Assembly (NCBI RefSeq): GCF_008520265.1
Contig: NZ_VIQM01000087.1
Span: forward strand, 1 to 64,000
DNA: 64,000 bases
Source: Sphingobacterium cavernae
GTDB taxonomy: Bacteria > Bacteroidota > Bacteroidia > Sphingobacteriales > Sphingobacteriaceae
Direction: 5' to 3'
The notes under the pieces are model-generated. The model saw only the letters and a program-made list of their open reading frames with translations. It ran no database searches and was not told the origin of the DNA. Within the stretch, counting starts at the first letter, position 1. Each line of letters opens with the position of its first letter. The position numbers were made by a program, and so were the translations under genes. Below are positions 1-64,000 of this stretch, piece after piece.

Positions 1-195
1 CTTAGAAAAAGATCAGTTATAGAAACTGTGAACGACGAACTTAAAAACATCTGTCAGATTGAGCATTCAAGACATCGTTCATTCATCAACTTTATCGTAA
101 ATATCTTAGCTGGATTAGCAGCATACAGTTTCTTCCCTAAGAAACCTTCAATCAAATATCAAACGGTAAAAACTAACCAATTGTACGCTTTTTAA
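1..195 (+). CDS. IS982-family transposase, C-terminal 64 residues (cut by window edge)
   Basis: The reading frame is open from base 1 to a TAA stop at 193-195. Its peptide contains [12 protein letters not shown] and [15 protein letters not shown] followed by LAGLAAYSF, the conserved end of IS982-family (DDE) transposases. Only the C-terminal part is visible because the window starts inside the gene. The right inverted repeat of the element should lie within about 60 bases after the stop, but I could not fix it without the left end. The next gene starts at 262 on the same strand and is unrelated. Family call is confident; intactness cannot be judged. Confidence 0.8.
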
Positions 196-261
196 TTATC
201 GAATTCAGGTTATTAGAAAAGTATAGTTCTAATACCAATATCTTATCAGAAATTTCAATCC

Positions 262-801
262 ATGCGTAAACTTTGCTTATTTATTGCCTGCAGCTTAGAC
301 GGCTATATTGCAAAACCCAACGATGACCTAAGTTTTCTAAAATTAGTAGAAAAAAATGGCGAAGATTATGGTTACAATGACTTCATCGCCACCATCGACA
401 CTTTAATTATTGGACGTAAAACCTACGATTGGGTAAAGAATAATATAGGCACAACGCATTATGATAATGGTGATCGTGATGTATATGTGATTAGCAGGAC
501 TCCGCTGACCAATGTTGGCCGAACATTTTTCTATAGTGAAGATTTAAAAAATCTCATAGTCAGATTAAAATCTCAACCCGGCAAAAATATCTATTGTGAT
601 GGCGGTGCTGAAATAATTAATTCCTTGCTAAAGGAAGATTTGATTGATGAAATGACAATTTCAATCGTGCCAGTTTTACTTGGAGATGGCATACGATTAT
701 TTCAAGATAATAGACCTGAACAAAATTTAGAATTCATTAGTTCCAAGTCGTTCGATACAGGTCTAGTACAAATTCATTACAAGCGAAGATTGAGCAATTA
801 G
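262..801 (+). CDS. Dihydrofolate reductase family protein (RibD C-terminal domain type)
   Basis: A 179-residue cytoplasmic protein. It opens with KLCLFIACSLDGYIAKPNDD, the first strand and substrate loop of the RibD_C/YwjB branch of the DHFR fold. Near residue 50 comes TLIIGRKTYDWV, and near residue 113 GGAEIINSLLKEDLIDEM, which corresponds to the NADPH-binding glycine loop of this group. Members are NAD(P)H-dependent reductases; most have no assigned substrate and are not the housekeeping folate enzyme. The length is normal for the family. It stands alone between an IS982 end and a secreted DUF3472 gene, so context gives no pathway. The ATG at 262 is the first start in a frame that immediately matches the family N-terminus. 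Confidence 0.85.
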   Translation: MRKLCLFIACSLDGYIAKPNDDLSFLKLVEKNGEDYGYNDFIATIDTLIIGRKTYDWVKNNIGTTHYDNGDRDVYVISRTPLTNVGRTFFYSEDLKNLIVRLKSQPGKNIYCDGGAEIINSLLKEDLIDEMTISIVPVLLGDGIRLFQDNRPEQNLEFISSKSFDTGLVQIHYKRRLSN

Positions 802-1002
802 CGAATCAATAATTCACAATGAAAAGTTAATGACTTGAGGAAATTAGAAAATTAAAATTCTTTATTTGATCTGCACTAAAATTTTACAATTTAAGACAAC
901 CGTTTGATTATACGATTCTTAGCCACTTCTCCCCTTTCGCGTCAGTAGAACAAGTATTTTCTTGTAAAAAATGAATAAATTCACTTCATAACTATAACTT
1001 TT

Positions 1003-2268
1003 ATGATTAGATTATTCAATACGGTTTGCTTAATTGTATTATTCCTAGCAAGTAGCAAAGCTCAACAATCCGAAAAAACAACATTTTTAATTCCTGTTGC
1101 AGGCAACTCTTTTGAAATTAGCTACAATAATGGTAAATCAGCTGTGCAGAAAAATAGTGTACAACTTTCTTCAAATTCTAAGAAAGTAAGTACATATTTT
1201 AAATTAGCTAATACAGGAAATTTAGTGGTGAAATTAACCGCTAAAACGCTTGATGAAGCCCCTTCCACAGTAGAAATTGCTGTTGGAAAGGAGAAAAGAA
1301 AAATTAAGATTGCATCAAAAGATTATCAAACCATTGATTTAGGAACGTATAATATTGCGCAAAGCGGTTATAAAAGTGTTGATTTTATTTCCTCGACAGG
1401 TAATGTTGATATTGAAGCTGTGCTTTTAGAAGGAGCTGCTACCACAAATGGTGTTATTTACTGCCGTGATGCTGATAACTTCTATTGGACACGCAGAGGT
1501 CCATCGTGCCACTTGGGGTACGGTCCACAGGTTGAAAACACAACCTATTACTACAATGAAATTTTGGTTTCAGAAGGTCAAGACATAATTGGGACTTATT
1601 TTATGGCAAATGGATTTAGTGAAGGCTATTTCGGTATTCAAGTGAACTCTGAAACGGAACGTCGAATTTTATTTTCAGTTTGGAGTCCTTTTCACACAGA
1701 TGATCCTAATGCCATTCCTGAAGATCAAAAGATCAAACTCTTGAAAAAAGGTCAAAATGTCAACACCGGCGAATTTGGAAACGAAGGCTCAGGTGGTCAA
1801 AGTTTTAGACGTTATAATTGGAAATCTGGTGTGACCTACAAATTCTTATTAAAAGGAGAACCTGACGGAAAAGGAAATACAGATTATACAGCTTGGTTTT
1901 TTGCACCAGAAATAAACAAATGGGATTTAATTGCAAGTTTCAAGCGTCCTAAAACAAACACCTATTTGAAAGGTTTTCATAGCTTCTTAGAAAACTTCAA
2001 CCCTAACCAAGGATATTTGACACGTCAGGTTGAATTCAAAAATCAATGGGTCTATAATGGCGAGTGGCACAAAATGGAACAAGCAAGATTAACAGTAGAT
2101 GCCACCTACAGACAGGGTAATCGTGTTGATGCAACTGGAGGTAAAACATCGAATGGCTACTTCCTAAAAATGGGTGGTTTTTTTGACGAGGTTGAGCAAC
2201 CTGCTACGATTTTCAAATTCGAAAATCAACAAGTAGCACCGTCAATTAATTTCGCTGAATTACCCTAG
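1003..2268 (+). CDS. Secreted DUF5077/DUF3472 domain protein
   Basis: A 421-residue exported protein of unknown function. Residues 1-20 form a signal peptide (hydrophobic CLIVLFLASS, then KAQQ). Residues about 25-145 look like the beta-sandwich DUF5077 domain. The rest is DUF3472, recognised from YWTRRGPSCHLGY, SEGYFGIQVNSETERRILFSVWSPF and YKFLLKGEPDGKGNTDYTAWF. Proteins of this pair are common in Bacteroidota and are thought to act in the periplasm or at the cell surface, possibly on glycans, but no reaction is established. It is a single-gene unit: a strong hairpin terminator follows 25 bases after the stop. About 200 bases with no recognised gene lie upstream. Confidence 0.8.
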   Translation: MIRLFNTVCLIVLFLASSKAQQSEKTTFLIPVAGNSFEISYNNGKSAVQKNSVQLSSNSKKVSTYFKLANTGNLVVKLTAKTLDEAPSTVEIAVGKEKRKIKIASKDYQTIDLGTYNIAQSGYKSVDFISSTGNVDIEAVLLEGAATTNGVIYCRDADNFYWTRRGPSCHLGYGPQVENTTYYYNEILVSEGQDIIGTYFMANGFSEGYFGIQVNSETERRILFSVWSPFHTDDPNAIPEDQKIKLLKKGQNVNTGEFGNEGSGGQSFRRYNWKSGVTYKFLLKGEPDGKGNTDYTAWFFAPEINKWDLIASFKRPKTNTYLKGFHSFLENFNPNQGYLTRQVEFKNQWVYNGEWHKMEQARLTVDATYRQGNRVDATGGKTSNGYFLKMGGFFDEVEQPATIFKFENQQVAPSINFAELP

Positions 2269-2292
2269 TTTAGCTTGTTTTAAAGTTGATAC

Positions 2293-2325
2293 AAAGAGCA
2301 GATTTGATTCCAAATCTGCTCTTTT
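2293..2325 (+). terminator. Rho-independent terminator after the DUF3472 gene
   Basis: A 14-bp perfect stem (AAAGAGCAGATTTG at 2293-2306 pairing with CAAATCTGCTCTTT at 2311-2324) closes a 4-base loop and runs into T residues. It begins 25 bases after the stop codon of the DUF3472 gene. The A-rich left arm means it could also work on the other strand. Confidence 0.8.
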
Positions 2326-2474
2326 AGGTTATAAATATTACAGTAATTAGCTTATAATTGAATGTTTGGCCATGTGTTTTTGCTTACGGTTGAGAATTAG
2401 AAATACTATTTTCAAAAATAATCAACACAAAAAGAGCCATTTACAACAAAAATCGAATTTTTATTTGGCTATAA

Positions 2475-2505
2475 TTTGCAATTACAACTAAAAAACCTAC
2501 CTTTG
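2475..2505 (+). promoter_or_regulatory. Bacteroidota-type promoter of tRNA-Lys
   Basis: A -33 element TTTG at 2475-2478 and a -7 element TACCTTTG at 2498-2505 are separated by 19 bases. This fits the Bacteroidota consensus TTTG-N19-TAnnTTTG. Transcription would start near 2512, about 35 bases before the mature 5' end of the tRNA. It is the best promoter match I saw in the window and supports the taxonomic call. Confidence 0.75.
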
Positions 2506-2547
2506 CATCACTCCAAACAACGAAGGAAACTTCAAGAAAAAGAGTAA

Positions 2548-2620
2548 GATTCCGTAGCTCAGCTGGTAGAGCAATACACTTTTAATGTATGGGTCCTGGG
2601 TTCGAATCCCAGCGGGATCA
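2548..2620 (+). tRNA. tRNA-Lys (anticodon TTT)
   Basis: A full cloverleaf can be drawn. The acceptor stem pairs GATTCCG (2548-2554) with CGGGATC (2613-2619) including one T-G pair. The D stem is GCTC/GAGC. The anticodon stem ATACA/TGTAT encloses the loop CTTTTAA with anticodon TTT. The T arm is CTGGG-TTCGAAT-CCCAG. The discriminator base is A2620 and a 3' CC follows in the genome. A hairpin terminator begins 7 bases later. The gene is also the integration site of a mobile island: a serine recombinase gene on the opposite strand reads into it. Confidence 0.97.
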
Positions 2621-3512
2621 CCTCTTGGGACAAGTCTAAAAAAGAAAGACTTGTCCCATTTTTTTTGCCTTGTAACTTGTTGTTATTCTGATAGATAAGA
2701 GCAATCGCAGAATTTAGCCTCGGAGTTCGATGTTGTGTTCCGTCAAATTCCAAAAATTCGGGGAACATCGAACTCACTATAAGCCTTTTTTCCTCAATAT
2801 CGCCGTTTTCATAGCGTCTATCAATGTTTGCAACCTTTTTTAAGGTAGAAGCTACCAAATCTTTTATCTCCGTTCCGACTACTGCCAAGTCGTTTAATCT
2901 TCTTTCCAAAACCTCTATCTTTCCTTTGGTCAATTTCTTTACTTCTTGGAAATCGTCATCTGCCATTTCTCCATCGGCATTTTTTAAAAGCGCATTTTGA
3001 TAGCGTTTGTTCAACGCATCAATCTCACCTATGATATTTGCCCGTTCGGTATTTTGGGCTTTGGTTTTGTTATTGAAATCTTTTATAAAGGCTTCGATAA
3101 AAACATCGACCATGCCCTCTTTTGGCGACATATACCGTAACTGTTTTAAGAAAGCCTCATTGGCGGTTTCGGCTTTGAACCGTACTCCGCAGGAGGAAGT
3201 GCAATGATAGTAGTAATAGTAATTGCCCATCTTGCCTTTTGAGGCACATCCTGTGAGCATCCTATTACAATTAGGGTTAGGGCATTTAATAAACCCTCTA
3301 AGCGGTAGATTGTCCATAGCCACGATTTTAGGCTTTACAGCCCTCTTTCTCCCATCGAGAATATCCTGTACATCCGCAAACGTCTTTTCGCTGATTAATG
3401 GCTCATGCTGTCCTTTGACAGAATATCCCTTTTCCTCTTTGTAGGGAGGAATGAATATTTTGCCACAGTACAAGGGGTTTCGGACGGCTACCCAAAAGTT
3501 ATTTTTGCTGAA
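2559..3512 (-). pseudogene. Large serine recombinase, C-terminal half (N-terminal catalytic domain lost to an IS)
   Basis: About 317 codons remain. From the broken end there is the tail of the recombinase domain (NNFWVAVRNPLYCGKIFIPP), then PLISEKTFADVQDILDGR, a zinc beta-ribbon with LRGFIKCPNPNCNRMLTGC and a later CTSSCG, and a long coiled coil around residues 150-230. The resolvase catalytic domain with its serine is absent. The frame meets a TAG at 3513-3515, at the end of the IS3 element. The last ~20 residues (GFEPRTHTLKVYCSTS) are simply the antisense translation of tRNA-Lys, showing that the integrase gene sat against its attachment site. The family integrates and excises conjugative or mobilizable elements; this copy cannot catalyse. 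Confidence 0.85.
2627..2666 (+). terminator. Terminator of tRNA-Lys, lying inside the recombinase coding frame
   Basis: GGGACAAGTC (2627-2636) pairs with GACTTGTCCC (2648-2657) around an 11-base A-rich loop and is followed by a run of eight T (2659-2666). It is a textbook terminator for the tRNA. It lies wholly within the open frame of the minus-strand recombinase, so these bases would serve both as hairpin and as C-terminal codons. Confidence 0.85.
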
Positions 3513-3563
3513 CTATGATACTCCCTATTTGTTGGACAACTTTTGCACTAATTTAAGATATAA

Positions 3564-4422
3564 TTACGACACATTTTTGATTTGCTGATAGAACCTTTGA
3601 TCGGGTGTTACCCGACCGATGGATTTATGCCGTCTTTCGGTATTATAGAAGTTTACATAATCCTTTACCTGTCTGTATAAATCAACCCCTCCGTTTGGTG
3701 GATTCAGGTATATCTTCTCCCTTTTGAGCGAGCCCCAGAACCGTTCGATATAGATATTGTCCAACGCCCTTCCCTTGCCGTCCATGGATATTTTCACCTC
3801 ATGACTTTTGAGTGCTTCGATGAATACAGAGGAAGTGAACTGGGAGCCCTGGTCCGTATTGAAGATTTCCGGCTTGCCATGCCTGTGTATGGCATCCCGC
3901 ATTACGTCCCGGCACCATTCGGCACTCATCGTATTGGAAACGTCCCATCCCATGGTCTTGCGGCTATAGACATCGATGATGGCAAACATGTACATAAACC
4001 CACGGAACATGGGGATGTAGGTGATGTCCGCCTGCCAGACCTGGTTTGCCCGGTCGATTTTCAGGTTCCTGAGCAGATAAGGGAATTTATAATCACCTTT
4101 GTTTGCCCTGCTGAGATTCTTTTTGGGATGGATAGCCTTCAGGTTCATGACCTTATACAAGCGCCTGATACGCTTTTCCCCAACAGCATACCCCAATACC
4201 CCAAGTCCATTTCAGGTACGCGGTCATCCGCTCAACGCCATAGAACGGACAGTCCAGGAATTTACGGTCAATCGCTTTCATCACCCGCTGGTTGTACAGG
4301 GATTCCCCTTTGGGCTTGAAATAATAACTGCTGCGCGGCAGCTCGATGACCCTGCATTGCTGGTAAACACTCAATTTCCTGTAGGGTGGGCAAACAAGCC
4401 TGCGCTTTTCCTCCAAACTCAT
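3564..4422 (-). pseudogene. IS3-family transposase OrfB, frameshifted
   Basis: The DDE integrase-domain subunit. The N-terminal frame runs from ATG at 4420-4422 (overlapping the orfA stop) and gives PRSSYYFKPKGESL and CPFYGVERMTAYLK. It then loses frame near 4212, where the expected AAAA is AAA. A tandem 8-base duplication (TTGGGGTA twice, about 4194-4209) lies just after. The C-terminal frame resumes as VGEKRIRRLYKVMNLKAIHP and carries the catalytic core: WQADITYIP (first D), FNTDQGSQFTS (second D) and DNIYIERFWGSLKREKIY (E), ending at 3564. The damaged spot can be judged against copy 2, which still reads LKMDLGY across it. The two lesions do not restore frame, so the product is probably inactive. 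Confidence 0.85.
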
Positions 4423-4697
4423 TTGCCCAATACTTTTTTTAGGAAATCGACCTGTATCTGCAATTCCCCGATCTTCGAATAAAGCTCCTTCTCCTTGGAT
4501 TCGTCTTTGGTTACCACATGATCCTTGCTGAATACCGATTCCGCATTATCCAGAAATTCCCGCTTCCACGTGTTGATCTGGGTGGGATGAACCTCGTATT
4601 TGGTTGCCAGCTCATGAACTGTCTGCTGTTCCTTGATCGCTTCGATGGCCACCTTCGCCTTGAAGCTTGCACTGAATTTTCTACGTTCCTTTTTCAT
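4419..4697 (-). CDS. IS3-family transposase OrfA (HTH subunit)
   Basis: A 92-residue protein with the HTH_Tnp_1 fold: RRKFSASFKAKVAIEAI, then a helix-turn-helix in VHELATKYEVHPTQINTWK (about residues 26-46), then a leucine-rich C-terminal helix (IGELQIQVDFLKKVLGK) that forms the oligomerisation coil. In intact elements OrfA is joined to OrfB by translational coupling or frameshifting; here the stop overlaps the orfB start as ATGA. The gene itself looks intact, but its partner orfB is broken. Confidence 0.88.
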   Translation of the reverse strand: MKKERRKFSASFKAKVAIEAIKEQQTVHELATKYEVHPTQINTWKREFLDNAESVFSKDHVVTKDESKEKELYSKIGELQIQVDFLKKVLGK

Positions 4698-4751
4698 TTT
4701 ACAACTGCTAAGTTAAACATTTAAGCAGCTGTCCAATATTTGGGGAGTATT

Positions 4752-5111
4752 ATATCTACTTCTATATCCACCCAATTGGACAGCCTTATACCTGCATCTA
4801 AAATATCTACGCTCACGCAGGGTATGTTTGTCGGAGCAGTATCGGACAACTTCGAGGAGCGCATCGAGCAGAAAATATTTCATGCTGAAATCGTGGTGGA
4901 CAACGAAAAGGTTTCTGCAGAAACCAAAGCATACAAGAAAATACCGCAGATTTTATCATTCAGAGACGAAAAAGGAATGGACAATATGAAACAGGTCATT
5001 GAAGCCAATTACAGACATGTCAAAACGGATGTTGTACATATTGTGGAAAGCGAAATGGAACGGATTAAAAATGACCCCGATTTAAAGCATTTGGTACATG
5101 ATCAATCTTAA
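4752..5111 (+). pseudogene. MobC (TraG/VirD4-like conjugal coupling protein), C-terminal 119 residues
   Basis: The open frame comes straight out of the IS3 end with no proper start (a TTG at 4740 lies in the IS). The peptide TSISTQLDSLIPASKISTLTQ, GMFVGAVSDNFEERIEQK, FHAEIVVDNEK and the closing stretch NYRHVKTDVVHIVESEMERI match the C-terminal part of the MobC coupling ATPase found in Bacteroidota conjugative transposons. Walker motifs would lie upstream and are lost. Its position against the IS shows a deletion that removed the transfer genes between mobC and the recombinase. I infer an integrative conjugative element at tRNA-Lys that can no longer transfer itself. Confidence 0.75.
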
Positions 5112-5206
5112 AGTAATTTCTTAATAATTATACCTTCCTATTTTGAAAAGTTTTAAATTACAACAACTTAATAGTCTGTATATTCTTTTTTATCTAAATT
5201 TGTGAT

Positions 5207-5602
5207 GTGAAAAAGATGTTTGCTATATTTTTTCTATCAATATACCTCTTTTCGGCAACTGAAGTGTCACAGTTGTTGAGATTCCCGTTATTGATAGAAC
5301 ATTATTTCGAACATAAACAAAAAACACCGGAAATGACGGTTGTCGAATTTCTGGCATTGCACTATAAAGGCAATCACTTAGAAAATCATCCACACGATGA
5401 TGACTATGATCAGGATCAACAATTACCTTTCATGATGCATGGGTCTCCGATAAGTATTGTCTGTATTACCCCAAATCCCATCCCGATTGATATAAGCTCA
5501 AAGGTTAGACTTAATGACAATCATAAAATCATTATCCGCGACGACCTTTTCATAGACCGTATTTCACTTTCTTCTATTTGGCAGCCACCAAAATCCTGTT
5601 AA
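5207..5602 (+). CDS. Small His/Asp-rich exported protein, probably metal-associated
   Basis: Up to 131 residues. The frame opens with GTG at 5207; the first ATG in frame is 5216 and may be the real start. A Bacteroidota-like -7 box TAAATTTG lies at 5195-5202, which would suit the ATG with a very short leader. Residues 1-18 are a signal peptide (MFAIFFLSIYLFSATE). A central stretch NHLENHPHDDDYDQDQQ is rich in His and Asp, a likely metal-binding patch. The protein ends in Cys (PPKSC). It matches the habit of a small periplasmic protein placed first in heavy-metal RND operons of Bacteroidota. It is followed after 178 bases by the efflux pump. No named family is assigned. Confidence 0.65.
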   Translation: MKKMFAIFFLSIYLFSATEVSQLLRFPLLIEHYFEHKQKTPEMTVVEFLALHYKGNHLENHPHDDDYDQDQQLPFMMHGSPISIVCITPNPIPIDISSKVRLNDNHKIIIRDDLFIDRISLSSIWQPPKSC

Positions 5603-5780
5603 TTTTTATTGGATTGATTTGTTGTTGATTTTGCTTTTTGCGAAAGGTATTCCCGTATGGAGTATTCTCTCCGTTTCTAAGCAGATCAACTGAAAAAGCT
5701 GTGGTCTCAGGTAGTATGATAAATTCATACTGTACCTGCTTTCCTTCTATTCCATTTAATCATTAACAGGATAAAATAAT

Positions 5781-8700
5781 ATGTTACATAAAATAATTGA
5801 GTTTTCCATCCGGAATAAACTCATCATAGGGCTATTTACCTTAGCTCTGGTTGGTTGGGGTGTATACGAAACCACCAAATTACCTATTGATGCCCAGCCA
5901 GATATTACCAATAATCAGGTACAGGTCATCACAGTGGCTCCATCATTGGGAGCAACAGACATTGAAAGATTGGTCACGTTTCCTATTGAACAAGCCAACA
6001 GCAATATCAATGGAATTACCGAGATCAGGAGTTTTTCGAGATTTGGCTTGTCGCTGGTCACGATTGTTTTTGATGATGAAACAGACGTCTATTGGGCAAG
6101 ACAGCAGGTAGCCGAACGTCTTCAAAATGTACGCAATGAAATTCCCGAAGGAGTTGGAACACCCGAACTGGGGCCAATCTCCACCGGATTGGGGGAGATT
6201 TACCAATATGTCATCAGACCGAAAAAAGGCTATGAACAACAGTTTGACGCCACAGAACTGCGCACCATTCAGGACTGGATTGTCCGACGACAGTTATTAG
6301 GTGTACAAGGTGTTGCCGAAGTAAGCAGTTTCGGGGGAAAGCTGAAACAGTATGAAATAGCGGTCAATTCCAATAAACTCCAATCTCTCAATTTGACCAT
6401 CAGTGATGTGTTCACCGCTTTGGAGAACAATAACCAAAATACAGGAGGCGCCTATATAGAGAAAGGCCCTACAGTGCTTTATATCCGAAGCGAGGGATTG
6501 ATAGGCAACAAAGAAGATATAGAAAACATATCCGTTACCGCAACTTCGGACGGTATACCTGTTCTGCTGAAAGATGTTGCCGAGGTGAAAACTGGATATG
6601 CTACACGATACGGAGCTATGACCTACAACGATCAGGGAGAAGTATCGGGTGCAATAGTGATGATGTTAAAAGGCGCTAACAGCAATGAAGTCATCAAAAA
6701 TGTAAAAGAACGGATTGAAATTATTCGCAAGACACTCCCCGAAGGTGTTGTATTAGAGCCGTTCTTAGACCGTACAAAAATGGTAAATAATGCGATCGGC
6801 ACTATTGAAACCAATCTTGCAGAAGGTGCACTCATTGTGGTTTTCGTACTGGTGCTTTTCCTCGGTAATTTCAGGGCAGGACTTTTAGTGGCTTCGGTAA
6901 TCCCTCTTGCGATGCTCTTTGCGATCATTATGATGAATTTGTTTGGTGTTAGCGGCAACCTGATGAGCTTGGGTGCATTGGATTTCGGACTGATCGTGGA
7001 TGGAGCCGTTATTATTGTAGAGGCCGTACTATACCAGCTTCATTACGGTAAAAAATTTGCCGTGCTCAACAAAATATCCCAAAAAGAGATGAACAAGCAG
7101 GTAGGCTCTTCGGCTACAAAGATGGTGAATAGTGCTGTATTTGGTCAGATCATCATCCTGATCGTATATCTGCCCATTTTTTCATTGGAAGGTATTGAAG
7201 GAAAAATGTTTAAACCAATGGCACAAACTGTTGCCTTTGCCCTGATCGGAGCCTTTATCCTCTCTCTCACCTATATACCGATGATGAGTTCGCTTGTATT
7301 GAGCAAAAAAATAAAACACAAGCCCAATCTTTCGGACAGATTAATGGAACGGTTGGAAAAACTCCATCACATCACACTTGAAAAAGTATTGCATTTTCCA
7401 AAGACGATTATTTCAATTGTAGTAGCATGTTTTGCCGTAGCTGTCTTTATCTTATCCAATTTAGGTGGTGAATTCATTCCCGCACTGGAAGAAGGAGATT
7501 TTGCAGTGGACACAAGGGTATTGACCGGAAGTAATTTGCAGACCACTATTGACTATACCCAAAAAGCAGCCCATATCCTAAAAACACAGTATCCGGAGGT
7601 TGAAAAAGTAGTCACCAAAATCGGTAGCGGCGAAGTACCGACCGACCCGATGCCTATGGAGGCCAGTGATATGATGGTCATCCTTAAAGACAAAAAAGAA
7701 TGGACTTCAGCAAAGACATTTCCTGAACTGGCCGAAAAAATGGGTAAATCCCTTGAAGCTGTACCGGGGATCAGTACAGGTTTTCAATATCCTGTTCAAA
7801 TGCGTTTTAATGAATTGATGACGGGTGCAAGGCAGGATGTCGTCTGTAAGATATTTGGAGAAGATCTTGACAGCTTGGCCAGCTATGCCAATAAATTCGG
7901 AGAGATCATCAAAACAGTTGACGGTGCTCAAGACCTGTATATTGAACCGGTCACAGGATTGCCACAGGTCATCATCCGGTATAATCGTGCGAATATCGCA
8001 CAGTATAATCTAAATATCACGGCGATAAACAAAATCGTCAATACTGCCTTTGCCGGACAGAGTACCGGAAAAGTTTATGAAGGTGAAAAGCGATTTGATC
8101 TGATCGTTCGATTGGATGAAAACCAACGCGAAAAATTGGAAGACATCCGAAATCTCCTTATTCCTATTGCCAATGGCAATCAAATACCATTATATCAATT
8201 GGCAGATGTTTCCATTCAGAATGGCCCTGCACAGATACAACGGGAAGATGCAAAAAGAAGGATTGTAGTAGGATTTAATGTGAGAGGACGGGATGTTCAG
8301 AGTATCGTTAACGAACTTCAATTAAAAGCAGACAAGCAATTGGCTTTTTCGCCTGGTTACTACGTTACCTATGGTGGTGCGTTTGAGAACCTAAATCAGG
8401 CCAAGGACAGACTGATGATAGCCGTTCCCGTATCGTTGATCCTGATATTTATACTATTATATTTCGCTTTTCATTCTTTCAAACAAAGTCTTCTGATATA
8501 CAGTGCTATCCCTTTGTCTGCAATCGGTGGTATTTTCTTTTTGGCATTGAGAGGAATGCCGTTCAGCATTAGTGCAGGCGTTGGATTTATCGCACTGTTT
8601 GGTGTCGCTGTACTCAACGGTATTGTACTTATTGCTGAGTTTAACAGATTAAGACAGGCGGGTGAAACAGATTTGAGAACTATCGTTCTGAACGGAACAC

Positions 8701-10103
8701 GTACACGTTTGCGTCCGGTATTAATGACAGCTTTTGTGGCATCATTAGGGTTTATGCCGATGGCGGTAAGCAATGGTGCTGGTGCTGAAGTACAACGTCC
8801 TTTGGCAACTGTTGTCATCGGAGGATTGATGATCGCAACATTCCTAACCTTATTTGTCTTACCTATCCTCTATATACTGTTTGATAAGATGAAGTTTCCC
8901 AAATTGAAATTCAATAAAAAAGGGGCTGCCATTGTTACTTTTATCTGTTTAAGCACTGCAACCTATGCTCAGCAAATATCACTGGAACAGGCTGTAGATA
9001 TGGCAATAAAAAACAATTTATCCATAAAGAGCAAAACGCTCCTGTCCGAATATTACCAAAAACGTATTTCTACGGGCAGTAATATCCCACAAACAGCTAT
9101 TACAGGCGAGTTTGGACAGATAAACAGTGCTGCAACTGATAATAAATTCGGCGTTTCACAGTCCATAAGTTTTCCAACTGTTTACAGTAACCAGAAAAAT
9201 CTCCTCACAGAGGAATGGAATTCCTCTGTGATAACCGTCAACCTCAATAATATCCAAATAAAGAAAACGGTTACTGAACTGTTTTACTACATTTTGGTTT
9301 TGAGGGAAAAGGAAAAAATCCTGATCCAATCGGATAAAATGTATGCCCAGTTCTTGGAAATGGCAAATCTTAGCTTTGATAAAGGTGCAAGCAACCTTCT
9401 TGAAAAAACGGCAGCGGAAGTGCAACGGGAAAACATCGCCATTCAATTAAAATCCTTGCTGAAGGAAATCGAGCTGGCTAAGATCCAACTTCAATTGATG
9501 CTCAATGCGGAAGAACGGTACGAACCATTGGCAGACCGCATCATCATCGAAAACATTTTATTTGATCCATCAGTGGAAATGGACAGCCATCCTGCCATAC
9601 AATTAGCTGCACAGGAAATCCAAAAAGCAAAGGCGAACGTAAAACTCGAAAAATCAAAACTACTACCCAACTTATCGATTGGGTATTTCAACCAAAGTTT
9701 TGCTGATCTGAACCGTAACCGGTTCAATTCTATAGAAATCGGTGTAGGTATCCCTATATTTTCCAAAGCCCAACGTTCACAGATTAAAGCAGAGGAACAT
9801 CGCATCCTGTTTACAGAAAATGAACTGGCATACACAAAGGCCCAATGGAAAACCGATTATGAAATGGCTCTACAGCAGTTTCAGATACAGCAGGAAATCG
9901 TAGAAACCTATCGGCAAAAACAGCTTCCCGGATCAGAACAGATATTCAAAACCGCTCAGGAACAGTTTGCCAATGGAGAAATCAATTATCTGGATTGGGT
10001 TATGCTTAATAATCAAGCCATTCAGATACAAAGTGATTATTACACAGCCGTTATGCAGCTCAACCAAAGCATTATTAACATTCATTACTTCATTTCAAAA
10101 TAG
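5781..10103 (+). CDS. CzcA/CusA-family heavy-metal RND efflux pump fused to a TolC-like outer membrane factor
   Basis: A 1440-residue fusion. Residues 1 to about 1040 are the inner-membrane RND pump: IEFSIRNKLIIGLFTLALVG (first membrane helix), two large periplasmic loops and two blocks of membrane helices. The proton-relay segment DFGLIVDGAVIIVEA near residues 400-415 keeps the DFGxxxDG form typical of divalent-cation (Zn/Co/Cd, CzcA-like) pumps. Residues about 1065-1440 are a TolC/CzcC-like outer membrane factor (ISLEQAVDMAIKNNLSIKSK, coiled-coil helices, ANGEINYLDWV). Between them lies a signal-peptide-like stretch ending ATYAQQ. It exports toxic metal from cytoplasm or periplasm across both membranes with the adaptor encoded next, 7 bases downstream. 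Confidence 0.92.
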   Translation: MLHKIIEFSIRNKLIIGLFTLALVGWGVYETTKLPIDAQPDITNNQVQVITVAPSLGATDIERLVTFPIEQANSNINGITEIRSFSRFGLSLVTIVFDDETDVYWARQQVAERLQNVRNEIPEGVGTPELGPISTGLGEIYQYVIRPKKGYEQQFDATELRTIQDWIVRRQLLGVQGVAEVSSFGGKLKQYEIAVNSNKLQSLNLTISDVFTALENNNQNTGGAYIEKGPTVLYIRSEGLIGNKEDIENISVTATSDGIPVLLKDVAEVKTGYATRYGAMTYNDQGEVSGAIVMMLKGANSNEVIKNVKERIEIIRKTLPEGVVLEPFLDRTKMVNNAIGTIETNLAEGALIVVFVLVLFLGNFRAGLLVASVIPLAMLFAIIMMNLFGVSGNLMSLGALDFGLIVDGAVIIVEAVLYQLHYGKKFAVLNKISQKEMNKQVGSSATKMVNSAVFGQIIILIVYLPIFSLEGIEGKMFKPMAQTVAFALIGAFILSLTYIPMMSSLVLSKKIKHKPNLSDRLMERLEKLHHITLEKVLHFPKTIISIVVACFAVAVFILSNLGGEFIPALEEGDFAVDTRVLTGSNLQTTIDYTQKAAHILKTQYPEVEKVVTKIGSGEVPTDPMPMEASDMMVILKDKKEWTSAKTFPELAEKMGKSLEAVPGISTGFQYPVQMRFNELMTGARQDVVCKIFGEDLDSLASYANKFGEIIKTVDGAQDLYIEPVTGLPQVIIRYNRANIAQYNLNITAINKIVNTAFAGQSTGKVYEGEKRFDLIVRLDENQREKLEDIRNLLIPIANGNQIPLYQLADVSIQNGPAQIQREDAKRRIVVGFNVRGRDVQSIVNELQLKADKQLAFSPGYYVTYGGAFENLNQAKDRLMIAVPVSLILIFILLYFAFHSFKQSLLIYSAIPLSAIGGIFFLALRGMPFSISAGVGFIALFGVAVLNGIVLIAEFNRLRQAGETDLRTIVLNGTRTRLRPVLMTAFVASLGFMPMAVSNGAGAEVQRPLATVVIGGLMIATFLTLFVLPILYILFDKMKFPKLKFNKKGAAIVTFICLSTATYAQQISLEQAVDMAIKNNLSIKSKTLLSEYYQKRISTGSNIPQTAITGEFGQINSAATDNKFGVSQSISFPTVYSNQKNLLTEEWNSSVITVNLNNIQIKKTVTELFYYILVLREKEKILIQSDKMYAQFLEMANLSFDKGASNLLEKTAAEVQRENIAIQLKSLLKEIELAKIQLQLMLNAEERYEPLADRIIIENILFDPSVEMDSHPAIQLAAQEIQKAKANVKLEKSKLLPNLSIGYFNQSFADLNRNRFNSIEIGVGIPIFSKAQRSQIKAEEHRILFTENELAYTKAQWKTDYEMALQQFQIQQEIVETYRQKQLPGSEQIFKTAQEQFANGEINYLDWVMLNNQAIQIQSDYYTAVMQLNQSIINIHYFISK

Positions 10104-10110
10104 ACAATAA

Positions 10111-11238
10111 ATGAAATACATAGTCAGCATTTTTGTTATCCTCACTTTATTTAGTTGCGGTAACAAGGAGAATACAACAGAAGAAGCCGTTTCGCCGGAT
10201 ACAGAAAATATCCTGCAATTATCAGATGAACAATTGAAATCCTTTGCTCTCTCATCTGTTACCTTACAGAACAAAAACATCACCCAGACACTTAAAATAA
10301 ACGGTAAGATCGATGTGCCGCCACAAAATCTGGTATCTGTCAGTAGTGCTTTGGGCGGTTATGTAAAATCCACCAAACTATTGCCCGGAATGCACTTTCG
10401 GAAAGGTGAAGTAATAGCAGTAATGGAAGACAACCAATATATCCAGTTACAGCAGGATTATCTTACTGCCAAAGCGCAATTACAGAATGCAGAAGCAGAA
10501 TACCTCAGACAAAAGGATCTTAATAAGAGCAAGGCCAGCAGTGACAAAGTTTACCTTCAGGCTAAGTCAGATTACGAAACATTGCAGATCAGCAAACGGT
10601 CTTTGGAGCAAAAACTGAAACTTATACAGATCAATCCGGGGAGTGTTTCGGTTGGCAATATTCAACAGACAACAAATGTATATGCACCTTTTGATGGTTT
10701 TGTATCGCAAGTTTTTGTAAACGTAGGTAAATATGTTTCTCCATCTGATGTATTGTTTGAATTACTAAACCCTAATAATCTTCATCTCAATCTGAAAATA
10801 TTTGAAAAAGACTGGGATAAAATTAAAATAGGTCAACCGCTAATTGCTTATACAAACAATAATCCGGGCAAAAAATATAACGGAGAAATATTCCTGATAG
10901 GCAAAAATATATCGGCAGATCGTGCGGTCGAGGTACAGGCTAGATTTAGGGAATTCGATGAAAAACTAATACCCGGAATGTATATGAACGCTGATATTGA
11001 AATACCTGAAACCAATGCTTTGACATTGCCTGAAGAATGTGTTCTTGCCTTTGAAGGTAAAAAATATGTGTTTGAGATACAGGATAAGAACAGATTTAAA
11101 ATGATACCTGTACAAACCGGAAATTCAGGAGATGGCTGGATCGAGATCGTTAATAGTAATGAGTTAAACAATAAAAAAATTGCCCAAAAAGGTGCTTACA
11201 CCTTACTCATGTCATTAAAAAATAAAGCGGAAGAATGA
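10111..11238 (+). CDS. Periplasmic adaptor (membrane fusion protein) of the heavy-metal RND pump, lipoprotein
   Basis: A 375-residue HlyD/CzcB-like adaptor. It starts with a lipoprotein signal (FVILTLFSCGNKEN, lipobox Cys at about residue 16). A barrel-sandwich part begins near residue 65 (VSVSSALGGYVKSTKLLPGMHFRKGEV), followed by an alpha-hairpin (residues about 105-170), then the second lipoyl half YAPFDGFVSQVFVNVGKYVS and a beta-barrel and membrane-proximal domain to the end. The adaptor bridges the RND pump to its outer membrane factor and may hand over the metal. It follows the pump gene by 7 bases, and its stop overlaps the start of the PAP2 gene, so the three are translated from one operon. 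Confidence 0.9.
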   Translation: MKYIVSIFVILTLFSCGNKENTTEEAVSPDTENILQLSDEQLKSFALSSVTLQNKNITQTLKINGKIDVPPQNLVSVSSALGGYVKSTKLLPGMHFRKGEVIAVMEDNQYIQLQQDYLTAKAQLQNAEAEYLRQKDLNKSKASSDKVYLQAKSDYETLQISKRSLEQKLKLIQINPGSVSVGNIQQTTNVYAPFDGFVSQVFVNVGKYVSPSDVLFELLNPNNLHLNLKIFEKDWDKIKIGQPLIAYTNNNPGKKYNGEIFLIGKNISADRAVEVQARFREFDEKLIPGMYMNADIEIPETNALTLPEECVLAFEGKKYVFEIQDKNRFKMIPVQTGNSGDGWIEIVNSNELNNKKIAQKGAYTLLMSLKNKAEE

Positions 11239-11996
11239 TGCGAATAGTAATGTTTTATGTATCCATATTGTTCTCTTTGAGTGCTAAAGCACAGCCTTGG
11301 AAAAAGCCAGACACAATGAAAGTTGCCATAGACAGTAATGCCTACAAATTTTCATATAAAAAGCTGATTGTCCCTAGTGTACTGATTTCTTATGGCACGT
11401 TAAGTCTAGTGTCAGACAATTTGAAAGAAATAAACACGCACACCCGTCATGAGGTTAGAGAACATTTTATTGCAGGGGCAATTATAGACAATTACATGCA
11501 ATACGCACCTGCTGTTGCTGTATATGGACTTAATATTGCCGGAATAAAAGGCAAACATAATTTTAAAGACAGAACAATAATCTATGCCACATCGCAGCTA
11601 ATCACGTCAGCAATCGTATTGCCAACAAAACGAATAATCGGAGAAGAACGACCTAATGGTTCAAATAACCTATCGTTTCCATCGGGGCATACGGCAACAG
11701 CATTTTCATCTGCTCATTTTATGTTTAGAGAATACAAAGACAGTAATTTCTGGCTGGGAATATCCGGTTATCCAATTGCGGCAGCAACTGGAATTTATAG
11801 GGTGCTAAATGATAAACACTGGGTGGGCGACGTGGTTGCCGGAGTCGGAGTTGGCATATTGTCTACAGAGATTGCTTATTGGTTGTTTCCGACAATATCA
11901 AAATGGCTCTCACCAAATAACAGTAAAAATTCAATGGCGATAATGCCATTATATCAGTCAAAACAAATAGGATTAACAATTTTAAAAACATTCTAA
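11235..11996 (+). CDS. PAP2-family phosphatase, membrane-bound
   Basis: A 253-residue protein with an N-terminal signal or anchor (MFYVSILFSLSAKAQ). The three phosphatase motifs are present: KRIIGEERPNG (motif 1), SFPSGHTATAF (motif 2, catalytic His) and RVLNDKHWVGDVVAG (motif 3). Membrane helices surround them. PAP2 enzymes remove phosphate from lipid phosphates such as undecaprenyl pyrophosphate or phosphatidate on the periplasmic side; which substrate is used here is unknown. The start overlaps the adaptor stop by four bases (ATGA), so it belongs to the metal-efflux operon, where a role in envelope repair under metal stress is plausible but inferred. Confidence 0.88.
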   Translation: MMRIVMFYVSILFSLSAKAQPWKKPDTMKVAIDSNAYKFSYKKLIVPSVLISYGTLSLVSDNLKEINTHTRHEVREHFIAGAIIDNYMQYAPAVAVYGLNIAGIKGKHNFKDRTIIYATSQLITSAIVLPTKRIIGEERPNGSNNLSFPSGHTATAFSSAHFMFREYKDSNFWLGISGYPIAAATGIYRVLNDKHWVGDVVAGVGVGILSTEIAYWLFPTISKWLSPNNSKNSMAIMPLYQSKQIGLTILKTF

Positions 11997-11998
11997 TT

Positions 11999-12574
11999 AT
12001 GATAACACAAAACAAAAATAAATTTGCATTAATCCATCGTATTCTGCACTGGACAATAGCAGTATTAATGGGGATTTTGTTCGCAACTGGGTTCCTGCGA
12101 ATGACTTGGATGAGCAAAAAATCAATTATTGATATAGTTTCTTCACAAATTCAAAATCAAAACATTTTTATTGAAAAACAACAAATAATTCCTATTGTAA
12201 AAGGTATTCAGTCACCTATGTGGAAATGGCATGAGTATGCGGCCTACATTATGTTTATTGCATTCATTTGTAGGATTATTTATATGGTTGTAAAAGGAAT
12301 AAAATTTCCTAAGCCATTCACAAGAAACCAACCGCTGAATGAGCGCCTACAAGGTATTACCTACATTGTTTTTTATCTGTTTGTAGCGATTTCTATAGTT
12401 ACAGGAGCCTATCTTCAATGGGGAAATGGAACGTATAAAGAACCAATGGAAGCTATTCATAAATGGGCTATATATTGGTTTCCGTTATTTATAGTCATGC
12501 ATTTTGGTGGGATTGTATTAGGCGAATTGTCTAAGAAAAAAGGAATTACCTCAAAGATGATTGGAGGAAACTAA
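11999..12574 (+). CDS. Cytochrome b/b6-domain membrane protein (di-haem b type)
   Basis: A 191-residue protein with four predicted membrane helices. Candidate haem ligands are histidines in HRILHWTIAVLMG (helix 1), MWKWHEYAAYIMF (helix 2) and IHKWAIYWFPLFIVMHFGG (helix 4). The layout resembles the cytochrome b561/Ni-Fe hydrogenase b subunit group, which passes electrons between the quinone pool and a periplasmic partner. No redox partner gene is adjacent. It starts 2 bases after the PAP2 stop, so it is in the same transcript. Linkage with the VIT1-type transporter might point to iron handling, but that is only a guess. Confidence 0.8.
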   Translation: MITQNKNKFALIHRILHWTIAVLMGILFATGFLRMTWMSKKSIIDIVSSQIQNQNIFIEKQQIIPIVKGIQSPMWKWHEYAAYIMFIAFICRIIYMVVKGIKFPKPFTRNQPLNERLQGITYIVFYLFVAISIVTGAYLQWGNGTYKEPMEAIHKWAIYWFPLFIVMHFGGIVLGELSKKKGITSKMIGGN

Positions 12575-12601
12575 TAACCAATTTACTTAAACACAAGAAT
12601 C

Positions 12602-13291
12602 ATGGAATTGGAAAAACACTATGTTACCAAAGCAGGCTGGCTCAGGGCTGCAGTATTAGGCGCCAATGATGGTATATTGTCTACTGCAAGTATAATAGTC
12701 GGTGTGGCAGCCGCCAGTGAAATTAGAGAAACAATCATTTTAGCTGCTTTAGCAGGAGCCATTGCCGGGGCTATGTCTATGGCTGCAGGTGAATATGTAT
12801 CAGTGAGTTCACAATCTGATATAGAGAAAGCGGATATTGAAAGGGAAAAGCGAGAACTGATAGAAATGCCAGAAATTGAGCTTATCGAACTTGCTAAAAT
12901 ATACGAAAAAAGAGGTCTGAACAAAAAACTGTCTATGGAGGTTGCCAAACAATTGACTGAACACGATGCTTTAGGAACCCACGCAAGGGATGAACTGGGA
13001 ATTAATGAAATTACAGAAGCAAAGCCATTTCAAGCGGCTTTTGCTTCATTTGCATCATTTATATTAGGATCGGCTCTACCGTTTCTCGTGACATTATTAG
13101 TACCAGTTCCAACAATGATTTATACACAATATATATGTACAATATTGTTCTTAATTCTATTGGGAATAGTCACTGCAAAAACCGGTGGTTCAAATATCTT
13201 TAAAGCAGTATTAAGAATATGTTTATGGGGGACAGGCGCAATGGTTGCATCCGCATTAGTGGGACATATATTTGGGGTTCAGGTGGCATAA
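12602..13291 (+). CDS. VIT1/CCC1-family Fe/Mn transporter
   Basis: A 229-residue membrane protein. The N-terminus KAGWLRAAVLGANDGILSTA is the hallmark of the VIT1/CCC1 family, followed by GAIAGAMSMAAGEYVSVSSQ with the conserved transport-path residues. A cytoplasmic, Glu-rich insert (about residues 75-135: EIELIELAKIYEKRGL and AKQLTEHDALGTHARDELG) is the metal-binding domain of bacterial members. Three further membrane helices complete it. These proteins export or store Fe2+ and Mn2+ using the proton gradient. It is the fifth gene of the metal operon and extends its range beyond the RND substrates. A GAATC spacer of 27 bases separates it from the cytochrome. Confidence 0.9.
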   Translation: MELEKHYVTKAGWLRAAVLGANDGILSTASIIVGVAAASEIRETIILAALAGAIAGAMSMAAGEYVSVSSQSDIEKADIEREKRELIEMPEIELIELAKIYEKRGLNKKLSMEVAKQLTEHDALGTHARDELGINEITEAKPFQAAFASFASFILGSALPFLVTLLVPVPTMIYTQYICTILFLILLGIVTAKTGGSNIFKAVLRICLWGTGAMVASALVGHIFGVQVA

Positions 13292-13367
13292 AAAACAAAC
13301 CCAATAAGAATTTGACTTTGCACATAAACATAGTACTAATTAGTTGACTTGTTACATCTTAATAAAA

Positions 13368-13970
13368 ATGAGCGGATCTACGAATAAAAAAATAGAGAAG
13401 ATAGCAATATATGTTGAATCACTTTTCAAATCATATACGAACCCCAAGCTTTGCTATCATAATTTAAATCATACCAGGCTAGTTGTAAAACATGCATCGG
13501 AAATGGCAGACTTCTATCATTTAAACGAAGAAGATCGATTTGTTTTATTGGTTGCGGCTTGGTTTCATGATACTGGACATTTAATTGGAGCAAATGAAGG
13601 ACATGAAATAAGAAGTACCTTTATTATGGAACATTTTCTTTGTAAGCTTAAAATTAATTTCAAGACTATTGACAGAGTAAGAGAAACGATTATCGCCACA
13701 GAAGCAAACAGGAAACCAAGAAGCTTGATTGAAGAAATCATAAAGGATTCAGATGTCTATCATCTAGGTACAAGTGATTTTATTGAAATGGATTGCCTTG
13801 TTTGGAAAGAAATTGAAAATATTTCTACAGAGCCCACTTTAGACAAGTTAGAAAGAACATTGGATTTTCTAAAAAAGCATTGCTTTTATACAACGTACTG
13901 TAATACTAAGTTGCATAATGGGAAAAATAAAAATGTAGTTTGTATAGAAAATAAAATGAAAGCCCTATAA
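13368..13970 (+). CDS. HD-domain phosphohydrolase (resembles the HD half of Pycsar-type effectors)
   Basis: About 200 residues; I choose ATG 13368 (MSGSTNKK) over an upstream TTG at 13344. The HD site is clear: CYHNLNHTRLVVKHASEMA, AAWFHDTGHLIGANEGHE (the HD pair) and IIKDSDVYHLGTSDF (final Asp). HD enzymes cut phosphate esters, often of nucleotides. The sequence resembles the HD part of Bacteroidota proteins annotated as Pycsar system effectors, in which membrane helices follow. Here the protein stops (NKMKAL) just where those helices would begin, so it is a stand-alone or shortened form. No cyclase is next to it. It comes 76 bases after the VIT1-type gene on the same strand. Confidence 0.75.
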   Translation: MSGSTNKKIEKIAIYVESLFKSYTNPKLCYHNLNHTRLVVKHASEMADFYHLNEEDRFVLLVAAWFHDTGHLIGANEGHEIRSTFIMEHFLCKLKINFKTIDRVRETIIATEANRKPRSLIEEIIKDSDVYHLGTSDFIEMDCLVWKEIENISTEPTLDKLERTLDFLKKHCFYTTYCNTKLHNGKNKNVVCIENKMKAL

Positions 13971-14000
13971 AAACTAATGACATTATTAACAGGTCATCGC

Positions 14001-14037
14001 GGCTGATTATTTTTGATTTTTTCATTAATAATCAGCC
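14001..14037. terminator. Hairpin between the HD gene and the broken SDR gene
   Basis: GGCTGATTATT (14001-14011) pairs with AATAATCAGCC (14027-14037), an 11-bp perfect stem with a T-rich 15-base loop. It lies between two converging genes (HD on plus, SDR remnant on minus) and is a plausible bidirectional terminator, although no long T tract follows on either side. Confidence 0.5.
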
Positions 14038-14040
14038 ATA

Positions 14041-14715
14041 TCATAAATAATGTAATAGAGATGAATGATACTTTTGTGCTTGCTCAACCTGTCTAGCGTT
14101 CTCATATTCTCCAATTGGAAATTGAGGTGTCTTAACAGAGTCCCCAGAGAGAAAATCTGTTCTAAAATATCCAGGGTATATAAGTGTTGTGTTGATCTGA
14201 AAAGACTTCAATTCTTCGGCGAGAGATTCGCTCAGCCCGGCAACGGCAAATTTCATAGCGCAATAAACACCAAATCCAGGGAAATTTGCGACAAATCCTC
14301 CTATAGAAGAAATATTAAAAACATGACCTGATTGTTGTTTTAGTAGGTAAGGCGTTGAATGTCTGATCACGTTTAATAAGCCAAAGACATTGACTTCAAA
14401 GTTCTGTTTGACTTCTTTATCTGATAATTCTTCTTGCGTTTCAATCTGGCTATAGCCAGCGTTATTAACAATAACATCAATTTAACCAAAATGAGCGATT
14501 ACTTTTTCAATTGAAGCTTTTACGTTTTCATCGTTAGTAATATCCATTTCCAATGGTAAAAAGGAATCGGAAAAATTTGGAATATTTTGTTTCAGAGACC
14601 TAATTTTTCTGGATGTTGCAGCTACCCGGTAGTTATTTGCTAATAATTTTTTTGCCAGTGATAATCCCAATCCTTTGGAAGCACCAGTAATGAACCATAC
14701 CTTATTTGTATTCAT
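14041..14715 (-). pseudogene. Short-chain dehydrogenase/reductase (SDR), broken by an in-frame stop
   Basis: Reading from ATG at 14713-14715 the product begins NTNKVWFITGASKGLGLSLA, the SDR cofactor loop (TGASxGxG). After VIAHFG there is a TAA at 14482-14484, and the same frame continues without shift as IDVIVNNAGYSQIE, HVFNISSIGGF and GVYCAMKFAVAGLSE, which hold the NNAG, catalytic Ser and YxxxK motifs. One base change would explain the stop. The C-terminus ends early (HSSLLHYL) compared with the roughly 270-280 residues of relatives, so a second lesion is likely. Intact relatives oxidise or reduce small alcohols or ketones with NAD(P). It lies in the island scrapyard between the metal operon and a damaged IS. 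Confidence 0.85.
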
Positions 14716-14731
14716 ATTTCTTTGTATTTGA

Positions 14732-15090
14732 TTATGATACAAAGTTGGTTAGAATGAAAATGATTGAGTTTTCCAAATCTATGGTTGTATTGTCCAGATC
14801 TAAAGTCCTCTTTATAAGGAAGCCGAAAAAGATAAAAACTGGACTGTGCTTTAAAATGTTAATTTCATTTTCCCACAAACGTTCTTCTTGTTTGGTACGA
14901 AACATCTCTTTCCGCACGCCCCAAAACTCTTTGCTGGTAGCCGTAGTTCCATATTTAGCTTGGTGAGTAGCCAATGCCAATGTAAGATTAGAATACAAAT
15001 ATAAACTTCGGATACCATCTTCTTGCTGATTTCTTAAATGCTGTTCAATAGCCTTTTCAACCGGTTCTTTTATTTTAGGTGATTGACTTA
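14732..15090 (-). pseudogene. C-terminal fragment of an unrecognised gene, cut by IS3 copy 2
   Basis: About 119 codons are open from the broken IS edge near 15090 to the stop at 14732. The peptide includes PVEKAIEQHLRNQQEDGIRS, LYSNLTLALATHQAKYGTT, SKEFWGVRKEMFRTKQEER and a tail RTLDLDNTTIDLENSII. It looks helical and soluble. I do not recognise the family. The beginning of the gene is not in the window: the DNA on the other side of the IS (from 16124) belongs to a different gene type. The stop lies 17 bases upstream of the broken SDR start on the same strand. Confidence 0.45.
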
Positions 15091-15876
15091 TGCCGTCTTT
15101 CGGTATTATAGAACCGCACATAATCTTTCACCTGTCGGTATAAATCGCCCCTCCGTTTGGTGGGTTCAGGTATATCTTCTCCCTTTTGAGCGAGCGTCAG
15201 AACCGTTCGATATAGATATTGTCTAACGCACTGCCTTTGCCGTCCATGGATATTTTCACCTCATGGCTTTTGAGTGCTTTGATGAATACCGCAGATGTGA
15301 ACTGGGAGCCCTGATCCGTATTGAAGATTTCCGATTTGCCATGCCTGTGTATGGCATCCGTCATTACCTCCCGGCACAATTCTGCACTCATCGTATTGGC
15401 AACGTTCCACCCCATGATCTTGCGGCTATAGACATCGATGATGCCAAACATGTACATGAATCCGCGGGACATCGGAATGTAGGTGATATCCGCCTGCCAG
15501 ACCTGATTGCGCCTTTCTATCTTAAGGTTCCTGAGCAGATAAGGGAATTTATAATCAGCCTTATTTGCCTTGCTGAGATTCTTCTTGGGGTGGATAGCCT
15601 TCAGGTTCATGACCTTATACAATCGCCTGATACGCTTTTTACCAACAAAATATCCTAGGTCCATTTTCAGGTAGGCGGTCATCCGCTCCACACCATAGAA
15701 CGGATAATCCAAAAACTTCCGGTCAATGGCCTTCATCACCCGTTGGTTGAATAACGACTAGCCTTGGGGCTTGAAATAGTAGCTACTGCGCGGCAACTCG
15801 ATGACCTTGCATTGCTGGAAAACACTCAACTTTCTGTACCGTGGGCAAACAAGCCTGCGTTTATCATCCAAACTCA
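15091..15876 (-). pseudogene. IS3-family transposase OrfB remnant with two nonsense changes
   Basis: The frame corresponding to OrfB starts at ATG 15874-15876. A stop interrupts the equivalent of GESLYNQ (TAG near 15760), and another replaces the Trp of ERFWGS (TGA just below 15197). The 3' end is cut after NTERRHK. Between the stops the core is still readable: WQADITYIPMSRGFMYMF, FNTDQGSQFTSA and LDNIYIERF. The region frameshifted in copy 1 is intact here (LKMDLGYFVGKKRIRRL), which lets the ancestral frame be rebuilt from the two copies. Confidence 0.85.
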
Positions 15877-16123
15877 TTTGCCCAATACTTTTTTTAGGAA
15901 ATCCACTTGTATCTGTAATTCCCCGATTTTCGAATAAAGCTCCTTCTTCTCCGCGGAATCATCCTTGGGCCGGTCTTGGTCCTTAATGAAAACCGATTCC
16001 GCATTATTCAGAAAGTCACGTTTCCAGGTATTGATTTCCGTAGCATAAACCTCATATTTGGCCGCCAGTTCGTGGACCGTTTGCTGTTCTTTGATGGCTT
16101 CGATGGCTACTTTCGCCTTAAAG
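15873..16123 (-). pseudogene. IS3-family transposase OrfA remnant, N-terminus replaced
   Basis: Codons from FKAKVAIEAIKEQQTVHEL to the LGK stop (15873-15875) match OrfA of copy 1. The first ~10 codons, including the start, are missing. The frame runs instead into the coding sequence of another gene (YCDYCGKELKVVG), giving an accidental fusion. Confidence 0.75.
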
Positions 16124-16295
16124 CCTACAACTTTTAATTCTTTTCCACAATAATCACAATAACCATCTTCATAATTTTGTTAAAAAAAACGATTAATGCT
16201 TTTGTCATCAAATGTTTGATACAAATATGTATATCAGGAATGTTGCTTAGATTACTATTTTCTAATTCAAGCCATCTTTGTTTAACTCCTCCCAT
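16124..16295 (-). pseudogene. HEPN/RES-type N-terminal domain remnant
   Basis: From ATG at 16293-16295 the minus strand reads GGVKQRWLELENSNLSNIPD then HICIKH. A one-base loss near 16224 moves the frame, which goes on as FDDKSINRFF, a TAA, then QNYEDGYCDYCGKELKVVG before joining the broken IS. Joined, the pieces give a small zinc-ribbon-like module (CxxH...CxxC) resembling the N-terminal domain in front of HEPN and RES domains. RES proteins include NAD-degrading toxins of toxin-antitoxin pairs. The rest of the gene is not found in the window. The match is from memory of the domain's look, with no search done, so moderate confidence only. Confidence 0.45.
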
Positions 16296-16380
16296 TTTAT
16301 TAATTCACCGTTCTATATTGGAAAACAAATTTAATGAATTAATACTGTCTTCAACAAACAGCAATCAAAAATTAACCAAG

Positions 16381-16403
16381 CGACGTTCTTTTGCTTCTCC
16401 TAT
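16381..16403. repeat. 23-bp direct repeat, copy A
   Basis: CGACGTTCTTTTGCTTCTCC followed by TAT recurs exactly at 24784-24806 in the same orientation, 8.4 kb away. Sequence just outside shares only loose similarity. The pair brackets the IS110 element, the arsenic operon, the DUF4260 gene and the Crp/Fnr gene. It may be an attachment or target-site scar or the shared edge of former mobile elements. Confidence 0.7.
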
Positions 16404-16420
16404 GTTTGTATAATTATAAT

Positions 16421-16520
16421 CTAAGTGAAGAAGAGTGAGAGTAGATTTTGCTTTAAATAGCCGTACGGTATATTCGGGAAAAGAGACTGCCTCCTCTTCT
16501 TTACCTTTTAGAATCTGAAC
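16421..16520 (+). ncRNA. Possible bridge RNA region of the IS110 element
   Basis: IS110-group elements carry a structured non-coding RNA in the non-coding stretch upstream of the transposase. Here the stretch 16404-16621 has no gene. AAGAAGAG (16428-16435) can pair with CTCTTCTT (16494-16501), and the enclosed loop contains the palindrome CCGTACGG (16461-16468). Position and pairing fit; the left end of the element, the guide loops and the core dinucleotide could not be fixed by eye. Boundaries given are only the paired region plus margins. Confidence 0.3.
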
Positions 16521-16621
16521 AGAATGTAAGGAATCCACTCATTATCAAGAGTCGTATAGCCAGTATATCCACTCAGGAGAAAAGATGACGAAAGGTTTTC
16601 ACTTATCTAAAAAAAAATAAG

Positions 16622-17665
16622 ATGAGAGTATTATTAAAACAAACGGTAGGCATCGATGTGGCACAAAACGAATTGGTTGTATCACTTGGCCGAATGGATG
16701 AGCAGCTCAGTATAGAAGTTTATGCTTATAAAGTATTTGCAAATACTAAAAAAGGTTATTCAGCTCTTGTATCGTGGGTCAATAAGCAGACATCGACCTC
16801 AATAGAGATACGGTATGTAATGGAAGCGACAGGTGTTTACCATGAATCCCTGGCATACTATCTATACAATGTTAAAAAACAAGTCAGTATCGTTTTACCG
16901 AATAAGATCAGCAATTATTCGAGAACACTAGACATAAAAACGATAACGGACAAGAGTGCATCACAAGCCATTGCGAGATTTGGTTTGGAAAGACAATTGG
17001 AAGTTTGGGAACCTCCTTTAAAAATATACAATGATTTGAAGCAACTTTGTCGAGAGCGTGAACAGTTGATACAGGAGCGTACAATGTTAAAAAATCAATT
17101 GCATGCAGACCATACTTCTGAAACTTCAAATGCCAGTTCAGTGAAGAGAACAAAAAAAAGAATATCCATAATAGATCTGCAGGAAAAAGAAATACGTGAA
17201 GAAATAGCTGTACTCATCAAAGGAGATCACGTTTTAGCGGATAAGATGACAATAGTATCTTCTATTCCGGGAATAGGAAGCCTAACAGCTGTAACAATTA
17301 TAGCTGAAACAAATGGCTTTGAGTTGATAAAAAATAAACGACAGTTAGTCAGCTATGCAGGATTGGATGTAAAAGAAAAGACTTCTGGAACTTCAGTGAA
17401 ATCGAAACCCCGAATCTCCAAGCGGGGTAATCGCTATTTAAGGAAGGTAATGCATTTTCCTGCTCTAGCTGCAATCAGAACAGACGGAGGGTTCAGAGAG
17501 ATTTTTTTAAGATTAGTTTCAAAGCATGGAATTAAAATGAAAGCTGTTGTGGCCATACAAAGAAAACTATTAGAGTTAACTTTTATTTTATGGAAAAATA
17601 ATTCATATTATAATCCGCAATTTGTAGATTATTCCATAGAATTAAAAAGAGGGAGGTCGATTTAA
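16622..17665 (+). CDS. IS110-family transposase (DEDD recombinase)
   Basis: A complete 347-residue transposase. The N-terminal RuvC-like DEDD domain shows TVGIDVAQNELVVSL (first Asp) and YVMEATGVYHESLAYYL (Glu). A coiled coil follows (REREQLIQERTMLKNQL). The C-terminal Transposase_20 domain carries VSSIPGIGSLTAVTIIAE, QLVSYAGLD and RISKRGNRYLRKVMHFPA with the catalytic serine region. Length and order are normal, with no stops, so the element may be active. It sits head to tail with the end of the arsenic operon (converging with acr3). A hairpin terminator overlaps its stop codon. Confidence 0.93.
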   Translation: MRVLLKQTVGIDVAQNELVVSLGRMDEQLSIEVYAYKVFANTKKGYSALVSWVNKQTSTSIEIRYVMEATGVYHESLAYYLYNVKKQVSIVLPNKISNYSRTLDIKTITDKSASQAIARFGLERQLEVWEPPLKIYNDLKQLCREREQLIQERTMLKNQLHADHTSETSNASSVKRTKKRISIIDLQEKEIREEIAVLIKGDHVLADKMTIVSSIPGIGSLTAVTIIAETNGFELIKNKRQLVSYAGLDVKEKTSGTSVKSKPRISKRGNRYLRKVMHFPALAAIRTDGGFREIFLRLVSKHGIKMKAVVAIQRKLLELTFILWKNNSYYNPQFVDYSIELKRGRSI

Positions 17666-17692
17666 AACTAATCAGTTCCAAATCGACCTCCC
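17651..17692 (+). terminator. Terminator hairpin overlapping the IS110 transposase stop
   Basis: GGGAGGTCGATTT (17651-17663) pairs perfectly with AAATCGACCTCCC (17680-17692), a 13-bp stem with a 16-base loop. The left arm includes the end of the stop codon (17663-17665). The sequence after it (TATAATTTATTTAAAAGG) is A/T rich but without a long T run. It may also protect the element from read-through by the converging acr3 transcript. Confidence 0.65.
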
Positions 17693-17751
17693 TATAATTT
17701 ATTTAAAAGGTTTTAGATTATACTACTACCCCTGAATTTTATTGCACTATC

Positions 17752-18783
17752 TTAAGAATAGTATTTTTTCTTCAGCCACAGGCTTGCTCTGACCAGTAGT
17801 ATGAGTACAGGAACTTCCACTAAAGGTCCAATGACACCAACAAAAGCTTGTGGAGAATTAATACCAAATACAGCAATTGCAACCGCTATGGCCAGCTCAA
17901 AATTGTTTCCTGTAGCAGTAAAGGAAATTGATGCATTTTTGTCGTAAGGTACTTTTAAGGATTTGTTTACAAAGAAACTTACGAAGAACATAAGAATGAA
18001 ATAGATTACAAGTGGAATAGCTACTTTTAATACATCCATTGGCAGCTCCACTATTTTTTCACCTTTGAGACTGAACATTAATACAATCGTGAACAACAGT
18101 GCGTACAGTGTTATTGGTGAAATTCTTGGAACAAATTTTCTATTGTACCACTCGATCCCTTTTGATTTTACTAAAATGTATCTGCTTAAGAATCCCGCCA
18201 GAAATGGAATACCAAGATAAATAAGTACACTTTCTGTAACGTCTTTCATGGAAACGCTGACATTGAAATTTGCAAGACCTAATTTCCCGGGTAGAACATT
18301 GATAAATAACCACACAAAAAAACTGTAGGTGAATACCTGAAAGATACTGTTCAAAGCTACCAGAAGTGCTGCATATTCTCTATTTCCTTTTGCTAAATCA
18401 TTCCATACAATAACCATAGCAATACATCTTGCCAAGCCAATAAGGATCAAACCTATCATGTAGTCAGGCTCATTTCTCAAAAACAAAATGGCCAGGACAA
18501 ACATTAAAACAGGTCCGATAATCCAATTTAACAAGAGTGAGATACTAATGACCTTTTTATCCTTAAAAGCTGTAGGTAAAAGGGAATAATCCACTTTGGC
18601 AAGTGGTGGATACATCATCAGTATCAATCCAATTGCTAATGGAATATTGGTTGTGCCCACTGATAATGAATCAGTGATCTTTGAAATTCCGGGAAATATG
18701 AACCCTAACCCGACACCTATTGCCATAGCAAGGAATATCCATAAGGTCAGGTATCTATCAAGAAATTTTAATTTTGGCTGCAT
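17752..18783 (-). CDS. acr3: Acr3-family arsenite efflux permease
   Basis: A 343-residue inner-membrane protein with about ten helices. Markers are [21 protein letters not shown] at the N-terminus, [16 protein letters not shown], and [19 protein letters not shown], which contains the essential cysteine (Cys120) of Acr3 transporters. [20 protein letters not shown] near residue 290 is the other signature. It expels arsenite, As(OH)3, driven by the proton motive force. It is the last gene of the arsenic operon, 6 bases after the acetyltransferase gene, and converges with the IS110 transposase. Confidence 0.95.
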
Positions 18784-18789
18784 ACTATT

Positions 18790-19281
18790 TTAATTTATTC
18801 CTATTGTTTTACTTCTTCTTTCCATAATAACCGTGTCACGCCAGGTATCTCCGAGCTTTCCGATTTTTTCTCGGCGACCAATTATTCTAAAACCGGCACT
18901 CTTATGAAGAGCTATTGTTGCTTCGTTTTCTGGAAACATTCCACTCTGTAATGTCCATATTCCATTAATCTCACTTTCGACTATCAATTTTGCCATGAGT
19001 GCTTTTCCTATTCCTTTACCTTTATGATCATCAGAAATATAAATACTCACTTCTGCCACTCCGCCATAGACGCAACGATCACTAACAGCAGACAATGCTG
19101 CCCATCCCACTACAGTATTATCAATCATAGCAGCAAAACGGCTATGATTTAATTTGCTTTTGTCCCAATGTTCCCAATTAGGAACGGAGGTTTCAAAAGT
19201 CGCATTTCCAGTTTCGAGGCCCTGTCTATAGATTTCTGCGATTTCAGGAAACTGTTCTTGACCAAATGAAATTATATCCAT
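18790..19281 (-). CDS. GNAT N-acetyltransferase of the ArsN1/phosphinothricin acetyltransferase group
   Basis: A 163-residue GNAT enzyme. IAEIYRQGLETGNATFETSV is the usual start of the phosphinothricin acetyltransferase (PAT) branch. The acetyl-CoA loop is ISDDHKGKGIGKALMAKLI (about residues 83-101), and LQSGMFPENEATIALHKSAG lies in motif B. Members placed in arsenic operons are called ArsN1; those studied acetylate the amino group of arsinothricin, an organoarsenical antibiotic resembling glutamate. That substrate is inferred here from family and position. It is sandwiched between the arsC-like gene (1 base) and acr3 (6 bases), so it is certainly co-transcribed. Confidence 0.85.
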   Translation of the reverse strand: MDIISFGQEQFPEIAEIYRQGLETGNATFETSVPNWEHWDKSKLNHSRFAAMIDNTVVGWAALSAVSDRCVYGGVAEVSIYISDDHKGKGIGKALMAKLIVESEINGIWTLQSGMFPENEATIALHKSAGFRIIGRREKIGKLGDTWRDTVIMERRSKTIGIN

Positions 19282-19282
19282 A

Positions 19283-19894
19283 TTATTTCTTTATTTGTGA
19301 AAAGACATAAAGCATTTCTGATGCTATCTGTAAACTTCTTTCTGCGTAGACCTGCGTTTGTTCCGGGGTATTGTCAGAAGCTTTGGGGTCATCGTATTTT
19401 ATTGGAAATCTATCCTCTGCTCCAAACACAATTGGACAGCCTTCATCCGCATTATTGCAGGTCATAATTGCTCCGAATTCATTTTTTGGATTAAAGTTAC
19501 TGTTATATTCTTTGGAGAAACAGATTACAGCAGCTTCATTTTGTGCGTACTTTACTGCATAGACAGGGTTTTCGTTCTCGCTAAGTTTTTGGATCTGAAA
19601 ACCTTGGTTACTTAACGTTTCTGCTACTTTAGGAAACATCGCTGTTGCCTCAGTGCCACCTGAATAGCAATATACGTTCTTAACGCCAAAATGATAAGCC
19701 ATAGTCTGTGCCCAGATCTGCGATAAATGACTTCTTCTACTGTTATGGGTACAGATGAAATTTAAACGGATCGTCTGGTCAGTTTCTATTTTCCTCTGCA
19801 CATAATCAACTAAAGGTTGCAAAACTATTTTTCGTTCTTCTGATATCGCACCAGCTGAGAGTGCTTCGATATTTTTTATAAGTGTTTGGTTCAT
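19283..19894 (-). CDS. arsC: Arsenate reductase-like low-molecular-weight phosphatase (ArsC, thioredoxin-type fold)
   Basis: A 203-residue protein. The P-loop FICTHNSRRSHLSQIWAQ (CX5RS, nucleophile about Cys48) marks the low-molecular-weight tyrosine phosphatase fold used by thioredoxin-linked arsenate reductases. Later come ENPVYAVKYAQNEAAVICFS, IMTCNNADEGCPIVFGAEDR with two further cysteines, and a DDPKASDNTPEQTQVY tail. It reduces arsenate to arsenite for Acr3 to export. The N-terminal helix region (about 40 residues) makes it longer than classical ArsC, as usual for this Bacteroidota subgroup. It lies between the phosphatase gene and arsN1. Confidence 0.87.
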   Translation of the reverse strand: MNQTLIKNIEALSAGAISEERKIVLQPLVDYVQRKIETDQTIRLNFICTHNSRRSHLSQIWAQTMAYHFGVKNVYCYSGGTEATAMFPKVAETLSNQGFQIQKLSENENPVYAVKYAQNEAAVICFSKEYNSNFNPKNEFGAIMTCNNADEGCPIVFGAEDRFPIKYDDPKASDNTPEQTQVYAERSLQIASEMLYVFSQIKK

Positions 19895-19909
19895 TTCTAA
19901 ATTTTAAAA

Positions 19910-20683
19910 TTAATAGCCTCTTCTTAAATTTTCTGCATATTCATTAGGTAGTGGGCTGTTTTCCACTGCTTGTGCCGCTTTTTCAATATCATAATCAAAT
20001 CGAATAAATTCAACTTTGATACTGTCTTTATTAAGCACAGAACTATTATCATTGATCGTTAACATAACATAGCCTCCACGCACATCATTATCTTTTGGTT
20101 TTCCCACAGAACCGATATTAACTGCATGGCGATAATGCGGAAGATCCTCAGTACCTGAATTTAAAATGCGATGATATGGCTTATGGGTATGTCCGAAACA
20201 CATAATATCTGCATCTGCCTGCTCCATGATCCTGAGCAAGCTTTTTTCCTCCCGGTCTTCAAACAGATATTCATTTATTCTTCTTGGGCTGCCATGTACT
20301 AATAGAAGATTTAATTTGTCTTCATTAAGCTGGAACTCAACTTTGATGTGTGCAGGAAGTGTTCGCAGATAGGAGCGTTCATCGTCCTTCATAATGGAGT
20401 TTGTAAAAGAAATGGAAATGTTACCATTGTCTTTTTCACCGTCAGTTTTATAGGCACAACCACATTCGTTGCTCATACGCCCAATGCCAAAATCATAATT
20501 TCCGGCAATGGTTGGTATTTTCCTTTTTCGAATCTCATTGACAACCTCGTTGGGCCAAATATTGTAACCTACAAGATCTCCCAAACAATAAATACTATCC
20601 GGATTACGGATTTCTACATCTTTAAAGAAAGCTTCCAGTGCAGGTAAATTAGCGTGAATATCGCTGAATAATGCAATTTTCAT
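19910..20683 (-). CDS. Calcineurin-like metallophosphoesterase of the arsenic operon
   Basis: A 257-residue cytoplasmic phosphoesterase. The metal motifs appear in order: IALFSDIHANLPALEAF (DxH), IYCLGDLVGYNIWPNEVV (GD), IAGNYDFGIG (GNxD; Tyr replaces the usual His), LLVHGSP and CFGHTHKPYH (GHTH). It has the YfcE/MJ0936-like layout. Metallophosphoesterases recur in bacterial arsenic operons, where the substrate is still uncertain; phosphate mimicry by arsenate is the usual suggestion. It is 1 base from arsO and 15 bases from arsC, so it is an integral member of the operon. Confidence 0.88.
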   Translation of the reverse strand: MKIALFSDIHANLPALEAFFKDVEIRNPDSIYCLGDLVGYNIWPNEVVNEIRKRKIPTIAGNYDFGIGRMSNECGCAYKTDGEKDNGNISISFTNSIMKDDERSYLRTLPAHIKVEFQLNEDKLNLLLVHGSPRRINEYLFEDREEKSLLRIMEQADADIMCFGHTHKPYHRILNSGTEDLPHYRHAVNIGSVGKPKDNDVRGGYVMLTINDNSSVLNKDSIKVEFIRFDYDIEKAAQAVENSPLPNEYAENLRRGY

Positions 20684-20684
20684 T

Positions 20685-21746
20685 TTAGTTATTTTGGTTT
20701 AAAAATTCTTCGATTTCAGCAATGGTCTGTTTTGCTATTCTGTTTACCCCTATTAATGTTGCAGAGGCGTAACCAGTCCAGTTGCCATATCCTACAAGCC
20801 ATAGTCCGGTCACTTCTAAGGACTTGCTTTCTGTAGTTTTTGCAATGCCCTTTTCATCCGTTTCTATAAGTGATTTAAGATAAGAGGTATTGTAACCGAA
20901 ACCTGTGCACCAAATAATGGCATCAAATTCCTCTTTTTCACCATTGGACCAAATTACCCCTTTATCGTATAGCTGATGGAATGTACCACTTGATGCAAAT
21001 ACGCCTCTTTGTTTAGCCTCTTTAACCGTTGGAACCATTACGATATTACCTAAATTGTATTGCGATGAATCAAACGGTTTTCCTTCTTTTTCTGCCTTGT
21101 ATCGGGCAGAGGCAACAGTGAATAAATAATAACCATCTACATCATCAGGTAAAAATTCAGGCTCCTTTTTGGTTGACCATTTTACAGTGGTAACTTTTGA
21201 AAGCTCTGCAACAATCTGTGCGCCTGAATTACCTTCGCCTACTACTAATGTTTTCAGTCCGATAAATTTTTCAGGGTTCTTATATTTTCCCGAATGTATC
21301 TGTAGACCTTTATAATCTTCAATTCCATCAATCGTTGGGATCAATGGATTCTCCCAAGTTCCGGTTGCTGAAATAACTGTTTTGGTTTTAAAAATCCTTT
21401 GAAGAGTATGAACGGAAAATAAATCTTCATTTTTTTTAATTTCAGTAACTTCAGTACTCCTTTGAACATTCAGTTGATAATGGTCTTCATACTTGCCCAA
21501 GTAATCAATTACTTCTTGTCTTAGCGGAAACTGATGTTCAGATTTAGGCATTAGCCAACCCGGTAATGAACTGTATTCTCTGGGAGAAAAAAGAGTCAGA
21601 CTATCCCAGGTATGGAGCCATGCTCCCCCCGGAATATCCTGCTTGTCAAGTATAATATACTTCAGTTTTGCCCGTCTCAGATAATATCCACAAGCTAAGG
21701 CACTCTGTCCCCCTCCAATAACAATAACATCAAAAATTTCTTCCAT
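20685..21746 (-). CDS. arsO: ArsO-type flavin-dependent monooxygenase
   Basis: A 353-residue protein with two nucleotide-binding folds: FAD loop DVIVIGGGQSALACGYYLRR at the N-terminus, with IPGGAWLHTWDSLTLFSP just after, and NAD(P)H loop TLVVGEGNSGAQIVAEL near residue 165. The C-terminal WLVGYGNWTGYASATLIGVN closes the FAD site. This is the ArsO branch of flavin monooxygenases in arsenic operons. Its natural substrate is not settled; oxidation of organic or inorganic arsenicals is assumed from context. It is followed immediately by the metallophosphoesterase gene. Confidence 0.87.
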   Translation of the reverse strand: MEEIFDVIVIGGGQSALACGYYLRRAKLKYIILDKQDIPGGAWLHTWDSLTLFSPREYSSLPGWLMPKSEHQFPLRQEVIDYLGKYEDHYQLNVQRSTEVTEIKKNEDLFSVHTLQRIFKTKTVISATGTWENPLIPTIDGIEDYKGLQIHSGKYKNPEKFIGLKTLVVGEGNSGAQIVAELSKVTTVKWSTKKEPEFLPDDVDGYYLFTVASARYKAEKEGKPFDSSQYNLGNIVMVPTVKEAKQRGVFASSGTFHQLYDKGVIWSNGEKEEFDAIIWCTGFGYNTSYLKSLIETDEKGIAKTTESKSLEVTGLWLVGYGNWTGYASATLIGVNRIAKQTIAEIEEFLNQNN

Positions 21747-21793
21747 CGGATTTTAATACTGTTTAGAAGTTATATATTACATTCTCCGGATAG

Positions 21794-22267
21794 TTAGCAA
21801 CAACCACCTCCGGGTGTACATGTATTGCTCTGATTTACCGTTAATTCAGAAAGGTTTTTCTTTTGCTTTTCTGATGGAATGCCACAAGCGTCCTGGGCAA
21901 GGCATGCTGTTGTTTTGCTTTTCAATACAAAGGTTTTTCCGTTAAACTCCAGATCATATTTACCGATGGTATCACTTTGATATTCAACTTCGATCTCCGA
22001 ATCTTCGATTCCTAATTTCTCCTCAGAAAGTCTGATAATGTTTAACAACTTACCTGTTTTTAAACGATGTTCATAATCATCTGCATTCCAAAGCTGAAAG
22101 TTTACAGCCTTTTCATCACGGATTACACCACCGCAATCAATAAATCTTTTATTGATCTGACCCACTTCTGTAACATGGAAATGTTCAGGTACAAATGTTC
22201 CGTTTTCTAATTGAAATTCAACATTCTCTAATGTTGGAAGAATTTCTTTGATTTCTGATAATTTCAT
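21794..22267 (-). CDS. DUF6428 protein of the arsenic operon
   Basis: A 157-residue soluble protein. Recognisable stretches are LSEIKEILPTLENVEFQLEN, VPEHFHVTEVGQINKRFIDC (the HFH and Cys may bind metal), VNFQLWNADDYEHRLK and KSKTTACLAQDACGIPS. It ends in NTCTPGGGCC. The domain is found beside arsenic genes in Bacteroidota and Proteobacteria; its role is not known. Six cysteines, including the terminal pair, make thiol binding of arsenite likely (inference). A palindrome-containing site like the arsR operator lies 25-38 bases upstream of its start, suggesting its own promoter within the operon. Confidence 0.85.
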   Translation of the reverse strand: MKLSEIKEILPTLENVEFQLENGTFVPEHFHVTEVGQINKRFIDCGGVIRDEKAVNFQLWNADDYEHRLKTGKLLNIIRLSEEKLGIEDSEIEVEYQSDTIGKYDLEFNGKTFVLKSKTTACLAQDACGIPSEKQKKNLSELTVNQSNTCTPGGGCC

Positions 22268-22291
22268 TGTTTAAATATTTTATAGTTATAA

Positions 22292-22305
22292 TGCAATATT
22301 GCGAT
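22292..22305 (-). promoter_or_regulatory. Second ArsR operator-like site, before the DUF6428 gene
   Basis: TGCAATATTGCGAT on the plus strand contains the perfect palindrome GCAATATTGC (22293-22302). It differs by one base from TGCAATATTACGAT upstream of arsR (23238-23251). It stands in the 56-base gap between the membrane-protein gene and DUF6428, 25 bases before the latter's ATG. Confidence 0.6.
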
Positions 22306-22323
22306 ATTTGTTAGCAAATTTTT

Positions 22324-22890
22324 TTAACAGCATTTGATCTGTATCTTTTCAAAATAATATTTGAATTTTGGAACATAGACCATAATATGTACAAGGCTGA
22401 TGATTATCGCACCCGGTAAAAGATTCAATGCGATGATTTTAAAAGTTTGATAGTTTTCTATCTGCTGAAAATTTTCCGTTAAACTGATGCCATCAGCATT
22501 TATATTTATTTTAATCACTAAAAAAACAGCGATAGCAGCGAAGTGGAAACCATTTACCAAAAGGTGAACAATATATTCCCATCTTGACAGCCCTCCCATA
22601 AATGCTCTACTATCTTTTTCAACATAGGCATCTACCAACAAGGTGATAATATCAGCTGCAATCAAAATGCAGCCAAATAAAAACAAATTGTTGTTTTCAA
22701 TATTGATGAACAGCGAGATTAAGATGCCCGTAAATAATACGGCTCTTATTGTATGTGTAAGATGTTCAAAACGGCTTTCTTCATGTTGATAGAGGCGATA
22801 TTTATATAAGTGTAAAAATACACCATCAAATACTGCCAGCAGCGAATAACTGATCAACAATATCGACGATATCAGGAAAGCAATTTCCAT
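22324..22890 (-). CDS. Integral membrane protein of the arsenic operon, unknown function
   Basis: A 188-residue protein with about five hydrophobic helices: AFLISSILLISYSLLAVFDG, AVLFTGILISLFI, NLFLFGCILIAADIITLLV, IVHLLVNGFHFAAIAVFLVI and ALNLLPGAIIISLVHIMVYV. I do not recognise a family. Conserved-looking polar spots are YKYRLYQHEESRFEHLTHT between helices 1 and 2, and HxxH-like histidines near helix 4. It ends KIQIKCC, a terminal Cys pair as in its neighbours ArsR and DUF6428. It lies 4 bases after the arsR stop and therefore is the second gene of the transcript. A role in arsenic sensing, transport or membrane anchoring is possible but unproven. Confidence 0.75.
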   Translation of the reverse strand: MEIAFLISSILLISYSLLAVFDGVFLHLYKYRLYQHEESRFEHLTHTIRAVLFTGILISLFINIENNNLFLFGCILIAADIITLLVDAYVEKDSRAFMGGLSRWEYIVHLLVNGFHFAAIAVFLVIKININADGISLTENFQQIENYQTFKIIALNLLPGAIIISLVHIMVYVPKFKYYFEKIQIKCC

Positions 22891-22894
22891 ATGC

Positions 22895-23221
22895 TTAACA
22901 ACATTTTTGATTGGTTACTGTAAAGATTATTTTTGAAAAATACTCTTTCAATATATCAAAAGTATTTTCATCAATGCAGTAACAAACTGAGTTGCCTTCG
23001 ATGCTTCCCTGTATCAAACCCGCATTTTTTAATTCTTTTAAATGCTGTGATACAGTAGGCTGTGCTAATGGTAGTTCATTCACAATATCTCCAGTTATAC
23101 AAGTATTGACTTTCAATAAATACTCGATAATAGCAACCCTCGCTGGATGTCCCAATGCTTTAGCAATAACCGCAATCTGGTTCTGGCTTTCTGTAAAATG
23201 ATCTGTCTTCGTAGCTCCCAT
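22895..23221 (-). CDS. arsR: ArsR/SmtB-family arsenic-responsive repressor
   Basis: I choose the ATG at 23219-23221 (GATKTDHFTESQNQIAVI), giving 108 residues. The longer open frame up to 23323 would run through the operator. A winged helix-turn-helix is plain: ALGHPARVAIIEYLLKVNTC, TGDIVNELPLAQPTVSQHLK (recognition helix) and ELKNAGLIQGSIEGNSVCYC. Thiols that could bind arsenite are the Cys of NTCITGD, the CYC pair and the terminal QKCC. ArsR represses its own operon and leaves DNA on binding As(III). It is the first gene of the arsenic operon, with a palindromic operator-like site 17-30 bases upstream. Confidence 0.92.
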   Translation of the reverse strand: MGATKTDHFTESQNQIAVIAKALGHPARVAIIEYLLKVNTCITGDIVNELPLAQPTVSQHLKELKNAGLIQGSIEGNSVCYCIDENTFDILKEYFSKIIFTVTNQKCC

Positions 23222-23235
23222 ATTTGAATTATTAT

Positions 23236-23251
23236 ATTGCAATATTACGAT
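23236..23251 (-). promoter_or_regulatory. ArsR operator-like palindrome upstream of arsR
   Basis: On the plus strand TATTGCAATATTACGAT covers 23235-23251 and includes the palindrome ATATTGCAATAT. Read on the coding (minus) strand it holds TAATATTG, one base off the Bacteroidota -7 box TAnnTTTG, so a bound repressor would block the promoter. It shares 13 of 14 bases with the site at 22292-22305. Confidence 0.6.
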
Positions 23252-23323
23252 GATGATTTGAAATATAAAAATATTATCATTTTTTTTCAATAAAAATTCT
23301 TCTAAAGACTTGTATCTTAACAC

Positions 23324-23645
23324 AGAATCTTTTCTTTGGTCGCAGATCTGGAAAGAAAAGAAGTTGATCCAAAACCAAATGCTTGGTTACTTCTCAATTA
23401 GTGTTGGGTATTATTCTTCTCGTTATAGAGATAGAGCTTGTCTATTGGATAAGCCGTAAACCTACGTTTTGGTTATAATCGGTTTTCTATTATTTTCATA
23501 TACACCAATGAAAAAAGACAAGGAGAAACAACAGTAGGAAGTAAAACCGAACAACCTGCTCCACACAAATAATCATTTAAAATACAGTTTCAAAAAGCAA
23601 ATCGAATAATCTTGAGACTACTCGATTTTTTACAGAAGGTAATTC
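23324..23645. other. Gap without a recognisable gene
   Basis: This stretch between arsR and the DUF4260 gene has stops in every frame. One short plus-strand piece reads LGIILLVIEIELVYWI, a membrane-helix-like string, next to stop codons. It could be debris of a lost membrane protein gene. I see no tRNA, repeat or promoter that I would defend. Confidence 0.4.
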
Positions 23646-24014
23646 TTAATCTCCTTTCCCAATCCAACCTAAGTGGGTGTTTTTAAAATCGTCATTGAAT
23701 TTTAGTCCATAGCCAAACATTCTATCCATTGATGAATGACCGAATAAAATTACTCCTGCTAATATGAGCAATGAATTATCTAACAAAAACCCAGAAATCA
23801 TAATAATTATAGCTACCAATTTGTGATGGAAGAAATTATATAGGCAAGCACCTGTTTTGGTATTGATTAAATAACCAATCATTGATAAATCGGGCAATAG
23901 AATACAGATTGGGAAAATCCACCAGGAATAATCCAATTGACTAAACAGGATTATAGAAAGTATTAACTGTCCCAATTCTTCCAATTTCAAAAGATTATTC
24001 ATTTTGTTTGTCAT
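23646..24014 (-). CDS. DUF4260 family membrane protein
   Basis: About 122 residues starting at ATG 24012-24014 (MTNKMNNLLKLEE); an ATG 27 bases further upstream is less likely. The family is recognised from LLKLEELGQLILSIILFSQ, WWIFPICILLPDLSMIGYLI, LYNFFHHKLVAIIIM and the closing GHSSMDRMFGYGLKFNDDFK plus HLGWIGK. Four membrane helices are predicted. Members are widespread in bacteria and no function is known. The gene lies 64 bases downstream of a Crp/Fnr-type regulator gene on the same strand and is likely its operon partner or target. Confidence 0.88.
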   Translation of the reverse strand: MTNKMNNLLKLEELGQLILSIILFSQLDYSWWIFPICILLPDLSMIGYLINTKTGACLYNFFHHKLVAIIIMISGFLLDNSLLILAGVILFGHSSMDRMFGYGLKFNDDFKNTHLGWIGKGD

Positions 24015-24078
24015 AGCTACTGATTTATTGTTATAATACAAAAGTGTAAAACTTTACTTCGGTATCTCTTGACAAAAA

Positions 24079-24657
24079 TCAAGAATTTTCAGCCTGACGT
24101 TTTCTTATCCTGCTAAATGTTTCGGGTGACATTCCCAAAACAGAGGCAATGTATTGTAAAGGTACCTGATTAAACAACGCTTTATTTTGTTCAAAATACA
24201 AATCATACCTTTCTTCTGCTGTCATTGATAAATGAGAGAAAACTCTATTCTCAATCAATGCAAAGCATTTTAGAATCAACCTTTTTTCAATTGTATTCCA
24301 TTTGGGAAATTCTTTGCAAAGTTTATGATAGTTTGTTTTGGTAATAGTCAATAACTCTGTATCGGTAAACGCCTGTATTGTCCAGCGATTAGGCTGGTCA
24401 AAAAAGAAACCTGAAACTTCCGTAATCAAGAAATTTTCAGTAGAAATCCATTGTGTAATTTCCTTTCCATCTGATAAAGCGTAAACTCTTAAAATTCCGG
24501 ATTTCACGATGCTGAGCCTGTCACAAACTTTATCTGACCTTGTGAAAAAATCATTTTTTTGAAGCTGTTCTTCATGAAAATATGAATGAATTGTTGCCAA
24601 CTCTTTATTGGTGAGTTGTCCGAAATGTGTCTGTATTAATTTATTAAATTCTTCCAA
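24079..24657 (-). CDS. Crp/Fnr-family transcription regulator
   Basis: A 192-residue regulator. The N-terminal cyclic-nucleotide-binding-type beta-barrel spans residues about 20-120 (FFTRSDKVCDRLSIVKSGIL, EITQWISTENFLITEVSGFF). A dimer helix follows (EFPKWNTIEKRLILKCF). The C-terminal helix-turn-helix is QVPLQYIASVLGMSPETFSR, ending IRKRQAENS. The family sits in Bacteroidota as single-component sensors; the ligand-contacting arginine of true cAMP receptors is not evident, so the signal is unknown. It is probably co-transcribed with the DUF4260 gene that follows. Confidence 0.88.
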   Translation of the reverse strand: MEEFNKLIQTHFGQLTNKELATIHSYFHEEQLQKNDFFTRSDKVCDRLSIVKSGILRVYALSDGKEITQWISTENFLITEVSGFFFDQPNRWTIQAFTDTELLTITKTNYHKLCKEFPKWNTIEKRLILKCFALIENRVFSHLSMTAEERYDLYFEQNKALFNQVPLQYIASVLGMSPETFSRIRKRQAENS

Positions 24658-25033
24658 GGTAAGATTTTGAAATTATTGTAAATCAATCACAAAGATACAA
24701 ATAGCTATCGATCAATGACAAAAGCCTATTTTAAATTTAATTTGTAATGATTTTATTGCTTCAGGAGTTCAAAACTTAATGGTCGACGTTCTTTTGCTTC
24801 TCCTATATCTTATTCCAATTTGTATAGGATTATTCTGTGTATAGAGGGAGAATAAGAATATGGAAATTCAATGCTGTATTAGCTTTCTGTATATTAGGAA
24901 TGGTATTATGTATACCGAATATTATTATCAACAAAAATATAGTTAACACCATTTTCACAAGCAGCGCAGCAGCGTTAATGCCTAGTTATTTTTTGGAGAA
25001 TAATTATGCTAACAAAATCCGCAAGAAAATTAA
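24658..25033. other. Island edge without a convincing gene; holds repeat copy B
   Basis: No gene is supported. A 69-codon open frame on the plus strand (24837-25046) has two hydrophobic stretches but no ribosome site or family likeness. The second copy of the 23-bp repeat is at 24784-24806. I take this stretch as the right edge of the acquired island, because the carbohydrate locus starts just beyond. Confidence 0.5.
24784..24806. repeat. 23-bp direct repeat, copy B
   Basis: Identical to 16381-16403 in sequence and orientation. Just downstream both copies have a loosely similar A/T string (TTTGTATA followed by ATTAT-like bases), offset by about 11 bases here, which hints that the shared ancestry was longer than 23 bp. 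Confidence 0.7.
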
Positions 25034-25076
25034 GGTAGATTATTGAATACTAAATTTCAAATCTTAATAATCTACC
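25034..25076 (-). terminator. Terminator hairpin after the LgoD-like gene
   Basis: GGTAGATTATT (25034-25044) pairs with AATAATCTACC (25066-25076), an 11-bp perfect stem with a 21-base loop. It starts 17 bases beyond the stop of the minus-strand dehydrogenase gene. On that strand the stem is followed by TTAATTTT, a modest T tract. Confidence 0.6.
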
Positions 25077-25092
25077 CTAACTACTATAAATT

Positions 25093-26103
25093 CTAAAGCT
25101 CAATTAAAGCTTTTATAACTTTATTCTCAGGCTTAAAAAACGTGTCAAATTCCTGCGCTACGCTTTCAAATTCAAGCCGATGTGTGATAAAAGTATAAGG
25201 ATATATTTTTTTTGATTTGATAGTATCCATTACGAATTGAAAATCTTGCTTTGTTGCGTTTCGACTACTCATTAAGGTTGACTCTCTTTTATGAAATTCT
25301 GGATGGCTAAAACTGAAATTGTTTTTTTGAATACCGACGAGGACGAAAGTCCCTCCATGTGCCAAATATTGAAGAGATTGTTCTATAGCTCTTAGATTTC
25401 CGGTAGCATCAAAAATAGCTGTGGGCATTTCACCTTTCGTAATTTCTTGTAGCTTTTCGAGCGGTTCATCGACTCCAACATGTATCGTATGTGCAACGTT
25501 TAATTTCTCTCTACAAAATTGTAATCTGTCTACATTGAAATCCATCACAATTACATTTGCGCCAGCAATACAACTAAATTCTATAAGTCCTAACCCTATA
25601 GGACCTGCCCCCACAACGAGTATATTTTCTCCTACCTGAACATTAGCTCTCCTAATAGCATGTGCGCTAATAGCAAAAGGCTCAACCAAAGCCAATTCAT
25701 CCAAGTCCAATCCTTGCCCTTTAATAATTAATTTGTTTGGCGCAACCATATATTCAGTCATTCCACCATCAATATGCACCCCCAACACCTGCATAGAGAC
25801 ACAACAGTTGTCCTTACCTCTCTTACATGCGACGCACCGCCCACAAGATTTGTAAGGAATTAGTGTCACATATTCCCCAATCTGAAAATTCGGATCTGTA
25901 GTTTCGACTATTTCTGCCGCTAACTCGTGGCCTAAAACTCGGGGATAATTGAAATATGGTTGTGTTCCTTCGAATGCATGTATATCTGTACCGCAAACCC
26001 CTACTCTTCTTATTCTTAATAAGGATTCTCCATCGTTTACTTTTGGTATTTCTGTTTCGTGGTATTCAAAATTATGAGGATTTTCGCATTGAAGAGTTTT
26101 CAT
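25093..26103 (-). CDS. Zinc alcohol dehydrogenase resembling L-galactonate 5-dehydrogenase (LgoD/YjjN)
   Basis: A 336-residue medium-chain dehydrogenase. VGVCGTDIHAFEGTQPYFNY and PRVLGHELAAEIV hold the catalytic zinc ligands (Cys, His-Glu). SCGRCVACKRGKDNCC holds the four-Cys structural zinc. ENILVVGAGPIGLGLIEFSC is the NAD loop. FSHPEFHKRESTLMSSRNAT and the GGMTEYM segment resemble my recollection of E. coli LgoD/YjjN, which oxidises L-galactonate to tagaturonate. It follows an SMP-30-type lactonase (28 bases) and a GH29 hydrolase, so a route sugar, lactone, acid, keto-acid is suggested. L-fuconate or another polyol or aldonate remains possible. Confidence 0.8.
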   Translation of the reverse strand: MKTLQCENPHNFEYHETEIPKVNDGESLLRIRRVGVCGTDIHAFEGTQPYFNYPRVLGHELAAEIVETTDPNFQIGEYVTLIPYKSCGRCVACKRGKDNCCVSMQVLGVHIDGGMTEYMVAPNKLIIKGQGLDLDELALVEPFAISAHAIRRANVQVGENILVVGAGPIGLGLIEFSCIAGANVIVMDFNVDRLQFCREKLNVAHTIHVGVDEPLEKLQEITKGEMPTAIFDATGNLRAIEQSLQYLAHGGTFVLVGIQKNNFSFSHPEFHKRESTLMSSRNATKQDFQFVMDTIKSKKIYPYTFITHRLEFESVAQEFDTFFKPENKVIKALIEL

Positions 26104-26131
26104 TATATAAATTTGGCTATAGTATTTTTGA

Positions 26132-27142
26132 TTATTTAAGGTTTACACGTACAATTCGACCTGTATTTGTAAGATACATGTATTTTTCATCGGCAGATAA
26201 TGCGACATTCGATACAGGACTTTTGAATCTAATTTTACCTAGAAGTTTAGCATTAGCATCAAAAATCCAAACACCACCAGGACCACTTGCCAGTACAATA
26301 TTACTTTTGGTTATTTTAAGTCCATCTGGTAAGCCTGAAGATCCATCCAATGTAGGCGTTGCATCGTAAAAAATCGTTGGCTCTTGTTTCAGATTGTTTG
26401 TATTTAATACATACCAAGTCGCACTTCGTGGATCAGAATTGCTTACAATTATTTTATTTGATTTCGGAAAAATCGCAATACCATTTGGTCTAGTCAACTT
26501 ATCCGTTAATAGGTTCAATTTTCCATCTTTTTTGAATACAAAAACACCATTAAAGTCTAGCTCCTTTGCTGGATCTGTATCATTTTGAGATGGTAAACCA
26601 TATGGAGGATCCGTGAAAAATAAATCTCCATTGGAATGGTATACCGCATCATTTGGACTATTCAATTTTGATTTCTCATAGCTATTTACTATTGTCACAT
26701 AGTTAGGTTTAGGTGATTTTAGTGAGCTATTCATACGTCCCATTTGACGATCCCCGTGTTGACAAAGCACCAAATTACCCTTCGGGTCTAACAACAAACC
26801 ATTGCTACCTGGTTCGCGCGTAGCAGCTGTTGCAGTTTCAGTATATCCACTTGGATTTAAATACAGTTCCATGCCTTTTGCTTCAGTCCATTTATAAACC
26901 GTATTGGAAGGAATTTCGGAGAATAAGAGCATTTTCTCTGACTCTACCCAAAGTGGTCCTTCTGTCCAACGCAGTCCTTCTATCAACACTTCGACCTGCG
27001 CATTGGCATTAACAATATTTTTCACCTTTTCATCCAACACTTCAAGCTCTAGTTTTTCAAACTTAATTTGCTGAGAAAATACAGGTATTTGACATGCCAT
27101 TGAGATTAAAAATGCAATAATGTATCTTCTGGTGATCTTCAT
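26132..27142 (-). CDS. SMP-30/gluconolactonase family lactonase, exported
   Basis: A 336-residue protein with signal peptide (residues 1-23, ending CQIPVFSQQ). The six-bladed propeller motifs are RWTEGPLWVESEKMLLFSE (metal-binding Glu), ATREPGSNGLLLDPKGNL, KLNSPNDAVYHSNGDLFFTD (Asn-Asp) and DGSSGLPDGLKI (Asp). These enzymes open aldonolactones using a divalent metal. Here the substrate would be the lactone of the sugar released by the neighbouring GH29 or by GH95 (L-galactono- or L-fuconolactone, inferred). It lies between the GH29 and dehydrogenase genes on one strand. Export to the periplasm is a detail any pathway model must accommodate. Confidence 0.85.
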   Translation of the reverse strand: MKITRRYIIAFLISMACQIPVFSQQIKFEKLELEVLDEKVKNIVNANAQVEVLIEGLRWTEGPLWVESEKMLLFSEIPSNTVYKWTEAKGMELYLNPSGYTETATAATREPGSNGLLLDPKGNLVLCQHGDRQMGRMNSSLKSPKPNYVTIVNSYEKSKLNSPNDAVYHSNGDLFFTDPPYGLPSQNDTDPAKELDFNGVFVFKKDGKLNLLTDKLTRPNGIAIFPKSNKIIVSNSDPRSATWYVLNTNNLKQEPTIFYDATPTLDGSSGLPDGLKITKSNIVLASGPGGVWIFDANAKLLGKIRFKSPVSNVALSADEKYMYLTNTGRIVRVNLK

Positions 27143-27198
27143 GGTAGTTTATCTTTGGTATCTTATGAAGATAGGAAAAATATTTTTTTCACGACTCA

Positions 27199-28839
27199 TT
27201 ATGTAAGTTTTAATACATGAGCAATGTCATTTTTCTGTGCATCTTGCGGCCATTCAATCTGTAAAATATCTGCATTTTGTTTGAAAACCAATGGCTTTTT
27301 ATAACCAAGTAATTCGATCTTTCTAACTTTCAAACCTTTGGATGTTGTTGTTCCCAAAGATTGAATTTTAACTTGCTTTGATTCTGGTTGACCCATTACG
27401 AAAGCATACAGAGATTTACCTTTTTGAGTAAAACGAAAATCTTCAGCAACAAGCGGCTTTCCTCGACCTTCATTGAATCCTTGAGCATGCAATTCTGGAG
27501 CATGTGCTATGGCTGAGCCTTCACCAAAGGTGTGCCACGGCCTAGTTCCTATGATTGCTTCACTATTTAACTGCATCCAGTTAGCAATACCTTCTACCGT
27601 TGCTCGTGCTTTGTCATCAACAGAACCATCTCCACGCATTGGAACACTTAATAAGAGATTGCCATTTTTGCTGACTACATCCACCAACATATGGATGACC
27701 GTTTTTGCTGACTTATAATGCCCCCTATCGTATACTCGACGATCATAATGCCACGATCCTATACAGGTACATGTCTGCCAGGGCTCGGGTTCTATGCGGT
27801 TACTTTGACCTCGCTCGATATCCCAGATCATACATTTACGCTGTTGCTCATCCAGTATTTTTCCGGTAATGACAGCTTCTAACTTACCTTTATTGTCCTT
27901 TATACTTTTATTGTAGTAATGGGCAGCAATTTCCAAACCCACATTACTCACAGGCCATAATGGCAACGCCGTATCGTCAAAGTAAACTACATCAGGATTA
28001 TAATTATCTATTAATTCTATCGTTCGATATTTGAAATTTTTACAGTATTCATCGGTTGGTACGCTAACGCCTGTATTTACGTCCCAATGCCATTGCTCGT
28101 GCACTTTGTGATCATTCAAGCTGTCTTTGCTCAATTCATGATTTTGCGCATAGAGTTCTTGTGGATCATATCCTTCCCACCATGTTCCTTTACCATCTTC
28201 TTTTTTTAATTTTCCATCGTAAGGCACACCTTGAAGAGGACCATTTTTATCCGATCGCTGAGCCGTCTCGTACCAAGTCCATGCATGTGCGGCATGAACA
28301 CTTACACCAAATCGCAATCCGCGTTTACGTGCAGCCTTTTCCCATCCTCCAACGATATCCTTCTTAGGGCCAAAATTTAGACTATTCCATTTGTGGTGAC
28401 TACTCTTGTATAAATCCAAATTATCGTGATGATTTGCCAAGGTCATGAAATATTGTGCTCCTGTGCGCTTGTATAGATCCATCAATTCTTCTGGATTCCA
28501 TTTTTCGGCTTTCCACAAATTGATTACATCTTTAAAACCAAACTTTGAAGGATGTCCATATTTCTCGACATGGTATTTGTACTGATCAGAACCTTCTTGA
28601 TACATTCCTCGCGCATACCAGTCGCCACGCTCGGGCTGACATTGCGGTCCCCAATGCGCCCATATACCGAATTTTGCATCACGAAACCACTTTGGTACAT
28701 TATACTCTTCCAGCGATTTCCAAGTCGGATTAAATGGAACTTTTGTCCAATTGCTAATGGTTGTAGCAGCAAATGACTTACTTAAAAATAAGGTTGGGAT
28801 TATAGCTCCGATAGATTTTATTACACTCCTTCTATTCAT
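27199..28839 (-). CDS. GH29 alpha-L-fucosidase family hydrolase
   Basis: A 546-residue enzyme exported through an N-terminal signal (RRSVIKSIGAIIPTLFLSKS, somewhat Tat-like, cut near AFA). GH29 features are WFRDAKFGIWAHWGPQCQPE, AQYFMTLANHHDNLDLYKS and NPDVVYFDDTALPLWP, where the first Asp of the FDD pair is the expected nucleophile. NGNLLLSVPMRGDGSVDDKA is the typical end of the barrel. The family cleaves alpha-L-fucosides, and some members also act on alpha-L-galactosides. It is the first gene of a three-gene unit with the lactonase and LgoD-like dehydrogenase, diverging from the AraC-type regulator across a 247-base control region. Confidence 0.88.
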   Translation of the reverse strand: MNRRSVIKSIGAIIPTLFLSKSFAATTISNWTKVPFNPTWKSLEEYNVPKWFRDAKFGIWAHWGPQCQPERGDWYARGMYQEGSDQYKYHVEKYGHPSKFGFKDVINLWKAEKWNPEELMDLYKRTGAQYFMTLANHHDNLDLYKSSHHKWNSLNFGPKKDIVGGWEKAARKRGLRFGVSVHAAHAWTWYETAQRSDKNGPLQGVPYDGKLKKEDGKGTWWEGYDPQELYAQNHELSKDSLNDHKVHEQWHWDVNTGVSVPTDEYCKNFKYRTIELIDNYNPDVVYFDDTALPLWPVSNVGLEIAAHYYNKSIKDNKGKLEAVITGKILDEQQRKCMIWDIERGQSNRIEPEPWQTCTCIGSWHYDRRVYDRGHYKSAKTVIHMLVDVVSKNGNLLLSVPMRGDGSVDDKARATVEGIANWMQLNSEAIIGTRPWHTFGEGSAIAHAPELHAQGFNEGRGKPLVAEDFRFTQKGKSLYAFVMGQPESKQVKIQSLGTTTSKGLKVRKIELLGYKKPLVFKQNADILQIEWPQDAQKNDIAHVLKLT

Positions 28840-28999
28840 AGTAATCGTTTTTTACTCAAGAAATTCCACACTTTACACAGATATATTACTTCGTAAAAAG
28901 TATACCCTCTAGAAAGTGATTTGATTTGAGCGTATTATAATTGGATTTATTAGATGTCTCTTTTCAAATGTAGTACTAAACAACAGTATAAATGTAAAA

Positions 29000-29030
29000 T
29001 TTATCGACTAGTAGTAGTACTTTATCGACT
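29000..29030. promoter_or_regulatory. Direct repeat with 21-bp period, probable AraC-type operator
   Basis: TTTATCGACT occurs at 29000-29009 and again at 29021-29030, start to start 21 bp, i.e. two helical turns. That is the spacing expected for two monomers of an AraC-type regulator on one face of DNA. The site lies between the divergent GH29 gene and the araC-type gene, 57 bases before the latter. TAGTAC-containing words around it (28972 onward and 29012-29020) may add half-sites. Confidence 0.55.
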
Positions 29031-29086
29031 TTTAAATATTTTTATATTACATTAGTCCAATACAAATAAACCTACTTTTACATCAT

Positions 29087-29947
29087 ATGAAAACCCAAGA
29101 AAGCATTAATGATTTAGACTTTATCTTATTAAATATTGGATATGCTGAACACAATGCCGATTGGAACTGGAAAGGAATAAGTAGTCCTTTTGTTAGATTA
29201 CATTTTGTGGTCAAAGGTAAAGCAAAGATTCATCTAAGCAATGAAAGTTTCGATCTGCAAGAAAATCATATGTATTTAACCCCCTCCTATGTTCAACACA
29301 GTTATGATTGCGAGGGCGAATTTCATATTTTCTACATTCACTTATACGAAAATCTAGATAGAAAAGCCAGCATTTTTGATAGGTATAAGTTCCCTTTTGA
29401 AATACCTGTTGACGAATTACTTGTCATGCTTATTCATAGATTGTATTCCTTAAATCCAGCACGGGAATTAAAGAAGTACGATCCCACAACGTATGACAAT
29501 TCCCAAGAACTCATCAAAAATTTATCATTAAATTACAATAATTCAGATGCTTCGAAATTAGAGACGCAATCCATCATCAATATAATACTATCTCGATTTT
29601 TGAATTGTTCGATTATTAAAACAGAAATACAAGATCAAAGAATCCATAAAGTCATTACCTATATTCATGAACGTATTGAGCATACCATAGCAATTGAAGA
29701 ATTAGCTGATTTGGCCAATTTGACTAAAGATCATTTGATTAGACTGTTTAAAAAACAAATGGGTTGTACGCCTGCAAAATACATTAATCAAAAGAAAATT
29801 GAAAAAGCACAGTTACTTATTTTGATGGAAAACATCAGTTTAAAAAATGTCGCTTATAAATTAGGCTTTGAAAACATTTCCTATTTCATCCGGTTGTTTA
29901 AGAAAATCACGGGTGAAACCCCAAGTACTTACCGTAAAAAACAATAA
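29087..29947 (+). CDS. AraC-family transcription regulator of the xylan locus
   Basis: A 286-residue regulator. The N-terminal cupin sensor spans about residues 1-150 (SSPFVRLHFVVKGKAKIHLS, ENHMYLTPSYVQHSYDCEG). The C-terminal part has the double helix-turn-helix: IAIEELADLANLTKDHLIRL followed by FKKQMGCTPAKYINQKKIEK, and ISLKNVAYKLGFENISYFIR followed by LFKKITGETPSTYRKK. Such one-component activators in Bacteroidota respond to sugars. It is the only local regulator in the sugar locus and diverges from GH29, so control of GH29 and perhaps of the other xylan units is likely. A possible -7 box TACTTTTA ends only 6 bases before the ATG. Confidence 0.92.
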   Translation: MKTQESINDLDFILLNIGYAEHNADWNWKGISSPFVRLHFVVKGKAKIHLSNESFDLQENHMYLTPSYVQHSYDCEGEFHIFYIHLYENLDRKASIFDRYKFPFEIPVDELLVMLIHRLYSLNPARELKKYDPTTYDNSQELIKNLSLNYNNSDASKLETQSIINIILSRFLNCSIIKTEIQDQRIHKVITYIHERIEHTIAIEELADLANLTKDHLIRLFKKQMGCTPAKYINQKKIEKAQLLILMENISLKNVAYKLGFENISYFIRLFKKITGETPSTYRKKQ

Positions 29948-29987
29948 ATTAACTTGAAATCATTATATTGTATCGTTACAATATGTT

Positions 29988-30669
29988 ATGAAGAAAATCA
30001 ATCCTCAACTTTATTAGATTTCAGTTTTACCTAGGCATAGTATCAATTGTTTTATTGCAGATGGAATATTATTTGACGCAGGAATCAAATGTAGTTACCA
30101 TAATATTAAAAAAGCTATCCACGAAAAACCAATAACTAAACATGTATTAACGCACGCACACGCTGATCATCAAGGAAGTAGTGCTCAAATTTGTAAAGAA
30201 TTCAATATTCCATTATTTTGCCACAAAGAGGAAGTGCAAAGAACAGATAGCGGCTTAGCCGTATCTGATTATCCAGCACCTACAGGAAATATCAAGATTT
30301 AAACAAAAATATTGGGCAGGAGAAGGTCATCCTGTTACAGACACACTCAAAGAAGGTGATTTAGTAGGAAATTTTATTGTAATTGAAACGCCAGGACATT
30401 CGGCTGGGCATTTGTCATTTTTTAGAGAAGATGATGGCACACTCATTATTGGAGATGCATTATGCAATATGAATTTATTGACCACAATTCCTGGTTTACA
30501 GTTGCCTCCATACCCTTTCACTTCAGATCAAAATCAAAATATCCAATCCTTAAAGAAACTTTATGACTTAAATCCCAAAGTAATTTGTTTTGGGCACGGA
30601 CCAGTCTTGTTAAATACGAAAAGACAGTTTGAAAAATTTATCGATGAATTAGATCCATTACCTTATTAA
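29988..30669 (+). pseudogene. MBL-fold metallohydrolase, broken by a stop and a frameshift
   Basis: From ATG 29988 the frame has a TAG at codon 10 and then reads SINCFIADGILFDAGIKC and VLTHAHADHQGSSAQICKE (HxHxDH zinc motif). At about 30298 the frame ends in TAA and the protein goes on in another frame with KYWAGEGHPVTDTLKEGD, ETPGHSAGHLSFF, LIIGDALCN and VICFGHGPVLLNT, closing at 30669. Joined, it would be a normal ~225-residue beta-lactamase-fold hydrolase. Two independent lesions make it a pseudogene. It sits between the regulator and the end of the first GH unit, in a stretch that otherwise is tightly packed. Confidence 0.88.
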
Positions 30670-30751
30670 CCATACAAAAAAGCGATTCAAAATCATCCTA
30701 GGGGTATTGGAATCAAATGAATCGCAAGCTTAACTATACTAATAATTATGA

Positions 30752-32479
30752 TTAAAGACTTATATCATTGCTTTTGGTTGCGTACATACCGATAAGCGCA
30801 CCAGTGAAGCCTCCTGCAATATTTGTTGACAAAATATCACCTGAAACTGTACCACCTAGATTTTCAAATGCTTTGCCATTTTGGGAGAAATTGAATTTAT
30901 AATTATCGCCATCAGCAGTTACCTGCAATTTGACGGCTGAATTATCTTCCAACTTTTTCGAAGCCAACACTTTAGTTTCACCTTTTTCAGTTCTTGCTAA
31001 TACTAAATAGTTTTCATTTCCTGATTTAGTAATTCCAAACACATAGTTGAAGTTTTCACTTTGCAAACAAGTAAGGCCTGCTAAATCTTTTTCAGAAGAA
31101 GGTGTATAATGCATTTCAACTTCTGCAGCAAAACTATTGTGTTGTTGTCTATAAAATAAGGCAGAAATTGGTTTCTTTTCTTTGATAGATACTTCTAAAG
31201 GTTTGATCCGTACGCCATCTTTCGATAATTCTGAAAAAGGCTCCCTTGGACCACGCAATGCCACCCATCTGTGATCAAATGCATTTCCGTCAAATTTATC
31301 CGTAAAAACGAAATTTCCATTTGGAAAATAATCTCCCGAATTCGTTTTGTTTTCTACACCAGAAGGCATAGGAATTGAAGGCTTCAACACTTCTAATCCG
31401 CCTTGAAATACTGGAAATTCTCCAGCCCAATCAACAGGCAACATAAATGTTTCTCGACCTGTATTTACACGATTTTTTTCGTTTGGACGAATTGCCAAAA
31501 ATACACTATACAATCCGCCATCAGGACCTTCGACAATATCCGCATGTCCAGCCCATTCTACAGGATTCGGACGGCTTTTGTCTAAGTGTCTTTGCGTCAA
31601 AATAGGATTTTTTGCTGCTGGAACATATGGACCACGAGGATTGTCACTACTAAAAATGACTTCGCTGTGATCATCTGCCGTTCCGCCTTCCGCACACATC
31701 AAATAATATTTGTTATTTCTTTTGTAAATATGTGGTGCTTCAATCCAAATCGGCTTTTTGGATATATTTACCCCGCCATCAACAATGATTTTGTCTGTAC
31801 CAGCAATTACTTGGTCTTTTTCTACATCATAATCCCATATCTTGATTACACGATGACCGGTATACAATTCTTTACCCGGATCCGGGGCATCATTATGAAT
31901 AACGTAAGCTTTGCCATTATCATCGAAAAATAAAGAAGGATCAATCCCTTGAAAATCAAGTTTAATTGGGTCAGACCAGTTTCCTTCTTTAGGATCTTTA
32001 GTTTTCACCACCATATTGCCGATACCACCAGCAAATTGCGTAGTAATCATGTAGAACGTATCGTTATTTGGATTGTAACGAATAACAGGTGCATAAATGC
32101 CTTCACTAATCCCCGAAGTATAGACTTTGAGCTGAGATTCTCGATCCAAAACGTGTCCAATCTGTTTCCAATTTACCAAATCATTGGAATGGAAAATTGG
32201 CACACCCGGAAACATCGCAAACGATGAATTTACTATGTAATAATCATCTCCCTTTCGCGTGATACTGGGATCGGGATAGCAACCTTGCAATATTGGACTG
32301 TAAAACTGTCCTGCTTGTAGCGGATTTTGCTCGTAAATTTTATCCTTTCCTTCATAAGTAAAACTTGTGAAAAGCGGTTCACCTAATTCGGTGTTTTTAT
32401 TTTTACCTTCTTGGCAACTCATAAATATGGTAGTCGCTAGTATAGGTAATGTCTTCAATAATTTTCCAAAATTGTTCAT
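30752..32479 (-). CDS. GH43 beta-xylosidase/arabinofuranosidase, lipoprotein, with C-terminal beta-sandwich
   Basis: A 575-residue enzyme. Residues 1-22 form a lipoprotein signal (LATTIFMSCQEG). The GH43 five-bladed propeller starts at GCYPDPSITRKGDDYYIVNS with the catalytic base Asp. FPGVPIFHSNDLVNWKQIGH is typical of the beta-xylosidase branch; FQGIDPSLFFDDNGKAYVIH holds the pKa-tuning Asp, and KKPIWIEAPHIYKRNNKYYL the acid Glu. Residues about 390-575 form the beta-xylosidase C-terminal concanavalin-like domain. It should release xylose or arabinose from xylo-oligosaccharides at the cell envelope. It is the last gene of the GH115-to-GH43 unit. Confidence 0.88.
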   Translation of the reverse strand: MNNFGKLLKTLPILATTIFMSCQEGKNKNTELGEPLFTSFTYEGKDKIYEQNPLQAGQFYSPILQGCYPDPSITRKGDDYYIVNSSFAMFPGVPIFHSNDLVNWKQIGHVLDRESQLKVYTSGISEGIYAPVIRYNPNNDTFYMITTQFAGGIGNMVVKTKDPKEGNWSDPIKLDFQGIDPSLFFDDNGKAYVIHNDAPDPGKELYTGHRVIKIWDYDVEKDQVIAGTDKIIVDGGVNISKKPIWIEAPHIYKRNNKYYLMCAEGGTADDHSEVIFSSDNPRGPYVPAAKNPILTQRHLDKSRPNPVEWAGHADIVEGPDGGLYSVFLAIRPNEKNRVNTGRETFMLPVDWAGEFPVFQGGLEVLKPSIPMPSGVENKTNSGDYFPNGNFVFTDKFDGNAFDHRWVALRGPREPFSELSKDGVRIKPLEVSIKEKKPISALFYRQQHNSFAAEVEMHYTPSSEKDLAGLTCLQSENFNYVFGITKSGNENYLVLARTEKGETKVLASKKLEDNSAVKLQVTADGDNYKFNFSQNGKAFENLGGTVSGDILSTNIAGGFTGALIGMYATKSNDISL

Positions 32480-32507
32480 GTAACTGGTGGTTTTATGTTT
32501 AAAGCAA

Positions 32508-34448
32508 TTAATAGATTACAAATCCTCCGTTAGATTGTATGGTAACTTCGTAAAGCCCATTCTTATCTAATTTGATATTCTTTATTGTCGGATTCTTATT
32601 GATATCATCATTGATCATGTTGAGGTTTTTAGTTTTAAGCATGGAGATGTCTATTTTGATTTTCATACTTTCCTTTTTGGCATTTACACCTGCTATGTAC
32701 CATTTATCTTTGTGTCTTCTTGCCAATATCGCATATTGTCCTGGATAACCATCAATGAATAATGTCTCATCCCAAGTAGTAGGAACTTCCTTCATGAAAT
32801 CTATAAGGAAGGATTCTGCCTCGGTCAAATTATTAGGAGTCAATGCAAAAGGCTGCACAGGATTTTGAAATAATACAGCTGTTGCCATTTGAAATGCATC
32901 CGTGGTAAGTCTCTTATTTCTGCTTTTGTTGTCTTTGGTCAAAAAGTCGTTTAAAAACACACCACCAAATTCCATACTGCCTACAGCATTACGAATGAAT
33001 GGATGTAAAGTCGCAAAAATAGCTTCATTATCTCGTGCATATTGCGAGAATATCAACATTTCTGACGCTAATACAGCTTCACTTCCCACAAAATTTGGAT
33101 ACAATCTTTCCCAACCTCTTGGGAACGTAGCACCATGAAATATAATCATTAACCCATGATCATTCGCATCAGATAATATATCTTCATATAGGCGCATGGT
33201 TTCTTGTTTGTCTCCACCAAAAAAATCAACTTTTAATCCTTTAGCACCTACTTTTTGAAGCCATTTCATTTCTTTTTTACGCGCAATAGATGTACTCATA
33301 AAATTTCGAGGGCCTTGAGGTGCATCGTTGAAAGTTCCATTGGAATTGTACCATAAAAACACATCTACATTTTTGGAGTTAGCATATTGAATCAATTTCT
33401 CCATTCTATCTCTTCCAATATTTGTGTCCCAAAGTGCATCAATTAATATATAAGGATAGTTTAAAGCCAATGCTAAATCAATATATTTTACTTGATCATC
33501 CCAGTTCATACTTTGGTCTTGCCATACAATCCAGCTCCATGTAGATTTACCAAACTTGTAGTTTTGTGATGGGGCATACAATGGATCAACCACATCAAAA
33601 GGAATTGTAGTCTTGACAATCGGACTTAAGTTATCACCAACAGTTATAGTTCTCCACGGCGTAGCACCAGGTAAGGAAAGTGCAGCTCCCGTACTGCCAA
33701 ATCCATTATTTTGCTCCTGCTGCGGATAATTAACATAAAAAACACCATCAGCTGAAATTTCGCTTAAGTGCGAAGCGCAATACGCACTGGTCACACCAGT
33801 CTCTGATAATAAGACCCATCCATTATCTTGAACCTTAAACAAACTCGGAAAAACAAAACCAAACTGACTTTTTGCCGAAGCTATTGGTGCATCAATACTA
33901 TACCCACTTTCATAACTAACAGCTGTACGCGCGAAACCAGTCATTGGTTTCATCATCGTAGAGATAAATGCAGTTGTGCTCGTTGGAAATTTGTAGCCCG
34001 TGTTCTCTGTATGTATTACAACGCTACGCGTTTCTTTCCAAGTTGGTAATTCATAGCGAAATGCAATATCATTATTGCTTACTTGAAAAATCATAGCGAA
34101 AGATTTTTTATCTGCATTTGTAAAATTTGTTGTCAAGGCATTAGCGTGATAGCTAATGTTCGACACCTTGATTCTATCTTGCGAATATTGCTTTTCTACA
34201 ACCGAATTTTTACTATTTTCGAATGCTAAACCGCTTATAAAATCTCCTTCATTAGATTTAAAACCTAATGGTGATTTTTCTAAAATAGTCTTACCTTTAA
34301 GAGTTACACTGTAAAATGCTTTATTGGCATCAACATGTATTTCTACACGCAATTGCTTATTTGGACTTTCTACGGTGGCTACCTGCGCAATTAACAAGTA
34401 ATTGCTAGCAAGCAACATAAAAGTCAATATATGACGAAGTCTTAGCAT
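32508..34448 (-). CDS. GH97 glycoside hydrolase, retaining type
   Basis: A 646-residue secreted enzyme (signal MLLASNYLLIAQ). The N-terminal super-beta-sandwich domain runs to about residue 290 (NDIAFRYELP, SGYSIDAPIASAKSQFGFVF). The TIM barrel has YILIDALWDTNIGRD, GAKGLKVDFFGGDKQETMRL and ANDHGLMIIFHGATFPRGWE, then NFVGSEAVLASE. The Asp of KVDFFGGD is placed as the nucleophile of retaining GH97 members (alpha-galactosidase-like); the inverting alpha-glucosidase branch has Glu residues instead. So an alpha-galactoside or similar side-chain sugar is more likely than starch. It is in the xylan operon 4 bases after GH30. Confidence 0.87.
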   Translation of the reverse strand: MLRLRHILTFMLLASNYLLIAQVATVESPNKQLRVEIHVDANKAFYSVTLKGKTILEKSPLGFKSNEGDFISGLAFENSKNSVVEKQYSQDRIKVSNISYHANALTTNFTNADKKSFAMIFQVSNNDIAFRYELPTWKETRSVVIHTENTGYKFPTSTTAFISTMMKPMTGFARTAVSYESGYSIDAPIASAKSQFGFVFPSLFKVQDNGWVLLSETGVTSAYCASHLSEISADGVFYVNYPQQEQNNGFGSTGAALSLPGATPWRTITVGDNLSPIVKTTIPFDVVDPLYAPSQNYKFGKSTWSWIVWQDQSMNWDDQVKYIDLALALNYPYILIDALWDTNIGRDRMEKLIQYANSKNVDVFLWYNSNGTFNDAPQGPRNFMSTSIARKKEMKWLQKVGAKGLKVDFFGGDKQETMRLYEDILSDANDHGLMIIFHGATFPRGWERLYPNFVGSEAVLASEMLIFSQYARDNEAIFATLHPFIRNAVGSMEFGGVFLNDFLTKDNKSRNKRLTTDAFQMATAVLFQNPVQPFALTPNNLTEAESFLIDFMKEVPTTWDETLFIDGYPGQYAILARRHKDKWYIAGVNAKKESMKIKIDISMLKTKNLNMINDDINKNPTIKNIKLDKNGLYEVTIQSNGGFVIY

Positions 34449-34451
34449 ATA

Positions 34452-36011
34452 CTATTTTTTAATTTTAATGGACAAAATAGACTTTGGATTAATTGTTAAT
34501 GATACAGCTTGGTTATTTTTCGTAACATTAACAGAAACCGTTTGCATATTCTTAGTAGCAGTAGTTTCCACGCCAGTCACGCTCGTAAAAGCTTGCGGTA
34601 ATTCAAATTGTACGGTTGGAATCAAAGCACTACCCTGATTTTGTATGATTAATGTATAATCCAAAGTTCCTTCATAAGCAGTTACTAGAATATCATTATT
34701 ACTTACTATTTTATCAACAGCAATTCTCCTACGGTCTGTGGCATACTGCGCATAATGCGATAAAACGTATCCTCGTGGAAGCAATTCTCCTTTTACAGTG
34801 CCAAACTCACCATCGCCCAACATGCTGTAGTGTCTTTTGAGGTACCACCAGATATAGGCATTGAAATTCGCTTCCATACAACCATGTAGCTCTTTTGCGA
34901 ATATCAGCGCGTCATTCCAACTCCAGTCATTAGCTGAATTGTTATTCATCAAATGTTCGGTCATCCAAATTTCCTTATTGTGTTGGCGTGCTAGCGGATA
35001 ATCTCCTATTCCCCCACCGTATAAGTGTGTACCTATAATGTCCAAATGTTCACGCGCTATCGGATCATTTAAAGTAGGATCTGTATACTCTTTTTTGAAA
35101 TTGACTGCTTCCGCGGCAATAACTTTCACCTTAATATCCTTACCGTGATTTTTTATAAAATTCAAAATTTGCTGTCCTGTCCATACACAAGCATCATATT
35201 CAGGATCCCAATCTGGTTCATTTTGAATAGACACAGCCTCAATAGTAACCCCATTTGCAGCCATGTAATCTACAAAAGCATTTAAATGCTGTGCATAATC
35301 CGCATAATATTCGGGCAACAAATAACCACCATTACCTCCACCTTGTTGTTTACTACTCTTCATATGTGCCGGTGGAGACCAAGGTGACGCAAATATTCTA
35401 GCGCCTAAAGATTGTGCTTTTTGTGCTATTGCTAAGTCTCTATTCCAATCGTTTGAATTGGGATAAATCATCATTCGCAACATTTTATAGCCAAGTCCAT
35501 TTGGTCCATACAATCTGTCTATTTCAGCCACGGTCAATTGATTTCCGCCTTGCCATAATGCTGGATTTAACATACCGCCAAAACCCGTAATCTGTTGATA
35601 CGAAGTAGAAGGTTTTACTTGCAATACTACAGGAGGCTTGGTTGACTGCTTTATAGTAATTTGCTTAGATTCGCCTGATAAAATATTTTTAAGTTGAATG
35701 GATTGTATGCGTTCCGTATTGGTGTTATTCTCGGTATAATTAAATTGTACACGCGTTTGACTACTGTGGTTAAAACTTCCACCTTTTAGAAAATTAAAAC
35801 CTGATAAAAATCCTTCAGAAGGGATTATTAACTCCCATTCGGTATTGCTCCAGATTATTGTTAATGCGCCTGAACCACCTTGGGCATCCAAAAGTATTTC
35901 TTCCTCTTTAACTTTTAAATCTACTTGAGGAGTTTCATCCTCGGATTTAGCACAGCCAACAATTAGGGCAAACAGTATAAATAATTTAAATATGAAATTA
36001 AGTCTTTGCAT
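34452..36011 (-). CDS. GH30 xylanase (glucuronoxylanase-like) with N-terminal BACON domain, lipoprotein
   Basis: A 519-residue protein. Lipobox LIVGCAKS puts lipidation at Cys20. Residues about 35-128 look like a BACON domain (EILLDAQGGSGALTIIWSNT, SGESKQITIKQSTK). The GH30 barrel then gives YQQITGFGGMLNPALW, ARIFASPWSPPAHMKSS, AVSIQNEPDWDPEYD (acid/base Glu265) and KEIWMTEHLMNN (nucleophile Glu352). A C-terminal beta domain closes it. The sequence suits the subfamily that cuts xylan next to glucuronosyl branches; whether the arginine that reads the uronate is present was not checked. It is probably surface-anchored and starts 7 bases after GH67. Confidence 0.87.
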   Translation of the reverse strand: MQRLNFIFKLFILFALIVGCAKSEDETPQVDLKVKEEEILLDAQGGSGALTIIWSNTEWELIIPSEGFLSGFNFLKGGSFNHSSQTRVQFNYTENNTNTERIQSIQLKNILSGESKQITIKQSTKPPVVLQVKPSTSYQQITGFGGMLNPALWQGGNQLTVAEIDRLYGPNGLGYKMLRMMIYPNSNDWNRDLAIAQKAQSLGARIFASPWSPPAHMKSSKQQGGGNGGYLLPEYYADYAQHLNAFVDYMAANGVTIEAVSIQNEPDWDPEYDACVWTGQQILNFIKNHGKDIKVKVIAAEAVNFKKEYTDPTLNDPIAREHLDIIGTHLYGGGIGDYPLARQHNKEIWMTEHLMNNNSANDWSWNDALIFAKELHGCMEANFNAYIWWYLKRHYSMLGDGEFGTVKGELLPRGYVLSHYAQYATDRRRIAVDKIVSNNDILVTAYEGTLDYTLIIQNQGSALIPTVQFELPQAFTSVTGVETTATKNMQTVSVNVTKNNQAVSLTINPKSILSIKIKK

Positions 36012-36018
36012 TATCGTA

Positions 36019-38064
36019 TTAATTATGGTGTTTCATAGGGAGTTTTATTTTCTTTAAATCTTCTAATTCATGTACCGGACGTTCGATATGATACGGTATT
36101 GGCATTTTTGAAAATGTCTGGAAATACAGTAGACATGCGTCCTTCCACCAAACTGCATCACGGCTTTGAATTTTTAATCTACTCTGCACGTGCTTGAATC
36201 TGTCTTTATCTACATAAGATTCCATGCTATCCCATACACGTTGAAAATCCCTCACCTCTTGTACACCCTTGTCATAGTGCAGACAAAGCTCATCCCACAA
36301 TGTATTGCCACTTTTCATTTTATAATTCCACGGCACGTGATGAAACCAGAGTATTAAATTTTCGGGACAAGACTTAATGTCATTATATTGCGTGCGCAAA
36401 GGTTCATTGTATTGTGCTATGGCATTACTGCCACTTGTTGTTCTATTAAAACCTACACCAACAGAGTCCGCATTGTGGTAATACCAAGGCATCCAATCGG
36501 CTCTTCCCCCTGGCATATTACCCCAAGGTTCTGGTCCATAATGATGGTCAAACGCAAAAATGTGATGTAAGCCCAACGGCATCATATAATTCACTACTGC
36601 TTCACGCGATGCCATCATCATATCCGTTAATTCATTCACGAATTTGGATTCATTTGTGAAAGTCAATCCAAGCCATTCTTTTGCTATTTCTTCAGATGAT
36701 AGCTGATGATTCCACGCTAATTTGCCGAAAGCATACCAATTCGCTTGCCCGAAATGGTGACCTGTCCAGTTTGTATCTTCTCCAATATTCGCAACACCCG
36801 CTACAGCAGTTTTAGTAATTTTTCGAAGTGAACCATCTGTTATTTTGGCTACAGTAGAACCTTTTCCATCTGAGTAGGTGTCGCTGTCAAATGTTTCTTT
36901 GAATAAGGGTGCTAAATATGCCAAGTGATTAGAAAAACCTAAATATTCTTGAGTAATCTGAAATTCAATCATTTGCGCAGTATTCTTCATCGCTCCAAAC
37001 AATGGCGTAAAAGGCTCTCTCGGTTGAAAGTCTATAGGTCCATTTTTAATTTGAATGATTACATTATCTCGAAATTGTCCATCCAATGGTACAAACTCAT
37101 GATAAGCTTGTTTAGCGCGATCTTCTTTAGTAGGATTATATACGAATGCACGCCACATTATTGTGCCACCATAAGGCTTAATCGCATCAGCAAGCATATT
37201 CGCGCCATCAGCATGCGTACGTCCATAATCTTGTGGACCAGGCTGACCTTCAGAATTTGCTTTAACCAAAAATCCTCCAAAATCTGGAATGATTTGATAA
37301 ACTTCTTTTACTTTATTCTTCCACCACAATTGTACGTCCTTATTCAATGGATCCGAATTCTCTAAGCCACCGATAACTTTTGGAGAAGAAAAATTAATGG
37401 ATAGATACACTTTAATACCATATTTTCTAAACACGCTTGCAATAGCTTTTACTTTTTCCAAATATGCAGTTGTCAATATTTGAGGTGATGCGTTCACGTT
37501 ATTTAGAACAGTAGCATTAATACCAATAGATGCATTTGCTCTAGCGTAAGCTTCGTAGCGAGGACTCAATACTTGGGGTAATTCATCCCATTTCCAAAGT
37601 GAATAACCAGCGTAACCACGCTCTACCGTACGGTCTAGATTATCCCAATGGTTTAAAATACGAATATCATAAGATGGAATTTCTTCTACATTATAAGCCC
37701 TTAATTCATTACCAACCGCTTGTTTTTGCAATAAATGGTAAGCACCATATAGAATTCCTGCAGGTTGACTTCCTATAATTTGTAGCTTGTTGCCAGCGCT
37801 TGAAATTTTAAAACCATCTTTAATCCTTGTCAACTTTCGATCTAAGACCAATTCAATCGAATTTCCTTTCCAATATTCGTCCAACTCCTTCTTCGCTAAA
37901 AGAACAATTTCGTCTTTAGATTTCGTTTGAACAGTTCGTTTTGAAGAAATACCTGGCGATACTTTTTCAAAGCGTAACCACAATGAACTTCCATCTTCAG
38001 CAAATGTTGAAAGGCAGATAAACGTGAAAAGAATACACAAAATTTTAGTTCTGAGCAAAATCAT
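36019..38064 (-). CDS. GH67 alpha-glucuronidase
   Basis: A 681-residue exported enzyme (signal LCILFTFICLSTFAED). GH67 features are an N-terminal domain with IIGSQPAGILYGAYHLLQKQ, the barrel pieces RILNHWDNLDRTVERGYAGY and GGFLVKANSEGQPGPQDYGR (catalytic acidic residues region), TIMWRAFVYNP and LEFQITQEYLGF-like FQITQEYLGFSNHLAYLAP. The C-terminal helical part includes ILWFHHVPWNYKMKSGNTLW. It removes (4-O-methyl)glucuronic acid from the non-reducing end of short xylo-oligosaccharides. It follows GH43_1 by 107 bases and is complementary to GH115, which works on internal branches. Confidence 0.93.
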   Translation of the reverse strand: MILLRTKILCILFTFICLSTFAEDGSSLWLRFEKVSPGISSKRTVQTKSKDEIVLLAKKELDEYWKGNSIELVLDRKLTRIKDGFKISSAGNKLQIIGSQPAGILYGAYHLLQKQAVGNELRAYNVEEIPSYDIRILNHWDNLDRTVERGYAGYSLWKWDELPQVLSPRYEAYARANASIGINATVLNNVNASPQILTTAYLEKVKAIASVFRKYGIKVYLSINFSSPKVIGGLENSDPLNKDVQLWWKNKVKEVYQIIPDFGGFLVKANSEGQPGPQDYGRTHADGANMLADAIKPYGGTIMWRAFVYNPTKEDRAKQAYHEFVPLDGQFRDNVIIQIKNGPIDFQPREPFTPLFGAMKNTAQMIEFQITQEYLGFSNHLAYLAPLFKETFDSDTYSDGKGSTVAKITDGSLRKITKTAVAGVANIGEDTNWTGHHFGQANWYAFGKLAWNHQLSSEEIAKEWLGLTFTNESKFVNELTDMMMASREAVVNYMMPLGLHHIFAFDHHYGPEPWGNMPGGRADWMPWYYHNADSVGVGFNRTTSGSNAIAQYNEPLRTQYNDIKSCPENLILWFHHVPWNYKMKSGNTLWDELCLHYDKGVQEVRDFQRVWDSMESYVDKDRFKHVQSRLKIQSRDAVWWKDACLLYFQTFSKMPIPYHIERPVHELEDLKKIKLPMKHHN

Positions 38065-38171
38065 AAGTATGGTAGATTATAAGGTTTAACTTTCTATTGG
38101 TCGAGAAAGTGAAATTGTATAAGAGTAGAAAAAGCAAGAATGACTTTCTTTTTCTACTTTATTTTTGATTG

Positions 38172-39137
38172 TTATTGACCTTCGATGGTAATTATCTTAC
38201 CATCATTATCATATTGCAGTTCAATCACCTTCATACTTCTCAACCAAGTTTTACCACCTGAAGGAACTGAATCGTGATAGAATAAATACCATTTATCTTG
38301 ATAGTTAAGGATGCTATGATGCGTAGTCCAACCCACGACTGGCGTCAAGATCACACCTTGGTATGTGAATGGCCCATACGGATTATCACCGACAGCGTAA
38401 CACAATAAATGCGTATCACCTGTAGAATATGAAAAATAATACTTTCCATTGTATTTGTGCATCCACGAAGCTTCGAAAAAACGTCTTTCTGTATCTCCTT
38501 GTTTCAGTGGATTGCCTTCCTCATCCAGAATCAAAACATCTTTTGGATCTTCTGCAAATTGCAACATATTATCCGTCAATTTTGCTACTTTTCCTGTCAA
38601 TGCATCTTCATCAAAATGTGGTAATACAGAGCCATCAATCAATTTATTGTTTCTATAATATTGCAACTGTCCGCCCCAAATTCCTCCAAAATAAAGATAG
38701 TACGAACCATCGTCGTCTTGAAATGCACATGGATCAATACTGTAACTTCCTCTTATCGGATCATCTTGAGGTACGAAAGGTCCCTCTGGCTTATCACTTA
38801 CCGCAACACCAAGACGAAATACATCTGTTTTATCTTTCATCGAGAAATACATGTAATATTTCCCATCCTTGTGTGCTACATCAGAATCCCATAATTGTCG
38901 TCCAGCCCAAGCGATATCTTCCACGCCTAGCACTTTACCGTGATCTGTAACCTCACCATTTATATCATCCATCGAAAAAACATGATAATCCTTCATATTG
39001 AAATGATCACCATTGTCGTTTTCTTCTACACCACTTTCCCAATCGTGAGACGGATAAATATATATTTTACCATCAAATACATGGGCAGATGGATCCGCCA
39101 TAAAATCACTTGGATACAAATATCTTCCTTTACTCAT
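38172..39137 (-). CDS. GH43 (subfamily 1-like) beta-xylosidase, no signal peptide
   Basis: A 321-residue single-domain enzyme beginning SKGRYLYPSDFMADPSAHVF, with the base Asp in ADPSAH. WAGRQLWDSDVAHKDGKYYM and SYSIDPCAFQDDDGSYYLYF carry the second Asp, and ERRFFEASWMHKYNGKYYFS the acid Glu. VVGWTTHHSILNYQDKWYLF holds the calcium-site His. There is no export signal, so it should work in the cytoplasm on xylobiose and small oligosaccharides brought in by the MFS symporter two genes upstream. The length is the minimal GH43 propeller. It starts 28 bases after the GH10 stop. Confidence 0.88.
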   Translation of the reverse strand: MSKGRYLYPSDFMADPSAHVFDGKIYIYPSHDWESGVEENDNGDHFNMKDYHVFSMDDINGEVTDHGKVLGVEDIAWAGRQLWDSDVAHKDGKYYMYFSMKDKTDVFRLGVAVSDKPEGPFVPQDDPIRGSYSIDPCAFQDDDGSYYLYFGGIWGGQLQYYRNNKLIDGSVLPHFDEDALTGKVAKLTDNMLQFAEDPKDVLILDEEGNPLKQGDTERRFFEASWMHKYNGKYYFSYSTGDTHLLCYAVGDNPYGPFTYQGVILTPVVGWTTHHSILNYQDKWYLFYHDSVPSGGKTWLRSMKVIELQYDNDGKIITIEGQ

Positions 39138-39165
39138 TACTTAATTGCTCTTCAAATATTAATAC

Positions 39166-40311
39166 TTATTTCTTACCCAATTTGATTAGATCTTGGATAA
39201 ATGGTTTTGCTTGATAGTTACGATCGAATAATAATGGGTAATCAGTTCTGCCTGGCACAGGAAATCCGTTTTTCCAAGAATCACCATCACCTACACCCCA
39301 AAGTGTTACACGATCAATTTTATCTTTATGCTTTAGGTAAAGTGAAAAGAATTCAGCGTATCTGTTACCTAATTCTTTCATTTTCTCCTCTGGCAAACCA
39401 TCAACGTATGGATTCAATTCCTTGCGGTACGCTACTCTATCGCTAATTTCAGCTCCCATGTTTGGACGCGCATTTGGCAGAACCGAAATTTCCATTTCTG
39501 TAACCATCACTTGTACGCCTAAACTTGAAAATCTCAAGATTGAATTTTCAGTTTCTTGAATTGTAGGGTAATCCAAACCATTGTGCTCTTGCATACCTAT
39601 TCCATGCACTTTTACACCGCTATCAATAACTTTTTTTACCGCTCTGTAGATTCCTTCTCTTTTTGCGGGTAGAGCTGTAGAATAGTCATTATAATACAAT
39701 TGAGTTTTTGGATCTGCTTCGTGTGCAAACTGGAATGCCAACTTGATGAAGTCCTCACCAATTATTTGGTAAAATTTACTTTTGCGGTATTCACCATTAT
39801 CCAAAATAGCTTCATTAACAACATCCCAGCCGTGAACTCTGCCTTTGTATCTGCCTACAACAGCGTGGATGTGTTTGCGCATGCGTTCGATCAAAACTTC
39901 TTTAGACACATCATTTCCATTCGCATCTTTGAAAAACCAAGATGGTGCCTGAGAATGCCAAATCAACGTATGTCCTATTATTTGCATACCGTGTTTTTCA
40001 CCATATTCGACAAACTTGTCAGAATCTTTGAAATTGAAAACACCTTCTTGCGGCTGCATATTCTCACTTTTCATACAGTTTTCCGCAACAATAGAATTGA
40101 AATGCGTCTCAATTACTTGTTTAGCCTTATCATTTCTTTCCCAAATCTGATTTAGGTTTAATGCTGTACCAATATAAAATTTGCCTTTATAAGCATCTTT
40201 TAATGTACCACTCGAAGTCGTAGTGTTATTTACTGTCTGTGACTTCGTCGATGAACATGCAACAAATACAGATGTCACACTCACCAATAGGATTGTCTTT
40301 ATTATATTCAT
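39166..40311 (-). CDS. GH10 endo-1,4-beta-xylanase, lipoprotein
   Basis: A 381-residue enzyme. The signal ends at lipobox VFVACSST (Cys19), so it is membrane-anchored, probably at the outer membrane. The GH10 barrel gives NSIVAENCMKSENMQPQEGV, IIGHTLIWHSQAPSWFF, VHGWDVVNEAILDNG (acid/base Glu167) and VQVMVTEMEISVLP (nucleophile Glu272), with VTLWGVGDGDSWKNGFPVPG near the end. It cuts the xylan backbone into oligosaccharides. It sits between the symporter and the cytoplasmic xylosidase, a compact cut-import-finish cassette. Confidence 0.95.
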   Translation of the reverse strand: MNIIKTILLVSVTSVFVACSSTKSQTVNNTTTSSGTLKDAYKGKFYIGTALNLNQIWERNDKAKQVIETHFNSIVAENCMKSENMQPQEGVFNFKDSDKFVEYGEKHGMQIIGHTLIWHSQAPSWFFKDANGNDVSKEVLIERMRKHIHAVVGRYKGRVHGWDVVNEAILDNGEYRKSKFYQIIGEDFIKLAFQFAHEADPKTQLYYNDYSTALPAKREGIYRAVKKVIDSGVKVHGIGMQEHNGLDYPTIQETENSILRFSSLGVQVMVTEMEISVLPNARPNMGAEISDRVAYRKELNPYVDGLPEEKMKELGNRYAEFFSLYLKHKDKIDRVTLWGVGDGDSWKNGFPVPGRTDYPLLFDRNYQAKPFIQDLIKLGKK

Positions 40312-40322
40312 GTAATATGTTA

Positions 40323-41735
40323 TTATTTAGAGTTTCTAGATTCTATTTCAAGGTTTATTTTATCGATTACATCATCTTCCAATTCATATTTGGATATGAT
40401 AAACATAGCCACGACAAGAAGAATTGCAGGTATTACGACTACCAACCACAATATGCCCTGTTGTGCAAATGCAGATTGTTCCAATACATTATCTTTATCA
40501 AATGCAACGTATGCTAATACCAATCCTGGTACTACACCGCCCAGCGCCATACCCGCTTTGTAAAATATACCTGTCAGTGCATTCACTATACCCGATATTC
40601 TTTTACCCGTTTTATATTCGCCATATGATATTACTTCAGGAACGAGCGCCCACATGTATCCCGTTGCCACAATAATTCCAGTTGATTTGATAAATTGTGC
40701 AACAAATACAAGCCATATTTGTGATTTTAGAGACGGAACTACAGATACAATGTAGAGCATGACCATTCCAATAATTGCAACAGAAAGGAACACATAGAAC
40801 ATTTGTTTCTTACCGATTGCTCTCTTTATAGCTGGAACTAATGGCATAAAAATAAATGCGGGAATAGATCCCAATGCCATAAAATAAGGTAACATCTCTG
40901 GCGATTGAATATTATAAATCATATAATACGATCCAGCCGAATTTCCAATAGCCATCATCGCAAACGCTGTAATGAAGAAAAATGCTAGAACACGTAATGG
41001 GCCATTGTGTTTAAATTCTACCCATAAATCAGATACCTTCACATTTTCGGTGTCTTTTTCGTCCATGATTACGCGCTCTTTTGTTTTGGTATAACAAAAG
41101 ATTAACAATGCTAAACCTACAAGTGCATAAATTGTCATCGTGATAAACCACGCTTCTCCAGAAGCACTTGAATTTATTTTGCCATCTGGCGAAAAATATT
41201 GAACGACAATTGGCACTCCATATCCAACGGCCAAGCCTCCAAGATTAGCCATAAACATACGCGTCGATGTCAACTTCGTAATCTCATCGGTATCACGCGT
41301 CAACGACGCATTCAGAGCACCGTAAGGAACATTGATCAATGTGTAAAGCATCGACAAACCTACATACGTGATGTACGCATAAGTCAATGACCCCGAAAAC
41401 CCATTCCAAAAACATAGTATCGCAAAACCAGTCAGTGGTATACCTCCCAACACTAAATACGATCTGTATTTTCCCAATTTGGGATTTCCCTTATCTACTA
41501 GTGCACCAACAATTGGATCCCATATCACGTCTATAATACGAACAACTAGGAACATCACACCTGCAGCCGCCGCTGATATTCCAAATACATTGGTATAAAA
41601 TATCAGCAAATACATGGACACAGTTTGGTAAATTAGATTTTGGGCCAAGTCCCCAGAGCCAAAACCTATTCTTTGAATTTGCGAAAGCTTATAAAAGCCT
41701 TTTGATTCACTTTTTACTTGTGCATCTTGATTCAT
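40323..41735 (-). CDS. MFS/GPH-type oligosaccharide-cation symporter (XynT-like)
   Basis: A 470-residue inner-membrane carrier with twelve predicted helices. Family marks are QRIGFGSGDLAQNLIYQTVS, VRIIDVIWDPIVGALVDKGN (the GPH signature after helix 2), GKYRSYLVLGGIPL, YVGLSMLYTLINVPYGALNA and EVISYGEYKTGKRISGIVNA. These symporters take up di- and oligosaccharides or xylosides with Na+ or H+. Here it is placed between GH115 and GH10, so xylo-oligosaccharides are the natural candidate. No SusC/SusD pair is in the window, which makes this the only obvious sugar importer of the locus. Confidence 0.9.
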   Translation of the reverse strand: MNQDAQVKSESKGFYKLSQIQRIGFGSGDLAQNLIYQTVSMYLLIFYTNVFGISAAAAGVMFLVVRIIDVIWDPIVGALVDKGNPKLGKYRSYLVLGGIPLTGFAILCFWNGFSGSLTYAYITYVGLSMLYTLINVPYGALNASLTRDTDEITKLTSTRMFMANLGGLAVGYGVPIVVQYFSPDGKINSSASGEAWFITMTIYALVGLALLIFCYTKTKERVIMDEKDTENVKVSDLWVEFKHNGPLRVLAFFFITAFAMMAIGNSAGSYYMIYNIQSPEMLPYFMALGSIPAFIFMPLVPAIKRAIGKKQMFYVFLSVAIIGMVMLYIVSVVPSLKSQIWLVFVAQFIKSTGIIVATGYMWALVPEVISYGEYKTGKRISGIVNALTGIFYKAGMALGGVVPGLVLAYVAFDKDNVLEQSAFAQQGILWLVVVIPAILLVVAMFIISKYELEDDVIDKINLEIESRNSK

Positions 41736-41758
41736 TTCTCAATTTTATAATTGGTAAT

Positions 41759-44254
41759 TTATGGTTTCATTTTACTTTGTGGTGGACCTAGATAAGATCT
41801 TTTACGACCTCCAGTATCCAATATTATTTTTTGAATTACTATGCCATGTTCTAATGGACGAATACGAATGTTGTATTCACCAGCAGAATCGAATTTATGC
41901 GTTGTCGTATTTTCGATGATGCGCTGTGCTTGCCATCTTCCTAACTCACCTTTATAATTTCCGTTAACATTATGGATAACTTCGGGATGTCCGTTTATAG
42001 AAATTGCATAACGTAATCCTTTATTGGCATTAAAATTCAATGTTGGAGATGTAAGAACTGTAAGTTTATGTTCCCCAGCTGTAGAAATTGCTACTTTATA
42101 TTCCAAGTAGACATCTTTGTCCATAGGTGCTGTAACTGGTAATGTAGTAATAGCTGATTCTGTTTTCCCAAGATTTGGAATTTCTTCCCATTTCACATTT
42201 CCTGCATTGTTGGCTTTGAAATAATTATTCGCTTCTATGGCTACATAACCATCTTCTTCTACAAATATTTTTGAAGGATTTGAAGAAGGTTTTATATAAG
42301 AAACTGCAGGCATAATACTATTTGGTGGATTGTTCCAACTTCTATAGCCAATGCGCACTTGATCCATCATGTGCTTCCATTTTCCATTTGAAAGTGTATT
42401 GAAATGAAGTGTTAATAAGGAATCCTGTTTGAAAGAAGCTACAACTTTATCCGCCCAATAGTTCGCTGCAATGTCATTTTTCTTAAACAACTCATCATGT
42501 TTTGCTTTAGCATAATAAAGATCATAAAGATTTGACATGCCATTTATCGGGAATAACACCAATTGATCAAAAGCATCTTTATAGGTATTCGGTAGTTTAT
42601 TATAAAGTCTGTAAGCATCAACCAATAATTCTTTGTATTCAGTTACAACATTTTCAAATTCATTGTAATTTTCAAGACTATAAGTTCTGTGATCCAATAG
42701 CTCAGGTGTGACGCGGTGGTTAAACTTCGTGTATTGTTCTATTAGACGAGCTGCCTCCTTTGCATGTTCTGCTCCAAATTGTTGCGTACACCATGCAATA
42801 GTATGATCAAACAAATTGGATGGATTAAATTGTTTTGGATTCCAAGCCATATCCAAAAAGAAAGAAATCGGATATTCCTGAGGTTTTAAATCACCAACAT
42901 TCACTACCCAAATACGATCTACACCATGCTCATAAGTCAAATTCATTTGTTCCCAAACTCTGGAAACTTGCGAAACATTTAACCATTTTGAATTACGAGG
43001 CGCACCAACATAATCAAAATGATAATACATGCCGTATCCCCCTTTGCGTGGCTTAGCATTCAAATCTGGTAACTTTCTAACATTTCCCCAGTTGTCATCA
43101 CAAAATAATAATGTCACATCATCTGGCACACGCATACCATTATCGTAGTAATCTTGCACCTCCTTGTATAATGCCCACACCTGCGGCGTTTCACTTGCTT
43201 TTTTCTTCGTAACGTCTTCAATGATTTGACGTTGGTCTTTTACGATTTTTTCCAATAGCGATACATTTTGCTCTTCGCTCATCGGCTCATCCCCATCTCC
43301 GCGCATGGCTATGGTATAGATTGTTTCCCAATCTTTGGCTCTTTCTACGCCACCTTTCCAAAAATCACGCAATGCTTTTTCATTGGTACTGTAATCCCAA
43401 GCACCTTTATTTCCAAATCGTTTCCATTCATCTTGTGCTCGAGCTAGAGGTTCGTGATGTGATGTACTCATCACAATGCCCATTTCATCCGCTAATGCGC
43501 CATTTAGTTTATCATCATCATAAAAAGCACTGCCCCACATCGCTGGCCACAGAAAATTACCTCTTAAACGAAGGATGAGTTCGAATACTTTTTCATAAAA
43601 TTTACTATTGTAACCACCAAAAGTGTGGTTCGCCCAACGTGTTAAAGCAGGGTATTCATCGTTTAAGAAAATACCACGATATTTTACCGCTGGTTCATTG
43701 TCAGTGTATATCCCCGGTTTGAAGTAGATATTACTTTGTTTTTCTACAGGAATATCCGCCCAATAGTACCAAGGTGATACACCAATCTGCTTGGACAATT
43801 CGTAAACACCATAAATAGTTCCGCGTTTGTCACTTCCAGCAATCACCAAAGCCGAATCAACTCCTGCTATAGGATTAGCAATCAATTGAATTATAAATTT
43901 TTCGTTCTTGCCAATAAGGTCTTGGGTGTTAATTTTTTTTGATTTTATGATTTGATCAATATGTTTTGAATGACCAATTGTTCCGATGATAATAGTTTTT
44001 TTTGCACTATTATTTTTCGGCTTATGCGTAGTTACATTCTCAAAATCTACTTCTAAATTACGAATCGCTCTTGCCACACCTTTCCAGTCTTTTTCATCGT
44101 AAATAATTGGCAAAGGAATTCCTTTATCCACTACTTGGAAAAATCCTGTCTCGGATTTAGTGTAAATGAATTGTTTCGTAAATTGAGTTTGTGCATTTAT
44201 CGTTGTATAAATAAATGCCAAACAAAATAGAAATGCATATTTCAGATTGATCAC
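41759..44254 (-). CDS. GH115 xylan alpha-1,2-glucuronidase
   Basis: An 831-residue exported enzyme (signal LFCLAFIYTTINAQ). GH115 landmarks are KTIIIGTIGHSKHIDQII, YGVYELSKQIGVSPWYYWAD, EPAVKYRGIFLNDEYPALTR, LRLRGNFLWPAMWGSAFYDD, MGIVMSTSHHEPLARAQDEW and DGVDR-like HGVDRIWVVNVGDLKPQEYP. The C-terminal beta-sandwich (after about residue 660: VEEDGYVAIEANNYF) is the usual carbohydrate-facing module. GH115 frees (4-O-methyl)glucuronic acid from both internal and terminal xylose units. It is the first gene of its unit, with a 266-base upstream region holding two inverted repeats. Confidence 0.94.
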   Translation of the reverse strand: MINLKYAFLFCLAFIYTTINAQTQFTKQFIYTKSETGFFQVVDKGIPLPIIYDEKDWKGVARAIRNLEVDFENVTTHKPKNNSAKKTIIIGTIGHSKHIDQIIKSKKINTQDLIGKNEKFIIQLIANPIAGVDSALVIAGSDKRGTIYGVYELSKQIGVSPWYYWADIPVEKQSNIYFKPGIYTDNEPAVKYRGIFLNDEYPALTRWANHTFGGYNSKFYEKVFELILRLRGNFLWPAMWGSAFYDDDKLNGALADEMGIVMSTSHHEPLARAQDEWKRFGNKGAWDYSTNEKALRDFWKGGVERAKDWETIYTIAMRGDGDEPMSEEQNVSLLEKIVKDQRQIIEDVTKKKASETPQVWALYKEVQDYYDNGMRVPDDVTLLFCDDNWGNVRKLPDLNAKPRKGGYGMYYHFDYVGAPRNSKWLNVSQVSRVWEQMNLTYEHGVDRIWVVNVGDLKPQEYPISFFLDMAWNPKQFNPSNLFDHTIAWCTQQFGAEHAKEAARLIEQYTKFNHRVTPELLDHRTYSLENYNEFENVVTEYKELLVDAYRLYNKLPNTYKDAFDQLVLFPINGMSNLYDLYYAKAKHDELFKKNDIAANYWADKVVASFKQDSLLTLHFNTLSNGKWKHMMDQVRIGYRSWNNPPNSIMPAVSYIKPSSNPSKIFVEEDGYVAIEANNYFKANNAGNVKWEEIPNLGKTESAITTLPVTAPMDKDVYLEYKVAISTAGEHKLTVLTSPTLNFNANKGLRYAISINGHPEVIHNVNGNYKGELGRWQAQRIIENTTTHKFDSAGEYNIRIRPLEHGIVIQKIILDTGGRKRSYLGPPQSKMKP

Positions 44255-44327
44255 TACGGAAATTAAGTTTGTTTTAAAATTCAGTTTATAAAAGGTTACA
44301 GCAATCCTGCTTTGTTTATACTGTAAA

Positions 44328-44357
44328 AGTACCAGTCAAATAAAATAGCAAATGGTA
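44328..44357. promoter_or_regulatory. Inverted repeat GTACCA-N18-TGGTAC upstream of GH115
   Basis: GTACCA at 44328-44333 faces TGGTAC at 44352-44357. The site is 74-103 bases upstream of the GH115 start and could be an operator half-site pair. The core GTAC is also present in the TAGTAC words near the AraC-type operator at 29 kb. No promoter boxes were found that I would defend. Confidence 0.35.
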
Positions 44358-44421
44358 CATATGTATTATTTAAGAATAAAAATGTTTAAAAAATTGATTT
44401 GATAGCTCAAATCCAACATTT

Positions 44422-44438
44422 ACGTTTTAATAAAACGT
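44422..44438. promoter_or_regulatory. 17-base palindrome upstream of GH115
   Basis: ACGTTTTAATAAAACGT has two perfect 8-base arms around a central A. It is followed by TTTTTG on the plus strand. It lies between the GH115 start and the terminator of the next unit. It may be a repressor or activator site, or a weak plus-strand terminator; sequence alone does not decide. Confidence 0.4.
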
Positions 44439-44457
44439 TTTTGTCTATAAAAGAAGA

Positions 44458-44492
44458 GAGGGGAATATTTGCTTGCGCAAATAAATCCCCTC
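44458..44492 (-). terminator. Terminator hairpin after the large GH43 gene
   Basis: GAGGGGAATATTTGC (44458-44472) pairs with GCAAATAAATCCCCTC (44477-44492) with one bulge and a TTGC loop. On the minus strand it lies 29 bases after the stop of the 697-residue GH43 gene and is followed by TCTTCTTTT. It marks the end of the second transcription unit. Confidence 0.7.
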
Positions 44493-44520
44493 AACCTTCA
44501 CGATACAATATATTACCTAA

Positions 44521-46614
44521 TTATTGAGCAAACTTTACATGATATGTTTTTACGACACCATTATGATCAAACTTCACAACCGCTGGCTCTTGCAACGATT
44601 TTGCTTGTGTAATGGATACCTTTACACTTTTCGTATCCGATGAAGCAGTAACCTTTGGTAAAGCACTTAATTTTTCATCATATTTAGCTTCATACAAATC
44701 GTAACCAACAATACCGTTTTGGTCTGTCGAACGCACTGGAGTTTTAGGAAGTTCTATTGATTTACCATTAACCAATATATTAATTTGAGGAACTTTCGGT
44801 CTGTTCAATGGTTTGTTTTTTGCACTAAATCCTAATCCACTCAATTCATATAAAACTTCACCATCTTCTCCTTCGGTCACCAGAAATATAGCGTTCTTCT
44901 TTTCTAAATGATCTACATATTTAGACACATTTACGGTAAATTTTTGTTCTGTTCCACTTGCATTAGCAGGAACTACAACTTCCCCAATCTTTGTACCTTT
45001 CCAAGTAGCATTTGCCCATGGACCATCTAACCAAATGCTGACTTTAAATGATTTTTTACTTTTAGGAATTAAGAACAAATTAAAAGCTGTATTATTTCCT
45101 TTTTGCGTTCCCTTGAAAGCTTTCAAACCATATTGATCTTTTGCTAAACCTCCAAAACCAAAATATTTGTAACCAAGAATAAGACCATTTTTAGCATGAA
45201 CAGGCATATGATTGTCCCAAATATCCCAAGAATCTTGTTGAGCACCTACGTCTGATAAATAACTCGCATATCCTGCCGAATAATATTGATATGGATCCAA
45301 GCCGTAGAAATGAAAACCTTCGGAAGTCACTTCAGCACCTTTATACTCATTACCTTTACTGTCTTTTGCAGTCCAAATACTATTTTCACCATACGGATCA
45401 AATGCGCGAATGCGTACAGTTCCACCATCTGCTACAGATTTTTCATCCCATTCAATTTTTACTGGAGCTACTACTGCTTGACGCGCAAATCCAAAATTAC
45501 GCGGAGGTCTATGGTAGAAAGCATACCATTGTCCATTGATTAACTCAATACTTCCGTGCGTATTATGCCCTCCGTTCGTCCCTACTAGACTAGTACCATC
45601 TTCACTCAAAACTGGACCTCGTGAGTCGACCAATACACCACCACTTTTCCAAGGTCCAAGTGGAGAATCGCCTACTAAATAACGTAATGTAGAGTTTGAA
45701 CTTCCCATACCGTATTCAGGACCAGAATAACCACTGTATACCGAAACGAATTTATTGCCGACCTTACGAATAGATGATGCTTCAAAAAAGTTGAATGAAC
45801 CTAAATCTTCGCCAGGTAAAATATGTGGATAAGTAGTTCCTTCAGGATCACGCAATACACCGTAACGCGCACTTGCTGGAATGAATCTATCTATTATTTT
45901 TTTTCCTGGACGAAGTGAGTACATCGTATTTTGATCCAATTCAGCAGCTAATGAACGTTGGAATCCCCAATAGGCATAAGCCCTAAATCCGATTTCGTAA
46001 TCTGGATCTTTTGGATCATCAATTTGCTCGATATAAACAGCTGGGTCAAATCCAAGAATAGATCCTGGTAGCGTACGCTTACCATCTTCTGTAAGGTTGA
46101 TCGGCTTAAATGGTCCATCTGGACGATGACTTTTTGCAACCATCGCCTCTCTATTTGGGCCTCTACTGTGTGGATACAGGTAGTATTCCTTCACACCATT
46201 TCTACGTTTCACTTCCACTAAATCAGGCGCGTACATCACATCCCATTTACCATCTATTTGGTATGTAAAAATTGCACCTTCATCACGCCAACTGGACAAA
46301 TCTTCCACAGGTGCTGACCACATCCTGATGTCTGGACCACAATAGCTGGTTAGACGCAAATCATGCGAACCAATGATATATGCTCTGAATTTACCTGGTC
46401 GATCAGGATCTTCAAACACGCGGGGTTCACCATCTGGCACATGTTCCCACAATGGCAAATATGGATTACCTGCTGCTTGATGCACAAACTTAGTCGTTTT
46501 ACTAGGTTGTGGCTGTGTACTTGGCGCTTGTGCATAACTAGCAGACAACATCGCGAATGTCGTGCCTATCACAATAGCCATTTTCTTTTTAAATGTATGT
46601 GTGTATCTTTTCAT
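44521..46614 (-). CDS. Large GH43-type glycosidase with C-terminal beta domains
   Basis: A 697-residue exported protein (signal TTFAMLSASYAQA). A GH43-like propeller covers about residues 50-420: DGEPRVFEDPDRPGKFRAYI (base Asp), KWDVMYAPDLVEVKRRNGV, SILGFDPAVYIEQIDDPKD (second Asp), NFFEASSIRKVGNKFVSVYS (acid Glu) and GTNGGHNTHGSIELINGQWY. The region after 430 holds a carbohydrate-binding-like sandwich (GLDPYQYYSAGYASY, LFLIPKSKKSFKVSIWLDGP) and an Ig-like end. It belongs to a little-studied part of GH43; an arabinofuranosidase or xylosidase on decorated xylan is the likely role. It follows the acetylesterase gene by 20 bases and ends the unit. Confidence 0.82.
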   Translation of the reverse strand: MKRYTHTFKKKMAIVIGTTFAMLSASYAQAPSTQPQPSKTTKFVHQAAGNPYLPLWEHVPDGEPRVFEDPDRPGKFRAYIIGSHDLRLTSYCGPDIRMWSAPVEDLSSWRDEGAIFTYQIDGKWDVMYAPDLVEVKRRNGVKEYYLYPHSRGPNREAMVAKSHRPDGPFKPINLTEDGKRTLPGSILGFDPAVYIEQIDDPKDPDYEIGFRAYAYWGFQRSLAAELDQNTMYSLRPGKKIIDRFIPASARYGVLRDPEGTTYPHILPGEDLGSFNFFEASSIRKVGNKFVSVYSGYSGPEYGMGSSNSTLRYLVGDSPLGPWKSGGVLVDSRGPVLSEDGTSLVGTNGGHNTHGSIELINGQWYAFYHRPPRNFGFARQAVVAPVKIEWDEKSVADGGTVRIRAFDPYGENSIWTAKDSKGNEYKGAEVTSEGFHFYGLDPYQYYSAGYASYLSDVGAQQDSWDIWDNHMPVHAKNGLILGYKYFGFGGLAKDQYGLKAFKGTQKGNNTAFNLFLIPKSKKSFKVSIWLDGPWANATWKGTKIGEVVVPANASGTEQKFTVNVSKYVDHLEKKNAIFLVTEGEDGEVLYELSGLGFSAKNKPLNRPKVPQINILVNGKSIELPKTPVRSTDQNGIVGYDLYEAKYDEKLSALPKVTASSDTKSVKVSITQAKSLQEPAVVKFDHNGVVKTYHVKFAQ

Positions 46615-46634
46615 AATATATTAAATACTGGTAA

Positions 46635-48497
46635 TTACCAATCATCAGTTCTAAATGGAGATGCCAATAAACCATCTTGATTTATTAAGTTGGCATCATG
46701 TGGATTATCCGCCCACGCATAGCGAACGGCTTTGGGTTGCTTAATATCTGGGTGACTCACAATAATTTTATTTCCCTTGATTTCCGCTTGTGCCCAAAAA
46801 AACTTTTTGTCTTCTCCTGCGATTGCAAAATATTTTAGTTTTTGGTTTTCCTTAGCTTTTAATTTACTTCCATTGTCTTCAAATGCTATTTCAATTTTGT
46901 CATTTACTACACGATAATTTTGATATACTGGACCTGAACTCACTAGCTTTTCATTAAAAATTATGTCACGTGCCCCAAGAAAAAGTCTTTTGGCTATATC
47001 CTTTTTATTTAATGGGTGAATATCGTTCCATTCGCCAGTATCATATGTCACAGCCAAAAAAGTGTTTGGAATTCGCTTAGATATTTTAAATTGAGCATCA
47101 CGAATTCTTGCCCAACCAGAATCCGTAGGTTGATCTCTCACTTGCATGAAATTTGGTAATTGAACAAACAGAAATGGCAATTGCGCATTGTTATGCAAAT
47201 TTCTCCAATTCGACACGAGCAATTCCATCAAACGTTCATAGGATTGTGCATTGCCCGCATTTGATTCACCTTGATACCAAATCACTCCTTTTACAGCGTA
47301 ATCTTTTAATGGATAAATCATACCATTGAACAATCCAGAACCAGCTGTTCGCATATTTGTGACTTTGGATCGCAATTGCGAAGCTTTGTTCAAATCTACC
47401 GCAACTTTGTATTTCCATTCGCCCTTCAAATCCGCTATGAAATCATCCACTTGTATCTTATAATCTTTATCTGCAACAAATTCTCCATTCCCGCCATTAG
47501 ATCGAAGCCGCACCACAACCGTATTTTCACCCGATTTTAACAGTCCACTTGGAATATTATACTTGCGCGGAGGATATTGATACCCTGTACTGCCTACAAA
47601 CTTGCCATTGATAAATACTGAATCGCTATCAGTCAACGTGCCTAAATAAATTTTACCGTTTCGACCCGCCTTATCAGATGCGATATGTACACTTTTTCTG
47701 TAATAAACGACACCCCTATTCCGTATGCCTTGCTCGCGCCAAGTGCCCGGAATTTTGGCTATTGACCATGACTGATCGTTATAATCATTGGCAATCCATT
47801 GCGGGATACCTTGATCTCTTTCATAATATTTGATGCTATCCAAAGCTTTAAAATCTAGCGTTAATGTTGGAAATTCCTTCAAATTCTCTTGACTGATCCA
47901 ACTTTCAATTGCCGATCCTCCTAAACTAGACACCAACATTCCTTGAGGAACTTTTGTATGGTTATAAGCTTCGTGCGCATAGAAATACGCTAACGCAGTC
48001 CAGTTAATCGCTTCGGAAGCAACACCCGAAAACCATTTGCTTCCATTGGGAATATTCTCTTGCTTTGCCAAAATTGTGTTTTGTGTCGGTACTTTGAAAT
48101 ATCGAATCATGTGGTTATTTGACACATTTATCTCTGGATATTTTTCAAGCAATCGCTCAATAGGTGTTTCCATATTGGACTGTCCCGAACAAAGCCACAC
48201 ATCACCAAACAAGACATCGCGAATGATTATCTCATTGACCTCAATAACATGTGGCCCTCCCGCAGGCTGTGCCGGTAACTCTACAAACCATTTGCCATCA
48301 TTAGTTGCTTCTGTATAGAAATATTTTCCACCGAAACGAACAGTCACTTTTTCTTGAGGATTTGCCCAGCCCCAAACTTTGAGTTTTGTATTACGCTGCA
48401 ATACCATTTTATCGCTGATCATCGACGGAAGTCGTACCTCAGCTATAGCTTGCAGTGCTATACCAAAAAGAAATAAAACGAGACAAAGGTTTTTCAT
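46635..48497 (-). CDS. SGNH/SASA-type acetylesterase (sialate O-acetylesterase-like) with inserted jelly roll
   Basis: A 620-residue exported esterase (signal LVLFLFGIALQAIAE). Block I is VWLCSGQSNMETPIERL with nucleophile Ser107. Residues about 225-355 are an inserted galactose-binding-like jelly roll (IPGTWREQGIRNRGVVYYRK, GTLTDSDSVFINGKFVGST). The hydrolase resumes with AVKGVIWYQGESNAGNAQSY and WNDIHPLNKKDIAKRL, supplying the Asp-His of the triad. In xylan loci these enzymes remove acetyl groups from xylose. It is 16 bases downstream of the first of three GH43-CBM6 genes in the same direction, so deacetylation is co-expressed with arabinose removal. Confidence 0.88.
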   Translation of the reverse strand: MKNLCLVLFLFGIALQAIAEVRLPSMISDKMVLQRNTKLKVWGWANPQEKVTVRFGGKYFYTEATNDGKWFVELPAQPAGGPHVIEVNEIIIRDVLFGDVWLCSGQSNMETPIERLLEKYPEINVSNNHMIRYFKVPTQNTILAKQENIPNGSKWFSGVASEAINWTALAYFYAHEAYNHTKVPQGMLVSSLGGSAIESWISQENLKEFPTLTLDFKALDSIKYYERDQGIPQWIANDYNDQSWSIAKIPGTWREQGIRNRGVVYYRKSVHIASDKAGRNGKIYLGTLTDSDSVFINGKFVGSTGYQYPPRKYNIPSGLLKSGENTVVVRLRSNGGNGEFVADKDYKIQVDDFIADLKGEWKYKVAVDLNKASQLRSKVTNMRTAGSGLFNGMIYPLKDYAVKGVIWYQGESNAGNAQSYERLMELLVSNWRNLHNNAQLPFLFVQLPNFMQVRDQPTDSGWARIRDAQFKISKRIPNTFLAVTYDTGEWNDIHPLNKKDIAKRLFLGARDIIFNEKLVSSGPVYQNYRVVNDKIEIAFEDNGSKLKAKENQKLKYFAIAGEDKKFFWAQAEIKGNKIIVSHPDIKQPKAVRYAWADNPHDANLINQDGLLASPFRTDDW

Positions 48498-48512
48498 AGC
48501 GTGATTAAATTT

Positions 48513-49877
48513 CTATTGGGCTTTCCCAAATTTCCAATAATCAAAAAATAAAATATTAGATGGCGCATTGCCCTTGGCTACAAAGTACAAATCATGGATG
48601 CCTGTAACTACATTATCTAACTTAACTTCTACCGTTTGCCACCTGTCGTCACCACCTGTCATCGGAACCTTTATGGTACCTAATAAAGCACCATCAACAG
48701 CACCAGATCGAACTTCTAATGTAACTCCACCATTGTGTGTTGTTCCAACACGAGCAAAAATTGAATTTGCTCCTTTATTTCCAAAATCCACATTTTTTAT
48801 AGAAGTGTATGCTTCTTTCTTTATTGCTTTAACAAAAACACCTACCTTTTTATTTTGTAAAGATTTTACACCTTTTGAAAAAGAAATGGTTTCCGCTTGA
48901 TTAACTTCATATGGATTGACCGTAGCTAATGGTTTTACAATTCCTTCGGTCATCTTGATAGGTGATATGCTGCCATCTTTATTGAATTTCAATTCTTCTA
49001 CAGCAACAGAACGCGTAAAGCCTGTGCCACCTGGTAACGCTGCATTATGATAAAAAAAGTACGTTTTACCTCTGAAATCAATTACACCGGGATGATTCGT
49101 AAAAGAGCCGCCCTCACGTGCCATAACTACTCCACCATATTCCCAAGGGCCTTGTGGACTTTTACTTGTTGAATAGCCGATAAATTCAGGCAAAGGACCA
49201 CCGGGCCAAAATAGATAATACAGACTATTGCGTTTGTAAAGCCAAGGACCTTCTTCATATTCTGTTGGTCTTTTGGGATCACCTTCACGTTTTCCAAATG
49301 ACTTTTCTACCATAGGAACGTTTACCACATTTCCAGAATAAGAAATCATGTCTTCATTCAATTTCGCATATTTCAAATCTGGATTCCCCCAATACATATG
49401 TGCTTGACCATTATCATCAATAAAAACTGTAGGATCGATGTCGCCCCAATCTGTTTGCACCAATGGTTTGCCCAATACATCATAAAATGGACCTATTGGA
49501 CTATCGCCAACCGCCACGCCTATTGCTGGTTTATTGTTTTCTTTTGAAATAGCTGGTATGTACAAATAAAATTTACCGTTTTTCTCGACACATTGTGCTG
49601 CCCACGCATCACCCTTTGCCCATTCAAAGTCGGAATACGATAGTATAACGCCATGATCTGTCCAATTTACCATATCATTGGTAGAATATACGCGCCAATT
49701 GTTCATATTGAACCAGGTAGATTCATCCTCATCGTGCGTTGTGTACACATACATTCGATCATTATAAACCATCGGAGCAGGATCGGCCGTATAATTCGTC
49801 TGAACAAATGGATTTTGCGCAAATACGCTATTCCCTATTAGTATGCATAGTAAATAAATGAATAGATTCTTTTTCAT
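48513..49877 (-). CDS. GH43-CBM6 enzyme, tandem paralogue 3
   Basis: A 454-residue exported enzyme (signal [14 protein letters not shown]). The GH43 propeller begins [20 protein letters not shown] (base Asp) and continues [20 protein letters not shown] (second Asp) and [20 protein letters not shown] (acid Glu). From about residue 325 a CBM6 sandwich follows ([39 protein letters not shown]). Members with this layout are arabinofuranosidases or xylosidases on arabinoxylan. It is the last of three head-to-tail paralogues (15 bases after the second) with the same domain order. The [19 protein letters not shown] stretch is shared by the three with small changes. Confidence 0.88.
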
Positions 49878-49892
49878 TCTAAATTTTTTTAT

Positions 49893-51269
49893 CTAGTGTT
49901 GAAATTGCCAATAGTCAAATCGAAATAACTCGTGAGGCGTACCTCCTTTGAATACAAAATAAACATCCTGAACACCAGTTGTCTTTTTGATTTCCACTTC
50001 GCTATTTATCCAATTAGACCATTCACCTGTATAAGGTGCTTTTAAACTTCCTACTAATTCGCCATCTACTTTTCCCAATCGAATTTCTATAGTACCACCA
50101 TGGAAACGACTAGAAGTATTTGCTATAAATTTTGTTGCGCCCTTTGAACCAAAATCAACAGCACGAACTTTTATGTAATCATTATCGTGAATGCCGGCAA
50201 TTACAACACCACTATCTTTATCATCTAAAGCTTGCACACCTTCAGCAAATGCTATTGTTTCTGCTTCCACACGTTGGTAAGCATTCAATACACCAACCGG
50301 TTTAGTAACGCCCGATTCCGTCATTTTTAATGGAGGAATTTTTCCATCTTGCAGGTAACCGAATTGTTCCACAGCGACAGATCTGGCGTAACTATGTCCA
50401 CCTGGCAATGCATCATTATGATAAAAAAAGTAAGAATTGCCTTTATAATCGATCACCCCCGGATGATTCGTATTACTTCCTTTTTCCAATGGCATAACCT
50501 CTCCTTGATAACTCCAAGGTCCTTGTATGTTTTTCGATGTCGCATAATGCAAGGACTCTGGAAAACCTGAAGCGAAATGCATATAGTACAATCCATTTCT
50601 TTTGTATACCCAGGGAGCTTCTGTAAATCCAGGACCGAATACCTTCTTATCTTTTGCGTCAATAGCCTGAATTGGACTCGCTAAAGAAATCATATCCGAA
50701 TTTAATTTAGCCCAATAACACATTCCATTTCCCCAAAACAAGTAGGCTTGTCCATCATCATCAATATAAACTGACGGGTCAAGATCATCCCAAGAATGCT
50801 TTGCTTGCGTCGTCATATCATTTGTGACAAGGGCCTTACCAAGTGGATCTGTGAATGGTCCAGCTGGATTATCTGCAACTAATACCCCAATAGATACACC
50901 GCCTTTGGCAGGTGTATTATTCATCGTAGAAATATACCAATAGAATTTTCCGTTGCGCGCTATAACTTGAGCTGCACTTGCATCGCCTACAGACCAAGAC
51001 ACTTCTGATGTACGCAAAGCTGCACCACGATCTGTCCAATTCACCATATCGGTAGTTGAAAATAATCGATATTCACGCATGAGGTAATGATTCTTTGGTG
51101 CTTCAGCTTCATCCCTACCCACATACAAAAGTAGCGTGTCATTATACACAAGTGGTGCAGGATCCGCGGTATATATCGTCTGAATTATAGGGTTTTGCGC
51201 TTTCACAGCTAACGCAGAAAACACTAATCCACCTATTATTAAAGCTGCTGAAACAAAGTCTTTTCTCAT
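49893..51269 (-). CDS. GH43-CBM6 enzyme, tandem paralogue 2
   Basis: A 458-residue exported enzyme (signal AALIIGGLVFSALAVKAQ). It begins IYTADPAPLVYNDTLLLYVG (base Asp), then WDDLDPSVYIDDDGQAYLFW and GPGFTEAPWVYKRNGLYYMH (acid Glu), and from about residue 330 CBM6 (NAYQRVEAETIAFAEGVQAL). An insertion of about 15 residues relative to paralogue 3 carries GKALVTNDMTTQAKHSW, next to the second Asp and so near the active-site rim, which may alter branch specificity. It starts 6 bases after paralogue 1 and ends 15 bases before paralogue 3. Confidence 0.88.
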   Translation of the reverse strand: MRKDFVSAALIIGGLVFSALAVKAQNPIIQTIYTADPAPLVYNDTLLLYVGRDEAEAPKNHYLMREYRLFSTTDMVNWTDRGAALRTSEVSWSVGDASAAQVIARNGKFYWYISTMNNTPAKGGVSIGVLVADNPAGPFTDPLGKALVTNDMTTQAKHSWDDLDPSVYIDDDGQAYLFWGNGMCYWAKLNSDMISLASPIQAIDAKDKKVFGPGFTEAPWVYKRNGLYYMHFASGFPESLHYATSKNIQGPWSYQGEVMPLEKGSNTNHPGVIDYKGNSYFFYHNDALPGGHSYARSVAVEQFGYLQDGKIPPLKMTESGVTKPVGVLNAYQRVEAETIAFAEGVQALDDKDSGVVIAGIHDNDYIKVRAVDFGSKGATKFIANTSSRFHGGTIEIRLGKVDGELVGSLKAPYTGEWSNWINSEVEIKKTTGVQDVYFVFKGGTPHELFRFDYWQFQH

Positions 51270-51275
51270 GAATAA

Positions 51276-52679
51276 TTACTTCTCAAAAGACCAATAATCG
51301 AAATTGTAAAGCTCTCTACCAGCTGTTAGGTTTTCTCCTTTGAAAGAGAAATAAATATCTTTTTTACCTGTAACTGGAGTTTCAATAGCCGTCGATAATG
51401 TTTTCCAAACATTCCAGCCTCCCGTGCGAGGAACTTTTAATGTCGCTATTTTCTGTCCGCCAACACTGTCTGCGTACACTTCCAATATTCCTGCGCCTAA
51501 CCCAGAAGCTACGGAAGCTTTGAATGTTTTAGGAGAAGTATTCCCAAAATCCACTTCTCGGACTTTGATATATCCACCTGTGCGGATATTATTTACATAT
51601 ACACCGATTTTGTCGTCTTGTGTAGTTTTACATTTTTCGGACCAAGCTATTGTTTCTGCTTCGACACGTTGATACGGATTAAGTTTACCGACAGGTTTTA
51701 CACCTTCTTTAGAAATATTTATCAAAGGTATCGTACCATCCGCATTATAAGTAAACTCCTCGATTGCTGATGAACGCCCATAACTTCCGCCACCTGGTAA
51801 TAAACCCGTATGATAAAACAGATAGGATTTGCCCATAAAGTCTATAATTCCACCATGATTTGTAAAGCTATTTGTAGGTTGGTTCACCATGATTCGTCCT
51901 TGGTATTTCCAAGGGCCTGTTGGGCTATTACTGATCGAATAAGAAAGACACTCTGTACCCTTTTCCATACCAGCGAATAGTTGATAATAAATTCCATTTC
52001 GCTTATAAAACCAAGGGCCTTCAATAAACATATCCTTATTTTGCTCTGCTGGAGGTGTTTGATTTTCATTTCCTCGAGGACGACGCACGCCACCAAATGA
52101 CTCAATGGATTGTGGTACTTCTACGATATCACCCGAATAGGAAATCATATCTTTATTGAGCTTCACATAATAAAGACTTCCATTTCCCCAATACATATAA
52201 GCTTGTCCATCATCGTCCACATATACGGTGGGGTCGATATTTGACCAACTTCCATTCATGATCAATGGTTTACCAATAGCATCCTTAAAAGGTCCTGTTG
52301 GACTATCTGATACTGCAACGCCAATTCCCACATTATTTTGGTTGGTTTGTGCACAGATATACCAATAAAATTTTCCATCACGTTCCACACACTGTGCCGC
52401 CCATGCACGATCAATAGCCCATGAAAAATCTTCTAAAGCTAACGGAACCCCATGATCCGTCCAATTCACCATATCCGCTGAAGAATGTAATCTCCATTTG
52501 GTCATATAATAAAAATCATAACCGGGAATATCGTCACCCGCATACATATATACGCGATCTTTATACACCATAGGTGCTGGATCTGGCGTAAAATTAGTTT
52601 GCACAACTGGATTCTGAGCGTATAGATTTAGCGCAAAATGAGTGCATAGAAATACTGATGCAATGATTCTTTTGATCAT
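51276..52679 (-). CDS. GH43-CBM6 enzyme, tandem paralogue 1
   Basis: A 467-residue exported enzyme (signal ASVFLCTHFALNLYAQ). It begins TNFTPDPAPMVYKDRVYMYA, with Asp in PDPAP, then WSNIDPTVYVDDDGQAYMYW and DMFIEGPWFYKRNGIYYQLF (acid Glu). CBM6 begins at NPYQRVEAETIAWSEKCKTT. It differs from the other two by an insert of about 20 residues (GGVRRPRGNENQTPPAEQNK) in front of the acid Glu. The three genes are spaced 6-15 bases apart, so expression is coupled, and they probably arose by tandem duplication with later change of specificity. Confidence 0.88.
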   Translation of the reverse strand: MIKRIIASVFLCTHFALNLYAQNPVVQTNFTPDPAPMVYKDRVYMYAGDDIPGYDFYYMTKWRLHSSADMVNWTDHGVPLALEDFSWAIDRAWAAQCVERDGKFYWYICAQTNQNNVGIGVAVSDSPTGPFKDAIGKPLIMNGSWSNIDPTVYVDDDGQAYMYWGNGSLYYVKLNKDMISYSGDIVEVPQSIESFGGVRRPRGNENQTPPAEQNKDMFIEGPWFYKRNGIYYQLFAGMEKGTECLSYSISNSPTGPWKYQGRIMVNQPTNSFTNHGGIIDFMGKSYLFYHTGLLPGGGSYGRSSAIEEFTYNADGTIPLINISKEGVKPVGKLNPYQRVEAETIAWSEKCKTTQDDKIGVYVNNIRTGGYIKVREVDFGNTSPKTFKASVASGLGAGILEVYADSVGGQKIATLKVPRTGGWNVWKTLSTAIETPVTGKKDIYFSFKGENLTAGRELYNFDYWSFEK

Positions 52680-52712
52680 AACAGAAACTATAATGGGTTA
52701 TTTATTGATATA

Positions 52713-54278
52713 TTATTGGTTTATATGGAAATAATCAAAATCTGCATATCCACCTGTATTTTTCGTAGCATAATTAAACAAGCCAAAACGATACCCCATA
52801 AAATGCGGAAGCGTATAAGCCATCTTTAATGTCGTACCAATAGGTTTCCAATCTGAGCCATCCAAACTGTAGAAGAAATTTGCAACGTCCTTTTTGTTGG
52901 TAAAATCACATTCCGCTTTGAAATGAACGACTTCTTGATCCAATGCAACTGTAGCAACTTCTTCAGGTGTACCCGTAGTAGCATTTACCATTACAATTGA
53001 TTTTTTATTACCCTCAATTCGAACGCCTACTAAACCATAATTTTTCTGTAAAAGTGATAATCCCGCGAAATCACCATCCTTCATGTTGGAAACATCCAAT
53101 GAAGTCGATCCAGTACAAGTTGGTCCAATCGTACGTTGTGTCAACGTGTTACGGGCTTGTAGATAATTTGTATCCAATCTATCCGTTTTTAGACGAAGGT
53201 AGCCCACACGTTCTTTCACTGACCATAAGTCATTAGTAGGATTGTGATTCCATTGCCATACTAAAGGCAAATCTGGATCATCCATATTTCTGTTGAACTC
53301 GTCAGAACTCACGATATTCGGTATCAAACCTTGACTTGCAGGCAAATCCAATTCCATTGGTACTTTCCCATCAATGCCAATAATTGGCCATCCATCTTTC
53401 CATTCTATAGGAACTAAGAATGGTATACGTCCTACTGCTCCATAATCTTGGAATAAATAAGCAAACCATTTACCATTAGGCATATCGATTAAACCACCTT
53501 GTGCCACACCTTTATCTTGTAACATGACACGGCCTTCATAAGGTCCTTCTAACTTATCCGCTTTGTGCACAATAACAGTACGCATTCCTCCTGGAGGCCA
53601 AGAGATATTAAACAAATAGTATTTTCCGTTTACCTTAAATAACTGCGATCCTTCCGCGGGAAGTCCGCCTTGTTTGCCAGCAGGCATACTTACCGCTGTG
53701 GCATTCTCAATCAGTACGCGTTCTGTTTCTGGCTTAACACCTGAAAAATCAGATTTTAATTCGATGATATTTATTTTACCACCACCCCATATCATGTATA
53801 CTTTGTCATTTTCAAAAAACAAGGTGTGATCATGTAGAGATGGACTAAATTCATTTACTTTCCAATCGCCTTTTTCAATATCTTTTGTAGTATAGACGTA
53901 AGTTTTACCTGTAGTCTGCGCAAATGTACTTACATAATAGGTGCCATTATGATAACGAAGACTACTCGCCCAAGTGCCCCTTCCGTATGTGTTTTTTCCG
54001 TTATTTAGATTTAGCTCATCCATATCCGCCAACGAATCATGGCAATAACCTATTAATTTCCAATTCACAAGATCCTTTGATTTCATTATTGGAACCCCCG
54101 GATTCATATGCATCGTCGTACTGCTCATGTAATATGTATCGTTGACACGAATCATAGACACATCTGGCACATCCGCAAAAATGATAGGATTAGTTGCCTT
54201 CTGCGCGAAAATAAAACTATTGAAAAATAACATGTACCCGAATAGTACATAAATAGTTTTGGTAAGTAAATTCATCAT
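52713..54278 (-). CDS. GH43 (subfamily 12-like) arabinofuranosidase/xylosidase with C-terminal beta-sandwich
   Basis: A 521-residue exported enzyme (signal LFGYMLFFNSFIFAQ). The propeller starts NPIIFADVPDVSMIRVNDTY (base Asp in DVPD), with MHMNPGVPIMKSKDLVNWKL, FSPSLHDHTLFFENDKVYMI and GGLPAEGSQLFKVNGKYYLF (acid Glu). From about residue 325 comes a concanavalin-like domain (VSSDEFNRNMDDPDLPLVWQ, DGDFAGLSLLQKNYGLVGVR). The DVPD start and domain pair fit GH43_12, which mainly holds alpha-L-arabinofuranosidases. It opens the second unit, after a control region of 148 bases with a long inverted repeat. Confidence 0.85.
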   Translation of the reverse strand: MMNLLTKTIYVLFGYMLFFNSFIFAQKATNPIIFADVPDVSMIRVNDTYYMSSTTMHMNPGVPIMKSKDLVNWKLIGYCHDSLADMDELNLNNGKNTYGRGTWASSLRYHNGTYYVSTFAQTTGKTYVYTTKDIEKGDWKVNEFSPSLHDHTLFFENDKVYMIWGGGKINIIELKSDFSGVKPETERVLIENATAVSMPAGKQGGLPAEGSQLFKVNGKYYLFNISWPPGGMRTVIVHKADKLEGPYEGRVMLQDKGVAQGGLIDMPNGKWFAYLFQDYGAVGRIPFLVPIEWKDGWPIIGIDGKVPMELDLPASQGLIPNIVSSDEFNRNMDDPDLPLVWQWNHNPTNDLWSVKERVGYLRLKTDRLDTNYLQARNTLTQRTIGPTCTGSTSLDVSNMKDGDFAGLSLLQKNYGLVGVRIEGNKKSIVMVNATTGTPEEVATVALDQEVVHFKAECDFTNKKDVANFFYSLDGSDWKPIGTTLKMAYTLPHFMGYRFGLFNYATKNTGGYADFDYFHINQ

Positions 54279-54332
54279 AAAAAGTTTAAATGGTTATAAA
54301 TGTCAATTTAACATTTAATTTTTTATTTATAA

Positions 54333-54402
54333 TAATTCTAACCTCAATTTTACATTATTTGCAAAATATTATAGAAATGTTCTATAAATGAGGTTAGAAT
54401 TA
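54333..54402. repeat. 14-bp inverted repeat enclosing a second palindrome, between xylA and the GH43 unit
   Basis: TAATTCTAACCTCA (54333-54346) and TGAGGTTAGAATTA (54389-54402) are perfect inverted copies. Inside them lies TATAGAA-ATG-TTCTATA (54370-54386), with 7-base arms. On the minus strand the outer stem follows the xylA stop by 25 bases, so it may be the xylA terminator; but the T tract is weak and the nested palindrome looks like an operator for the downstream GH43 unit. Confidence 0.6.
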
Positions 54403-54426
54403 GAATCCATTTAAGAATTGATTCGC

Positions 54427-55755
54427 TTAAATGAAGCGATTGATTACGTTTTCAAGGTACTCTTGTCTGCCCGAAATTAATTTAGGCTCACCATTTTCTA
54501 CTGCAAAATTTCTTAAATCTTCTAGTGTCAAACGGCCATTTTCAAAATCTGCACCTGCTCCACTATCATAACTTGCATAGCGTGCAGCACGGATACTTTT
54601 ATAATCAGATTTTTGTAAAATATTATCAGCAGTAACTAAAGCACGTGCAAAATTATCCATTCCACCTATGTGTGCATAGAATAAATCTGCTGGATCTGTT
54701 GAGTTACGACGAATTTTCGCGTCGAAATTCACACCACCACCTTGTAAACCGCCACCTTCTAATATAATCAACATCGATTCTGTCAATTCATTTAAATCAT
54801 TTGGAAATTGATCTGTATCCCAACCATTTTGGTAATCACCACGGTTAGCGTCAATAGAACCTAATAAACCTGCATCAACTGCAACTTGCAACTCATGTTG
54901 GAAAGTATGTCCAGCTAATGTGGCGTGGTTTACTTCCAGATTTAATTTAAAATCATCCAATAAATCGTATTTACGTAAGAAGCCAATTACTGTAGCTGCA
55001 TCATAATCATATTGGTGTTTAGATGGCTCACAAGGTTTTGGTTCAATAAAGAATGTTCCTGTAAATCCATTTTTACGTGCGTAATCTTTAGCCATATGTA
55101 AGAAACGTGCTAAATGATCTTGCTCACGCTTCATATCCGTATTCAGCAGTGACATATATCCTTCGCGACCACCCCAGAACACGTAATTTTGACCTCCAAG
55201 TTTGATTGTAGCGTCGATAGCTGCTTTTACTTGCGCACCAGCGTGCGATACCACATGAAAATCAGGATTAGTAGATGCTCCATTCATGTAGCGGTGATGA
55301 CTGAATAAATTTGCTGTTCCCCAAAGCAATTGAATTCCAGAATCTTGTTGTTTTTGTTGAGCATACGCAGCAATCGCCTCTAGATTCTTCTCATTCTCAG
55401 CGATATTATCTCCGTAATCAACTAAATCTACATCATGAAAACAATAATATGGAAGTTGCATCTTAGTCATAAATTCAAATGCTGCATCCATCTTATCTTT
55501 TGCTCTATCAAGTACATTCGCACGTACATCCCAAGGGAAAAATTGTGTAGGTCCACCAAATGGATCCGAACCATTTCCATTGAATGAATGCCAATAGGCA
55601 CAAGCAAATTTAAAATGCTCTGCCATTGTCTTTCCTGCCACTACACGGTTCGCATCGTACCAACGAAATGCAAATGGATTATCTGATTCTAATCCTTCAA
55701 ATTTTATTTGTCCAATGCCTTTGAAATACTCTTGATTTCCAACTAAAATTTCCAT
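54427..55755 (-). CDS. xylA: Xylose isomerase
   Basis: A 442-residue cytoplasmic enzyme of the class II (longer) type. Markers are [35 protein letters not shown] (catalytic His with its Asp), [40 protein letters not shown] (metal Glu; KPKEP-like motif with Cys in place of Lys), [18 protein letters not shown] (metal Glu and His) and [20 protein letters not shown] (metal Asp residues). It turns D-xylose into D-xylulose. It follows xylB by 7 bases and is the last gene of its unit. A start at 55755 gives the standard [16 protein letters not shown]-terminus. Confidence 0.97.
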
Positions 55756-55762
55756 TTTTCTC

Positions 55763-57244
55763 TTAATTTATTAGTTTATTGTTTAAGCTATTTTTCCATT
55801 TTTCGTACAACTCATCGTACAATGCCACATGCGATGGCTCTACTGTTGCATGTTTCTCTAATCCTGCAAAAGCTTCGTTTCGCGAAGTAAATACTCCAGC
55901 ACCTAATCCCGCACCCAATGCTGCGCCTACACTACCATCATTATCATATAATTCTACGGATGTATTCGTGACGCCTGCAAAAGATTGTTGGAATACAGGA
56001 CTTAAAAACATATTTGCATGTCCTGCTTTAATGATTTTTGGTTCAATACCATTTTGTCTTAGAATATCCAAGCCATAGCGGAATGAGAATGCTATGCCTT
56101 CTTGTGCGGCACGCCACAAATGAGCTGTGCTGTGTCTTACAAAATCAATATTTTCTATTTGCCCTTGTACCATTCGATTATTCAACATACGTTCTGCTCC
56201 ATTACCAAAAGGCAAGATGATTAACCCATCTGAACCGATTGATATATCTGCAGCCAATTGATTCATTTGCATGTAATCTAATGATGGTGCTGTATTCTTT
56301 TTAATCCAACTGTTTTGAATCCCTGTGCCGTTAATACAAAGCAATACTCCCAAATTTGGTTTTTCATTTTCATGTGTGACATGCGCAAATGTATTTACTC
56401 GCGATTCTTTGTCATAGACCAATTGATCCGTAACCGCATAAATGACGCCCGAAGTACCCGCTGTAGCCGCAACTTCTCCCGCTTCAAATACATTGAGCGA
56501 CAAGGCATTATTAGGCTGATCACCTGCTTTATAGCTCACAAAAGCATCCGTAGACAAACCTAGTTCTTCGGCAACATCTGCTTTAACACTTCCATAATTA
56601 CCAAAAACAGGCAAAATCTCAGGAACCAATTCGGATGAAATCCCATAATGATTTAGTAAAGTATCAGAAACACTTTTTTTCTGAAAATCCCATAATATGC
56701 CTTCGGATATCGAACTGATATTTGAATTAATTTCACCCGTGAAGCACATGCTGAGGTAATCACCTGGTAGCATAAATTTGTGTACTTGCTCATAAGTCGC
56801 TGGCTCATTTTGCTTCACCCAAGCTAATTTAGAAGCTGTAAAATTTCCTGGTGAATTAAGATGCGCATGCAAAAAAGCAGACGGATTTAGTTGGGCAAAA
56901 GCCGCATTACCAATCTCCACTGCACGACTATCACACCATATAATCGAATTACGTATTGGTTTGTAGTCCTTATCCACTACCACAAGTCCGTGCATTTGGT
57001 AAGCAATACCTATTGCTCCAATATTTTTGGGGTTATACAATCCCAAACCATTCAATTTTAGAATAGCTGATTTCGTATAATTCCACCACGACGCAGGATC
57101 TTGCTCTGCCCAGCCTGGCTGCTCAGACAAAATCGCTGCTTCGGTCTCCGGATATTGAGTTGAAGCTATTTTTTTATTTGTATGTGCATCTATGACAGAC
57201 ACTTTGATTGACGAAGTGCCTAAATCTATTCCTAATAATAACAT
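55763..57244 (-). CDS. xylB: Xylulokinase
   Basis: A 493-residue FGGY-family kinase. The first domain gives [18 protein letters not shown] (ATP/phosphate loop), [35 protein letters not shown] (the MHG motif that contacts xylulose) and [13 protein letters not shown]. The second has [20 protein letters not shown] (catalytic Asp), [14 protein letters not shown] and [20 protein letters not shown]. It phosphorylates D-xylulose to xylulose 5-phosphate, the entry to the pentose phosphate pathway. It is flanked by GH95 upstream (20 bases) and xylA downstream. Confidence 0.96.
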
Positions 57245-57264
57245 ATATATTTATTGCTACACTT

Positions 57265-59718
57265 TTACTTAACACTATTGAATGAATACTTCTTGCCAGC
57301 TACAGTAACTACATCATATTCATATACTTTCTTCAAATTATTTCCTTTTAATTGAGCTTTCGGAGAAATTAATGCCTTAGGCACTTCCATTCTATTATTC
57401 AACACATTTGGATTTGCGCCTTTAGCCTCCTTCAATCCTTTTCCCGTCAATGGTACGTGCGAGCGTATACGCAAATTGCCGCCAATCTTAGCCAATACGT
57501 TAACTTTTGCAACATTTCCATTTTCCCAATTCATATCAATTTCAAATCCACCACGTGCCATAATTCCTTGAACAGAACCATTTTTCCATACTTCTGGTAT
57601 TGCAGGCAATAAATGCACAGCACCATCGTGGCTTTGTAAGAGCATTTCTGCTACCCCAGCTGTCAAACCAAAGTTTCCATCAATTTGAAATGGTGGATGA
57701 GCAGTAAACATATTCGGATACGTACGCCCATTACGGTTGTCTTTATCAGCTAGTGTCAACATATTATTGATGATCTTGTAAGCGTGATCACCGTCTAATA
57801 ATCGAGCCCACAAATTTACTTTCCAGCCAATAGACCATCCCGTAGCGAAATCACCTCTGTAAACTAATGAATTGCGCGTCGCCTCGAAAAGCTCCGGTGT
57901 TGTGTATGCAGAGATTTGATTACTTGGAAACATACCATACAAATGTGAAACATGACGATGGTCGTTTTTTGGATCATCAACATCTTCTAACCATTCTTGA
58001 AGTTGCGTATGCTTACCAATTTGCATAGGTGGAATTCGCTTTACCATTGCTAATAATTTCGCACGATAAGTCGCATCTTCATTTAATATTTCATTCGCAA
58101 TAGCCGTTCTTGTCAACATATCATAGACTAATTGATTGTCCATCGTCACCCCAGCCGCCATTGGTCCATGTTCTGGAGAGATCGAAGGCGATAGCACCAT
58201 CCAATTTTTGTCGGCATGCTTCGGGTGCGGAATTAAGGATGACAATAAAAAGTCGCTTGACGATTTCAATACTGGATATACCTCTTTCAAAAATTTCTTA
58301 TCGCCATTAAAAAGATAATGTTCCCACAAATGCTGCGCTAACCATGTGCCGCCAGTTGGCCACATACCAGCTGCCGCAAAATCAATTGGACTCGTAACAC
58401 GCCAAATATCCGTATTGTGGTGTGCTACCCATCCTTCAGCATTATATAGTGTTTTTGCAGTTTCTCTACCCGACTCAGCTAAGTCTTTGACCATTTGAAT
58501 CAAAGGCAGATGAGTCTGCGATAGATTCGTAACCTCCGCTGGCCAATAATTCATTTCTGTATTGATGTTGATTGTATATTTACTATCCCATGCTGGATAC
58601 AAGGAGTTATTCCAAATCCCTTGTAAATTGGATGGCTGACCATTAGGCTGTGACGAACAGATCAAAAGATAACGTCCGAACTGTGTCAAAAGCGTAACTA
58701 ATGCAGGGTCTTGTGTCTGTTGAAATTGCTTTATTCTCTCAATAGTAGATATTTTAGAATTGGTAGACTTACTACCCAAATCTAATTTAAACCGACTGAA
58801 TTGAGCATTGTATTTCTTAGCATGCTTTGCTACAGCATCTTCAAATTTATTTGTTTTTGCTTTATTTAACTTCTCTGAAGCACGTTGAAATGCATTCCCT
58901 GAAACCGATTTATAATTTACAAAATTGGTACCAATAGAAATATAAATCACAACAGATGTCGCATCTTTAACTGTAATTTTTGAATCCTCAACGTCAACAT
59001 TTCCATCTATATTTTTGATTGAACTCAGCGTATTGTAAATTACCTCCCCTTTAATCCCTTCATGATCCCCTCCTCTTCCTTCTAATACTAACATGTTATC
59101 CTTTGCTATAACTTTATGCTGCGTAGGATTTTTATACGACAAATCAAAACTCAAAGCACCTTTTTTACTTGAAGTAATCTTCATGAGTATGACATCATCT
59201 TGGAATGAAGAAATTACTTCGCGCGTATAGGTAATTCCATTAACTTCATAACGCGTGGTAGCTTTTGCATGCTCAATATCCAGTTCGCGATAGTAATTTT
59301 GATATACAGTATGATTCGGAAAATTCAAAAGCACGCTACCAGCTGTCTGATACGGCATGCCATGTGTTTTTGTGAAAAAAGTTTCGTTAATCAGTTTATC
59401 CGCTTCTTGAGTTTTTCCCTCAAACACTAATTGTTGAATATTTTTTAGATTAGCCCCTGCTTTAGGATTATCATTTCTATAAGGTCCACCTCCCCAGATC
59501 GTTTCTTCATTAAGTTGCAATTCCTCTTTATCTGGAATACCGTAAATCATAGCGCCAAGACGACCATTGCCTATTGGCAAAGCTTGTTCCCAAATTTTTG
59601 GATCAGCAGGGCTATCATATTGAAGCAACAAACTTCCATGATTAACCTTCTGTGCACTCAAATTGGATGTGCAACAAAATAAAATAAAAACTATAAAAAT
59701 TAGGATCGGCTGTCTCAT
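57265..59718 (-). CDS. GH95 alpha-L-fucosidase/alpha-L-galactosidase family hydrolase
   Basis: An 817-residue exported enzyme (signal FIVFILFCCTSNLSAQ). The N-terminal beta domain shows EQALPIGNGRLGAMIYGIPD and ELQLNEETIWGGGPYRNDNP. The (alpha/alpha)6 core gives NLQGIWNNSLYPAWDSKYTI, NINTEMNYWPAEVTNLSQTH, AHHNTDIWRVTSP, MVLSPSISPEHGPMAAGVTM and FQIDGNFGLTAGVAEMLLQS. GH95 members act on alpha-1,2-L-fucosides, and at least one xylan-locus member from Bacteroides acts on alpha-L-galactose decorating xylan. Its place beside xylB/xylA makes the L-galactosidase role attractive; the sequence alone does not decide. Confidence 0.9.
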   Translation of the reverse strand: MRQPILIFIVFILFCCTSNLSAQKVNHGSLLLQYDSPADPKIWEQALPIGNGRLGAMIYGIPDKEELQLNEETIWGGGPYRNDNPKAGANLKNIQQLVFEGKTQEADKLINETFFTKTHGMPYQTAGSVLLNFPNHTVYQNYYRELDIEHAKATTRYEVNGITYTREVISSFQDDVILMKITSSKKGALSFDLSYKNPTQHKVIAKDNMLVLEGRGGDHEGIKGEVIYNTLSSIKNIDGNVDVEDSKITVKDATSVVIYISIGTNFVNYKSVSGNAFQRASEKLNKAKTNKFEDAVAKHAKKYNAQFSRFKLDLGSKSTNSKISTIERIKQFQQTQDPALVTLLTQFGRYLLICSSQPNGQPSNLQGIWNNSLYPAWDSKYTININTEMNYWPAEVTNLSQTHLPLIQMVKDLAESGRETAKTLYNAEGWVAHHNTDIWRVTSPIDFAAAGMWPTGGTWLAQHLWEHYLFNGDKKFLKEVYPVLKSSSDFLLSSLIPHPKHADKNWMVLSPSISPEHGPMAAGVTMDNQLVYDMLTRTAIANEILNEDATYRAKLLAMVKRIPPMQIGKHTQLQEWLEDVDDPKNDHRHVSHLYGMFPSNQISAYTTPELFEATRNSLVYRGDFATGWSIGWKVNLWARLLDGDHAYKIINNMLTLADKDNRNGRTYPNMFTAHPPFQIDGNFGLTAGVAEMLLQSHDGAVHLLPAIPEVWKNGSVQGIMARGGFEIDMNWENGNVAKVNVLAKIGGNLRIRSHVPLTGKGLKEAKGANPNVLNNRMEVPKALISPKAQLKGNNLKKVYEYDVVTVAGKKYSFNSVK

Positions 59719-59765
59719 AAATTTGGCTTATTGGTATCTTAAAAAGAATATTATAAATTTATAAT

Positions 59766-61694
<1,929 letters not shown>

Positions 61695-61732
61695 TTATAT
61701 GTTTATAATTGGTTAAGATTATATTTTAATCA

Positions 61733-62689
61733 CTATTTTTTTCTATTCATCACTCTTTGCACCGCTAAAACGATATGTGCAGCATCCAATCCATATTTTT
61801 GCATCAATTCTGCAGGTGTCCCCGATTCACCAAAGCTATCATCAACCGCAACATATTCTTGTGGCGCTGGATAATTCTTAATTAATACTTGCGCAACACT
61901 ATCTCCCAATCCACCTAATCTATTGTGTTCTTCAGCAGTAACGACGCAGCCAGTTTTCTTTACAGATGCCAAAATTGCTTCTTCGTCAAGCGGTTTTATC
62001 GTATGAATATTAATGATCTCCGCATTAATACCCAATTCCGCTAATTTCTCACCTGCTTGAATTGCTTCCCATACTAAATGTCCAGTAGCCACAATAGTTA
62101 CGTCCGTGCCTTCATTTAAAAGAACGGCTTTTCCGATTTCAAAAGTTTGATCTGCAGGTGTAAAATTTGGAACAACTGGACGACCAAAACGTAAATATAC
62201 AGGACCGTGGTATTTTGCTACCGCAATCGTGGCCGCTTTCGTTTGATTGTAGTCACATGGATTAATTACAGTCATACCCGGCAACATTTTCATCAAACCA
62301 ATATCCTCCAGAATTTGATGCGTAGCACCATCTTCTCCCAATGTTAGACCCGCGTGCGAAGCCGCGATTTTCACATTTTTGTCCGAATATGCTATTGATT
62401 GTCGGATTTGATCATACACTCTTCCCGTAGAAAAATTTGCAAATGTACCTGTAAAAGGTATTTTGCCTCCAATGGTCAAACCAGCCGCAATACCCATCAT
62501 ATTCGCTTCAGCGATTCCAATCTGAAAAAAACGATCTGGAAAAGCATTGATAAAATCTTGCATTTTAAGCGACCCGACAAGGTCAGCACATAATGCCACC
62601 ACCTGTTCATCCTGCTTGCCAGCCTCTAATAATCCCGCACCAAATCCCGATCTCGTATCTTTTGATTCTGTATATGTATATTTTTTCAT
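61733..62689 (-). CDS. Transketolase, C-terminal (pyrimidine-binding) subunit
   Basis: A 318-residue protein covering the second half of a transketolase: KDTRSGFGAGLLEAGKQDEQ, FPDRFFQIGIAEANMMGIAA (the catalytic Glu of the TPP pyrimidine domain), FTGTFANFSTGRVYDQIRQS and HAGLTLGEDGATHQILEDIG, then the C-terminal domain VAEEHNRLGG-like VVTAEEHNRLGGLGDSVAQV. It pairs with the N-terminal subunit encoded 11 bases upstream. Transketolase moves two-carbon units between xylulose 5-phosphate and other sugars, the step after XylB. A dedicated split copy in a xylan locus indicates heavy pentose flux. Confidence 0.94.
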   Translation of the reverse strand: MKKYTYTESKDTRSGFGAGLLEAGKQDEQVVALCADLVGSLKMQDFINAFPDRFFQIGIAEANMMGIAAGLTIGGKIPFTGTFANFSTGRVYDQIRQSIAYSDKNVKIAASHAGLTLGEDGATHQILEDIGLMKMLPGMTVINPCDYNQTKAATIAVAKYHGPVYLRFGRPVVPNFTPADQTFEIGKAVLLNEGTDVTIVATGHLVWEAIQAGEKLAELGINAEIINIHTIKPLDEEAILASVKKTGCVVTAEEHNRLGGLGDSVAQVLIKNYPAPQEYVAVDDSFGESGTPAELMQKYGLDAAHIVLAVQRVMNRKK

Positions 62690-62700
62690 TTAATTAATTC

Positions 62701-63558
62701 TTAATAATCCCCTAATGTTTGTGGATTTTGCGCAAGTGCTTCAGCCAATTGATCATTATTAGGTGATACGCCATGCCATTTGTGCGATCCCATCATGAAA
62801 TCTACACCATGCCCCATTTCAGTATGTAATAAAATCATTGTGGGTTTTCCCTGATTGGACAATGACTTTGCTAAATGCAATCCTTCTAAAACCGAAGGAA
62901 TATGATTACCTCTAAAAACTTCAATAACTTGCCAGCCAAAAGCTTCCCATTTGGATTTCAAATCACCCAGAGACAATACATCTGCTGTCGCTCCATCTAT
63001 TTGCGCACCATTGTAATCTACAATGGCAATTAAATTATCCATTTTATTATGTGGTGCATACAAGGCAGCTTCCCACACTTGTCCTTCTTGAAGTTCGCCA
63101 TCACCCATCAATACAAATACATGCTTAGTATCGCCGTTCAATTTTTTGGCTTGAGCAGCCCCTATCGCAACAGATAGTCCTTGCCCCAATGAACCAGACG
63201 CGATACGCACTCCAGGTAATCCTTCATGTGTAGTAGGATGTCCCTGCAATCGAGAATTAAGTTTTCTAAATGTTGCTAATTCAGCTACATCAAAATATCC
63301 CGCTCTCGCTAACACACTGTAGAATACAGGTGATATATGTCCATTGGAAAGGAAAAACAAATCCTCATCTACACCATCTATATCAAAATCCTCTTTGCGC
63401 GTCATAATTTCAAAATAGAGGCTTACTAATAATTCTGTACAACCTAAAGAACCACCAGGGTGCCCTGATTGACAACCATGAACCATTCGTACTATGTCAC
63501 GTCTTACTTGTGTACATATAGCTTCCAAATTGAATACACTACTTTTAGTCATCACCAT
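62701..63558 (-). CDS. Transketolase, N-terminal (TPP pyrophosphate-binding) subunit
   Basis: A 285-residue protein with the first half of transketolase: IVRMVHGCQSGHPGGSLGCT (the GHPG motif), FFLSNGHISPVFYSVLARAG, LQGHPTTHEGLPGVRIASGS, GSLGQGLSVAIGAAQAKK and VFVLMGDGELQEGQVWEAAL, then DYNGAQIDGATADVL, forming the GDG-N TPP/Mg site. It has no pyrimidine-binding half and must combine with the next gene product, as in many Bacteroidota and Archaea. It lies 2 bases after the transaldolase-like gene. Confidence 0.94.
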   Translation of the reverse strand: MVMTKSSVFNLEAICTQVRRDIVRMVHGCQSGHPGGSLGCTELLVSLYFEIMTRKEDFDIDGVDEDLFFLSNGHISPVFYSVLARAGYFDVAELATFRKLNSRLQGHPTTHEGLPGVRIASGSLGQGLSVAIGAAQAKKLNGDTKHVFVLMGDGELQEGQVWEAALYAPHNKMDNLIAIVDYNGAQIDGATADVLSLGDLKSKWEAFGWQVIEVFRGNHIPSVLEGLHLAKSLSNQGKPTMILLHTEMGHGVDFMMGSHKWHGVSPNNDQLAEALAQNPQTLGDY

Positions 63559-63560
63559 TT

Positions 63561-64000
63561 CTATTGTGCGTTTAATTGTGAAACACTTTGGTGATCTGCT
63601 AGAAATTGTGCTAATCCCGAATCCGTAAGTGGATGTTTAAGGAGTGCTACTATAGCTGAAAGTGGCCCAGTCATTACATCTGCGCCAATCTTTGCACATC
63701 CCAAGATGTGTGCACTATGACGTACAGAAGCTGCTAAAATTTGTGTTTTGTAACCATAATTATCATAAATCTCACGGATCTCACTAATCAAATCCAATCC
63801 ATTGACAGAAATGTCATCCAATCTTCCAATAAATGGGGATACGTAAGTAGCTCCAGCTTTGGCTGCTAATAATGCTTGACCTGCTGAAAAAACCAATGTA
63901 CAATTTGTTTTTATTCCTTTGTTACTAAAGTATTTTATAGCCTTGATACCTTCTTTGATCATTGGAACTTTCACCACAATTCTAGGATGCAATTCCGCCA
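63561..64000 (-). CDS. Transaldolase / fructose-6-phosphate aldolase (FSA/TalC-like), C-terminal part
   Basis: The frame is open to the window edge, so the start lies beyond 64000. The visible ~145 residues contain [20 protein letters not shown] with the Schiff-base lysine in [65 protein letters not shown] and the end [16 protein letters not shown]. This is the short TalC/FSA type rather than the long transaldolase. With both transketolase halves just downstream it returns pentose phosphates to fructose 6-phosphate and glyceraldehyde 3-phosphate. Confidence 0.93.

Follow-up and report, generated by a model that had tools for sequence, protein, structure and literature searches.

In a soil Sphingobacterium, three minus-strand genes encoding, in order, a GH29 glycosidase, an SMP-30 lactonase and a zinc-dependent dehydrogenase lie beside a large group of genes for the digestion of xylan, which raises the question of whether the trio serves the release and oxidation of a sugar from xylan side chains and, if so, which sugar this would be. 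The window analysed is a stretch of 64,000 nucleotides from Sphingobacterium cavernae (contig NZ_VIQM01000087.1). The three-gene unit, proposed at 25093-28839 in an initial annotation, was borne out by the open reading frames and their Pfam domains (Table 1); the intergenic gaps are 28 bp (dehydrogenase/SMP-30) and 56 bp (SMP-30/GH29). The evidence described below makes it probable that the trio is a reduced and rearranged form of an operon by which Bacteroidota use L-galactose, and that, next to a glucuronoarabinoxylan locus, it feeds an oxidative route.

Table 1. Features of the window discussed in the text.
Feature	Position	Strand	Basis
LgoD-type zinc-dependent dehydrogenase, 336 aa	25093..26103	-	Pfam ADH_N 84 bits + ADH_zinc_N 76 bits
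SMP-30/gluconolactonase-like protein, 336 aa, Sec-type N-terminal signal sequence	26132..27142	-	Pfam SGL 96 bits (cut-off 26.3)
GH29 exo-glycosidase, 546 aa, twin-arginine-like signal, predicted exported	27199..28839	-	Pfam Alpha_L_fucos + Fucosidase_C
AraC-family regulator, probable sugar-responsive regulator of the trio	29087..29947	+	Pfam HTH_18 + AraC_binding
Glucuronoarabinoxylan utilisation locus containing GH95	30752..63558	-	Pfam/NCBIfam
GH95, predicted xylan-directed alpha-L-galactosidase	57265..59718	-	similarity to BACOVA_03438 (4UFC)

The dehydrogenase is the most informative member of the trio. It shares 42% identity with E. coli LgoD (YjjN, L-galactonate oxidoreductase), scoring 274 bits compared to 167 bits for RspB and 113 bits for Tdh, and 31% identity with Bvu0222, the second known L-galactonate dehydrogenase (PMC12632266). 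In a tree of 47 sequences it shares a 33-row clade with LgoD (support 95/93) whose sister is the Bvu0222 group; the threonine (Tdh), sorbitol-type and RspB dehydrogenases all fall outside. The window motif FSHPEFHKRESTLMSSRNAT aligns with FSDPEFHKKETTMMGSRNAT of LgoD, and the PEFHK and SRNA parts of this motif set the LgoD group apart from RspB, YdjJ, Tdh, IdnD and GatD among 14 aligned sequences. The protein also carries the structural-zinc cysteines CGRCVACKRGKDNC and a Rossmann glycine motif, GAGPIG...MD, with an Asp following the glycines. The resemblance to LgoD that the initial annotation had reported, including its quoted motif, is thus upheld, and the clustering with sorbitol or threonine dehydrogenases that it had named as a refuting outcome did not occur. 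By these sequence comparisons the enzyme is LgoD-type, not threonine- or sorbitol-type; a threonine-, idonate-, galactitol-phosphate- or RspB-type dehydrogenase was ruled out by the scores and the tree. Its predicted activity is that of an NAD+-dependent L-galactonate 5-dehydrogenase with D-tagaturonate as product, and its position in the tree, bracketed by two characterised L-galactonate dehydrogenases, counts in favour of L-galactose. Counting against this is the best NCBIfam model, PRK10083 (NF007489), with which the protein scores 202.7 bits, below the curated cut-off of 376, so strict membership of that model is not claimed. In E. coli the symporter gene lgoT is found near lgoD but, unlike in the window, no hydrolase or lactonase gene adjoins lgoD.

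The xylan locus that the SMP-30 and dehydrogenase genes flank includes xylA and a xylulokinase-like gene, and members of the SMP-30 family include aldonolactonases; the two proteins could therefore be imagined to act on xylono- or arabinonolactone, or on a polyol, in pentose oxidation tied to the xylan locus, with GH29 an unrelated passenger. This is very improbable, as the dehydrogenase lies outside the idonate, galactitol-phosphate and threonine groups of the tree and its linkage to GH29 recurs: among the genomes listed, the two genes are no more than 10 kb apart in 21 of the 72 family genomes that have both, where about 0.4 would be expected. So high a frequency shows that these genes did not become neighbours by chance and that GH29 is not a passenger.

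For the GH29 protein, the nearest solved structures are those of the exo-alpha-L-galactosidase of Bacteroides plebeius, BpGH29 (7snk/7ljj; 282 bits, around 39% identity), followed by a structure at 185 bits; xyloglucan fucosidases fall in the BpGH29 cluster as well (PMC11189522), and BpGH29 itself differs from the window enzyme in its context, which is porphyran with a sulfatase and not xylan. The window protein is accordingly predicted to be an alpha-L-galactosidase and/or an alpha-L-fucosidase, a specificity that cannot be read from sequence. Upstream, an AraC regulator gene is divergent from the GH29 gene, a pairing that recurs across the neighbourhoods examined, and its product probably regulates the trio in response to sugar. 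Scans for sigma-70-type promoters gave fewer matches than in shuffled sequence and were set aside.

Relatives of both proteins are found together in Bacteroides (Phocaeicola) vulgatus, where BVU_0219-0222 encode an L-galactose dehydrogenase, a lactonase, a fucose-type permease and an L-galactonate dehydrogenase. There (locus L245) the gene order is GH29 - AraC - AKR - amidohydrolase - FucP - zinc dehydrogenase, the GH29 being 57% and the AraC protein 46% identical to those of the window. The proposed chemistry is the same in both, with the zinc dehydrogenase ending the route, but the window trio is without the AKR, the COG3618 lactonase and the permease, and instead has an LgoD-type dehydrogenase, an exported SMP-30 protein and an adjoining xylan locus. 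The conversion of L-galactose to D-tagaturonate by these same reactions has been characterised in B. vulgatus (Bvu0219/0220/0222) and in Luteolibacter (PMC12632266). Therefore, while the oxidative L-galactose route suggested by the initial annotation stands with respect to the LgoD-type enzyme and the candidates for other steps, the idea of an undescribed route was too strong, since the route is characterised and relatives of the window GH29 and AraC flank the B. vulgatus operon. The L-galactose pathway itself is known; what is new is this variant and its linkage to xylan.

In Luteolibacter LG18 the genes lguABCDEF specify a dual L-glucose/L-galactose pathway, with an AKR-type dehydrogenase (LguA) and no GH29 or SMP-30 reported (PMC12632266). 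From its description this pathway runs through L-galactonate dehydrogenase, then tagaturonate reductase, then altronate dehydratase, and five relatives of the window family keep the three together. For the tree, LguD was sought in 388 Verrucomicrobiota genomes, with no match to the published N-terminus among the 30 loci listed. A UxaB-like (tagaturonate reductase) gene lies beside the dehydrogenase in 8 of the 81 neighbourhoods of its family, and a UxaA-family dehydratase is also present in 5 of these 8. Three of the eight UxaB-like genes were scored with the tagaturonate reductase model NF002969 (cut-off 359 bits), giving 449, 582 and 592 bits, all above the cut-off; a Massilia neighbour, at 219.6 bits, falls below it.

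The principal alternative is that the trio is an L-fucose operon, in which GH29 would be an alpha-L-fucosidase, the dehydrogenase would oxidise L-fuconate or one of the intermediates formed when L-fucose is degraded, and L-galactose would be incidental. Most characterised GH29 enzymes are fucosidases, and orthologous dehydrogenases occur within clusters of FucP, SDRa, FAH, amidohydrolase and SDRb (for example L137, L158, L251 and L338); FAH, an L-fucose pathway gene, accompanies the dehydrogenase in seven clusters, which counts against L-galactose. However, the tagaturonate reductase found beside the dehydrogenase in 8 loci would not be needed for L-fuconate, the closest solved GH29 is an exo-alpha-L-galactosidase, the tree places the dehydrogenase between L-galactonate dehydrogenases, and this genome already has, on contig C14, a complete L-fucose oxidative operon without a zinc dehydrogenase. 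We regard the alternative as unlikely.

That same contig supplies candidates for the steps that an L-galactose operon would still require. It encodes FucP, a fuconolactonase-type amidohydrolase and an L-fucose-dehydrogenase-type SDR (406 bits against an L-fucose dehydrogenase cut-off of 300) that is closest to the Burkholderia-derived structures 4gkb/4gvx; the B. multivorans enzyme of these structures oxidises L-galactose too (PMC10746189). A C1-dehydrogenase candidate is therefore encoded elsewhere in the genome, as had been supposed at the outset. The cluster-associated type of AKR was rejected for this role, as it had no match in the genome at 1e-20, a result that concerns this type of AKR alone and that counts against the L-galactose operon. 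Contig C30 carries a tagaturonate reductase gene (530 bits) followed by a UxaA-family gene and a UxaC-like gene, so that the suggested genome search yields candidates not only for L-galactose dehydrogenase and tagaturonate reductase but also for altronate dehydratase; together with the amidohydrolase, these provide candidates for the route as far as KDG.

It is also conceivable that one enzyme set takes both L-fucose and L-galactose to their aldonates, the zinc dehydrogenase being the L-galactonate branch and L-fuconate passing through the dehydratase of C14. SDR-type L-fucose dehydrogenases do accept L-galactose, and mixed clusters exist, such as L157 with UxaA-like, SDRa, FAH, amidohydrolase, AKR and zinc dehydrogenase genes. 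Such dual use, in which co-regulation of C14 and the trio is only conjectural, is quite improbable as a separate account, and would go together with the L-galactose operon without contradicting the core of that explanation.

In the L-galactose operon as we envisage it, GH95, and probably also the exported GH29, would act in the periplasm to remove terminal residues of alpha-L-galactose and perhaps of alpha-L-fucose. After uptake of the sugar, its oxidation at C1 and the opening of the resulting lactone would most likely fall to the SDR and amidohydrolase of C14; the window dehydrogenase would oxidise L-galactonate at C5 to D-tagaturonate, and the UxaB and UxaA-family enzymes of C30 would convert this to altronate and then KDG. 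The exported SMP-30 protein may hydrolyse an aldonolactone outside the cytoplasm, letting the aldonate be taken up.

Of this scheme, the gene content, the protein families, the phylogeny, the synteny and the occurrence of the downstream genes are observed; the substrates and the co-regulation are inferred, and the role of the SMP-30 protein is the most conjectural of all. This protein is a predicted periplasmic aldonolactonase whose best PDB relatives are the putative gluconolactonases 3e5z and 3dr2. Its gene follows GH29 only in one Sphingobacterium clade (G000, G305, G053 and G122), and hardly any related cluster of GH29 and the dehydrogenase contains it; its product is exported, while the dehydrogenase is cytoplasmic. 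Both facts count against the explanation that we favour. More distant Sphingobacterium relatives adjoin unrelated genes, so the idea that SMP-30 belongs to the conserved pathway was rejected; it is a clade-specific addition. As this exported lactonase lies outside the conserved set, the trio is unproven as a self-contained pathway. That SMP-30 performs a true step, with L-galactose oxidised to the lactone and hydrolysed in the periplasm, then imported as L-galactonate for the LgoD-type enzyme, is doubtful; if true, the first half of L-galactose catabolism would take place in the periplasm and be devoted to the side chains of xylan.

The presence of GH95 in the same locus, at 57265-59718, was confirmed by Pfam. 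Over 795 residues this protein is 54% identical to BACOVA_03438 (4UFC), an enzyme that freed exclusively L-galactose from corn xylan (PMC4491172); the score is 972 bits, as against 643 for the runner-up, 7kmq. By this similarity it is an orthologue-like match of a xylan alpha-L-galactosidase. Thr370, which contacts O6, is present in the window enzyme, but a Thr is also found in the strict fucosidase XacAfc95 (PMC8245568) and in 20 of 20 GH95 sequences examined; it is therefore not diagnostic of L-galactosidases, and a Thr/His rule was dropped as proof. The surrounding locus encodes GH43, GH97, GH30, GH67, GH10, an MFS transporter, GH115, esterases and further GH43 enzymes, as well as XylA, a xylulokinase and transketolase halves. 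Bacteroides ovatus PUL-XylL likewise combines GH10, GH43, GH115/GH67, GH97 and an orthologue-like GH95; it differs in that no L-galactonate dehydrogenase or GH29 is listed there in the passages of PMC4491172 considered. GH95 lies nearby in 18 of the 81 dehydrogenase neighbourhoods, and a second LgoD-type copy in this genome, on contig C88, is, like the first, in a locus with GH95.

In the portions of the literature considered, the fate of the L-galactose released by GH95 alpha-L-galactosidases of xylan loci is left untraced; the window locus and its relatives would join this release to catabolism of the sugar. Furthermore, a widespread group of Bacteroidota GH29 proteins, annotated as alpha-L-fucosidases and linked to AraC and L-galactonate/fuconate genes, may in part be alpha-L-galactosidases.

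The three genes named in the initial annotation are present as open reading frames on the minus strand at the positions it gave, separated by 56 bp between GH29 and SMP-30 and by 28 bp between SMP-30 and the zinc dehydrogenase. The GH95 gene that it placed in the same locus was found among the glucuronoarabinoxylan genes. Just beyond the window edge (locus L285) lie pairs of SusC/SusD-like genes together with a long protein resembling a sensor, assigned by similarity to other loci and from sequence starts only. The nearest named match of the GH29 protein, from Sphingobacterium bovisgrunnientis, is 99% identical. A metallo-beta-lactamase-fold gene is split between two frames, which change near 30290; its intact counterpart in a near relative (L284:8568-9248) is about 94-95% identical, and the window copy is either a pseudogene or a sequencing error.

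Features of the window discussed in the text
Feature	Coordinates	Strand	Remarks
AcrB-type pump	5781-10103		fused to outer-membrane efflux domain, one 1440-aa protein
IS110-type transposase	16622-17665		adjoins the following run
Gene run	17752-21746		SBF-family transporter, flavin monooxygenase-like protein
Zinc dehydrogenase	25093-26103	-	open reading frame
SMP-30/SGL	26132-27142	-	open reading frame
GH29	27199-28839	-	open reading frame
AraC-family gene	29087-29947		divergent from GH29
Metallo-beta-lactamase fold	29988-30660	+	between AraC and first GH43
Glucuronoarabinoxylan locus	30752-63558		GH43, 97, 30, 67, 10, 115, esterases, GH95, xylA, xylulokinase-like, transketolase halves

Among the E. 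coli paralogues, the window dehydrogenase scored highest with the L-galactonate oxidoreductase LgoD (274 bits, 42% identity), followed by RspB (167), YdjJ (127), Tdh (113), IdnD (96) and GatD (91). In a maximum-likelihood tree of 47 sequences, weakened by long branches to the E. coli proteins, LgoD falls inside the clade of the window dehydrogenase and its Bacteroidota and Verrucomicrobiota relatives (support 95/93), and a Bacteroidaceae clade with Bvu0222 of Phocaeicola vulgatus is its sister (92/83). RspB and then the remaining paralogues lie outside both, so that this comparison, proposed earlier, groups the protein with LgoD and leaves threonine dehydrogenase (Tdh) outside. PEFHK and SRNA residues set the LgoD group apart from the remaining paralogues in a 14-sequence alignment, and the residues previously quoted as LgoD-like are among them. 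LgoD is annotated as an L-galactonate dehydrogenase, and PMC12632266 cites BVU_0222 as another and BVU_0219 as L-galactose dehydrogenase. As two characterised enzymes bracket it in the tree and both act as L-galactonate dehydrogenases, the window enzyme is most parsimoniously an L-galactonate 5-dehydrogenase, a prediction from sequence that is probably correct.

The window GH95 is 54% identical over its length to BACOVA_03438, the Bacteroides ovatus xylan alpha-L-galactosidase, which released L-galactose as the only sugar from corn xylan (PMC4491172); a GH95 threonine formerly held diagnostic is not so (PMC8245568). The window GH29 is nearest to the B. plebeius exo-alpha-L-galactosidase BpGH29. 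Since xyloglucan fucosidases fall into the same sequence cluster as BpGH29 (PMC11189522), the window GH29 is predicted to be an L-galactosidase and/or L-fucosidase. Beside this GH29 group there is often a rhaM-type mutarotase gene (L069:1580-1984 and about 15 of 76 GH29 loci; L182:12581-12907), which at some of these sites separates AraC from GH29; the window has no copy, and a relative lies in the L-fucose operon of contig C14.

Dehydrogenase orthologues occur in 170 of the 301 family genomes sampled. In the 81 neighbourhoods analysed, the genes within 6 kb of the dehydrogenase included GH29 (25, a count biased because some loci were fetched via GH29), AKR (23), FucP-type permease (23), GH95 (18), COG3618-type amidohydrolase (16), L-fucose-dehydrogenase-type SDR (16), UxaB (8) and FAH (7). 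By an unbiased measure, GH29 and the dehydrogenase are at most 10 kb apart in 21 of 72 genomes with both, where about 0.4 would be expected. The three UxaB-like neighbours scored were all above the tagaturonate reductase cut-off; tagaturonate is the product of L-galactonate 5-oxidation. In eight other loci of the family (L151, L153, L155, L317, L319, L322, L324, L330) GH127, DUF5703, an L-fucose-dehydrogenase-type SDR and then an LgoD-type gene follow in fixed order.

The P. vulgatus gene order is GH29, AraC, AKR, amidohydrolase, FucP-type permease and zinc dehydrogenase. BVU_0220 has reportedly been characterised enzymologically as an L-galactono-lactonase (Hobbs et al. 2014). The P. vulgatus gene order agrees with the published four-gene operon of BVU_0219 (aldo/keto reductase), 0220, 0221 (fucose permease) and 0222 (annotated sorbitol dehydrogenase) (PMC4555090). 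The P. vulgatus GH29 and AraC are 57% and 46% identical to the window proteins; the window thus retains hydrolase and regulator of this system, while the P. vulgatus dehydrogenase is of the Bvu0222 type and that of the window of the LgoD type.

In G000, G305, G053 and G122, which are related Sphingobacterium genomes, GH29 is followed by the SMP-30 gene. The G122 genome matches S. bovistauri; there the pair comes after the xylan operon and shares its strand, some 300 bp beyond a GH43 gene, and it is neither preceded by an AraC gene nor followed by a dehydrogenase. Within this clade, then, SMP-30 goes together with GH29 and the xylan locus; remoter relatives (about 50-60%) adjoin unrelated genes, which places it outside the conserved pathway. 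The mismatch raised in the initial annotation, an exported lactonase with a cytoplasmic dehydrogenase, persists, as the SMP-30 signal sequence indicates a location outside the cytoplasm. Either the lactone is formed in the periplasm by a putative further dehydrogenase, or the protein acts on another substrate; the role proposed for SMP-30 is less probable than not.

The genome search suggested earlier gave a uxaB-like gene, in a uxaB-uxaA-uxaC-like set on contig C30, and an L-fucose-dehydrogenase-type SDR on C14; for the cluster-type AKR there was no match in this genome at 1e-20. The C14 run, with FucP, a UxaA-family dehydratase, two SDRs, FAH, an amidohydrolase and an AraC gene, is a non-phosphorylating L-fucose pathway lacking a zinc dehydrogenase. 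The C14 SDR scores above the NCBIfam threshold for L-fucose dehydrogenase and is closest to the B. multivorans enzyme 4gkb/4gvx, which reportedly oxidises L-galactose too (PMC10746189). Contig C88 carries a second LgoD-type gene, 50% identical, amid GH95, GH127, DUF5703 and other hydrolases; its product (L147:9466-10479) has lost most structural-zinc cysteines (KGIDNASKMGKPNC versus CGRCVACKRGKDNC) and retains the group residues.

The core of the original proposal, that L-galactose is broken down oxidatively in connection with the use of xylan, is the best-supported reading and a moderately probable one. The chemistry of the route is already known; new here are the gene arrangement, the dehydrogenase type and the linkage to xylan.
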